DNA from: Noviherbaspirillum denitrificans | GTDB lineage: Bacteria > Pseudomonadota > Gammaproteobacteria > Burkholderiales > Burkholderiaceae_D | Reading direction: 5' to 3' | Assembly: GCF_002211445.1 (NCBI RefSeq) | Contig: NZ_LSTO01000001.1 | Coordinates: forward strand, 753,481-794,532 | DNA: 41,052 nucleotides | Shown: piece by piece, positions 1 to 41,052 of the stretch | Numbering within the stretch: the first letter of the stretch is position 1 | How the letters are laid out: each line of letters opens with the position of its first letter | Translations under genes and position numbers: made by a program | Notes under the pieces: model-generated | Told to the model about the DNA's origin: nothing | Seen by the model: the letters and a program-made list of their open reading frames with translations, nothing else | Database searches by the model: none

Positions 1-1
1 C

Positions 2-976
2 GCGACCGAAAACGCGACCATCGGCATGGGCGGGCCGGCGATGATCGAAGGCGGCGGGCTGGGCGTGTTCGAGCCGGAACAGGTGGGCCCGGTGAGCATG
101 CAGGCGCCGAACGGCGTGATCGATATCGTGGTGAAGGACGAGGCCGAAGCGGTGCGCGTGGCGAAGCAGTACCTGTCCTATTTCCAGGGTCCGCTGGCGC
201 AATGGGAATGCGCGGACCAGCGCGAACTGCGCCGGCTGGTGCCGGAAAACCGGCTGCGTTCCTACGATGTGCGCACGGTGATCGATGCCATCGCCGATAC
301 CGGTTCCGTGCTGGAACTGCGCCGCAGCTTCGGCACCGGCATCATTACCGCACTGGTGCGCATCGAGGGCCGGCCCTTCGGCCTGATGGCGAACAATCCG
401 ATGCATCTCGGCGGCGCGATCGATACGGATGCGGCAGACAAGGCGGCGCGCTTCATGCAGCTGTGCGATGCCTTCGACCTGCCCATCCTGTCGCTGTGCG
501 ACACGCCGGGATTCATGGTCGGGCCGGATGCCGAGAAGACCGCGATGGTGCGGCATGTGTCGCGCATGTTCGTCACTGCCGGCAGCATCAGTGTGCCCTT
601 CTTCACCGTGGTGCTGCGCAAGGGCTACGGGCTGGGCGCGCAGGCGATGGCGGGCGGCAGCTTCCATGCGCCCCTCTTCACCGTCGCCTGGCCGAGCGGC
701 GAATTCGGCGCGATGGGACTGGAAGGAGCGGTGCGGCTCGGCTACCGCAAGGAATTGGAAGCGATCGAGGACCCGGTGCAGCGCGCCGAGATGTTCAACA
801 AGATGGTGGCCGAGTCCTACCAGAAGGGCAAGGCGATCAACATGGCGTCTTTCCTCGAGATCGACGATGTGATCGATCCGGCCGAGACACGGCGCTGGGT
901 GGTGCGCGGGTTGCGTTCGGCGCCACCGGTCGCGCCGCGCAGCGGCAAGAAACGTCCCTGCATCGATACCTGGTGA
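2..976 (+). CDS. Acyl-CoA carboxylase, carboxyltransferase domain (5' partial)
   Basis: This is the C-terminal part of a biotin-dependent acyl-CoA carboxylase carboxyltransferase, which moves CO2 from carboxybiotin to an acyl-CoA. The frame is open from base 2, before any start codon, so the gene begins outside the window. The first visible residues [21 protein letters not shown] are the glycine-rich crotonase-fold segment typical of the family. Further on come CDTPGFMVG and the [12 protein letters not shown] segment, which are acyl-CoA and oxyanion-hole regions. The C-terminus ends [10 protein letters not shown]. In some beta- and alphaproteobacteria this kind of tail belongs to long single-chain enzymes that also carry biotin carboxylase and biotin carrier domains, but that part would lie off the window. 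The substrate (acetyl-, propionyl- or another CoA) cannot be told. The stop codon overlaps the next start by one base (TGATG), so the two genes are translationally coupled. Confidence 0.9.
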
Positions 977-1536
977 TGAAGACGCGCAACAGGCTGCCCC
1001 GAAAATTCTATGCGCGTGCGACCGAGGAAGTCGCGCGCGATCTGCTGGGCAAGCACCTGGTGCATGTGGACGGTGGCATCGAACGCCGTGCGCGCATCGT
1101 CGAGGTCGAAGCCTACATCGGTGCGCACGACCTGGCGTCGCATTCGTCGAAGGGCGTCACGCCGCGCACCTCGATCATGTACGGCCCGCCCGGCCACGCC
1201 TATGTCTACCTGATCTACGGCATGCATCACTGCATGAACGTGGTGACGGAACCGGAAGGCAATGGCGCCGCCGTGCTGCTGCGCGCGGTCGAACCCGTTG
1301 CGAACATCGAGGGCAATACGCGCGGTCCGGGCCTGCTCTGCCGCGCGCTGGGCATCGACAAGCGGTTCAATGGACACGATCTCCTGAGCGAGGATTTCTA
1401 CATCGCCGCGCCCCCGCGCGAAGAAGCATTTTCCATCGTCACCCGCCCGCGCATTGGCGTCGCCTATGCGGGAGCATGGGCGGAGGCGCCGCTGCGCTTC
1501 TACATCGAGGGGAACGGGTTCGTGTCGAAGAAGTGA
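976..1536 (+). CDS. mpg: 3-methyladenine DNA glycosylase (AAG/MPG family)
   Basis: This 186-residue protein matches the small bacterial AAG/MPG family. The family excises alkylated purines such as 3-methyladenine and hypoxanthine in the first step of base excision repair. Visible family marks are LPRKFYAR near the N-terminus, [21 protein letters not shown] (containing the catalytic Glu region), the tyrosine-rich [18 protein letters not shown] and [13 protein letters not shown]. The length is normal. I took the ATG at 976 because its A is the last base of the upstream TGA and the family consensus starts right there. A longer open frame upstream is only the shadow of the carboxylase gene. The neighbour is unrelated in function, so co-transcription is probably positional. 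Confidence 0.93.
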
Positions 1537-1541
1537 CAGGC

Positions 1542-2759
1542 TTACGCCGTCTCGCAGCAGTCCGCTGCCTGCCCAAGGTACTCGGTGACCCAATACGCCA
1601 GTGCGAGCGCGGGGAACGCCATGCCGACCAGCAGCGCCGCCGTCCAGCCGTAACTTGCAAACACCCAGGCACCCAGCGCCGAACCAAGCGCGCCGCCTGC
1701 GAAGAACAACGCGAAATAGATGCCGTTCAACCGGCTGCGCGCTTCGGCGCCGAGGGAAAAAATCGCACGCTGCCCGAGCACCAGGTTCGCCGCCACACCC
1801 ATGTCGAGCAGGATGGATGCGATCACCAGCAGCGCCAGGGCGATGGTCCGTGACTCGGGCGCGATCATGGGCAGGGCGAAGCCGGCGATGCCGAGGACAA
1901 GCGCGGCAGCTGTAGCAGGCAAGGTATGGCCGCTGTCGGCGAGGCGCCCGGCGACGGGTGATGCGACTGCGCCCGCCATGCCGACCAGCGCGAAGATAGC
2001 GATGCCGGTTTGGGACAGGTGGAACTCCGGCCCCGCAAGCATCAACGGCACAACCGTCCAGAACAGGCTGAAGGCGCCGAACATGCCTGCATGGTAGACG
2101 GTGCGACGGCGCAGCACCGGCGTCGTTGCAAACAAGGTCCACAGCGAGCCGATCAGCACGGGATAGGACAGGCGCGAGGTCGGCACGCGCACAGGCAGCT
2201 TGCCGCGCAATACGAGCGCAAGCACGGCGATCATGAGCGCGGCACCGCCGAACACTGCATGCCAGCTGCTGAAATCCGCGATGAGGCTGGCCGCCGGCCG
2301 CGACAGCATGATGCCGATGAGCAGGCCGCTGACAACCTTGCCGACCGTCTGGCCTCGTGTCGATTCCTTCGACAGATGGGCAGCGAACGGCACCAGTATC
2401 TGCGCCGCGACTGAAGTGATGCCGATCGCCAGCGATGCCGCGAGGAACAGCCAGGCGCTGGAACTGACGGCGGCAATGGCCAGCGCGCCCGCCGCGAACA
2501 AGAGTGCGCCAACCACAAGGCGGCGGTTCTCCAGCAGGTCGCCGAGCGGCACCACGAACAGCAGGCCGAGGGTATAGCCGATTTGCGTGAGCGTTACCAC
2601 CAGGCCGGCCGCTTGCGGCGGCAGGCCGGTGGCTTCACTGATCGGGCCGACCAGCGTCTGGGCATAGTAGAGGTTCGCGACAATCAGGCCGGCGGCGATG
2701 GCAAGCAGCGACACCATGCCGGGGGAGATGTCCGGTTGGCTTTCGTGTTGGGTATTCAT
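1542..2759 (-). CDS. MFS transporter (AraJ/YnfM-like drug or sugar exporter type)
   Basis: This is a 405-residue inner-membrane protein with twelve predicted hydrophobic segments. It belongs to the major facilitator superfamily. The first helix region contains LIVANLYYAQTLVGPI, and the loop between helices 2 and 3 has PLGDLLENRR, a variant of the MFS GD(x)R(R/K) motif. The style resembles bacterial exporters of the AraJ/YnfM group, but the substrate is unknown. The ATG at 2759 is preceded by GAGGAAAACGC, a good ribosome binding site. It lies 67 bases after the stop of livF on the same strand, so it could be the last gene of the liv operon. It converges with mpg with only five bases between the stop codons. 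Confidence 0.85.
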   Translation of the reverse strand: MNTQHESQPDISPGMVSLLAIAAGLIVANLYYAQTLVGPISEATGLPPQAAGLVVTLTQIGYTLGLLFVVPLGDLLENRRLVVGALLFAAGALAIAAVSSSAWLFLAASLAIGITSVAAQILVPFAAHLSKESTRGQTVGKVVSGLLIGIMLSRPAASLIADFSSWHAVFGGAALMIAVLALVLRGKLPVRVPTSRLSYPVLIGSLWTLFATTPVLRRRTVYHAGMFGAFSLFWTVVPLMLAGPEFHLSQTGIAIFALVGMAGAVASPVAGRLADSGHTLPATAAALVLGIAGFALPMIAPESRTIALALLVIASILLDMGVAANLVLGQRAIFSLGAEARSRLNGIYFALFFAGGALGSALGAWVFASYGWTAALLVGMAFPALALAYWVTEYLGQAADCCETA

Positions 2760-2826
2760 GCGTTTTCCTCAGAAGATCAATGGTTTGGTGTGGCGAGCAG
2801 CCGAAACAGGTGCTTACTGCGCCCCA

Positions 2827-3531
2827 TCACACCGCGCAGTAACGCTCCTGGATCACCGGATCCCTGAGCAGCGCCGACGCGGAATCGGCGTGCACCACCT
2901 CCCCCTGGTCGAGGATGTACGCACGGTCGGAAATGCGCAGCGCGGCTTCAACGTTCTGCTCCACGAGCAGGATGGTCTTGCCTGCCTTCCTGAGCCGCGA
3001 GAACAGCTCGAACATCTCCTGCACGAGCAGCGGCATGATGCCTTCCGACGGCTCGTCGAGCAGGATCATGTCGGGGTCCGACGCGAGCGCCCGCGCGATC
3101 GCCAGCATCTGCTGCTCGCCGCCGGACATGGTCACTGCGGTCTGGTGCAGGCGTTCCTTCAGGCGCGGGAAGGTCTCGGCGATCTGCTCGACGACTTCCT
3201 TTTCCCGCGCGCGCTTGTCGGACGCGACGATACCGAGCCGGATGTTTTCCAGCACGCTCAGGCCCGGCACGATGCGCCGCTCTTCCGGCACGTAGGCAAG
3301 GCCGAGCCCGAAGCGCTTGTGCGCCGGCAATCCCAGCAAGTCCCGGTCCTTGAACCGGACGCTGCCGTTCGCCTTGCGCAGCAGGCCCATCACGGTCTTG
3401 ATGGTGGTCGTCTTGCCGGCGCCGTTGCGGCCGAGCAGGGAGACCACCTCGCCGCGTCTGACCTCGAGATTGATGCCCTGCAGGATGTGGCTGGAGCCGT
3501 ACCAGGCATTGAGATTTTGGATGGACAGCAT
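2827..3531 (-). CDS. livF: Branched-chain amino acid-type ABC transporter ATPase LivF
   Basis: This is the second ATP-binding subunit of a HAAT-family importer (234 residues). It carries Walker A GRNGAGKTTT, the ABC signature MSGGEQQML and Walker B MILLDEPSEG, followed by the LVEQN stretch typical of LivF. The frame is open up to 3564, but I chose the ATG at 3531. That ATG has AAGGAG eight bases upstream and gives the standard LivF N-terminus MLSIQNLNAWYG, while the longer form would overlap livG. LivF and LivG form the cytoplasmic motor under the LivH-LivM channel. HAAT systems also import aromatic acids, urea and other amides, so the family name does not fix the substrate. Confidence 0.93.
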   Translation of the reverse strand: MLSIQNLNAWYGSSHILQGINLEVRRGEVVSLLGRNGAGKTTTIKTVMGLLRKANGSVRFKDRDLLGLPAHKRFGLGLAYVPEERRIVPGLSVLENIRLGIVASDKRAREKEVVEQIAETFPRLKERLHQTAVTMSGGEQQMLAIARALASDPDMILLDEPSEGIMPLLVQEMFELFSRLRKAGKTILLVEQNVEAALRISDRAYILDQGEVVHADSASALLRDPVIQERYCAV

Positions 3532-3541
3532 GGTTCGCTCC

Positions 3542-4285
3542 TTAGTGTTGTCCGAGGTAGACACGCTTCACCTCATCGTTGTTGCGGATCTCGTCCGGTG
3601 TGCCGGCCGCAAGGAATTCGCCGTGATGCAGCACGACGAGGCGGTCGCTGATGCCCATCACCATCTTCATCTTGTGCTCGACCAGGATCACCGTCCTGTC
3701 GGCGACGAGCCTGACGATGAGGTCCATCATGGCGCTGGTTTCTTCCGGGCTCATGCCTGCGGTCGGTTCGTCCATCAGCAGCAGCTTCGGGTCGCCGGCG
3801 AGCGCGACCGCGATTTCCAGCGCGCGTTGCTGCCCGTGCGCGAGTTCCTTCGCGAGCCTGGCGGCATGCCGTTCAAGGCCCACCATTTGCAGCAGGGAAT
3901 GCGCCTTGTCTTCCAGTCCCAGTCGGCTGCGCGGGCTCCAGAAGTTGAAGCGCGAACAATGGGCCTGCAGTGCGATGCGTACGTTTTCGAGGACGGTGAA
4001 GGCCGGGAAGATGTTCGTGATCTGGAACGACTTCGATATCCCGATGCGCGGATACACATGCGGCTTGAGTCCGGTGATGTCGGCATCGCCGAAGACCACG
4101 CGCCCTTCCGACGGCGGAAACGCGCCCGACAGGATGTTGAAGAAGGTGCTCTTCCCTGCCCCGTTGGGTCCGATGATCGATGTCAGCTTGCCCTTTTCGA
4201 AGCCGACCGACACATTCTTCAGGGCCGTGAAGCCGCCGAAGCGACGGGTGACGGCTTCCGTGCGGATGATGATTTCACCGGACAT
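3542..4285 (-). CDS. livG: Branched-chain amino acid-type ABC transporter ATPase LivG
   Basis: This is the first ATP-binding subunit (247 residues). Walker A is GPNGAGKST, the signature region reads LAHGQQRALEIA and Walker B is LLLMDEPTAG followed by MSPEE. The start ATG at 4285 follows GGAGAAATGCC and gives the N-terminus MSGEIIIRTEAVTRRFGG. An upstream in-frame ATG at 4360 would add a serine-rich stretch that is only the shadow of livM coding DNA. The gene overlaps the end of livM by 11 bases, which suggests coupled translation. It should pair with LivF to drive uptake through LivHM. Confidence 0.94.
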   Translation of the reverse strand: MSGEIIIRTEAVTRRFGGFTALKNVSVGFEKGKLTSIIGPNGAGKSTFFNILSGAFPPSEGRVVFGDADITGLKPHVYPRIGISKSFQITNIFPAFTVLENVRIALQAHCSRFNFWSPRSRLGLEDKAHSLLQMVGLERHAARLAKELAHGQQRALEIAVALAGDPKLLLMDEPTAGMSPEETSAMMDLIVRLVADRTVILVEHKMKMVMGISDRLVVLHHGEFLAAGTPDEIRNNDEVKRVYLGQH

Positions 4286-5255
4286 GGCATTTCTCCAGGA
4301 TGGTTCCCCAGACACCCTTCGGGAAGAAGAGGACGAAGATGATGAAGACGGCGCCGACATAGATCTGCCAGTGCTCGGTCCACAGCGAGAAGGTGTCCTG
4401 CACCAGGAGGAACAGTGCCGCGCCGATGAAGGGGCCGAAGAACGTGCCCATCCCGCCGAGCAGGCAGATCATCACGACCAGGCCGGACATTTCATAGTGC
4501 AGCGTTTCGATCGCCACGCTGGACAGGTGGATGGCATTGAGCGCGCCGGCCAGGCCGCAGATCGCACCGGACAGCACGAAGACGGCGAGCTTGGTCTGTT
4601 CGACGTTGTACCCGCATGCCCGCGTGCGCGCCTCGTTCTCGCGTATCGCTTCCACCACGGCCCCAAAGGGTGAATCGAGCAGGCGTGACAGCAGGAGCAG
4701 GACGAGCGCGGCGAAACCCAGGAAGAAGTAGTAGCGATTGGCCGGGTTCAGCAGGTCCACGTTTGCGCCGAACAGCGTCACCTGCGCCACGTTGACCCCG
4801 CGCAGGCCGTTCTCGCCGCCGGAAAGCGGAAACTGGTAGACGAGAAAGTACACGCACTGCGACAGCGCCAGCGTGACCATCGCGAAGTAGATGCCCCGCG
4901 TGCGGATCGCAAGCGCGCCGATGATGGCTGCGGCGAGCGCGGCTGCCACCACGGCCGCCGGGATCGCGATCCACCACGGCGCCCATCCTTGCGACACCAG
5001 GATGCCGGCGGTGTAGGCGCCCATCCCAAGGAATGCGGCATGCCCGAACGAAAGCATCCCCATGTAGCCGAAGAGCAGGTTGAAGCCGACCGCATACAGG
5101 CCGTAGACCAGGATATTGATCGCCACCGACTGGTTCGGCACGATCCAGGGAAAGACCAGCAGCAGGAGCACGACCGAGACCGCGCGGTGCGCGCGTATCC
5201 ACTGGACGGGTGCCGGGCGCGACGGCGTGGCGAGAAGTTGGACTTGAGTATTCAT
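4275..5255 (-). CDS. livM: Branched-chain amino acid-type ABC transporter permease LivM
   Basis: This is a 326-residue inner-membrane permease with about eight to ten hydrophobic segments. The conserved HAAT permease segment reads GYMGMLSFGHAAFLGMGAYT (about residues 63-82), and the EAIRENEARTRACGY loop is the usual cytoplasmic coupling region. The C-terminus ends in FFPKGVWGT, a LivM hallmark. It begins four bases after the livH stop. The N-terminal extension before the first helix (about 25 residues, polar) is normal for LivM. Confidence 0.93.
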   Translation of the reverse strand: MNTQVQLLATPSRPAPVQWIRAHRAVSVVLLLLVFPWIVPNQSVAINILVYGLYAVGFNLLFGYMGMLSFGHAAFLGMGAYTAGILVSQGWAPWWIAIPAAVVAAALAAAIIGALAIRTRGIYFAMVTLALSQCVYFLVYQFPLSGGENGLRGVNVAQVTLFGANVDLLNPANRYYFFLGFAALVLLLLSRLLDSPFGAVVEAIRENEARTRACGYNVEQTKLAVFVLSGAICGLAGALNAIHLSSVAIETLHYEMSGLVVMICLLGGMGTFFGPFIGAALFLLVQDTFSLWTEHWQIYVGAVFIIFVLFFPKGVWGTILEKCHVR

Positions 5256-5259
5256 GGCA

Positions 5260-6144
5260 TCAGCTCAGCAGGCCGGAACGGCCGAAGAGTCCCTGGGGAC
5301 GGATGAGAAGGACGAGTGCCATGATGACGAACATGGACACTTTCGCGGCTTCGGGATAAAAAAGGGCGGCAAGGCTTTCGGCGACGCCCACCAGGATGCC
5401 GGCTGCGATCGCTCCCGGCAGCGAACCCATGCCGCCGACCACGGTGACGACGAAGGCAACCGTCAGCACCGTCCCGCCCATTTCCGGACTGATGCCCTGC
5501 AGCGGCGCCGAAAGCATGCCAGCCAGTCCGGCGATGGCCGTTCCCGCACCGAATACCGCGAGCCATACCTTGGAGACATCGACACCGAGGATTTGCACGA
5601 TCTGCGGATCGCGCGCGCCGGCACGGATGATCAGGCCGAACGAGGTCTTTTCGATGAAGAACCAGAGCACCGCCAGCACCGCCGCAGTCACTGCGATGAC
5701 AAACAGCCGGTATGCGGGGAAATAGCCGATGCCGATATCCACCGCCCCCTGCAACACTTCTGGCGTTTCCATCGGCAGCCCTTGCTTGCCGAATACGATG
5801 CGCACCAGTTCGACGAGGACGTAAGCCAGGCCGAAGGTCAGCAGCAACGGGTAGTCGATGCCGCGGCCGTACAGGCGCCGCACCAGGAAGCGCTCGACGG
5901 CCATGCCCAGCGCGGCGGTGGCGAGCGGCGTGGCGACCAGTCCGATCCAGAAGCTGCCGGAATACTGGTACACCGAGTAACCGGCATACGCGCCCAGCAT
6001 GAAGAACGCGCCGTGCGCGAAGTTGACGATGGTCAGCATCCCGAAAATCAGGGACAGCCCGACCGCCAGCAAGACATAGACAGCGCCCAGCGCCAGCCCG
6101 GTAAAGAGCTGCAACGCGAAGAGCTGCGGCGTGATTGCATCCAT
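5260..6144 (-). CDS. livH: Branched-chain amino acid-type ABC transporter permease LivH
   Basis: This is a 294-residue permease with multiple membrane spans. Family marks are GLALGAVYVLLAVGLSLIFGM at the N-terminus, NFAHGAFFMLGAY and the GGMGSLPGAI segment near the end. The frame stays open to 6324, but the ATG at 6144 has GAGGAGA upstream and gives the family N-terminus MDAITPQLFALQLFTG. The longer version is shadow sequence from livK. LivH and LivM form the heterodimeric channel. Confidence 0.94.
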   Translation of the reverse strand: MDAITPQLFALQLFTGLALGAVYVLLAVGLSLIFGMLTIVNFAHGAFFMLGAYAGYSVYQYSGSFWIGLVATPLATAALGMAVERFLVRRLYGRGIDYPLLLTFGLAYVLVELVRIVFGKQGLPMETPEVLQGAVDIGIGYFPAYRLFVIAVTAAVLAVLWFFIEKTSFGLIIRAGARDPQIVQILGVDVSKVWLAVFGAGTAIAGLAGMLSAPLQGISPEMGGTVLTVAFVVTVVGGMGSLPGAIAAGILVGVAESLAALFYPEAAKVSMFVIMALVLLIRPQGLFGRSGLLS

Positions 6145-6173
6145 GATGATGTCTCCTCGTGAATGGAAGGTCT

Positions 6174-7388
6174 TCAGGACGCGTAGCCGAGTTCGCTGCA
6201 GCTGCGCAGCAAACCATCGGAGCCGGGCACGACGTAGGGAACCTTGAAGACATCGAAGGGATTGCGGGATTCCTTCGACTTCGATTCGATGATCAGCACC
6301 GACTGCACCGACTGGTGGTCGCAAGCGCGGTAAAACTGCGGGCCCTTGTAGGTGTCGTACTTGAGGCCGGTCAGCGTGTCGATCACCTTTTCGGTGTCGG
6401 TCGTGCCGGCGTTCTTGACGGCGAGCAGCAGGGACTTCACCGCCGAATACGCCATCGAGCCGTAATCGGACGGGTAGCTGCCGTCATGTGTGGACTTGTA
6501 CTGCTCGTTGAAGCGCTTGGCGCTCGGCACCTGCGATTCGATTTCCCAGTAATACGAGGTGCCGCCGATGACGCCTTCGTAGACGGCGGGGCCGGCTGCG
6601 ACGCGCGAGGTGTAGGTGAGGACTGGCGTGACGAACTTCATCGACTTCTTCATGCCGAAGTCGTTCGCCTGCTTGATCGAGATCTGGTTGTCGCGGCCGA
6701 AGTTGTTGAAGACGATCACGTCCGGCTTGAGCGACTGCAGGCGCGGCAGGAACGTCGAGTAGTCGGTCGCGCCGAGCGGATGCTTGAGTTCGCCGACAAT
6801 TTCTGCGCCGACCTCCTTGGCGACACGGGTGAAGCCGCGCGTCATTTCATGGCCGTAGGCGTAGTCGGCGGTCAGGAACGCAATCCGCATTCCTTTCTTG
6901 AACGCGTACTTGCCCACTGCCTGGGTGGTCATGTGCGGATTCAGCGCTTCGTGGAAGGTATAGCGCGAGAAATCGGCCGGCTCGTTGATCGCGTCCGACT
7001 GGCTGATCGAAATGTAGATGGTCTTGCGCTGCTTGGTGACGTTGTTGATGGCCAGCTGCGTCGCTGCCGAGAGACCGCCGACGATGAAATTCACCTTGTC
7101 CTTTTCGATCAGTTCGAGCGCGCGCGTCGCCGCTTCGCCCGGGTTCAGGCGGTCGTCACGCACCAGCAGCTCGGCCTTGCGGCCGTTCAGTCCGCCCGCA
7201 TCGTTGAATTCCTTCACCGCGAGTTCGGCGTTCCTGACCTGGTCCTTGGCCTCGGCACCATACGGGCCGGTCAGCGGCACCGGCAGGCCGATACGAATCG
7301 GCTGCGCGGTTTGCGCGAAGGCAGCAGGCGCGCCTGCGGCGAAGGCGAATGCCGCTGCGGCGCCAAGCAAGAGGACGGGGTTCTTCAT
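6174..7388 (-). CDS. livK: ABC transporter periplasmic substrate-binding protein (LivK type)
   Basis: This 404-residue protein starts with a Sec signal peptide (MKNPVLLLGAAAAFAFAAG, cleavage likely after AFA around residue 25). It continues with IRIGLPVPLTGPYGAEAKDQ, the start of the periplasmic binding protein type I (Leu/Ile/Val-binding) fold. It captures the ligand for LivHMGF. The operon order K-H-M-G-F puts it promoter-proximal, as is usual for the most abundant component. The ATG is preceded by AAGGAGACAACC. The gene is divergent from a TetR regulator and near aromatic-type oxygenase genes, so an aromatic or heterocyclic ligand is as plausible as an amino acid. That is inference. Confidence 0.92.
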   Translation of the reverse strand: MKNPVLLLGAAAAFAFAAGAPAAFAQTAQPIRIGLPVPLTGPYGAEAKDQVRNAELAVKEFNDAGGLNGRKAELLVRDDRLNPGEAATRALELIEKDKVNFIVGGLSAATQLAINNVTKQRKTIYISISQSDAINEPADFSRYTFHEALNPHMTTQAVGKYAFKKGMRIAFLTADYAYGHEMTRGFTRVAKEVGAEIVGELKHPLGATDYSTFLPRLQSLKPDVIVFNNFGRDNQISIKQANDFGMKKSMKFVTPVLTYTSRVAAGPAVYEGVIGGTSYYWEIESQVPSAKRFNEQYKSTHDGSYPSDYGSMAYSAVKSLLLAVKNAGTTDTEKVIDTLTGLKYDTYKGPQFYRACDHQSVQSVLIIESKSKESRNPFDVFKVPYVVPGSDGLLRSCSELGYAS

Positions 7389-7482
7389 GGTTGTCTCCTT
7401 TTCGGAAGTTGAACGCGGCTTTCCGGGCCGCGTATTGGAAATGCTTAATGATCGTGTGATAAATATTCGGATACGACTTCTT

Positions 7483-7500
7483 ATTTGTCAAGTGATAAAT
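7483..7500. promoter_or_regulatory. Candidate TetR operator between livK and tetR
   Basis: The sequence ATTTGTCA-AG-TGATAAAT is an 18-bp inverted repeat with one mismatch between the eight-base arms. It lies in the 181-bp divergent gap between livK and the TetR gene, 70 bases before the regulator start. A second copy of the right arm (GTGATAAAT, 7456-7464) lies 36 bases away with a poorer left arm. A related palindrome at 8287-8304 precedes the VOC gene. Shared sites at both ends of the regulator gene suggest that it is their binding protein. The role is inferred from position and symmetry only. Confidence 0.5.
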
Positions 7501-7569
7501 TGAGGGTTATACTGCATGCATGGGTAATACGCTACCTGGCGCATAACTGGATTTCAGCAAGGAAATACG

Positions 7570-8238
7570 ATGAAGAAAAAGACCGCGGAAACAGCCGCCC
7601 CGGCCCCGGCACGCCGGCTCAACCCCGAGGAGCGCGAGGAGCAGATCGTGCAAAAGGCGATCCGCTATTTCGCGGCGCACGGTTTTTCCGCCAGCACGCG
7701 TGAGCTCGCCAAGGAAATCGGCGTCACCCAGCCCTTGCTCTACCGCTACTTTCCCAGCAAGGAGGCATTGGTCGACCGCGTGTTCGACGAAGTCTATTTG
7801 TCACGCTGGAATCCGGACTGGGAAGACTGGCTGAAGGACCGCTCGCTACCCTTGAAGCAGCGCATGTTCCTGTATTACAAGGACTACGCCAGGATCATCC
7901 TGAAGAACGAGTGGATCCGGATCTTCATCTTCGCCGGCCTGACGCGGGAAGGCATCAACAACCGCTACCTGACGCGGATGCGCGAAAAGATCTTCGACCT
8001 CGTGCTGCAGGAATTGCGGCATGAATTCGGCATCGCCACGCCAACGCCGGAACAGAACGAACTGGAAGTCGAACTCGTCTGGTCCCTGCACGCGAGCATT
8101 TTCTATATCGGCGTCCGGAAGTGGGTGTACGGCTTGCCGGTACCGAAAGACATCGATGCGCTGATTGAACTCAAGGTTGCCTCGTTCCTGGACGGTGCCC
8201 CCGTCACGATGCGCGCCATGCGCAAACAATCCACCTGA
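7570..8238 (+). CDS. TetR/AcrR family transcriptional regulator
   Basis: This is a 222-residue regulator. Residues about 20-65 form the TetR helix-turn-helix: EEQIVQKAIRYFAAHGFSAS, then TRELAKEIGVTQPLLYRYF, with the family's YRYFPSKEAL segment. The C-terminal ligand domain is all-helical and not informative. The ATG at 7570 follows AAGGAAATACG. Proteins of this subfamily usually repress neighbouring uptake or catabolic genes until a small ligand binds. Here it sits between the divergent liv operon and the VOC-monooxygenase-hemerythrin genes, with similar palindromes on both sides, so it likely controls both. Confidence 0.88.
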   Translation: MKKKTAETAAPAPARRLNPEEREEQIVQKAIRYFAAHGFSASTRELAKEIGVTQPLLYRYFPSKEALVDRVFDEVYLSRWNPDWEDWLKDRSLPLKQRMFLYYKDYARIILKNEWIRIFIFAGLTREGINNRYLTRMREKIFDLVLQELRHEFGIATPTPEQNELEVELVWSLHASIFYIGVRKWVYGLPVPKDIDALIELKVASFLDGAPVTMRAMRKQST

Positions 8239-8286
8239 ATTAATGATCGACAGCCTGCTCCGGCAGGCGTCAATTTTCGCCTTGCT

Positions 8287-8304
8287 ATTTATCGTTCGAT
8301 AATC
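8287..8304. promoter_or_regulatory. Candidate TetR operator upstream of the VOC-monooxygenase operon
   Basis: The sequence ATTTATCG-TT-CGATAATC contains a perfect six-base inverted repeat (TTATCG/CGATAA) with a two-base centre. It lies 38 bases before the VOC gene start in the 103-bp gap after tetR. It has the same layout as the palindrome at 7483-7500 (TTTRTCR-NN-YGATAA). This supports a common regulator for the liv and oxygenase operons. Confidence 0.5.
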
Positions 8305-8341
8305 TATATTCGCCTTACGGCGCAACCATCGGGAGACTGGC

Positions 8342-8803
8342 ATGACCATACGCAAGCTCGGGCATTATTCGATCCGCACCGCAGACCTTGAGAGTTCGAG
8401 GCACTTCTACACCGACGTCCTCGGCTTGACGGAAGGCTTCCGCCCGCCCTTTCCCTTTCCGGGGATCTGGCTCTACCTGCCCGGGGACCAGAGCGACTAC
8501 GGGGTCGTCCACATCATCGGCATCGATCCCCACGACCAGCAAGGCCTGGTCGATTACCTTGGCGACCGCGATCCCGCCTCCCTGGCAGGCACCGGCACCC
8601 TGGACCACGTCGCCTTCATGGCGACCGGCCTGCGCGGCATGCACAAGAAACTGGCCGAACTGAAGTTGCCGTTCACTGAAAGAACCGTGCCCTCGCTTGG
8701 CCTGCACCAGGTGTTCCTGACCGATCCGAGCGGCGTCACCGTCGAATTGAACTATCCGGCCGAAGAGGCCCAGAGCCTGGCCGTGGCCGGCACAACCCAC
8801 TGA
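8342..8803 (+). CDS. VOC-superfamily protein (glyoxalase/extradiol dioxygenase fold)
   Basis: This is a 153-residue single-domain vicinal-oxygen-chelate protein with two beta-alpha-beta-beta-beta modules. The first starts IRKLGHYSIRTADLESSRHFY and DVLGLTEGF. The second contains LDHVAFMATGL and ends DPSGVTVELNYP. Candidate metal ligands are His8 of the GHYSI strand, the His of LDHVAF and the Glu of VELNY, the usual His-His-Glu pattern. The start has GGGAGACTGGC upstream. It stands 11 bases before a flavin monooxygenase gene. A ring-cleavage or isomerase step after hydroxylation is therefore plausible, but VOC proteins are too diverse for a firm reaction. Confidence 0.85.
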   Translation: MTIRKLGHYSIRTADLESSRHFYTDVLGLTEGFRPPFPFPGIWLYLPGDQSDYGVVHIIGIDPHDQQGLVDYLGDRDPASLAGTGTLDHVAFMATGLRGMHKKLAELKLPFTERTVPSLGLHQVFLTDPSGVTVELNYPAEEAQSLAVAGTTH

Positions 8804-8814
8804 AGGAGACACAC

Positions 8815-10017
8815 ATGAAAAAGGCAATCGTGATCGGCGGATCGCTGGGCGGCCTGCTGGCTGCCAACCTGCTGCAGAAAGCCGGATGGGACGTTCACGT
8901 CTACGAACGGGTCGCGGATGAGCTGGCCGAGCGCGGCGCGGGCATCGTCACGCATCCCGAACTATTTGCCGCCTTCGAACGCATCGGCATATCGAGCGAA
9001 CAGATCGGCGTCGACGTCCCCGCGCGCGTCACGATTGACCAGGCGGGGGAAAGGATTTGCTGCCGGCCGCATCCGCAGACGCTCACCGCCTGGGGACGGC
9101 TTTATGTATTGCTGAAGAATGCCTTCCCCGCCGAGCGCTACACCTCGGGCAAGCAGCTGGCCCAGGTCGTGCAGACGCCGCACGCGGTCAACGCACGCTT
9201 TAACGACGGCACGGTTGTCCAGGCAGACCTGCTCATCGGCGCCGACGGCATACGCTCGACGGTGCGCGCGCAGTTCGCACCGGAAGCCAGGCCGCAGTAC
9301 GCCGGTTATGTTGCCTGGCGCGGCCTGGTCGAGGAAAAGGACCTGTCGGCGCGGACACATCGCGACATCTTTTCGTATTTCGGATTCTGCCTGCCCTTGC
9401 GCGAGCAGATTCTCGGCTACCCGGTGGCGGGCGCGCACAACGCGATGGAACCCGGCATGCGCCGCTACAACTTTGTCTGGTACCGGCCGGCCGACGAGGA
9501 TGAGCTGCGCCGCCTGTCGACCGACGACAGCGGCAAGGTGCACGAGAACGGCATTCCGCCGCCGCTGATCAGCAAGCGGGTGCTGGATGAAATACGCCGC
9601 ACCGCTGCGGACATCCTGTCGCCGCAATTCGCCGAGATCGTTGAAAAGACACCGCAGCTGTTTTTCCAGCCCATCTTCGACCTCGAGTCATCCCGCATCG
9701 CCTTCGGGCGCGTCGCACTGCTCGGCGATGCGGCGTTCGTCGCCCGCCCCCACTGCGGCATGGGCGTGACGAAGGCGGCCGGCGACGCGATGGCGCTGGT
9801 CGATGCCATCAGCCGGCACGGCATCGAGGAAGGGCTGCTGCAGTATTCGGACGCGCGGGTCGACTTCGGGCGCCGGATCGTTGCCCATGCACGGCACCTG
9901 GGCGCCTACATGCAGGCGCAGTTGCGTACTGACCATGAGCGCGAAATGGCTGAGCGCTACCGCACCCCGGAAGCAGTGATGCAGGAAACCGCGGTGCCGC
10001 CGGCTTTCGCATCCTGA
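8815..10017 (+). CDS. FAD-dependent aromatic hydroxylase (2,6-dihydroxypyridine hydroxylase-like)
   Basis: This 400-residue class A flavoprotein monooxygenase should hydroxylate an aromatic or heteroaromatic ring using NAD(P)H and O2. The N-terminal Rossmann motif is VIGGSLGGLLAANLL with the acidic residue in HVYER. The DG motif reads LLIGADGIRSTVR (about residues 138-150), and the GD motif ALLGDAAFVARPHCGMG (about 301-317) contacts the FAD ribityl chain. YVAWRGLV and SYFGFCLP resemble the dihydroxypyridine hydroxylase branch. I base that on general family memory, so treat it as moderate. The RBS is AAGGAG. It lies in a tight plus-strand set with the VOC gene before and a hemerythrin gene 30 bases after. 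Confidence 0.85.
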   Translation: MKKAIVIGGSLGGLLAANLLQKAGWDVHVYERVADELAERGAGIVTHPELFAAFERIGISSEQIGVDVPARVTIDQAGERICCRPHPQTLTAWGRLYVLLKNAFPAERYTSGKQLAQVVQTPHAVNARFNDGTVVQADLLIGADGIRSTVRAQFAPEARPQYAGYVAWRGLVEEKDLSARTHRDIFSYFGFCLPLREQILGYPVAGAHNAMEPGMRRYNFVWYRPADEDELRRLSTDDSGKVHENGIPPPLISKRVLDEIRRTAADILSPQFAEIVEKTPQLFFQPIFDLESSRIAFGRVALLGDAAFVARPHCGMGVTKAAGDAMALVDAISRHGIEEGLLQYSDARVDFGRRIVAHARHLGAYMQAQLRTDHEREMAERYRTPEAVMQETAVPPAFAS

Positions 10018-10047
10018 ATTTCCAGCAACCGAACGGAGGAACACCAG

Positions 10048-10641
10048 ATGAGCGCCAATGCCCAGAACAACGCAGTCAACACCATGCTCAACGAACATGG
10101 AAAGCTGTCCGCCATCATCCATGGCATGACCCACTTCGCGCGCCTGATCGGGCAGCCCGGCGCCAACGTCGACTTGAGGGTCTTCCGTGCGATGCTGTTC
10201 TACATCAGCGAGTACCCCGAAAAAGTGCACCACCCGAAAGAGGATGCCTTCCTCTTTCGCCTGGTACGGACGCGGTCGCCGGAAATCAACGCTACTCTCG
10301 CCGCCCTGGAAGAACAGCACCATGCCGGCGAGGCGATGGTTCGTGAACTGGAGCATGCGCTGCTCCGCGTCGAATTCGCCGGTCAGTCAGCGGTGCCGGT
10401 CTTCCAGCAGCAGGTGGAGCGCTATTCCCAGCTCTATCTGCAGCACATGCGGATGGAGGAAGACATCGTCTTTCCCACTGCAGACAAGCTGCTGACGCCG
10501 GAAGACTGGATAGAAATCGATGCAGCCTTCCGTGTCAACGTCGACCCGCTGGACGGCCATGATGCGAAGAGCGGTTTCGACAAGTTGTACTCAACCATCG
10601 TCAACATCACGCCGGCGCCGTACGGACTCGGACCGGCGTAG
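10048..10641 (+). CDS. Hemerythrin-like HHE cation-binding protein
   Basis: This 197-residue helical protein has the hemerythrin/HHE arrangement of metal ligands. The His and Glu pairs visible are LNEHGKLS (first helix), EKVHHPKEDAF (second), EEQHHAGEAM (third) and LQHMRMEEDIVFP (fourth). Such proteins bind a di-iron centre and can carry or sense O2 or NO. The RBS GGAGGAACACCAG is strong, and the gene trails the FAD hydroxylase closely. An oxygen-supply or protective role for the oxygenase is possible, but no experiment supports it here. The stop is five bases from the convergent MFS stop. Confidence 0.85.
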   Translation: MSANAQNNAVNTMLNEHGKLSAIIHGMTHFARLIGQPGANVDLRVFRAMLFYISEYPEKVHHPKEDAFLFRLVRTRSPEINATLAALEEQHHAGEAMVRELEHALLRVEFAGQSAVPVFQQQVERYSQLYLQHMRMEEDIVFPTADKLLTPEDWIEIDAAFRVNVDPLDGHDAKSGFDKLYSTIVNITPAPYGLGPA

Positions 10642-10646
10642 ACGAC

Positions 10647-11975
10647 TCAGTCCCGGATCTCCAGCGCCCGGTTCAGACTGAGCGCCGCGAGTGAACCGGC
10701 GGCGCCGGACAACAGGTAGAGGCTGACGTACGCCAGGCCGAAATGCGCGGAAAGACCGAGCGCGACCAGCGGCGCGAAGCCGGCACCGGCCAGCCAGGCG
10801 AGGTCGGACGTCAGTGCGGCGCCGGTGTAACGGAACCGTGTCTGGAAATTCGCGGTCACCGCCCCCGCCGCCTGGCCGTACGACAGGCCCAGCAGCGCAA
10901 AGCCGAGCAGGATGAAGACCGTCTGGCCGAAGTCACCGCCATCCATCATGAGCGGCACGAAACCGCTGAACACGGCGACGAAGCAGGCGAGCACCCCGAG
11001 CGTGGTACGCCGGCCGAAGCGGTCGGCGATCAGGCCCGAGACGACGATGCCGACCGCCGCGATTGCAGCGCCGACAATCTGGATCACGAGGAATTCACTC
11101 ATCGAGCGTTCCGAATACAGGCTGATCCACGACAGCGGGAACACGGTGACCACATGGAACAGCGCATAACTCGCGAGTGCCGCCAGCGCGCCGATGAGCA
11201 CATTGCGGCCCTGCGAGCGGATCAGCTCGGTGACGTCGGTCGGCTGCAGTTCGCGCTCTTCCAGCAATCGCGCATATTCATTGGTTGATACCAGGCGCAG
11301 GCGCGCGAATAGCGCAACAACGTTGATCGCGAACGCAACGTAGAATGGATAACGCCAGCCCCATTCGAGGAAGTCCGTCGATGACAGGTTGGCCAGCAGG
11401 AAGGCGAACAGGCCGGCGGCGATGCTGAAGCCGAGCGGCGCACCCAGTTGCCCGAGCATCGCATACCAGCCGCGCTTGCTCTCCGGCGCGTTCAGGGCCA
11501 GCAAGGAGGGCAAGCCGTCCCAGGAACCGCCAAGCGCGATGCCTTGCCCAATACGCAACAGCGACAACAGCACGATCGCCGTAAAGCCGAGGTGCTCATA
11601 GGTTGGAAGAAACGCGATGCCAGCGGTCGACAGGCCGAGCAGGAACAGCGCGGTCGTCAGCTTCGCTTCCCGGCCGAAATGGCGCTGGATGGCCATGAAG
11701 GCAACAGTGCCGAATGGCCTTGCAATAAATGCAAAGGAAAAAACCAGGAAAGCGTACAGCGTGCCTTCCAGCTTTTGCTCGAATGGAAAGAACACGGACG
11801 GGAACACCAGTACCGACGCGATCGCATACACGAAAAAGTCGAAATACTCGGAAGCACGGCCGATCACCACGCCGGTCGCTATCTCGCCCGGGGCAATGCT
11901 TGTATCGTCATGCTCGTTCCGCCCCGGATTTACTCCTACAGAATCATTTCCTGCGTAGACATAGCTGCTTGTCAT
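10647..11975 (-). CDS. MFS permease, metabolite:H+ symporter (MHS) family
   Basis: This is a 442-residue, twelve-helix permease of the MHS branch, which imports organic acids and similar solutes with protons. Typical marks are GRASEYFDFFVYAIAS in helix 1, ARPFGTVAFMAIQRHFGR in loop 2-3 and WGWRYPFYVAFAINVVALF in the middle. The second half repeats with GLIADRFGRR. The frame is open to 12032, but the ATG at 11975 has GAGGAG nine bases upstream. The first 45 residues before helix 1 are polar. It may import the substrate of the VOC/monooxygenase genes, or a product pathway acid. Substrate unknown. Confidence 0.87.
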   Translation of the reverse strand: MTSSYVYAGNDSVGVNPGRNEHDDTSIAPGEIATGVVIGRASEYFDFFVYAIASVLVFPSVFFPFEQKLEGTLYAFLVFSFAFIARPFGTVAFMAIQRHFGREAKLTTALFLLGLSTAGIAFLPTYEHLGFTAIVLLSLLRIGQGIALGGSWDGLPSLLALNAPESKRGWYAMLGQLGAPLGFSIAAGLFAFLLANLSSTDFLEWGWRYPFYVAFAINVVALFARLRLVSTNEYARLLEERELQPTDVTELIRSQGRNVLIGALAALASYALFHVVTVFPLSWISLYSERSMSEFLVIQIVGAAIAAVGIVVSGLIADRFGRRTTLGVLACFVAVFSGFVPLMMDGGDFGQTVFILLGFALLGLSYGQAAGAVTANFQTRFRYTGAALTSDLAWLAGAGFAPLVALGLSAHFGLAYVSLYLLSGAAGSLAALSLNRALEIRD

Positions 11976-12116
11976 ATAGTCTGTCTCCTCTGATTGACAC
12001 GCCAAACCCTGTTTTTTCCATATTCTGCCCATGGGTAGGACAATATGTCCAATCGCGCGAGGCCCTGGAGCGCTATAAAGTGCGGATTCCTTGATCTGGG
12101 ATATTGACTTCCGCCC

Positions 12117-13145
12117 ATGCTTTCACTCCAGAATCGCCGCACGCGGCTTTCTTTTCACTGGCTGGCCCTGCTGATTGTTGTCTTTCTGGCAGGTTGCGAT
12201 ACCGTGGTAATGAATCCTTCCGGGGACATTGCCCGGCAGCAGGCCAAGCTTGTCTGGGTTTCGACCCTGTTGATGCTGGTCATCATCGTTCCGGTCATCG
12301 CCCTCACCCTGTTCTTCGCGTGGCGTTATCGAAAGAGCAACACCAAGGCGACCTACACGCCCGACTGGGACCACTCGACCCAGCTCGAACTGGTGATCTG
12401 GGGCGCGCCGTTGCTGATCATCATCGCGCTCGGGCTGCTGACCTGGATCAGCACCCACCAGCTCGATCCCTACCGTCCGCTGCAGCGCCTCGACGCCGAG
12501 CGCCCGATTCCCGCCGATACCAAGCCGCTGACGGTGCAGGTGGTGGCAATGGACTGGAAATGGTTGTTCATCTATCCGGAGCAGGGCATTGCCACGGTCA
12601 ATGAACTGGTCACGCCGGTCGATGTGCCGATCCGCTTCAAGCTCACGGCGTCCACGGTGATGAATTCCTTCTACATCCCCGCGCTGGCCGGCCAGATCTA
12701 TGCGATGCCGGGAATGGACACGACCTTGAATGCTGTCCTCAACAAGCCCGGCCAATACGAAGGTTTTTCGGCGAACTACAGCGGCGCAGGCTTTTCGCAC
12801 ATGCGCTTCAAGTATCACGGTGTGTCCGCCGGCGAGTTCGACGAGTGGGTGAAGAAGATGAAGGCAGGCGCCGGCACGTTGGACCGCGCTGCATACCTCG
12901 CGCTGGAAAAGCCCAGCGAGCGTGAACCGGTACGCCGCTATGCCAAGGTCGCGCCCGCGCTCTATGACGCCGTCATCAACCGTTGCGTCGCACCGGGTAG
13001 CACCTGCATGAAAGACATGATGGCAGCCGATGCCAGCCGCGTCCGCAGCGACCTGGTGAGCAAGGAAATGACGACCCAGACCTGCACCGCGTCGAATGCC
13101 GGCCTCGTGACCGCCTCCCTCTATTCCAATACCCGCAACAACTGA
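12117..13145 (+). CDS. cyoA: Quinol oxidase subunit II (CyoA/QoxA type)
   Basis: This is subunit II of a heme-copper quinol oxidase (342 residues). A lipoprotein signal ends in LAGC with Cys27 as the lipidated residue. Two transmembrane helices follow (about 43-68 and 91-112), then a periplasmic cupredoxin domain. The CuA ligands of cytochrome c oxidases are absent. Where they would be, the sequence reads [14 protein letters not shown], like CyoA of E. coli, so electrons come from quinol and not cytochrome c. [17 protein letters not shown] is also a CyoA hallmark. A C-terminal tail has several Cys residues ([14 protein letters not shown]), unusual compared with my memory of the E. coli protein. 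I see no clear Shine-Dalgarno before the ATG. First gene of a tight operon. Confidence 0.92.
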
Positions 13146-13147
13146 CC

Positions 13148-15157
13148 ATGCAAGATCACACTGACCTGAAACAGTTGCTTTTCGGCCGCCTCGGCTGGGA
13201 TGCAATTCCCTTGCACGAGCCGATCCTGATCGTCACCTTCGCGATGGTGGCGCTGGGCGGGCTCGCCGTCGCCGCCGGCGTTACGCGCTACCGGTTGTGG
13301 GGCCCGCTGTGGCGCGACTGGATTACCAGCATCGACCACAAGAAGATAGGCATCATGTACATGGTGCTCGGCCTCGTGATGCTGCTGCGCGGCTTTGCCG
13401 ACGCGCTGATGATGCGCGCGCAGCAGGCGATCGCTTTCGGTGAGCACGCCGGCTACCTGCCGCCGCACCATTACGACCAGATCTTCACCGCGCACGGCGT
13501 GATCATGATCTTCTTCGTCGCGATGCCCTTCGTTACCGGCCTGATGAACTACGTCGTGCCGCTGCAGATCGGCGCGCGCGACGTCGCCTTCCCCTTCCTG
13601 AACAACTTCAGCTTCTGGATGACGACCTTCGGCGCCGCGCTGACGATGGTGTCGCTGTTCGTCGGCGAATACGCGAAGACCGGCTGGCTCGCCTATCCGC
13701 CGCTGTCGGGCATTCTCGCGAGTCCCGACGTCGGTGTCGATTACTACATCTGGTCGCTGCAGATAGCAGGCGTCGGCACGTTGCTGTCAGGGGTCAACCT
13801 GATCGCCACCATCGTGAAGATGCGCGCGCCCGGGATGACTCTGATGAAGATGCCGGTGTTCACCTGGACATCGCTGTGCACCAACGTGCTGATCGTGGTG
13901 ACCTTCCCGGTGCTGACCGCGGTGCTCGCGATGCTGTCGATGGACCGCATGTTCGGCGCGCACTTCTTCACGAATGAGCTGGGCGGCAATTCCATGCTGT
14001 ACGTGAACCTGATCTGGATCTGGGGCCACCCCGAGGTCTACATCCTGGTGCTGCCGGTGTTCGGCGTGTTCTCGGAAATCGTGTCGACCTTCTCCGGCAA
14101 GCGCCTGTTCGGCTACACCTCGATGGTGTACGCGACGGTGGTGATCACCATCCTGTCCTACCTGGTGTGGCTGCACCACTTCTTCACCATGGGCTCGGGT
14201 GCGAGCGTGAATTCCTTCTTCGGCATCACGACGATGATCATCTCGATCCCGACCGGCGCGAAGATCTTCAACTGGCTGTTCACGATGTACCGCGGCCGCA
14301 TCCGCTTTGAAGTGCCGATGCTGTGGACCATCGGCTTCATGGTGACCTTCGTCATCGGCGGCATGACGGGCGTGCTGCTGGCGGTGCCGCCGGCCGACTT
14401 CGTGCTGCACAACAGCCTGTTCCTGATTGCGCACTTCCATAACGTGATCATCGGCGGCGTGGTGTTTGGCGTCTTCGCGGCGATCAACTACTGGTTCCCG
14501 AAAGCCTTCGGCTTCAAGCTCGATGCATTCTGGGGCAAGTGCTCGTTCTGGTTCTGGCTGGTGGGCTTCTACCTCGCCTTCATGCCGCTGTACGTGCTCG
14601 GCCTGATGGGCGTGACGCGCCGCATGAGCCACTTCGACGATCCTTCGCTGCAGATCTGGTTCCAGATCGCCGCGCTGGGTGCGGTGCTGATCGCCCTCGG
14701 CATTGGCTCCACGCTCGTCCAGTTCTATGTCAGCTTCAAGCGCCGCGAGGAACTGCGCGATGTCAGCGGCGACCCGTGGGATGGCCGCACGCTGGAGTGG
14801 TCGACCTCGTCGCCGCCGCCGGATTACAACTTCGCGTTCACGCCGCGCGTGTACGACAACGACACCTGGACCGACATGAAGCGCCGCAGCTATAGCCGTC
14901 CGCGCGAAGGCTTCATCGCGATCCACATGCCGAAGAACACGGCGGCCGGTTTCGTGATTTCCGCGCTGTCCGCAGTAACCGCCTTCGCCCTGATCTGGCA
15001 GATGTGGCTGGTGGCTGCCGTCGGCTTCGCCGCGACCGTCATCGCCACCATCGTCCATACCTTCAACTACAAGCGCGACTACTACATCCCGGCCAACGAA
15101 GTCGACCAGACCGAGAAAACGCGCACCCGCCTGCTGGAGGGCCACGCCCATGCTTGA
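13148..15157 (+). CDS. cyoB: Quinol oxidase subunit I (CyoB/QoxB type)
   Basis: This is the catalytic subunit (669 residues, about 15 helices), which reduces O2 at a heme-Cu centre and pumps protons. The low-spin heme ligands are His116 (FTAHG) and His431 (HFHNV). CuB ligands are His294, His343 and His344 (GHPEVY, LHHFF), with Tyr298 for the His-Tyr crosslink and His429 for the high-spin heme. Proton-path residues Asp145 and Glu296 (D channel) and Lys372 (K channel) are present. Quinol-site residues corresponding to E. coli Arg71, Asp75 and His98 are Arg81, Asp85 and His108. All key positions are intact. It starts two bases after the cyoA stop. Confidence 0.96.
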
Positions 15158-15785
15158 GACGACCATTGATCCCCGCGCCATGGGCGCGACCGGCGGCGAC
15201 ATGCCCTTCCACGTGCGCGAGCACCATCCGGAAAACGGCACGCTGCTCGGTTTCTGGCTCTATCTGATGAGCGACTGCCTGATCTTCGCCTGCCTGTTCC
15301 TGGCGTACGCGGTGCTCGGCCGCAGCTATGCCGGCGGCCCCTCGGGCGCCGAGCTGTTCGACCTGCCGCTGGTGGCGCTGAACACCGGCTTCCTGCTGCT
15401 GTCGTCGATCACCTACGGCTTCGCGATGCTGGCCTCCCAGCAGAAAAAGCTCGGCTCGACGCTGCGCTGGCTGGCCGTCACCGGTCTGTTCGGCGCCGCG
15501 TTCATCGGCCTCGAACTGTACGAGTTCGCGCACCTGATCCACGAAGGTGCGGGCCCGCAGCGCAGCGCCTTCCTGACCTCGTTCTTCGCGCTGGTCGGCA
15601 CGCACGGCCTGCACGTGTTCTTCGGCATCGTCTGGCTCGTGACCCTGCTGTTCCAGCTGAACCGCCACGGACTGATCCCGGAAAACCGCCGCCGCCTGAT
15701 GTGCCTGTCGATGTTCTGGCACTTCCTGGACGTGATCTGGATCGGTGTCTTCACCTTTGTCTACCTGATGGGAGTCTTGCCGTGA
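15150..15785 (+). CDS. cyoC: Quinol oxidase subunit III (CyoC)
   Basis: This 211-residue protein has five membrane helices and no redox cofactor. Recognisable parts are [24 protein letters not shown] at the first helix, the conserved Glu of [16 protein letters not shown], and [13 protein letters not shown] followed by [20 protein letters not shown]. The start overlaps the cyoB end by eight bases, which implies translational coupling. The short first-helix layout matches the five-helix CyoC form, not the seven-helix mitochondrial type. Confidence 0.94.
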
Positions 15786-16165
15786 GCGAGCATCACCATA
15801 ACGCCGGGCATGGCCACGATGCCCACCATGACGACCATGCCGACCACGGCAGCCTGAAAAGCTATCTGATCGGCTTCCTGCTGTCTGTGATCCTGACCGC
15901 GATTCCGTTCTGGCTGGTGATGGACAACGTCATCGCCAGGCCGCAGGTTGCCGCCATGGTGCTGCTGGTCTTCGCCGCGATCCAGATCGTGGTGCACATG
16001 ATCTACTTCCTGCACATGAACACGCGCTCGGAAGGCGGATGGTCGATGCTGGCGCTGATCTTCACCGTGGTGCTGGTGGTGATCGTGCTGAGCGGTTCGA
16101 TCTGGGTGATGTACCACCTGAACCACAACATGATGCCGGGCATGAACCACGGCGCGCCGATGTGA
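15782..16165 (+). CDS. cyoD: Quinol oxidase subunit IV (CyoD), GTG start
   Basis: This is the small subunit (127 residues, three helices) that helps CuB assembly in bo-type oxidases. The helices are SYLIGFLLSVILTAIPFWLVM, AAMVLLVFAAIQIVVHMIYFLHM and a C-terminal MLALIFTVVLVVIVLSGSIWVMYHL. I chose the GTG at 15782 because it overlaps the cyoC stop as GTGA and yields a family-length protein. An upstream ATG at 15701 is only shadow of cyoC. The soluble N-terminus is very His-rich: nine His between residues 4 and 22. The C-terminal tail also has Met and His residues (HNMMPGMNHG), which could bind copper. Confidence 0.92.
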   Translation: MSEHHHNAGHGHDAHHDDHADHGSLKSYLIGFLLSVILTAIPFWLVMDNVIARPQVAAMVLLVFAAIQIVVHMIYFLHMNTRSEGGWSMLALIFTVVLVVIVLSGSIWVMYHLNHNMMPGMNHGAPM

Positions 16166-16182
16166 CCATAGGGACACTTGCC

Positions 16183-16947
16183 ATGACCCCGGCCACCTCC
16201 GATGCGCCTGCGCCCCGACGCTCGCGCATCGCGTTGCTCGCGCTGGCCGCATGCGCGCTGCTGCTGTTTGCCGCCTTTGCCGCGCTCGGCACCTGGCAGC
16301 TGTTCCGCCTGCAATGGAAGCTCGACCTGATCGACCGCGTCGAGCATCGCGTGCATGCGCCGCCGGTGCCGGCGCCCGCTTCGAAGCAGTGGTCGCGGAT
16401 AAATGCCACCGATGACGAGTACAAGCATGTGCAACTCGCCGGCACCTTCCTTCACGACCGCACCACACCGGTCCAGGCCACCACCGAACTCGGCTTCGGC
16501 TACTGGCTGCTGACGCCGCTCCGCGTCGAAGACGGCAGCCTCGTGCTCGTCAACCGCGGCTTCATTCCCGCCAACCGCCTGCGCGAAGCGCTGTCCCCGA
16601 AGCCGGACGAATCTGCTTCGATTACCGGGCTGCTCAGGATGACCGAACCCGGCGGCGTCTTCCCGCGCCGCAACGACCCGGCGGCCAACCGCTGGTATTC
16701 CCGTGATGTGCAGGGGATTGCCGCCAGCCGCGGCCTGTCCCGGGTCGCGCCGTATTTCGTCGATGCCGATGGCGCGGCGGAAAGCGCGGTCGCCCCAGGT
16801 CCGGTTGGCGGGCTGACAGTCGTCTCTTTCCACAATAATCACCTCGCCTACGCCCTGACTTGGTATGCTCTCGCATTGATGGTGGCTGGCGCCGCTTTCT
16901 GGGCGGTGCGCAAAGAAAGGCGCATGCATCCGCAAGCGGCAGCCTGA
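16183..16947 (+). CDS. SURF1-family oxidase assembly protein
   Basis: This is a 254-residue SURF1/Shy1 protein. It has an N-terminal membrane helix (about residues 14-36), a periplasmic domain and a C-terminal helix (ALTWYALALMVAGAAFWAV). Family motifs are LGTWQLFRLQWKLDLI after helix 1, VLVNRGFIP in the middle and NNHLAYALTWYALA at the end. SURF1 delivers or protects heme a during assembly of heme-copper oxidases. The ATG at 16183, 17 bases after cyoD, was chosen because the longer frame is shadow of cyoD. SURF1 at the end of a quinol-oxidase operon recalls the qox-linked SURF1 of Paracoccus and hints at a heme-a-containing quinol oxidase. Confidence 0.9.
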   Translation: MTPATSDAPAPRRSRIALLALAACALLLFAAFAALGTWQLFRLQWKLDLIDRVEHRVHAPPVPAPASKQWSRINATDDEYKHVQLAGTFLHDRTTPVQATTELGFGYWLLTPLRVEDGSLVLVNRGFIPANRLREALSPKPDESASITGLLRMTEPGGVFPRRNDPAANRWYSRDVQGIAASRGLSRVAPYFVDADGAAESAVAPGPVGGLTVVSFHNNHLAYALTWYALALMVAGAAFWAVRKERRMHPQAAA

Positions 16948-16975
16948 GCAACCGGCGGCAACCGGGACATGATGC

Positions 16976-18319
16976 ATGGCGATCGAAAACGACACTGTTG
17001 AACAGCAGGACGGCATGAAGGAAGTCAATGCCGAGCGCGTCGGCTACGCCGCCGGGCACAAGAACATGCTGTACCTGATCCGGTTGCGCTGGATCGCGGT
17101 GGTCGGACAGATCACGACCATCACCGTGGTGTCGCTGGTCCTCGGCATCCATCTCCCGCTTCCGCAAATGATCGCGGTGCTGGCCTGCCTGATCGCCTTC
17201 AACATCGGCAGCCACCTGCGCTGGCACGAAAACGCCATCGTCACCAACCGCGAAATGTTCTTCGCGTTGCTGGTTGATGTCGCCACCCTGACCGCGCAAT
17301 TGTATTTCAGCGGCGGCACGACGAATCCGTTCGCCTTCCTCTACCTGCTGCAGGTCATCCTTTCCGCCGTGCTTCTCGAAGCCTGGGCAACCTGGAGCAT
17401 CGTGGCCATCTCCTGCCTCTGCCTCGCAGGCCTGTCGCTGTTTTCGCGGCCGCTGCAGATGATCGCCGAGCACAGGGAAACCTTCCCCACGCTATATGTG
17501 CAGGGCATGCTGATCTGCTTCCTGCTGGTCGCAGGCATCCTGGTCATCCTCATCATGCGCATCACCGGCAACCTGCGCACCCGGGACGAACAACTGGCGC
17601 GCCTGCGCCAGCGTGCGGTGGAAGAAGAGCATATCGTGCGCATGGGCTTGCTGGCGTCGGGCGCGGCGCACGAACTCGGCACGCCGATGGCGACGATGTC
17701 GGTGATCCTCGGCGACTGGCGGCGCATGCCGGAATTCGCCGGCAACGCGATGCTGCAGGAAGAGATCGCCGAGATGCAGGCGCAATTGCAGCGCTGCAAA
17801 CGCATCGTCACCGGCATCCTGATGTCCGCCGGCGAAACGCGCGGCGAATCGTCGGCCAGGACCACGATCCGCACCTTTCTCAGCGACATGGCAAAGGAAT
17901 GGCGCACCAGCCGGCCGGTGCTTGAATTCGTCTACGATGACCATATCGTGCAAGACATGCCGGTGGTGTTCGACTCGGCGCTCAAGCAAACCATCTTCAA
18001 CCTGCTCGACAATGCGCTCGAAGCCTCGCCGCAGTGGATCAGGCTGGAGGCAGTCCGCGAAGACAGCACGCTGCGGCTGAGCGTGGCGGATGCCGGACCC
18101 GGATTCTCGCCGGCCATGCTGGCGAACTTCGGCAAGCCTTACAATTCAAGCAAGGGGCGGCCGGGCGGCGGCCTGGGATTGTTCCTGGTCGTCAATGTTG
18201 TGCGCACGCTCGGGGGCACCGCGGCGGCACGCAACCGCCCGGAAGGCGGCGCAATCGTCGAGATCACGCTGCCGCTGGCCGCCATCGCGCTGGAAGAGGA
18301 AAAGAACGATGTCACCTGA
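16976..18319 (+). CDS. regB: RegB/PrrB/ActS-like redox sensor histidine kinase
   Basis: This is a 447-residue membrane kinase. Six hydrophobic segments span about residues 30-195, and the cytoplasmic kinase part follows. The H-box is ASGAAHELGTPMATM with His232, the N-box LLDNALEA with Asn346, G1 DAGPGF (372-377) and G2 GGGLGL (397-402). Two RegB signatures are visible. GGTTNPF (113-119) fits the GGxxNPF ubiquinone-binding heptapeptide, and Cys274 in LQRCKRIV lies 42 residues after the phospho-His, the place of the redox-active cysteine of RegB. It should sense quinone redox state and control respiratory genes through the adjacent RegA-like regulator. It lies 28 bases after SURF1. The symbol is assigned by similarity. 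Confidence 0.88.
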   Translation: MAIENDTVEQQDGMKEVNAERVGYAAGHKNMLYLIRLRWIAVVGQITTITVVSLVLGIHLPLPQMIAVLACLIAFNIGSHLRWHENAIVTNREMFFALLVDVATLTAQLYFSGGTTNPFAFLYLLQVILSAVLLEAWATWSIVAISCLCLAGLSLFSRPLQMIAEHRETFPTLYVQGMLICFLLVAGILVILIMRITGNLRTRDEQLARLRQRAVEEEHIVRMGLLASGAAHELGTPMATMSVILGDWRRMPEFAGNAMLQEEIAEMQAQLQRCKRIVTGILMSAGETRGESSARTTIRTFLSDMAKEWRTSRPVLEFVYDDHIVQDMPVVFDSALKQTIFNLLDNALEASPQWIRLEAVREDSTLRLSVADAGPGFSPAMLANFGKPYNSSKGRPGGGLGLFLVVNVVRTLGGTAAARNRPEGGAIVEITLPLAAIALEEEKNDVT

Positions 18320-18845
18320 CCGACTGCTGCTGATCGTGGAAGACGACGCCGCGTTCGCGCGGACGCTGGCGCGCTCGTTCGAGCGCCGCGGCTACAAGGT
18401 ATTGTCTGCGTCCGGGCTCGAGGACGTTTCCGCCCTGCTCCAGCAGCACACGCCGACCCATGCAGTGGTCGACCTGAAGCTGGAGGGCAACGCCTCCGGT
18501 CTCGCTTGCGTGCAGGCGCTGCATCAACACGCTCCCGACATGCTGATCGTGGTGCTGACCGGCTTCGCCAGCATCAACACCGCAGTCGAAGCGATCAAGC
18601 TGGGCGCCTGCCAGTACCTGGCCAAACCCTCGAACACCGACGACATCGAAGCGGCCTTCGGCCATGTCGCCGGCACCACGGAGCTGGAACTCACCAACCG
18701 CTCGACTTCCATCAAGACGCTCGAATGGGAGCGCATCCATCAGACGCTGGCGGAGACCGGGTTCAATATTTCGGAGACGGCGCGGCGGCTAGGGATGCAT
18801 CGCAGGACGCTGGCGCGGAAGCTGGAGAAGCAGCGGGTGAAGTAG
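18309..18845 (+). CDS. regA: RegA/PrrA-like response regulator
   Basis: This is a 178-residue response regulator with a receiver domain (about 1-120) and a C-terminal Fis-type helix-turn-helix (about 144-173). Acidic residues are Asp12/Asp13 (EDD), the phosphoacceptor is Asp55 in HAVVDLKLE, and Thr84 and Lys106 complete the site. The DNA-binding helix ETARRLGMHRRTLARKLEKQ matches the highly conserved RegA/PrrA/ActR recognition region. The start ATG at 18309 overlaps the kinase end by 11 bases. It likely regulates energy genes according to redox state. The quinol oxidase operon just upstream is an obvious candidate target, though no binding site was identified. Confidence 0.9.
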   Translation: MSPDRLLLIVEDDAAFARTLARSFERRGYKVLSASGLEDVSALLQQHTPTHAVVDLKLEGNASGLACVQALHQHAPDMLIVVLTGFASINTAVEAIKLGACQYLAKPSNTDDIEAAFGHVAGTTELELTNRSTSIKTLEWERIHQTLAETGFNISETARRLGMHRRTLARKLEKQRVK

Positions 18846-18856
18846 CTGCAAAGACG

Positions 18857-19651
18857 CTACGCCCGCTTGAGATTACTCGTAAACGACGGCGACCCCAGGC
18901 ACGCCACCGACAGCTGCCCTGCAGCATCCTGCAGCATCGCCGCCAGTTCCAGCATGCGCTGTTCAGTCAACCGGCTGGAAGGTCCGGCAATGCTCACCAC
19001 GCCGATCGGCGCGTTGGTGGACGGATGACGGATCGGCGCTGCCATCGCCGACATGCCCGGCGAGGAGGATTCGATCACCATGCCGTAGCCGCGTTTGCGC
19101 GCGGCCTGCAGCGCCTTGAGTACCTGCGCCACGGTCTGCGGCGCATTCGGGCCGAACTCACCCTTCTTGCCGAAGCCCTGGCGCGAGAGGATTACCATCG
19201 CGTCTTCATCGCTGAGGCAGGACAGCCACGCATGGCCGCTGGCAGTGCAGAACAGTGCCGCTTCTTTCCCCATGTCCGGGTCATAGCGCAGGCCGGAACG
19301 CGCGCCCTGTGCCTTGGTAACGAAGATCAGCTTCTCGCCATCGATCACGCCGAGGCGGACCAGTTCGCCCGAGGCTACCGCCAGGCGGTCGAGGACGGGC
19401 TGGGCGACATCGACGACGCCGCTGGCCGACAGGTAGATCAATGCGATCGATGCCAGCTTCAGCGTCAGCTGGTATTCACCGTGATCGGCGTGCTGGCGGA
19501 CGTAGCCCTGCTCGCTCAGCATCGCCAGCAGGCGGTGAGCGCCGCTGCGCGGGATGTTCAACCGGTCCGCGATTGCGTGCAGCGGAAGCGGGCCGCCGGT
19601 CATCGCGAGCAGTTCCATGATGGCGAGGCCGCGGTCGAGGTTACCGCTCAT
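18857..19651 (-). CDS. IclR family transcriptional regulator
   Basis: This 264-residue regulator has an N-terminal winged helix (LDRGLAIMELLAMTGGPLPL, then ADRLNIPRSGAHRLLAMLSEQGYV). A C-terminal IclR effector domain includes GMSAMAAPIRHPSTNAPIGVVSIAGPSSRL. IclR proteins bind small acids and act as repressors or activators of nearby catabolic genes. It is followed, reading upstream, by a 15-bp perfect palindrome 43 bases before its ATG, and similar sequences occur at two other promoters of this cluster. Autoregulation plus control of the TIM-barrel/AroE-like operon is the simplest reading. It converges with regA with 11 bases between stops. Confidence 0.9.
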   Translation of the reverse strand: MSGNLDRGLAIMELLAMTGGPLPLHAIADRLNIPRSGAHRLLAMLSEQGYVRQHADHGEYQLTLKLASIALIYLSASGVVDVAQPVLDRLAVASGELVRLGVIDGEKLIFVTKAQGARSGLRYDPDMGKEAALFCTASGHAWLSCLSDEDAMVILSRQGFGKKGEFGPNAPQTVAQVLKALQAARKRGYGMVIESSSPGMSAMAAPIRHPSTNAPIGVVSIAGPSSRLTEQRMLELAAMLQDAAGQLSVACLGSPSFTSNLKRA

Positions 19652-19684
19652 TTGCTTATCTCCGTGTCAATATCAAGGCAGCAT

Positions 19685-19708
19685 GAGAACACGATTCCAA
19701 TTTGGAAT
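19685..19708. promoter_or_regulatory. Candidate IclR operator A1 (upstream of iclR)
   Basis: Two overlapping symmetries are seen. ATTCCAA-T-TTGGAAT (19694-19708) is a perfect 15-bp palindrome. Read on the minus strand, the segment also gives TTGGAATCGTGTTC, a 14-base string repeated exactly at operator A3 near 25602. It lies in the 74-bp gap between iclR and the AroE-like gene, right before iclR on the minus strand, which fits autoregulation. The assignment to IclR is inference. Confidence 0.6.
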
Positions 19709-19725
19709 GCAACCTCACTTTTTGA

Positions 19726-20586
19726 TCAACGTCCGAGCATAACCTGCAAGTGCCGGCCCATGCGCGCCGCATCGGGCTTCACGCCGGTGAACAATTCGAA
19801 TCCGCGCGCCGCCTGCAGCACGACCATGTCGCCGCCGGTCGCATAACGGCAGCCCGCGCTCTTTGCGGCGAGGATCAATTCGGTCTCGAGCGGGAAATAG
19901 ACGACGTCGGCTACCCACATCGCGGGACGCAGGTGCTGCAGCGGAACAGCCGAGCCCGGCACGCCCTGCATGCCGAGCGGGGTGGCATTGATCACGCCGT
20001 CCACGTTTGTCATGACCGCGGCGCCGTCCGTCACCGGCACGCATTCGCCCATGCCCAAGGCATTCAGGCGGGCGGCCAGGTCGGCGGCGCGGGCGGACTG
20101 TTCGTCGACGATGTACAGGCGCTTCGTGCCCATCTTGACCATCGCATAGGCAACCGCCGCACCTGCCCCGCCGGCGCCAAACAGCGCGACTTCGCTCAAG
20201 GGCACGCCGGGGCATTGCAGCTTGAGGCTTTCGGCAAAGCCGATCCAGTCGGTGTTGTGGCCGATTGCCTTGCCGTCCTTGAACACCACGGTGTTGACGG
20301 CCTGGATCACCTGCGCATCTTCCGACACGACATCGAGGAGCGGCATCACCGACAGCTTGTGGGGCACGGTGACGTTGCAGCCGGCATAGCCGAGCAGCTT
20401 CATCGCCTTCAGCACATCGGCCAGCGCGCCGCCATCCAGCCCGAGGTCGTTGAAATCGAGGAGCTGGTAACGGTATTGCAGGCCGAGCGCCCTGCCCTCT
20501 TCTTCGTGCAGCGCCGGCGACTTGGAGCCGCCGATTCCCGCGCCGATGAGGCCGACGATGATGCGTGCATTGGATGGTGTGGCCAT
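19726..20586 (-). CDS. Shikimate/quinate dehydrogenase-like oxidoreductase (AroE family)
   Basis: This is a 286-residue AroE-fold protein with an N-terminal substrate domain and a C-terminal NAD(P) Rossmann domain. The substrate motif reads GGSKSPALHEEEGRALGL, followed by NVTVPHKLSVMPLLD (catalytic Lys of PHK) and NTDWIGF (catalytic Asp). The nucleotide motif is LFGAGGAGAAVAYA. The cofactor loop VDEQSARA has an acidic residue after the second strand, more like NAD than NADP use. The context is catabolic, with a TIM-barrel gene eight bases upstream, so this is likely one of the AroE-like (RifI/quinate dehydrogenase-type) paralogues and not the biosynthetic AroE. The start at 20586 is preceded by AGGAATCGTC. 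The longer frame upstream is shadow of the TIM-barrel gene. Confidence 0.85.
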   Translation of the reverse strand: MATPSNARIIVGLIGAGIGGSKSPALHEEEGRALGLQYRYQLLDFNDLGLDGGALADVLKAMKLLGYAGCNVTVPHKLSVMPLLDVVSEDAQVIQAVNTVVFKDGKAIGHNTDWIGFAESLKLQCPGVPLSEVALFGAGGAGAAVAYAMVKMGTKRLYIVDEQSARAADLAARLNALGMGECVPVTDGAAVMTNVDGVINATPLGMQGVPGSAVPLQHLRPAMWVADVVYFPLETELILAAKSAGCRYATGGDMVVLQAARGFELFTGVKPDAARMGRHLQVMLGR

Positions 20587-20594
20587 GACGATTC

Positions 20595-21422
20595 CTATTG
20601 CTGGTTGATGCGGTTGAGCAGTGCGAGTGTCGCTTCCCGCGCGCGACGCGCGCGTTCGAAGGCATTGGCGGTTTTGGCCATTTCTTCCATCGGGATTTCG
20701 AGGCTGAGCGGAATGCCGTCCGGCATCGCGTTCAACAGCGCGGCCAGGTCCAATCCGCCCTCGCCGGGAATCTTGCGCTCGCAGCGCGCCTGGAACAGCA
20801 GTCCCGGCACATCCGTCGGCCGCTCGGCCGGCGCGTCGCAGAATTGCATGTAGCCGAACAGTTCCGGCGGCAGGGCCGCGATGTCTTCCACCGTGCTGCA
20901 GCTGCGGTCGAAATGGATGGGGTCGATGATAATGCCGCCGTTGGCACGGGCAGCCGCCTGCACGATACGGCCGGCCTGCTTGACATCCTTCGCGTCGGTC
21001 CACGGCATCGGTTCGATGCACGGCTTGAGGCCCAAAGGACGCGCAAGGTCGCACAGCGCGCCGAAGCTGTCGATCAGGCGAGCTTCGTCCGGATCGTTGC
21101 CCGCGACCAGCACATAAGTTGCCCCCAGGCGTGCGCCGGTTTCCAGCGCGGGCAGGTAGGTGTTCACGTCGGTGTCCGGTTTCAGGCGCAGGATCTCGAT
21201 ATCCAGCACCTTGATGCCGAGGTCCCGCAGACGCGCCTCCGTCTCGCGCACCAGTGGCGTATCGCCAACCACGTCGTGGCGCACTTCGGTGTCGGTGGCC
21301 GGCACCGGGCGAAGGCCGATATGCGTGTAGCCGGCCTGGGCCGCGCATTCAACCTGTTGCGGCGGAGTCAGCTCCAGCACGGTGAGGGCGGCAAGCGAGA
21401 GGGGACGGGTCGGAGCGGTCAT
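20595..21422 (-). CDS. Xylose isomerase-like TIM-barrel protein (copy 1)
   Basis: This 275-residue protein belongs to the sugar-phosphate isomerase/epimerase-type TIM-barrel superfamily (AP endonuclease 2 family). Possible metal-binding positions are Glu136-area CIEPMPW, IIIDPIHFDRS (Asp and His), MQFCDAP (Asp) and SLEIPMEE (Glu). The family includes inosose dehydratase and 3-dehydroshikimate dehydratase, so with the adjoining AroE-like enzyme a dehydratase or isomerase acting on a cyclitol acid is possible. The protein is clearly homologous along its length to the one at 26736-27548 (shared ALETGARLGA/FLETGAKLGA, PGEG, EIP). The start has no obvious Shine-Dalgarno. Operator A2 lies about 70 bases upstream. 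Confidence 0.82.
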   Translation of the reverse strand: MTAPTRPLSLAALTVLELTPPQQVECAAQAGYTHIGLRPVPATDTEVRHDVVGDTPLVRETEARLRDLGIKVLDIEILRLKPDTDVNTYLPALETGARLGATYVLVAGNDPDEARLIDSFGALCDLARPLGLKPCIEPMPWTDAKDVKQAGRIVQAAARANGGIIIDPIHFDRSCSTVEDIAALPPELFGYMQFCDAPAERPTDVPGLLFQARCERKIPGEGGLDLAALLNAMPDGIPLSLEIPMEEMAKTANAFERARRAREATLALLNRINQQ

Positions 21423-21489
21423 GTCTGGTCAGTCTTGTTCAAGGGTGGCAAGGTACGATTGCCAATATCTTTGTAAGACGATTCTGTTA

Positions 21490-21504
21490 TGGAATCCTAT
21501 TCCA
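21490..21504. promoter_or_regulatory. Candidate IclR operator A2 (upstream of TIM-barrel/AroE-like operon)
   Basis: TGGAAT-CCT-ATTCCA is a perfect inverted repeat with a three-base centre. It lies in the 151-bp gap between the thioesterase and TIM-barrel genes, 68 bases before the TIM-barrel start. The flanking bases continue as ACTCTTGAATCG, similar to ACTCCTGAATACC beside operator A3, so the similarity extends beyond the palindrome (one base shorter at A3). Confidence 0.55.
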
Positions 21505-21573
21505 ACTCTTGAATCGTTACAACGGGTTTGTGGGAAAAACCTGATCCGGATCGCCGGCGGCGCGGTGCGTATG

Positions 21574-22077
21574 TCAGCCCTTCCGCGGGCCGTCGATGGC
21601 GATCAATTCTTCGTCCTGGGCCTTGCGCATGGTCGCCATGCGCACCGCGTATTGTTCGAGACGTTTGTCTTCTTCCGTTTCCGGTTTCCACGGCGGGACG
21701 GGAACCGTGTCACCGCCGCCATCCACCGCGACAAAGACGATCAGGCAGCGCGTCGTCTTTTTCACTGCGCCCGTCATCGGGTCGGCGGCCGACACATCGA
21801 TCGCGACATGCATGCTGGAGCGGCCGGTATGGATCAGCGTCGCTTTCACTTCGACGATCTGGCCGATGAAGATCGGTTTGTAAAACCGGATGCCGCCCAC
21901 GAATACCGTGACGCAGTAATATCCGCTCCAGCCGACCGCGCAGGCATAGCCGGCCTGGTCGATCCATTTCATCACGGCGCCGCCGTGCACCTTGCCGCCA
22001 AAGTTGACGTCGGTGGGTTCGGCGAGGAATCGCAGTGTGATTTCGCGGCGGGGTCGGACGGGTTCCATTGGATTCAT
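21574..22077 (-). CDS. Hotdog-fold acyl-CoA thioesterase
   Basis: This 167-residue protein is of the YciA/ACOT hotdog thioesterase type, which hydrolyses acyl-CoAs to free acid and CoA. Motifs include TLRFLAEPTDVNFGGKVHGGAVMKWIDQAGYACA with the hotdog helix, and FYKPIFIGQIVEVKATLIHTGRSSMHV. The C-terminus is charged. The start is uncertain. The ATG at 22077 comes directly after a T-rich terminator-like run and has no ribosome binding site, and a second ATG at 22068 would also fit. The frame extends to 22179 but that part is non-coding hairpin sequence. It could recycle CoA or relieve acyl-CoA overload in the catabolic cluster. Confidence 0.82.
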   Translation of the reverse strand: MNPMEPVRPRREITLRFLAEPTDVNFGGKVHGGAVMKWIDQAGYACAVGWSGYYCVTVFVGGIRFYKPIFIGQIVEVKATLIHTGRSSMHVAIDVSAADPMTGAVKKTTRCLIVFVAVDGGGDTVPVPPWKPETEEDKRLEQYAVRMATMRKAQDEELIAIDGPRKG

Positions 22078-22150
22078 AAAAAATTTCGGGCGCATGCACG
22101 CCCGGGGATCACGAAAGCTTGCCTGGCGGATGCGCCAGGACGCATCCGCC
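22078..22150 (-). terminator. Tandem hairpins after the porin, the second with a T-run
   Basis: Read on the minus strand after the porin stop, a perfect 10-bp stem (22125-22134 with 22141-22150, six-base loop) is followed by a smaller GC stem (22087-22092 with 22099-22104, loop of six). Then comes AAATTTTTT. This has the form of an intrinsic terminator for the porin. It ends right at the ATG of the thioesterase, so thioesterase expression would need readthrough or a promoter inside this region. Confidence 0.6.
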
Positions 22151-22159
22151 TTCACACCA

Positions 22160-23215
22160 TCAGAACTTGTGCCGCACACCCACCATCAGGCCGGCACGGT
22201 TGTCGTTGCCGAAGGTGTTGGCCCCGCCCAGGCCGGCATTGTTGTTCAGGGCGATCCAGCCGTCCTTCAGCTTGGTGTAGTCGACTTCGACGTATACGTC
22301 GGTGCGCTTGCTCAGGTAGTAGTCGAGCATGAGCGCCGAGGTATAACGCTTGCCGTCGCCGGAAGGGCGATCGAGCTTGTCGTAGTGCAGCGTGCCCAGC
22401 AATTGCAAGGCCGGGGTCAGCTGGTAGTTGAAGCTGCCGTAGTACACGTCGTTGCGGATATCGGCCACATCGAGCTTGCTGTTGGTATAGCCGAAGTAGA
22501 CCTTGGCCGGTGCGAACTGGTAGGTGCCGCCCAGGCCCCACACGGTCTGCTTGCTCGCTTGCGCGGCGGACAGCGCATTGAAGAACGCGGTGGTCACGTT
22601 ATTGGTGGTCTGGTACACCGCGCCCAGGTAAAGCGGACCATTGTTGTACGCCGCGCTCACTGCCTTGGCCGAGTTCGCCGACGTATTGCCCGCGACTTCG
22701 CCGAAGGTGTACGCGGCATTCACGGTCACGCCGCCGAAGCCCTTGGTGTACTTGATCATGTTGTCGTGGCGCAGGCCGGTGTAGTTGCCGCCCTGGTAAC
22801 CGACGATCCCGTTGTTTGCCAATGCAAACGCTTCAAAGCTGGCAATCGCATCATGGCCGAGTGTGTACTGGCGGCCGAGCAGCACGCGGCCGAAATCGCT
22901 TTCCAGCCCGACGAAGCCCTGGCGGCCGAACAGGCGGCCCCCCTGCAGCATGCCGCCGGTATCCGGCGCAAAGCCGGATTCGAGGGTGACCAGCGCCTTC
23001 ATGCCGCCGCCGAGGTCTTCCACGCCGCGCACGCCCCAGCGGCTGCCGGTCAGCACGCCGTCGGTCATCTGGAACCGGTTGTCGCCGGCAGCGTTTTCAT
23101 TGGTGCTGTAGCGGATGGTGGTATCCACCAGGCCGTACAGGGTTACGTTGCTTTGAGCCTGCGCCGCGGCCGAGCACGCGGCGAATGCGGCCAATGCAAT
23201 AAGTTTCTTCTTCAT
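22160..23215 (-). CDS. Outer-membrane porin (Burkholderiales general porin family)
   Basis: This is a 351-residue trimeric 16-strand porin precursor. The signal peptide MKKKLIALAAFAACSAAAQA is cut before QSNVTLYGLVDT, the standard start of Gram-negative betaproteobacterial porins. RWGVRGVEDLGGGMKALVTLE and GGRLFGRQGFVGLESDFGRVLLGRQ are strongly conserved early strands, and the chain ends in RHKF with the terminal Phe needed for outer-membrane insertion. The start follows GGGAGTTGGA. It lies among catabolic genes, so it may help uptake of their substrate. Such porins are also general. Confidence 0.93.
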   Translation of the reverse strand: MKKKLIALAAFAACSAAAQAQSNVTLYGLVDTTIRYSTNENAAGDNRFQMTDGVLTGSRWGVRGVEDLGGGMKALVTLESGFAPDTGGMLQGGRLFGRQGFVGLESDFGRVLLGRQYTLGHDAIASFEAFALANNGIVGYQGGNYTGLRHDNMIKYTKGFGGVTVNAAYTFGEVAGNTSANSAKAVSAAYNNGPLYLGAVYQTTNNVTTAFFNALSAAQASKQTVWGLGGTYQFAPAKVYFGYTNSKLDVADIRNDVYYGSFNYQLTPALQLLGTLHYDKLDRPSGDGKRYTSALMLDYYLSKRTDVYVEVDYTKLKDGWIALNNNAGLGGANTFGNDNRAGLMVGVRHKF

Positions 23216-23339
23216 TCCAACTCCCTTGTTTTAGTTTGTTATTGCTTCTCTTGCATTCGAATGGAAAAGAAGCAGCCTCACCCCTGTACATCGACGCCCC
23301 GCGCATCCTGGGGAAGAAATCCGCGGAAAACTTCAATCC

Positions 23340-24089
23340 TTACGTGGCAAGGAAACCGCCATCGACCGGCATCACAACGCCGTTCACATAGGCCGCCATA
23401 TCGGAAGCGAGGAACACGATGGGCCCCACGACCTCGTCCGCCCTGCCGCAGCGCGCCATCGGCACGCGATTCATGTACCAGGCGATCGCTTCGGGACGCG
23501 ACCGCAGGTCTGCCGTCATTTCCGTTTCCATCACGCCCGGCGCAACGGCATTGACGCGGATACCGTGCGGTCCCATTTCACGCGCGAGCGTCTGCGTCAG
23601 CGACCGGATTGCCCCCTTCGACACCACGTAAGCCGCCGTGGACGACGTGCTCACATAGGAAGCGACGGATGCCAGGTTGATGATCGAACCGCGTGTTTCC
23701 TTCAGCGCAGGCACGAAGGCATGGGTCACGTTGAAGACGCCATGCAGGTTCACCGCCATCACGCGGTCCCAGGTCTCGGGCATTTGCGGATCGTCGAACT
23801 TGGTCCTTGCCGTCATCCCGGCGTTGTTGACGAGAATGTCGATCACGCCATGCGTGGCCTTCATGCTTTCCGCAAACGCAGCGCATGCCGCGCGGTCGGT
23901 GACGTCAAGGCAGGCACTCCACGCCTGGCCGCCATTTGCGATGATGCTTTCCGCCACGCGCGATGCACGACCGCCGTCGAGGTCCGCAACGATCACCCGG
24001 GCACCCTGCACCGCAAATCCTTCGGCGATGGCCGAGCCCAGCCCGCCACCACCGCCCGTCACCAGGGCCAATCTGTCTTTCAGCAGCAC
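23340..24089 (-). CDS. Short-chain dehydrogenase/reductase (SDR), GTG start
   Basis: This is a classical SDR of 249 residues that uses NAD(P)H on an alcohol or ketone. The cofactor motif is TGGGGGLGSAIAEGF (TGxxxGxG). Next come NNAG, the catalytic Ser in LASVASY, YVVSK (YxxxK) and a C-terminal PVDGGFLAT. The Asp in VADLDGG after the second strand favours NAD. I chose the GTG at 24089 because GGAAGG stands eight bases upstream and the protein then has the usual SDR length and N-terminus VLLKDRLALVTGG. An ATG at 24113 has no ribosome binding site. Substrate unknown. Confidence 0.85.
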   Translation of the reverse strand: MLLKDRLALVTGGGGGLGSAIAEGFAVQGARVIVADLDGGRASRVAESIIANGGQAWSACLDVTDRAACAAFAESMKATHGVIDILVNNAGMTARTKFDDPQMPETWDRVMAVNLHGVFNVTHAFVPALKETRGSIINLASVASYVSTSSTAAYVVSKGAIRSLTQTLAREMGPHGIRVNAVAPGVMETEMTADLRSRPEAIAWYMNRVPMARCGRADEVVGPIVFLASDMAAYVNGVVMPVDGGFLAT

Positions 24090-24205
24090 GTCTTTTCCCT
24101 TCCGCTGACACATCGTCAGGACGAGACAATCCCTGCCGGCAGGCATGGACTATCTGATTGGTTGATTGGCGCGCCAGGCCGCAGGACGGGCCCGGCGCAT
24201 CGGGA

Positions 24206-25462
24206 TCAGGCGGATTCCATCTTGCAGCCGATCTCGCCCTGGTTGCCAAAGAGCTTGTCGAGTTCGCTCGGGACCTTCGGCTCCTGCGCGATTGCATCGA
24301 GCCAGTCCCACTTGTCGGTGATCTTGTCCTTCACCTTGAACACCATGCAGCGACGCAGCATCTGGTGGTCCCATGAGCGGTAGTAGGCGGGCACCGCGCC
24401 GTCCTGGAGACGCGCCAGTTCGAGGCCGCCCACGATGTCGTTACCCTTGACCGACTTCGCCTGCTCGATGCCCGCCATCAGCGAGCGCATCGAGAACCAG
24501 CCCAGCCACACCTTGTCCGCCGGCGGCTTGCCATGCTTGGCGATGTAATCCTTGACGAAAGCCTTGTCCGCCGCCGGGTTGTCAGACGACGAGAAGTGCC
24601 ACGGCTTGCCGTAGTAACCGGTCGCGACTTCAGGCGTCAGGTCCCACAGGTCGGAGTCGCCGATGATCGGGCAGGCGACCGGGATGCGGCCCTTCATGCC
24701 CATCTCGTTGTATTGCTTGAGGAAGTTCGACAGATCGCCGCCCGGCAGGCCGAGCACGACGACGTCCGGCTTCGCCTGGCGGATCTTCAGGATGAAGGAG
24801 CTGAAATCGGTGGTGCCGAGCGGCGTCGCATCGTTGCCGACTTCAGTGCCGCCCGCTTCGTTGAGCATCGCCTTCATCGATGCATACACATCCTGGCCGT
24901 ATGCATAGTTGGCGCACATGAAGTACCACTTCTTGCCCACGCCCAGCAGCGACGGCGCAAGCGCGCGTGCAGCCACCGGCGTGGTGGTCAGCACGCGGAA
25001 GGTATAGGGATTGCATTCCTTGCCGGTGATGTCGCGGCTTGCGGCATTCGGCGCGATGTACGGGACCTTCGAGCGGCGTGCGACGGATGCCATCGCCAGC
25101 GATGTTGCACTGTTGGTGCCGCCGATCACGGCCACCACCTTGTCGGAGTCGATCAGCTTCTGCATGTTCTGCTGTGCCGACTGCGGGTTCGGCTCGTCGT
25201 ACCACACCAGCTCGACCTTCTTGCCGAGGATGGTGCCGCCCGCCTGGTCGAGCGCCATCTTGATGCCCGTTGCAAGATGCTCGCCCTGCGCGGTCCAGAC
25301 GCCCTGCTTGGCGAATACGAGGCCGATCTTGGTCGTCTGCGAGGTCTGTGCGCGCAGGATGGCGGGTGCGCCGAGCGCGAGGGTGCCGCCGACGGCTGCC
25401 TTGCCGGCGAGCGCGAGGACATCGCGGCGGGAGAAGTGCTTCTTGCTGGATTCGTCGTTCAT
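24206..25462 (-). CDS. Orphan ABC substrate-binding protein with Tat signal
   Basis: This 418-residue protein has the type I periplasmic binding fold of HAAT systems (TKIGLVFAKQGVWTAQGEHL, then ELVWYDEPNPQSAQQNMQKLI). The export signal is of Tat type: SRRDVLALAG at residues 11-20, then GGTLALGAPAILRA before the mature chain. A Tat signal implies that it folds in the cytoplasm. No permease or ATPase gene lies nearby. The complete liv operon 17 kb away has its own LivK. It may share that channel or use one encoded elsewhere. The ATG at 25462 has GGAG upstream and matches the signal layout. Regulatory element B1 and a candidate -10 box at 25528-25533 precede it. Confidence 0.87.
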   Translation of the reverse strand: MNDESSKKHFSRRDVLALAGKAAVGGTLALGAPAILRAQTSQTTKIGLVFAKQGVWTAQGEHLATGIKMALDQAGGTILGKKVELVWYDEPNPQSAQQNMQKLIDSDKVVAVIGGTNSATSLAMASVARRSKVPYIAPNAASRDITGKECNPYTFRVLTTTPVAARALAPSLLGVGKKWYFMCANYAYGQDVYASMKAMLNEAGGTEVGNDATPLGTTDFSSFILKIRQAKPDVVVLGLPGGDLSNFLKQYNEMGMKGRIPVACPIIGDSDLWDLTPEVATGYYGKPWHFSSSDNPAADKAFVKDYIAKHGKPPADKVWLGWFSMRSLMAGIEQAKSVKGNDIVGGLELARLQDGAVPAYYRSWDHQMLRRCMVFKVKDKITDKWDWLDAIAQEPKVPSELDKLFGNQGEIGCKMESA

Positions 25463-25527
25463 GGTGTGGTCTCCGTAATATCGGTTTTTACTGCGATCGA
25501 TCCGAGTTGTGTGCAACTTGCGAGCAG

Positions 25528-25533
25528 ATAGTA
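25528..25533 (-). promoter_or_regulatory. Candidate -10 box for the orphan binding protein
   Basis: TACTAT on the minus strand, 40.5 bp from the centre of palindrome B1, the same distance as at the other two element-B promoters. It matches TATAAT at four of six positions. The transcript would start near 25521, giving a leader of about 59 bases. I looked for it at this place after seeing the spacing elsewhere. Confidence 0.4.
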
Positions 25534-25553
25534 GCCGATGGTTTTCTGGCGTA

Positions 25554-25594
25554 GGTTTCGCAAAATTCATGGGGTCATGAGTTATCGGAAAACA
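25554..25594 (-). promoter_or_regulatory. Conserved palindromic element B1
   Basis: On the minus strand this segment reads as element B: outer arm TTCCGATAAC, inner palindrome TCATG-ACCC-CATGA, outer arm TTTTGCGAAACC. It is almost identical to copies at 34789-34827 and 36095-36133 (it has two extra Ts near the left end and a few changes). It lies between the orphan binding protein and the Gfo/Idh gene, eight bases from candidate operator A3. Confidence 0.75.
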
Positions 25595-25601
25595 TCCGGA
25601 T

Positions 25602-25617
25602 TTGGAATCGTGTTCAA
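25602..25617. promoter_or_regulatory. Candidate IclR operator A3 (binding protein / Gfo-Idh divergent promoter)
   Basis: TTGGAAT-CGT-GTTCAA is an imperfect inverted repeat. It shares the exact 14-base string TTGGAATCGTGTTC with operator A1 (there on the minus strand) and its layout with A2. It lies 56 bases before the Gfo/Idh start. This links the second half of the cluster to the IclR regulator. Confidence 0.55.
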
Positions 25618-25672
25618 CTCCTGAATACCGAAAAAGAACAAAAAAATGCCAATTCCGGATAGAGGAAGACAC

Positions 25673-26710
25673 ATGTCAAAAATGAACGTGGCAGTCATCG
25701 GCGCAGGCGCCATCGGCCGCACGCATATCGATCTCGCGCTGCGCCACGACGCCGTACAGCTGGCAGCCATTGCCGATCCCACCGACGCCGCTCGCGAACT
25801 TGCGCAGACGCGCGGCGTGCGCTGGTTTCCCGATTACCGCGAAATGCTGGACACCGTGCGGCCGCAGGCGGCGATCGTCGCGACCCCGAACGCGACCCAT
25901 GTTTCCGTCGGCGTCGATTGCATGGAACGCGGCGTGCCCGTGCTCGTCGAGAAGCCCATCGCCGACACCGTGGAAGAAGCACAGCATTTGTGCGACGCAG
26001 CGGAGCGCAGCGGCCTGCCCCTGCTGGTCGGCCACCACCGCCGCCACAATCCCATCATCCGCAAGGCGCGCGAAATCATCGCCAGCGGCCGCCTCGGAAT
26101 GCCGGTCAGCGCCAACGTGATGGCGACCTGGCTGAAGCCGGATTCCTACTTCGACGTCGAATGGCGCCGCAAACCGGGTGGTGGCCCGATCCTGATCAAC
26201 CTGATCCATGAAATCGACCTGCTGCGCGTGCTGCTGGGCGAAATCGACAGCCTGCAAGCGATGCGCTCGAGCGCGGCGCGCGGTTTTGAAGTCGAAGATA
26301 CGGCCGCAATCATGCTGCGCTTTCGCAATGGCGCGCTGGCCACGATCACGCTGTCCGATGCGACCGTTGCGCCGTGGATCTGGGACCTGGCCAGCGGCGA
26401 GTCCACGCATTATTGCCGGCAGCACGTGAATTCGCATTTCCTGTGCGGGACGGACGCCTCACTGACGCTCCCTTCGCTGGATATCTGGAGCTACCGCGAC
26501 AGGCGCGGCTGGCAGGATCCGCTGACGCTGGAGCGCACCACCCCGCATGAAGGCAATCCCTACGTCGAACAGCTGCGCCACCTGCGCGCCGTGGTCGAAT
26601 GCAAGGAGCCGCCGGTCTGCTCGGGCATCGATGCGATGCGCACGCTGGAAGCGACGCTCGCGGTGCACGCGTCCGCCGATTCCGGCAAGCGGGTAATGCT
26701 GCACATATAG
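25673..26710 (+). CDS. Gfo/Idh/MocA family oxidoreductase
   Basis: This is a 345-residue NAD(P)-dependent dehydrogenase of the glucose-fructose oxidoreductase/inositol dehydrogenase family. The N-terminal Rossmann motif is VAVIGAGAIGRTHIDLA, and the conserved EKPIADT contains the catalytic-region Lys. VGHHRRHNPIIRKAREII and GGGPILINLIHEIDLLR (His near the active site) follow. These enzymes oxidise sugars, inositols or related polyols. The ATG at 25673 has GAGGAAGACAC upstream, so I preferred it over the ATG at 25646. It starts a plus-strand operon with a TIM-barrel protein, an SDR and an ExuT-like permease, which reads as a sugar-acid or cyclitol pathway. Confidence 0.9.
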   Translation: MSKMNVAVIGAGAIGRTHIDLALRHDAVQLAAIADPTDAARELAQTRGVRWFPDYREMLDTVRPQAAIVATPNATHVSVGVDCMERGVPVLVEKPIADTVEEAQHLCDAAERSGLPLLVGHHRRHNPIIRKAREIIASGRLGMPVSANVMATWLKPDSYFDVEWRRKPGGGPILINLIHEIDLLRVLLGEIDSLQAMRSSAARGFEVEDTAAIMLRFRNGALATITLSDATVAPWIWDLASGESTHYCRQHVNSHFLCGTDASLTLPSLDIWSYRDRRGWQDPLTLERTTPHEGNPYVEQLRHLRAVVECKEPPVCSGIDAMRTLEATLAVHASADSGKRVMLHI

Positions 26711-26735
26711 AATTTTTCACCACCTGGGACGTAAC

Positions 26736-27548
26736 ATGAAACCCGTCTTTTCTCTCGCCCAACTGACCGCACTGGACGTGCCGCCGCCGGACATGGTGTC
26801 GCTCGCGCACCGCACCGGTTATGACTATGCCGGCGTGCGCCTGTTGCCGGCTGCGCCCGGCGGCGCGGCCTATCCGCTGATGAACGATCCCGCCATGCTG
26901 CGCGAAACGATCGCGCGCATGGAAGACACCGGCACCCGCATTTTCGACCTGGAAATGATTCGCGTCGGCGAAGGTTTCAAGGCGGAGGCATTCCTGCCCT
27001 TCCTCGAAACCGGTGCAAAACTCGGTGCGAAGGCGATGCTGGTCGCGGGAGATGACGCCAATGAAGAGCGCATGACCGAATCCTATGCGTCGCTGTGCGA
27101 CCTCGCATGGAAGTACGGCATTACGTCCGACCTGGAATTCATGCCGTGGACCGCGGTGAAGGACCTCGCCAGCGCGCTGCGTATTGTGCGCGGCGCCAAC
27201 CGCCCGGGCTGCGGGATCCTGGTCGACGTGCTCCACTTCGCGCGCTCCGGCAGCAAGCTGGAAGATCTCGACGGCATCCCGCGCGAATGGCTGCACTACG
27301 CGCAAATGTGCGACGGCCCGGCCAAGGGCCCGGATACCGTGCAGGGCCTGATCGACGCCGCGCGCGGCGACCGCTTGCTGCCGGGCGAAGGCGAACTGGA
27401 CATCGCGGCCATCTTCAGCCGCCTCCCCGCCGACCTGCCGATCAGCATGGAAATCCCGAGCGACCGCCGCTATCCGGTTCTCGGCGCCGACCGCTGGGCC
27501 GCCGACGTGCTGGCAGCCGGCCAGGCCACGGCGAGGACCTTCCGATGA
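26736..27548 (+). CDS. Xylose isomerase-like TIM-barrel protein (copy 2)
   Basis: This 270-residue TIM-barrel protein is a paralogue of the one at 20595-21422. Common segments include FLETGAKLGA, LVAGDDANEER, FMPWTAVKD, ILVDVLHFARSGS, MCDGPA, LPGEGELDI and SMEIPSD. Likely metal ligands are the Glu of LEFMPW, the Asp and His of VDVLHF, the Asp of MCDGP and the Glu of MEIP. Gfo/Idh plus TIM barrel plus SDR is a common trio in inositol or sugar-acid pathways, where the barrel acts as dehydratase, isomerase or epimerase. The stop overlaps the SDR start as ATGA. The exact reaction is unknown. Confidence 0.85.
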   Translation: MKPVFSLAQLTALDVPPPDMVSLAHRTGYDYAGVRLLPAAPGGAAYPLMNDPAMLRETIARMEDTGTRIFDLEMIRVGEGFKAEAFLPFLETGAKLGAKAMLVAGDDANEERMTESYASLCDLAWKYGITSDLEFMPWTAVKDLASALRIVRGANRPGCGILVDVLHFARSGSKLEDLDGIPREWLHYAQMCDGPAKGPDTVQGLIDAARGDRLLPGEGELDIAAIFSRLPADLPISMEIPSDRRYPVLGADRWAADVLAAGQATARTFR

Positions 27549-28351
27549 GCGCGGCCGGCAACACAACGCGCGTGCTCGTCACCGGCGCGACCGGCGGCAT
27601 CGGCCGCGCGACCTGCGTGGAACTCATCCGGCAAGCAAAATCCGAAGGGAAAGCCGTTTCCATCGCCGCCGTCGCATCGCGCAGCGGCGCAGCGCTGGAA
27701 GCGCTGACAGCGGAACTGAATTCGCTCGGCGCCCGTGCAATCGGCCTGCATGCGAATCTCGCCGATGCCGCATCCTGCGTGCAACTGATCGATGATGCGA
27801 CCGCCTTCTGCGGCGGCCTGGACGCACTGGTATCAAACGCCGGCATCACGCGCCCCGCCCCTCTTGCCGACCAGACCGTTGAAGACTGGGACACCGTCTT
27901 TTCGGTAAATACCCGCGCAACCTGGCTGCTGGCACGCGCGGCACGCAAGGCCCTGGCCGAGAGCCGCGGCGCCATCGTCGCCGTCGCATCGATGTCCGGC
28001 ATGTACCCGCATCCCGGCTATGGCGCGTATTCGGCATCCAAGGCAGCGCTGCTCATGCTGTGCCGCCAGCTTGCACAGGAATGGGCGGCTGACGGAATCC
28101 GGGTCAACACGGTGTCGCCAGGCATGATCCGCACGCCGCTGACCGAGCGCGTGTACCAGAACGAAGAAGTGGCCGCGCGGCGTGAAGCAATGGTTCCGCT
28201 CGGACGCATCGGCCGTCCGGAAGACATCGCGCGCGCCGTCGCCTATCTGCTGGGTGACCATGCCGCCTACGTCACGGGTGAAAACCTGCGCGTGGACGGC
28301 GGGCTTTGCGACCGCTTCCTCGGCACGATTCCGGGAGTGGCGCGCGCCTGA
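27545..28351 (+). CDS. Short-chain dehydrogenase/reductase (SDR)
   Basis: This is a 268-residue classical SDR. The cofactor motif is VTGATGGIGRATCVEL, then SNAG, catalytic Ser in VASMSGMY, and YSASK for YxxxK. The C-terminal VTGENLRVDGGL is the FabG-like ending. AAVASRSGAA after strand 2 has Arg near the adenosine ribose, so NADP use is plausible. A longer open frame runs upstream into the TIM-barrel gene, but the ATG at 27545 overlaps that gene's stop by four bases and gives the family N-terminus. It is different from the SDR at 23340. Substrate unknown. Confidence 0.87.
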   Translation: MSAAGNTTRVLVTGATGGIGRATCVELIRQAKSEGKAVSIAAVASRSGAALEALTAELNSLGARAIGLHANLADAASCVQLIDDATAFCGGLDALVSNAGITRPAPLADQTVEDWDTVFSVNTRATWLLARAARKALAESRGAIVAVASMSGMYPHPGYGAYSASKAALLMLCRQLAQEWAADGIRVNTVSPGMIRTPLTERVYQNEEVAARREAMVPLGRIGRPEDIARAVAYLLGDHAAYVTGENLRVDGGLCDRFLGTIPGVARA

Positions 28352-28422
28352 CCATGTATCCTTGCCGGAGCCTTGGGACAGGCGCCGGCAGCTCAACTGC
28401 AACAGAACGAGAGAAAAGAACA

Positions 28423-29748
28423 ATGAACCGCTTCACCGCAACCACGGTCGGCAACCAGCCGTCCGGTACCGCATTCGAAAAACTCCGGAATGCTTTTGCC
28501 ATCGGCAAGGTCCGCTGGACCATGCTCGCGATGGTATTTTTTGCAACCACGCTCAACTACATCGACCGCGCCGCGCTGGGCATCATGCAACCGGTCCTTG
28601 CCAAGGCGATGAGCTGGACCGCGCAGGACTACGCCAATATCAATTTCTGGTTCCAGGCAGGCTATGCGATCGGCTATGTGCTGCAGGGCCGCCTGATCGA
28701 CCGCATCGGCGTCAAGACCGGATTTGCGATGGCCGTGCTGGTCTGGAGCGCCGCCGCTGCCGCTCACGGCATGGTGGCGTCGGTGGTCGGATTCATGGTG
28801 TGCCGCTTCGTGCTCGGCCTGGCCGAGGCGGGCAACTACCCATCTTGCATCAAGACCATTCGGCAGTGGTTCCCGGTCGGTGAACGCGCGATTGCGACCG
28901 GCGTCTTCAACGCCGGCACCAATGTCGGCGCGATGGTGACCCCGCTGCTGATTCCGTTCGTCATGACAGTGTGGGGCTGGCAGGCGGCGTTCTTCCTCAT
29001 CGGTGCCGTCGGCCTGGTATGGCTTGCGATCTGGCTGAAGTCTTACTACAACCCCGAAAATCATCCGAGCGTGCGCCGCTCCGAACTGGACTACATCCAG
29101 CACGGCCATGAACCGGTGCAGCCGCAAGTGTCGATGGCCAGGGTGCTGCGCCTGCGCGCGACCTGGGCCTACGCGCTGGGCAATGCACTCACTGCGCCGG
29201 TGTTCTGGTTCTACCTCTACTGGCTGCCGCCCTACCTCAACAAGCAGTACAACCTCGGCATCAGCGTCGTGCAGATGGGCCTGCCGCTGATCGTGATCTT
29301 CCTCGCCGCCGATTTCGGCAGCGTGTTCGGTGGCGTGTTGTCATCCTCGATGATCGGCCGCCGCATGAAGCCGATCACCGCCCGCCTGCTGTCGATGTTC
29401 CTCTGCGCGCTGTGCATTACGCCGGTCGTGCTCGCCTCGTCCGCCAGCGGCGTCTGGACCGCGGTGTTCTACATTTCGCTGGCCATTGCCGCACACCAGG
29501 CATGGACGGTGAACCTGTGGAGCCTGGCGATGGACATGGCGCCGAAGAATGCGGTCAGTTCCGCATTCGGCGTCGGCGGGACTTGCGGCGCGATCGGCGG
29601 CATGTTCATGACGCAGCTGGTGGGGTATGTGCTGACGACGACGGACAACAACTATTCGGTGCTGTTCATGATGGTGCCGGCGGCTTACTTCATTGCGCTG
29701 GTGTGGGTGTACCTGGTGGCGCCGCGGAAGGTTGAAGTGGTGGCTTGA
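28423..29748 (+). CDS. MFS importer, ACS family (ExuT-like)
   Basis: This 441-residue permease has twelve membrane helices and belongs to the anion:cation symporter branch that includes the hexuronate transporter ExuT. Marks are TTLNYIDRAALGIMQPVL in helix 1, GRLIDRIGVKTGF in loop 2-3, RFVLGLAEAGNYPSCIKTIRQWFP in helices 4-5 and FNAGTNVGAMVTPLLIPF. Organic-acid sugars such as hexuronates or similar acids are typical substrates. The ATG at 28423 has GAGAGAAAAG upstream. An earlier frame start is shadow. It ends the Gfo/Idh operon and is followed by a strong terminator. Confidence 0.88.
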   Translation: MNRFTATTVGNQPSGTAFEKLRNAFAIGKVRWTMLAMVFFATTLNYIDRAALGIMQPVLAKAMSWTAQDYANINFWFQAGYAIGYVLQGRLIDRIGVKTGFAMAVLVWSAAAAAHGMVASVVGFMVCRFVLGLAEAGNYPSCIKTIRQWFPVGERAIATGVFNAGTNVGAMVTPLLIPFVMTVWGWQAAFFLIGAVGLVWLAIWLKSYYNPENHPSVRRSELDYIQHGHEPVQPQVSMARVLRLRATWAYALGNALTAPVFWFYLYWLPPYLNKQYNLGISVVQMGLPLIVIFLAADFGSVFGGVLSSSMIGRRMKPITARLLSMFLCALCITPVVLASSASGVWTAVFYISLAIAAHQAWTVNLWSLAMDMAPKNAVSSAFGVGGTCGAIGGMFMTQLVGYVLTTTDNNYSVLFMMVPAAYFIALVWVYLVAPRKVEVVA

Positions 29749-29771
29749 GTGTTTCGTCATTGACGGACTGG

Positions 29772-29812
29772 CGCCCGCAAGCGAAATGCGTTGTTCGCTT
29801 GCGGGCGTTTTT
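29772..29812 (+). terminator. Strong intrinsic terminator after the ExuT-like gene
   Basis: A perfect 14-bp GC-rich stem (29772-29785 with 29794-29807) and an eight-base loop are followed by TTTTT at 29808-29812. It lies 24 bases after the MFS stop and ends the 25673-29748 operon. Confidence 0.9.
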
Positions 29813-29832
29813 GCGTCATGTCTCGTCTTCCG

Positions 29833-29870
29833 TCCCCCGTCATCCCTGCGAAGGCGGGGATGACGGGGGA
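29833..29870. repeat. Palindromic REP-like repeat (CGTCATCCC type)
   Basis: A perfect 14-bp inverted repeat (29833-29846 with 29857-29870) surrounds a ten-base centre tgcgaaggcg. The core CGTCATCCCTGCGAAGGC resembles the short dispersed palindromes found in intergenic regions of many proteobacteria. Outer TCTCGTC/GACGAGA bases extend the symmetry. No function is evident. Only one copy was noticed here. Confidence 0.6.
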
Positions 29871-29968
29871 CGAGAATGACAACGCCGCAGAACTCTCCCG
29901 CCTGCAAGCAACACAGAAATCAAGTATTAGCTGCCGCATCAAACCCACCCTCGTTGCAAGGGCGCGGC

Positions 29969-29995
29969 AAAAGAAAAAGGCCGGCGATGCCGGCC
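29969..29995 (-). terminator. Intrinsic terminator after etfA
   Basis: On the minus strand GGCCGGC-ATC-GCCGGCC is followed by TTTTTCTTTT. It lies ten bases after the etfA stop, so it ends the etf transcript. The plus-strand terminator at 29772-29812 lies back to back with it. Confidence 0.85.
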
Positions 29996-30005
29996 CCTCA
30001 ATCAA

Positions 30006-30935
30006 TCAGGCCAGTGCGGCCACGAGCTGCGGGACAGCCTCGAAAAGATCACCCACCAGCCCATAATCCGCCACCGAGAAAATCGGCGCTTCCGGGTCCT
30101 TGTTGATGGCCACGATCACCTTCGAATCCTTCATGCCGGCGAGATGCTGGATCGCACCGGAGATACCGACGGCGACATACAGTTGCGGCGCGACGATTTT
30201 GCCGGTCTGGCCGACCTGCCAGTCATTCGGCACGAAGCCGGCATCGACTGCAGCGCGCGATGCGCCCATTGCCGCGTTGAACTTGTCAGCCAGGGGTTCG
30301 AGGATCTTGAAGTTTTCCGCCGAACCCAGGCCGCGGCCGCCGGACACGACGACCTTGGCCGATGCGAGGTCGGGACGGTCGGACTTGGCGACGGCGCGCG
30401 ACACGAAAGCGGATTGGCCGCTGTCCTCAACCGCCTCGACCTTCACGATGTCAGCGGAGCCGCCAGCCGGCGCCGCATCAAACGCCGTCGTGCGCACGGT
30501 GATGACCTTCACTGAATCGGCCGTCTGCGCAGTGGCAATCGCATTGCCCGCATAGATCGGTCGCTCGAACGTATCGGCCGAGACGACCCGTGTGATCTCG
30601 GATACCTGCGCGACATCGAGCAGGGCCGCGACGCGCGGAAGGACGTTCTTGCCGCCTGCGGCTGCGGGCGCAAGGATGTGTGAATAGCCGCCGGCCACGG
30701 CCAGCACTTGGGCGGCCACGTTTTCAGCGAGCCCGTCCGCAAATTGCGGCGCATCGGCCACGAGCACTTCGGCGACACCGGCAATGCGTGCCACCGCTTC
30801 GGCGACGGCACCGCAGTTGTGGCCGGCGACCAGGACATGGACATCGCCCGCGCACTGGCGGGCGGCGGTGATGGTGTTGAGGGTGCCCGCATTCAGCGAA
30901 GCATTGTCGTGTTCAGCAATGACGAGTGCGACCAT
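30006..30935 (-). CDS. etfA: Electron transfer flavoprotein alpha subunit
   Basis: This is a 309-residue ETF alpha subunit (FixB family). ETF takes electrons from acyl-CoA dehydrogenases and passes them to ETF-ubiquinone oxidoreductase. The FAD-binding C-terminal domain is intact: [64 protein letters not shown] and [10 protein letters not shown]. The ribosome binding site (GAAGAAG) is weak. It follows etfB on the minus strand with a 54-codon gene between. Likely partner is the acyl-CoA dehydrogenase at 36200, plus others in the genome. Confidence 0.96.
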
Positions 30936-30973
30936 AATCTTCTTCGGGTAGTGAGGTATGTTGAGAGGGGGGA

Positions 30974-31138
30974 TCAGCTGGCGGGAGCGAGGAAGGCATC
31001 CTGTTCGTTTTCGTCCGTCGTTTCCGGCGCCCAGCCCACCTTGCGGCGAATCTGTTCGGGGGAAGGCGGCGGTTCCGGGTGCGCCTGGCGTTGCTGCAGC
31101 CAGTTGCGAATGAGTTGCCGGGTCAATTGATTGTCCAT
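30974..31138 (-). CDS. Small 54-residue protein between etfB and etfA
   Basis: A 55-codon frame (ATG at 31138, TGA at 30974-30976) fills most of the 225-bp gap between etfB and etfA. It begins [18 protein letters not shown] and continues with a Pro-rich [17 protein letters not shown], ending in an acidic [12 protein letters not shown]. The start has AAGGGAG seven bases upstream, better than that of etfA. The protein is soluble, Gln/Arg-rich at the front and acidic at the end. I do not recognise a family. Its position suggests coexpression with ETF. Without it, etfA would have a long untranslated gap. Confidence 0.65.
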
Positions 31139-31160
31139 CGTGTGCTCCCTTGCAGGTTGC

Positions 31161-31922
31161 TCAGATCACCTTTGCTTCGTTCTTCAGCTTGTCGACCAGC
31201 GCGGCGACATCCGGCACCTTGATGCCGGCGGAACGCTTCGGCGGCTCGCTAACCTTCAATGTCTTCAGGCGCGGCGTGACATCGACGCCGAGGTCGGCCG
31301 GCTTGAGGGTATCGAGCTGCTTCTTCTTGGCCTTCATGATGTTGGGCAGCGTCACATAGCGCGGCTCGTTCAGGCGCAGGTCGGTGGTCACCACGGCCGG
31401 CAGTGCCAGCGACACGGTTTCCAGGCCACCGTCCACTTCGCGCGTCACGACGGCCTTGTCGCCTTCGATGCTGACCTTCGAGGCGAAGGTCGCTTGCGGC
31501 CAGCCCAGCAGCGCGGCCAGCATCTGGCCGGTCTGGTTGCAGTCGTCGTCAATCGCCTGCTTGCCCAAGATGATCAGTTGCGGCTGTTCCTTGTCGGCGA
31601 CGGCTTTCAACAGCTTGGCCACGGCCAGCGGTTGCAGTTCAAAATTTGAGTCGGTTGCGGTCTCGACCAGCACGCCGCGGTCGGCGCCGATCGCCATCGC
31701 GGTACGCAGGGTTTCCTGGCATTGCGTCAGGCCGCAGGACACCGCCACCACTTCGGTCACCTTGCCGGCTTCCTTGAGCCGGGTCGCTTCTTCAACGGCG
31801 ATTTCATCGAACGGGTTCATCGACATCTTGACGTTGGCGATGTCGACACCGCTGCCGTCGGACTTGACCATCACCTTCACGTTCGCATCGATCACGCGCT
31901 TGACGGGAACGAGCACTTTCAT
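31161..31922 (-). CDS. etfB: Electron transfer flavoprotein beta subunit
   Basis: This is a 253-residue ETF beta subunit, which binds AMP and docks the dehydrogenase. Key segments are [12 protein letters not shown] at the N-terminus, [44 protein letters not shown] and the signature [24 protein letters not shown] with the recognition loop. The start has GAGGTAACAC upstream. A terminator-like hairpin lies only 22 bases before the start codon, which makes its promoter arrangement unusual. Confidence 0.96.
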
Positions 31923-31943
31923 GTGTTACCTCGTAAGTTGGGA

Positions 31944-31977
31944 ATAAAAAATGCCGGATCCGCTCGGCGGATCCGGC
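31944..31977 (-). terminator. Terminator or attenuator between thiolase and etfB
   Basis: On the minus strand a perfect 10-bp stem (31968-31977 with 31953-31962), a five-base loop and ATTTTTTATT form a canonical intrinsic terminator. It lies 41 bases after the thiolase stop and 22 bases before the etfB ATG. There is little room for a separate promoter downstream of it, so it may act as a partial terminator that sets the etf level relative to aldehyde dehydrogenase and thiolase. Confidence 0.75.
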
Positions 31978-32018
31978 CAAGCAGCCTTGGAGGAGACGAG
32001 GCTGAGAGACATTCTTCG

Positions 32019-33218
<1,200 letters not shown>

Positions 33219-33237
33219 TCTTATCTTCCGTATTTGT

Positions 33238-34716
33238 TTAGCCCAGCGCGAACGGATTCGCGCGGTTGGGTTGCGTGGTGATCCACACGCTCTTGGTTTG
33301 CAGGTATTCCTTGATCGCTTCGGCGCCGCCTTCGCGGCCGATACCGCTGCGCTTGTAGCCGCCGAACGGCGTCGCGAACGAGGTCGCGCGGTAGTTGTTG
33401 ACCCAGACGGTGCCCGCGCGGATGCGCTCGACGCAATACAGCGCGCGGTGCAGGTCCCGCGTCCACACGGCGCCTGCCAGGCCATAGTTGGTGTCGTTGG
33501 CGATTTCCAGCGCTTCTTCCATGGTCTTGAAGCGGATCACCGACAGTACCGGGCCGAATACTTCTTCCTGCGCGATGCGCATGGAATTGTTGACGCCGGT
33601 GAAGATGGTCGGCGCCACGAACTGCCCCTGGCCATAGCCGGGACCCGTAATCGCATGGCCGCCGAGCACGCAGTTCGCGCCTTCATTCTTCGCGATGTCG
33701 ATATACGACAGCACCTTCTCGAAATGCGGGCGGTTGGAGATCGGGCCGATCTGGGTGTCCGGGTCGGACGGGTCGCCGATGCGTGCCTTCTTCACCTCAG
33801 CGACCAGCTTGTCGACGAATGCGTCGTGGATGGTGTCCTGCAGCAGCAGGCGCGAACCCGCCATGCAAGTCTGGCCGGCAGCACTGAAGATGCCGGCAAT
33901 CGCGCCCTTCACTGCCTGGTCGATGTCCGCATCGTCGAACACGATGTTGGCCGACTTGCCGCCGAGTTCCATCGTCACATGCTTGAAGTCCTTCGCGGCG
34001 GCGATGTTCACATGCTTGCCGCCGATCTCGCCGCCGGTGAACGCGATCTTTGCCACCAGCGGATGGCTCGACAGCGGCTCGCCGACTTCGGCGCCGTAGC
34101 CCGACACGACATTGACCACGCCCGGCGGGAAGCCGGCCTCGACGCACAGGCGGCCGAGTTCGTAGGTCGATGCGGAAGTGAATTCCGACGGTTTGAGCAC
34201 CATGGTGTTGCCCGCGGCCAGTGCCGGCGCAAGCTTCCAGATAGTCAGCGCGATCGGCGAATTCCACGGTGTGATCGCCAGCACCACACCCAGCGGTTCG
34301 TGGCGGGTGAAGTTGAACACGCCCGGCTTGGGCATCGGGATCACGTTGCCCATCACCTTGTCGGCGAGGCCGGCGTAGTAGTACACCCACTGCGCGGCGT
34401 GGCGCATCTGGCCCGCGACTTCGACGATCAGCTTGCCGTTGCTGCGCTGTTCGATGTGGCCGAGTTTTTCCGCATCGCGCTCGATCAGTGACGCCAGCTT
34501 GCGCAGCAGCGCGCCGCGATCGGTGGCGCTGAGGCTGGTCCAGGCCGTCGAATTGAACGCCTTGTGCGCGGCACGCACCGCGCGGTCGGCATCCTCGGCA
34601 TTGCTGCGCGGGACGCGCGCCCAGACCTCGCCCGAAAATGGCTCGACCTGGTCGATCCATGCGTCCGACGCCGGGTCGCACCATTCGTTGCCGATCAATT
34701 GTTGATAAGTGTTCAT
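33238..34716 (-). CDS. NAD(P)-dependent aldehyde dehydrogenase
   Basis: This 492-residue ALDH oxidises an aldehyde to the acid. The catalytic set is complete: Asn152 (ITPWNSP), Glu250 (MELGGKS) and Cys284 (GQTCMAG). KPSEFT and the EEVFGPVLSV segment are also typical. The cofactor loop reads FTGGEIGGKH instead of the common FTGS, a small deviation. The ATG at 34716 is preferred over an in-frame TTG at 34728. Context with a 3-oxoadipyl-CoA-type thiolase suggests a dicarboxylic semialdehyde such as 6-oxohexanoate as substrate. Element B2 and a candidate -10 box precede it. Confidence 0.9.
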   Translation of the reverse strand: MNTYQQLIGNEWCDPASDAWIDQVEPFSGEVWARVPRSNAEDADRAVRAAHKAFNSTAWTSLSATDRGALLRKLASLIERDAEKLGHIEQRSNGKLIVEVAGQMRHAAQWVYYYAGLADKVMGNVIPMPKPGVFNFTRHEPLGVVLAITPWNSPIALTIWKLAPALAAGNTMVLKPSEFTSASTYELGRLCVEAGFPPGVVNVVSGYGAEVGEPLSSHPLVAKIAFTGGEIGGKHVNIAAAKDFKHVTMELGGKSANIVFDDADIDQAVKGAIAGIFSAAGQTCMAGSRLLLQDTIHDAFVDKLVAEVKKARIGDPSDPDTQIGPISNRPHFEKVLSYIDIAKNEGANCVLGGHAITGPGYGQGQFVAPTIFTGVNNSMRIAQEEVFGPVLSVIRFKTMEEALEIANDTNYGLAGAVWTRDLHRALYCVERIRAGTVWVNNYRATSFATPFGGYKRSGIGREGGAEAIKEYLQTKSVWITTQPNRANPFALG

Positions 34717-34761
34717 CTTGGATTCCAATGCAAGGAAGAGGGGGCAGTCCGTATGCAGCGC

Positions 34762-34767
34762 ATCTTA
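34762..34767 (-). promoter_or_regulatory. Candidate -10 box for the aldehyde dehydrogenase operon
   Basis: TAAGAT on the minus strand, 40.5 bp from the centre of palindrome B2. It mirrors an identical TAAGAT on the plus strand at 34848-34853, and the surrounding bases are also mirrored (GCTCCGC-TAAGATGC and GCTCGCA-TAAGATGC). Transcription would start near 34755, about 39 bases before the ATG. Confidence 0.5.
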
Positions 34768-34788
34768 GCGGAGCATGTATGGCAACAG

Positions 34789-34827
34789 TGTTCCGATAAG
34801 TCATGACCCTATGATGTTTGCGAAACC
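34789..34827 (+). promoter_or_regulatory. Conserved palindromic element B2
   Basis: Outer arm TTCCGATAAG, inner TCATG-ACCC-TATGA and outer arm GTTTGCGAAACC. It differs from B3 (36095-36133) at two of 39 positions. It stands in the middle of the 163-bp divergent gap between the aldehyde dehydrogenase and the Bcr/CflA-type transporter. Mirrored -10 boxes lie at equal distance on both sides, so one bound regulator could serve both promoters. Confidence 0.8.
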
Positions 34828-34847
34828 CGCGCATTGGCACGCTCGCA

Positions 34848-34853
34848 TAAGAT
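34848..34853 (+). promoter_or_regulatory. Candidate -10 box for the Bcr/CflA-type MFS gene
   Basis: TAAGAT on the plus strand, 40.5 bp from the B2 centre. Transcription would begin near 34860, which excludes the ATG codons at 34775-34814 and supports the GTG at 34880 as the translation start. Confidence 0.5.
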
Positions 34854-34879
34854 GCATTCACCCTGATTGCACATCGACC

Positions 34880-36112
34880 GTGACCCCATCCACTCCCGCT
34901 TTCCGCAACGCGCTGCCCGTCACCGCCATCCTGGTGCTCCTGTTCGGGACGCAACCGGTCGCGATGGATCTCTACCTGCCCGCGCTGCCGGAAATCGCCG
35001 GCCGCTTTGGCGGCAGGATGGGCCAGGCGCAATGGACGCTGACCGCCTACCTTCTCGCATTCGGCATTTCGCAGCTGTTCGTGGGCGCATTGTCCGACCG
35101 CTTCGGGCGCCGGAAAACACTGCTGTGCGGACTCGCCTGCTACATCGCCGCCGCAGCGATCGGCGCACTGGCACCAAGTCTCGGCGTGCTGGTCGCCAGC
35201 CGCGCGCTGCTTGGCGCGGCCACCGCCGCCTGTGTGACCTCGGCGCGCGCCGTGATTCGCGACTGCTATTCCGGGCAGGATGGCATGGGCATCATGGCGC
35301 GCAGCATGACGGGCATGAGTGCAATCGCGCTGGTCAGCCCCGTGATCGGCGGCGTCGCGACCAGCTTGCTGGGCTGGACCAGCACCATTGCCATGATCGC
35401 CGTGTTCGGCGTCGCGGCGTGGATTGCCGTCTACACAACGTTTACGGAAACGGCAACCACCACCGGCGGCAGCGCACGCATCGGTATAGGCGTGCTGCTG
35501 TGCCATCCGCAATTCCTGGCGTCGTCCTTCCTCGCCGGCTGCAGCTTCAGCGGCGCGGTGTCCTTCCTGCTGCTGTCGCCCTTCATCTTCATCGGCAAAT
35601 TCGGCATGTCACGCATCGCCTACGGCCTCGTGCCCGCGATTTGCTCGCTCGCCTTCCTGAGCGGGACGGTGTTTTGCCGCCATTACCTTGCGCGCGTACC
35701 GGTGCCCGAGGTGATCCGGCTGGCCGCCATGCTGTCCGTGGCCGGCGGCATCGGCCAACTGCTGCTGTGGCATGCCGGCATCCTGACGCCCTGGTCGATT
35801 CTCGCCAGCCAGTGCCTCTACATGTTTGGCCACGGCATCCACCAGCCCTGCGGACAGGCAGGATCGGTGGCGCCATTTCCGCAGTTCGCCGGGCGAGCCG
35901 CCGCGGTTTCCGGATTCATCATCATTGCGACCGCGTTCGCAGTCGGACAAGCCGTATCGCACAGCAGCCTGCCGCCGGCGCAGACGCTGATGACGGTACT
36001 GGCGCTGGCAGCATGCGCAATCGCCTGCCTCGGCTGGCTTGCGATTCCGCGCGCCTACCGCCTCGCCGAAGCCGGGCAGGCGCGCGCGGCAATGTGTTCC
36101 GATAACTCATGA
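34880..36112 (+). CDS. MFS transporter, Bcr/CflA drug-resistance type, GTG start
   Basis: This 410-residue transporter has twelve helices. TQPVAMDLYLPALPEIAGRFG near the N-terminus and GALSDRFGRRKTLLCGL in loop 2-3 are hallmarks of the Bcr/CflA 14.1 group of proton-driven exporters. The start is uncertain. The frame opens at 34775, but the conserved regulatory element B2 and its -10 box lie inside that stretch. I therefore take the GTG at 34880 (N-terminus TPSTPAFRNALPV). It has no clear ribosome binding site and a leader of about 20 bases. The last codons (CSDNS and stop) lie inside element B3, so the next promoter's operator starts within this gene. It may export a toxic intermediate. Confidence 0.82.
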   Translation: MTPSTPAFRNALPVTAILVLLFGTQPVAMDLYLPALPEIAGRFGGRMGQAQWTLTAYLLAFGISQLFVGALSDRFGRRKTLLCGLACYIAAAAIGALAPSLGVLVASRALLGAATAACVTSARAVIRDCYSGQDGMGIMARSMTGMSAIALVSPVIGGVATSLLGWTSTIAMIAVFGVAAWIAVYTTFTETATTTGGSARIGIGVLLCHPQFLASSFLAGCSFSGAVSFLLLSPFIFIGKFGMSRIAYGLVPAICSLAFLSGTVFCRHYLARVPVPEVIRLAAMLSVAGGIGQLLLWHAGILTPWSILASQCLYMFGHGIHQPCGQAGSVAPFPQFAGRAAAVSGFIIIATAFAVGQAVSHSSLPPAQTLMTVLALAACAIACLGWLAIPRAYRLAEAGQARAAMCSDNS

Positions 36113-36133
36113 CCCCATGATGTTTGCGAAACC
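36095..36133 (+). promoter_or_regulatory. Conserved palindromic element B3
   Basis: Outer arm TTCCGATAAC (36097-36106), inner perfect palindrome TCATG-ACCC-CATGA (36107-36120) and outer arm GTTTGCGAAA (36122-36131). Its first 18 bases are also coding sequence for the end of the upstream transporter. A further TTCCGAT half-copy occurs at 36148-36154. It precedes the acyl-CoA dehydrogenase operon. Confidence 0.8.
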
Positions 36134-36153
36134 TACTGCGCAAATGCTTCCGA

Positions 36154-36159
36154 TATGAT
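36154..36159 (+). promoter_or_regulatory. Candidate -10 box for the acyl-CoA dehydrogenase operon
   Basis: TATGAT (five of six matches to TATAAT) begins 40.5 bp from the B3 centre. The expected -35 position holds ACCTAC, a poor match, and that hexamer overlaps the end of the palindrome arm. This fits activation by a protein bound at B3. Transcript start would be near 36166, 34 bases before the ATG. Confidence 0.55.
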
Positions 36160-36199
36160 GAATCTCACTTTCGTCACTCCTTAAACGAGCCTGCTTACT

Positions 36200-37354
36200 A
36201 TGGATTTCCACCTCAATGAAGACCAGCGCGCATTCGCTGATTCCGTGCGCCGCTTTGCCACCCAAGAGCTGGCGGCTGGCGCCCTCGAACGCGCGCATTC
36301 GAACGAATATCCCTGGGACGTCGCACGCAAGCTGAGCGAACAGGGCCTGCTCGGCATCACCATGAAGGAAGAAGACGGCGGCATCGGCGGTTCGCTGATG
36401 GATGCGGTGATCGCGATCCAGGAACTGGCACTCGTCTGCCCGAAGAGCGCGGACGTGGTCCAGGCCGGCAACTTCGGTCCGATCCGCACCTTCGCCGAAT
36501 ACGCATCGCCTTACTTGAAGGAACGCTTCCTCGGCGACCTGCTCGCGGGCAAATCCCTGATCGCGCTCGGCATGAGCGAACCCGACGCCGGCTCCGCCGT
36601 CACCGAACTGAAGACCAGCGCCGTGGAAGACGGCGACCATTTCATCATCAACGGCTCCAAGGTGTTTTCCACGCACAGCCCGCACGCCAACATCTTCCTG
36701 GTCTATGTGCGTTTCGGCCCGGGCCTGAACGGCATCGGCTCGGTCATCGTCGAACGCGGCACGCCGGGTTTCGAAGTGGGCCAGCCGTCGCCGTTCATGA
36801 GCGGCGAGGAATGGTCGCAGCTTTACTTCACCGACTGCCGCATCCCGAAGGAAAACGTGCTGCTCGGTCCGGGCGGATTCAAGAAGCAGATCTCCGGCTT
36901 CAATGTCGAGCGCATCGGCAATGCCTCGCGCGCGCTGGCGGTCGGACGGCATGCCTTCAACGTCGCCCGTGAACACTGCCTCAACCGCAAACAGTTCGGC
37001 CGCTTGCTGTGCGAATTCCAGGGCCTGCAATGGAAGTTCGCCGAAATGGCGCTCAAGCTCGAATCCGCGCAGATGCTCTTGTACCGCGCCGCGACCAATG
37101 CCGACGGCGCCCTGCCCTCCGCCTATGAAACCGCGATTGCCAAGCTGGCGTGCAACCAGGCCGGCTGGGAAGTTTCCAACGACGCGCTGCAGGCGATGGG
37201 CGGCTACGGTTACTCGACCGAATCGCTGGTCGAGTACTGTGTCAAGCGTACCCGCGGCTGGATGATTGCCGGCGGCTCGATCGAAATCCTGAAGAACCGC
37301 ATCGCGGAAGATGTATTCGAGCGCCGCTTCGACCAGCGTCCGGCAAAGGTCTGA
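36200..37354 (+). CDS. Acyl-CoA dehydrogenase with displaced catalytic Glu
   Basis: This 384-residue flavoenzyme introduces a 2,3-double bond in an acyl-CoA and reduces ETF. The N-terminal helix MDFHLNEDQRAFADSVRRFA, the FAD-binding ALGMSEPDAGSAV and INGSKVFSTHSPHANIF, and the C-terminal QAMGGYGYSTES are standard. The usual catalytic Glu of the C-terminal YEGT motif is missing: the site reads IAGGSIEIL with Gly358 there. In its place Glu237 in FNVERIGNA occupies the position used as base by isovaleryl-CoA and long-chain acyl-CoA dehydrogenases (inferred by eye). This suggests an active enzyme for an unusual, branched or bulky substrate. It starts a three-gene operon under element B3. Confidence 0.9.
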   Translation: MDFHLNEDQRAFADSVRRFATQELAAGALERAHSNEYPWDVARKLSEQGLLGITMKEEDGGIGGSLMDAVIAIQELALVCPKSADVVQAGNFGPIRTFAEYASPYLKERFLGDLLAGKSLIALGMSEPDAGSAVTELKTSAVEDGDHFIINGSKVFSTHSPHANIFLVYVRFGPGLNGIGSVIVERGTPGFEVGQPSPFMSGEEWSQLYFTDCRIPKENVLLGPGGFKKQISGFNVERIGNASRALAVGRHAFNVAREHCLNRKQFGRLLCEFQGLQWKFAEMALKLESAQMLLYRAATNADGALPSAYETAIAKLACNQAGWEVSNDALQAMGGYGYSTESLVEYCVKRTRGWMIAGGSIEILKNRIAEDVFERRFDQRPAKV

Positions 37355-37355
37355 A

Positions 37356-39458
37356 ATGAAAATGAACGAACTCATGCACGGATTGCGCGGCCCGGCCCTC
37401 GGTCAAGCGCTGCTGAACCCGAAGAAGATCGCGCTCGTCGGCGTGTCCGACGACCTGTCCAAGACCACCGCCCGCCCGCTGCGCTTCCTGCGCACCGCGG
37501 GTTACGGCGGCACGATCTACACCATCAACCCCACACGCAAGGTGGTGCAGGGCGAGCCGGCCTACCCTTCGCTGTCAGCGCTGCCGGAAGTACCGGACCA
37601 CGCCTTCATCCTGACCAACTCCGAACTCGCTATCGATGCGGTCGAGGAATGCGGCAAGCTCGGCATCCCGGTTGCCACCATCATGGCCGCCGGCTTCTCG
37701 GAATCCGGTCATGAAGGCGTCAAGCGCGAACAGCGCCTGAAAGCAATTGCAAAGGACATGGGCGTACGCGTGCTGGGCCCGTCCAGCCTCGGCGTGATCA
37801 ATGTGCGCGAAAAACTCGTGCTCACCGCCAACGCTGCGTTCGCCGAAGCCGACCTGCCTGCCGGCGGCATCTTCTGCGCATCGCAGAGCGGCAGCATGCT
37901 GGGCGCGCTGACCTCGCGCGGCCGTGCGCGCAACATCGGCTTTGCCGGCCTGGTGTCCGTGGGCGGGGAAAGCGACCTGTGCATCGGCGAAATCTGCGAA
38001 GCAACGCTGGATGATCCGAACGTCACCGGCTACATGCTGTTCCTCGAATCGATGCGTCATGCGGATGCGCTGCACCGCTTCGCGCTTGGCGCCGCTGCGC
38101 GCGGCAAGCCGGTCGTGGCGTTCAAGCTCGGCCGCTCCGAAGTCGCCGCCGAACTCGCGGTATCGCACACCGGCGCGCTGGCCGGCGAAGACAGCGTAGC
38201 CGACACCTTCTTCAGCGACTGCGGCATCGCCCGCGTCGAGACGCTGGATGGCTTGCTCGAAGCAATGCCGCTGCTGGCGCGCATCCCGGCGAGCGCGTCA
38301 CATCACGGCGGTCGCAAGCCGACTGTCGGCGTGGTGACCACGACAGGCGGCGGCGCGGCGATGGCCGTCGACCAGCTCGGCATCCGTGGCGTCAACGTGA
38401 TCCCGCCATCGAAAGAAACGCTGAAACGCCTTGCCGAGCGCGGCATCGAAGCCTCCGGCGCCGCCATCGTCGACCTGACGCTGGCCGGCACCAAGTACGA
38501 GGTGATGAAAGCCACGCTCGAAGTGATGCAATCCGCACCGGAATTCGACATGGTGCTCGCCACCGTCGGTTCATCCGCGCGCTACCAGCCAGACCTCGCC
38601 GTGGCACCGGTGATCGACAGCGCGCATGCCGGCAAGCCGCTCGCCTGCTTCGTGGTGCCTGAAGCGCCCGACGCATTGAAGCGCCTGACCGAGGCCGGCG
38701 TGCCGAGCTTCCGCACGCCGGAAGCCTGCGGCGATGTGATCGCGGCAGCCTTCCGCCGCCGCGCACCGGTTCCGCAACTGCCGCCGCCGCCCGCAGCCAA
38801 GGGCGAACGCATGCTGGACGAAGCGAGCGCCTACAAGATGCTCACGCCGCTGGGCGTGCCGCACGCGGCGTACGCCGTGCTGGCAGTGGATGCGCCTGTC
38901 CCGGCGCTGCCCTTCCCCTTCCCGGTCGTGGTCAAGGTGCTGCATGAAGAGATCGCGCACAAGACCGATGTCGGCGGCGTGATCCTGAACGTGGACAGCA
39001 CGGCGTCGCTGGCCGAGGCAATGGCCCGCATCAAGCTGAACGTCGAGAAGAATCGTCCCGGCACCGTCGTCAGGCAGGTGCTCGTGCAAGCGATGAGCAA
39101 GGGCCTCGGCGAAGTGCTGGTCGGCTTCCGCCGCGATGCCGACGTCGGCCCGGTGGTGATGCTGGCCGCTGGCGGCGTGCTGACCGAGATCTACCGCGAC
39201 CGCGCGCTGCGCCTGGCGCCGGTCACCGTGGAAGTTGCTCGCGAGATGGTCAAGGAAGTGCGCGCCCTGGAAGCGCTCGCCGGTTATCGCGGCCGACAGG
39301 AAGGCGACCTGGAAGCCGTTGCGCAGGCAGTGGCTGCTTTCTCGCAACTTGCCTTGCTCAAGGACGAGGTCGTGCTCGAAGCGGAAATGAACCCGCTGAT
39401 CGTGCGGCCCAAGGGTGACGGCGCGCTGGCTGTCGATGCGCTGGTTCGACTGGGATGA
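37356..39458 (+). CDS. Acyl-CoA synthetase, ADP-forming type (acetate-CoA ligase family)
   Basis: This is a 700-residue protein of the NDP-forming acyl-CoA synthetase family, which makes an acyl-CoA from acid, CoA and ATP through a phospho-His. The N-terminal CoA-binding Rossmann domain starts PKKIALVGVSDDLSKT. A succinyl-CoA-ligase-like domain contains GVVTTTGGGAAM, and SHTGALAGED includes the predicted phospho-His271. The C-terminal ATP-grasp domain has PFPVVVKVLHEEIAHKTDVGGV and EMNPLIVRP. The ATG at 37356 begins right after the dehydrogenase stop (TGAAATG), so the pair is coupled. In this operon it is the obvious candidate to activate the acid substrate for beta-oxidation. Confidence 0.88.
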   Translation: MKMNELMHGLRGPALGQALLNPKKIALVGVSDDLSKTTARPLRFLRTAGYGGTIYTINPTRKVVQGEPAYPSLSALPEVPDHAFILTNSELAIDAVEECGKLGIPVATIMAAGFSESGHEGVKREQRLKAIAKDMGVRVLGPSSLGVINVREKLVLTANAAFAEADLPAGGIFCASQSGSMLGALTSRGRARNIGFAGLVSVGGESDLCIGEICEATLDDPNVTGYMLFLESMRHADALHRFALGAAARGKPVVAFKLGRSEVAAELAVSHTGALAGEDSVADTFFSDCGIARVETLDGLLEAMPLLARIPASASHHGGRKPTVGVVTTTGGGAAMAVDQLGIRGVNVIPPSKETLKRLAERGIEASGAAIVDLTLAGTKYEVMKATLEVMQSAPEFDMVLATVGSSARYQPDLAVAPVIDSAHAGKPLACFVVPEAPDALKRLTEAGVPSFRTPEACGDVIAAAFRRRAPVPQLPPPPAAKGERMLDEASAYKMLTPLGVPHAAYAVLAVDAPVPALPFPFPVVVKVLHEEIAHKTDVGGVILNVDSTASLAEAMARIKLNVEKNRPGTVVRQVLVQAMSKGLGEVLVGFRRDADVGPVVMLAAGGVLTEIYRDRALRLAPVTVEVAREMVKEVRALEALAGYRGRQEGDLEAVAQAVAAFSQLALLKDEVVLEAEMNPLIVRPKGDGALAVDALVRLG

Positions 39459-39478
39459 CTGAATTGGGGACTGTATCG

Positions 39479-41052
39479 ATGAACTCGCTCGTGCGCATGG
39501 AAAGGGACGGCGACATTGCCGTCATCGTGATCGACAATCCGCCCGTGAATGCCGGCTCGCTCGGCGTGCGCCAGGGCATCCTCGCCTGCATCCGCCAGAT
39601 CGACACCGATCCCGCGGTGGCCGGCGCGGTCATCATCGGCGGCGGCAAGACCTTCATCGCCGGTTCGGACCTGAAGGAATTCGGCAAGCCGATCGAAGAG
39701 CCGCAACTCCCCGTCGTCATCGCAGCGATTGAACAGTGCAGCAAGCCGGTCGTCGCCGCGCTGCACGGGGCGGCGCTCGGCGGCGGCTATGAATTGTCGC
39801 TCGGCTGCGATGCGCGGGTGGCAGCGCCCGGCACCGTGGTCGGCCTGCCCGAAGTCACGCTCGGCATGATTCCTGGCGCGGGCGGTACGCAGCGCCTGCC
39901 GCGCCTGACCGGCATCGCGAAAGCCATCGGGCTCATCTGCGCCGGCACCCGCGTCGAAGCAGCGAAAGCGCAACAGCTGGGCATGGTCGATGCCGTGGCG
40001 GAAGGCGACCTGCGGGAATTCGCGGTGAAGTATGCGCGCCGCATGGAAGCCCGGAAGCGCCCGGTGCGCGACCGCCTGCCGCCGGCGGACGACGCCACTG
40101 CCATCCAGGAAGCCGCCGAAGCAGCACTGAAAGCCGGCCGCAACCGGCCGCAGGTAGCAGCCGCGATCGCTGCCGTCATGTCCGTTGCGACAACGCCGAT
40201 CGATGAAGCGCTCGCCGCGGAGCGTGAAGTGTTCCAGAAAATGCGCGTCGGCAATGAAGCCTTCGCATTGCGCCACCTCTTCTTCTCCGAGCGTGAATCG
40301 CACAAGCACCCGGAACTCGAAGGCGCGTCCGCACGCTCCGTGCACAAGATAGCGGTCATTGGCGCCGGCACGATGGGCACCGGCATCGCACTCGCGGCGC
40401 TGGCCGGCGGATTCGAAGTGGTGCTGCTTGAACAGGAAGCCGACGCATTGCAGCGCGGCCTGGCGCGGATCGAAGAACATTATGCGCAGCGCATTGCCGC
40501 CGGCAAGATGAAGATGGCAGAAGCGCAGGAGCAACAGGCAAGGCTGTCCGCCGGTATCGAGGACACCCTGCTCGACGGCGTGCAGCTGGTGATCGAAGCA
40601 GTGTTCGAAGACCTCTCGGTAAAGCGCATCGTGATGCGCCGCATCGAATCGCTCCTGCCGCCCGGCGTCATCCTCGCATCGAATACCTCTTACCTCGACC
40701 TCGACGCCATCGCCGAAGCGACGCACCGCCCGCAAGATGTGGTCGGCCTGCATTTCTTCAGCCCGGCCAATGTAATGCGCCTGCTGGAGGTGGTGCGTGG
40801 CGCATACACCTCGCCGGATGTGCTCGCGACCTGCTTCGACGTCGCGCGCCGCCTCGGCAAGTTGCCGATTTTGACCGGCAACGCCTTCGGCTTCATCGGC
40901 AACCGCATCTATGCGGCCTACCGCCGCCAGTGCGAGTTCATGCTGGAAGAAGGCGCGCTGCCGGAACAGGTCGATGCGGCGGTGGAAGCCTTCGGCTTCG
41001 CGATGGGCCCGTTCGCGGTCGCCGACTTGTCCGGCCTCGACATTGCGTGGCG
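39479..41052 (+). CDS. Enoyl-CoA hydratase/3-hydroxyacyl-CoA dehydrogenase (3' partial)
   Basis: The window ends inside this gene after 524 codons; the family has about 700. The N-terminal enoyl-CoA hydratase part shows IDNPPVNAGSLGVRQG, FIAGSDLKEFG, LHGAALGGGYELSLGCDARV and LPEVTLGMIPGAGGTQRLPRL. The linker runs to about residue 285. The 3-hydroxyacyl-CoA dehydrogenase part then begins with HKIAVIGAGTMGTGIALAALAGG. Further on are SNTSYLDL, HFFSPANVMRLLEVV with the catalytic His, and GNRIYAAYRRQCEFMLEEGA. It would catalyse steps two and three of beta-oxidation. The start ATG at 39479 lies 20 bases after the synthetase stop, with TTGGGGA upstream as a modest ribosome binding site. Confidence 0.93.
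   Translation, partial: MNSLVRMERDGDIAVIVIDNPPVNAGSLGVRQGILACIRQIDTDPAVAGAVIIGGGKTFIAGSDLKEFGKPIEEPQLPVVIAAIEQCSKPVVAALHGAALGGGYELSLGCDARVAAPGTVVGLPEVTLGMIPGAGGTQRLPRLTGIAKAIGLICAGTRVEAAKAQQLGMVDAVAEGDLREFAVKYARRMEARKRPVRDRLPPADDATAIQEAAEAALKAGRNRPQVAAAIAAVMSVATTPIDEALAAEREVFQKMRVGNEAFALRHLFFSERESHKHPELEGASARSVHKIAVIGAGTMGTGIALAALAGGFEVVLLEQEADALQRGLARIEEHYAQRIAAGKMKMAEAQEQQARLSAGIEDTLLDGVQLVIEAVFEDLSVKRIVMRRIESLLPPGVILASNTSYLDLDAIAEATHRPQDVVGLHFFSPANVMRLLEVVRGAYTSPDVLATCFDVARRLGKLPILTGNAFGFIGNRIYAAYRRQCEFMLEEGALPEQVDAAVEAFGFAMGPFAVADLSGLDIAW

What the first reader, a model, noticed from the sequence alone, without database searches (positions are those of the whole stretch)
25554..36159. A 39-bp palindromic element repeated three times with fixed promoter geometry
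Element B (outer arms TTCCGATAAC and GTTTGCGAAA around TCATG-N4-CATGA) occurs at 25554-25594, 34789-34827 and 36095-36133, all between genes or at promoters. Conservation is near-identical for B2/B3 and strong for B1. A candidate -10 hexamer starts exactly 40.5 bp from each palindrome centre: TACTAT (25528-25533, minus), TAAGAT (34762-34767, minus), TAAGAT (34848-34853, plus) and TATGAT (36154-36159, plus). The -35 places are poor and abut the palindrome arm, as expected for an activator. One unknown regulator would thus control the orphan binding protein, aldehyde dehydrogenase/thiolase, an exporter and the acyl-CoA dehydrogenase operon. Two of the boxes were found after I knew the spacing, so the statistics are not blind.
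Basis: partly seen in the sequence, partly recalled or inferred. Interest (0 to 1): 0.8.

Follow-up and report, generated by a model that had tools for sequence, protein, structure and literature searches.

The report
Paired LysR operator of one regulon
A 39-base palindrome at the start of several metabolic and transport genes looks like the docking site of one LysR-type switch protein, which would turn on a scattered set of uptake and breakdown genes together; it is a well-supported new regulon of a known kind.

Summary
The 39-mer is best read as two inverted LysR-type T-N11-A boxes, centres 21 bp apart, at about -63 and -42 from the inferred start: the textbook LysR recognition and activation sites.

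The likely regulator is a GcvA-type LysR encoded last in the fourth copy's operon. Its homologues in 6 of 391 other family genomes all lie beside homologues of regulated genes. A profile finds the operator at E<=1e-3 in those genomes and in none of the other 385 (partly in-sample). With each genus left out in turn the elements score 22-41 bits; unrelated loci reach at most 15.9. The binding protein (B1) and permease (B4) are neighbours in 21 of 23 other genomes, so the element ties together a split transporter.

My written prediction for two more distant genomes failed genome-wide and was only partly met locally. Binding and transcript starts are untested.

The parts
25554..25592 (-). Element B1, two inverted T-N11-A boxes, before the Peripla_BP_6 binding protein
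25528..25533 (-). -10 TACTAT, 40.5 bp from B1 centre
24206..25462 (-). Orphan ABC solute-binding protein (Peripla_BP_6), target of B1
25600..25620 (.). Separate IclR-type box (GAGTTGAACACGATTCCAAAT on minus), 15 of 21 identical to the box at the same promoter in relatives; argues that IclR is not the binder of B1
34789..34827 (+). Element B2, shared by two divergent promoters
34762..34767 (-). -10 TAAGAT toward ALDH-thiolase-etfB-etfA
34848..34853 (+). -10 TAAGAT toward the MFS exporter
33238..34716 (-). Aldehyde dehydrogenase
32019..33218 (-). 3-oxoadipyl-CoA thiolase (PcaF-type, 727 bits against a cut-off of 597)
31161..31922 (-). EtfB by 86% identity of its homologue in G119, which has its own element; name from gene order and recall, no family scan
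30006..30935 (-). EtfA
34880..36112 (+). MFS transporter, nearest NCBIfam model Bcr/CflA efflux (179 bits, below the cut-off of 201); stop lies inside B3
36095..36133 (+). Element B3 before acyl-CoA dehydrogenase
36154..36159 (+). -10 TATGAT, 40.5 bp from B3 centre
36200..37354 (+). Acyl-CoA dehydrogenase
37356..39458 (+). Acyl-CoA synthetase of the ATP-grasp / succinyl-CoA-ligase-like type
18857..19651 (-). IclR regulator, rival candidate, judged not to bind element B

Best explanation
Element B is the operator of a LysR-type (GcvA-subfamily) activator, most likely the LysR at C1:3486843-3487754. Two inverted T-N11-A boxes with centres 21 bp (two turns) apart would hold the two dimers of a LysR tetramer at about -63 (recognition site) and -42 (activation site), the promoter-proximal box abutting a promoter with a -10 but no good -35. 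With its ligand bound, the tetramer would place RNA polymerase at the -10 box 40.5 bp from the centre. It would turn on the binding protein (B1), ALDH-thiolase-etfBA and exporter (B2, both directions), acyl-CoA dehydrogenase and CoA ligase (B3), and livHMGF-SDR, possibly with the LysR gene itself (B4). SHOWN: copies, geometry, conservation, co-occurrence. INFERRED: binding, tetramer, activation, ligand, operon extents.
For: Four copies only, with a -10 at the same spacing before five gene starts; the fourth copy was blind. T3, A15, T24 and A36 are invariant in 11 aligned elements; over 17 sites the right T-N11-A is kept in 17, the left in 15. LysR homologues at E<=1e-75 in 6 of 391 other family genomes, all 6 beside homologues of regulon genes. 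Profile hits at E<=1e-3 in exactly those 7 of 392 genomes. Two sites found by a model built without them: G007 E=0.0013, about 11 kb from its LysR, and G119 E=0.042, 80 bp upstream of the acyl-CoA dehydrogenase homologue. Left-out groups: 22-41 bits, null maximum 8.4-13.5 in 27 loci; with the whole own genus left out the four own copies score 27.3-28.9 and G007's 41.2, null maximum 15.9. A -10 of >=4/6 at 40-42 bp in 15 of 18 promoters examined; the other 3 (orthologues) have TTGTCA-N17-CACACT in the same phase. Three acyl-CoA dehydrogenase neighbourhoods without a match to this LysR score 5.4, 1.5 and -3.0 bits. GcvA cut-off passed, 296 against 288.
Against: My written prediction failed genome-wide: two LysR genomes from other families gave no model hit at E<=0.5; local profile hits of 25.8 and 18.5 bits lie in the LysR neighbourhood (null maximum with that profile 12.4), and only one of the two has a -10 of >=4/6 at 40-42. 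Most relatives' sites were found by looking near the LysR or the acyl-CoA dehydrogenase, so the 7-of-7 match is partly in-sample; four further genomes have profile hits at E 0.0015-0.018 (stricter filters). In G119 the etfB site scores 22.4 only when read in the opposite orientation (15.4 as aligned). Side and offset (40-42) in relatives were chosen after seeing them. The LysR gene is not divergent from a target here. No binding or expression data.
Confidence: 0.83

Rival explanations
1. Element B is bound by another regulator (for example the second LysR at L012:13868-14785, or a distant one), and the nearby GcvA-type LysR merely shares the neighbourhood.
For: The second LysR also lies in the B4 region; a homologue (50%) stands in one relative's cluster (G092). 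T-N11-A boxes do not tell LysR proteins apart. Binding untested.
Against: A homologue of the second LysR was matched in 1 of the 6 fetched family neighbourhoods, against 6 of 6 for the GcvA-type LysR. Caveat: my simple gene caller misses genes (it missed the GcvA-type LysR itself in two neighbourhoods, where the search found it).
Confidence: 0.12
2. The cluster's IclR regulator (18857-19651) binds element B.
For: Its homologue accompanies the binding-protein cluster in 21 of 23 loci.
Against: Those 23 loci have no element: best match 22 of 35, in 1 locus, and profile maxima of at most 15.9 bits. 21 of the 23 carry instead a palindrome like GTTGAATGCTATTCCAA (>=12 of 17) before the binding protein, which the window also has at 25600-25620, apart from B1. 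No homologue of this IclR was matched near the element in the 6 family genomes.
Confidence: 0.03
3. A dispersed repeat or recently copied promoter fragment without a regulator.
For: B3 and B4 are identical over 43 bp, GTG through CCTAC; own copies are far closer to each other (33-35 of 35) than to those first seen in relatives (20-24 of 35).
Against: Only four copies, with the -10 spacing kept while the DNA between diverges, and diverged versions in other genera. Copying may explain the near-identity but not the conservation.
Confidence: 0.02

Closest known systems
LysR-type RBS/ABS operators, e.g. BhbR1 of Pigmentiphaga kullae (PMC12016517; passages seen)
   Same: T-N11-A box usually near -65, second site at the -35 region; footprint with inducer -75 to -33, nearly the span inferred here (-72 to -33)
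   Different: There the activation sites are described as putative low-affinity sites; here both boxes are alike, inverted and form one palindrome
GcvA / AmpR branch of LysR regulators
   Same: The candidate passes the NCBIfam GcvA subfamily cut-off; its best solved relatives by sequence are a glycine cleavage activator (8y6u) and AmpR chains. A single ~38-bp AmpR operator made of two LysR motifs is recalled, not checked: the primary paper was not held
   Different: No glycine-cleavage or beta-lactamase gene among the genes directly downstream of the four copies
ThnR at close divergent promoters (PMC4834489; passages seen)
   Same: A LysR activating two close divergent promoters, as B2 would
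   Different: ThnR has a primary site for each promoter; B2 is one symmetric site facing both

Membership tests
LysR-type regulator (candidate protein) | HTH_1 plus LysR_substrate domains | tested here: met
LysR-type regulator (candidate protein) | Tetramer in solution or on DNA | not testable with these tools
   none
LysR operator | T-N11-A recognition box | tested here: met
   invariant in 11 aligned elements; right box 17 of 17, left 15 of 17
LysR operator | Recognition site near -65 and activation site at the -35 region | tested here: met
   about -63 and -42 from -10 positions; transcript starts not mapped
LysR operator | LysR gene divergent from its target (the common arrangement, not obligatory) | tested here: not met
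   codirectional, 137 bp after the SDR of the B4 operon
LysR operator | Direct protein binding | not testable with these tools
   none
GcvA subfamily | NCBIfam NF008352 cut-off | tested here: met
   296 against 288 bits
GcvA subfamily | Control of glycine cleavage genes | not tested
   no search for gcv targets was made
Dispersed repeat | Many copies in unrelated places | tested here: not met
   four copies
IclR operator | Element present where the IclR homologue is | tested here: not met
   no element in 23 loci, of which 21 hold the IclR homologue

The most novel reading that the evidence does not exclude
The operator is a symmetric LysR site whose activation half matches its recognition half, so the tetramer sits pre-set in its activating position and one site can drive both flanking promoters; and copying of this compact 39-43 bp cassette brought a transporter that had split into two loci 2.7 Mb apart under a regulator that does not seem to control it in relatives.
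Probability: 0.3. Interest if true: 0.6.

Novelty: new member of a known kind. Interest (0 to 1): 0.48.

Why it matters
It names a regulator, its operator and a testable regulon in a genome for which I had no experimental data, shows how a split ABC transporter may be kept under joint control, and offers a symmetric LysR operator with a measurable promoter phase as a test of how recognition and activation sites differ.

Tried and rejected
My first pattern had wrong spacers and found nothing. Patterns of the element with up to 3 mismatches found nothing in 59 relatives (consensus), 14 congeners (symmetric degenerate pattern, which in the own genome found 3 of the 4 copies) or 391 other family genomes (degenerate pattern); these groups overlap. 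Only a profile showed the diverged versions. IclR as binder was rejected. Matches of 20 of 35 are not significant alone: unrelated loci reach 22. Ligand and pathway stay open: PcaF-type thiolase, acyl-CoA dehydrogenase, Etf and CoA ligase suggest oxidation of a dicarboxylic or aromatic-derived acid, but nothing tests it. A LysR tree was poorly resolved (4 of 8 inner branches open, two very long outgroups) and is not used. Weak profile hits at E 0.0015-0.018 in G178, G321, G125 and G204, and at 0.22-0.45 in G422, were not followed up. Paper searches, the ones aimed at this regulon, listed 4 and 1 papers, none on it by title and abstract start (listings only; one search listed none; others were on LysR, AmpR and GcvA mechanism); the library omits most subscription journals. 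PMC5595328 was seen in passages and not used. Structure prediction was not run.

Full report
Observation. Searches of the genome with the consensus, a looser palindrome and a profile agree on four strong copies. The fourth, B4, at C1:3492158-3492192 minus, lies between a shikimate-dehydrogenase-like gene and livH and carries TATGAT at the same 40.5 bp toward livH. For the five own promoters the mean match to TATAAT is 4.4 at offset 40 and at most 3.0 at any other offset from 18 to 99; 0 of 200,000 random-offset draws reached it. The other three sides of the four copies (B1 toward Gfo/Idh, B3 and B4 outward) have none.

Regulon. B1 precedes a Peripla_BP_6 binding protein with no permease gene beside it. 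B2 stands between ALDH-thiolase-etfB-etfA and an MFS exporter; B3 precedes acyl-CoA dehydrogenase and a CoA ligase; B4 precedes livH, a fused permease-ATPase-ATPase protein, an SDR and a LysR gene. In 23 loci of named genomes with a homologue of the binding protein, livH is adjacent in 21 and a homologue of the window's IclR is present in 21. So binding protein and permease are two halves of one transporter that is split here, and both halves carry element B.

Regulator. The acyl-CoA dehydrogenase was found at E<=1e-120 in 6 of 99 other genomes. In G007, G029 and G068 a LysR like that of the B4 locus stands beside it. A search of 392 family genomes found that LysR at E<=1e-75 in six others; all six neighbourhoods hold homologues of the acyl-CoA dehydrogenase, CoA ligase, MmgE/PrpD or Etf genes. 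Two more, from other families, also stand beside the acyl-CoA dehydrogenase and MmgE/PrpD homologues. The LysR passes the NCBIfam GcvA cut-off, and its N-terminal DNA-binding region is well conserved among the seven.

Operator. Ungapped relatives of the element, 20-24 of 35 identical, lie in the CoA ligase/acyl-CoA dehydrogenase or etfB promoter regions of G119, G092, G029, G114 and G068. A profile of nine, run on 13 genomes I chose, then found two new sites in LysR neighbourhoods, G007 (E=0.0013) and G119 (E=0.042); its next hits, in genomes with and without the LysR, are at 0.3 or weaker apart from the reversed B1. With G007, G119, the three g16 genomes or G068 left out of training in turn, their elements score 22-41 bits against null maxima of 8.4-13.5 in 27 loci, 516 kb. 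For G007 that training kept the own copies, of the same genus; with the whole genus left out, the four own copies score 27.3-28.9 and G007's two best 41.2 and 38.2, null maximum 15.9. Further sites emerged, including tandem second elements in G029, G114 and G092. Over 392 genomes E<=1e-3 occurs only in the seven with the LysR; four others have hits at 0.0015-0.018. The seven are partly in-sample; the other 385 are not.

Anatomy. Eleven columns are invariant in 11 elements; T3-A15 and T24-A36 are exactly T-N11-A. With six weaker sites added, the right box is intact in 17 of 17, the left in 15 of 17. Box centres lie 10.5 bp either side of the palindrome centre; if the -10 spans -12 to -7 they fall at about -63 and -42. 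Papers place the LysR recognition box near -65 with an activation site at the -35 region (PMC4834489 and PMC12016517, passages). In 15 of 18 promoters examined a hexamer of >=4/6 sits at 40-42 bp; the other three, orthologous, have TTGTCA-N17-CACACT in the same phase. Where both sides faced genes in relatives I took the side toward the CoA ligase, where the fit is, so relatives are weaker evidence than B4.

Against. I wrote down beforehand that further LysR genomes would carry a profile hit and a -10. Two turned up. Neither had a hit at E<=0.5. Local scans gave 25.8 and 18.5 bits in the LysR neighbourhood, above that profile's null maximum of 12.4, while three acyl-CoA dehydrogenase neighbourhoods without a match to this LysR gave 5.4, 1.5 and -3.0. 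One of the two (G706, toward the acyl-CoA dehydrogenase) had a -10 of 4/6 at offset 40; G696 had none. So the operator has drifted there, or these sites are chance.

Verdict. A LysR-type activator operator, well supported by comparison and unproven at the bench. The kind is known; the alike inverted boxes and the regulon membership are what is new here, and the two paper searches aimed at it listed nothing on it.

Noticed in passing
window 25600-25620: IclR-type palindrome like that before the binding protein in 21 of 23 other loci, next to but separate from B1: this promoter may answer to two regulators.
   Followed up: partly
window 19695-19729: Profile hit of 18.8 bits between the IclR gene and the gene upstream, containing TTTGGAATGCAA; probably an IclR-type box, not element B, but not tested.
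   Followed up: no
window 36148-36159 and L003:1473-1484: TTCCG(A/C) directly before TATGAT is shared by B3 and B4 (and nearly by B2 left) although the DNA between it and the element differs; reason unknown.
   Followed up: no
B3 (window 36094-36136) and B4 (C1:3492153-3492195): Identical over 43 bp, GTG through CCTAC, far more alike than the operators of relatives: recent copying or gene conversion?
   Followed up: no
L054, L067, L068, between CoA ligase and acyl-CoA dehydrogenase genes: Dyad CATGAGTTTTTCTCATG, a near-ideal T-N11-A box, inside a second tandem element before the acyl-CoA dehydrogenase promoter.
   Followed up: partly
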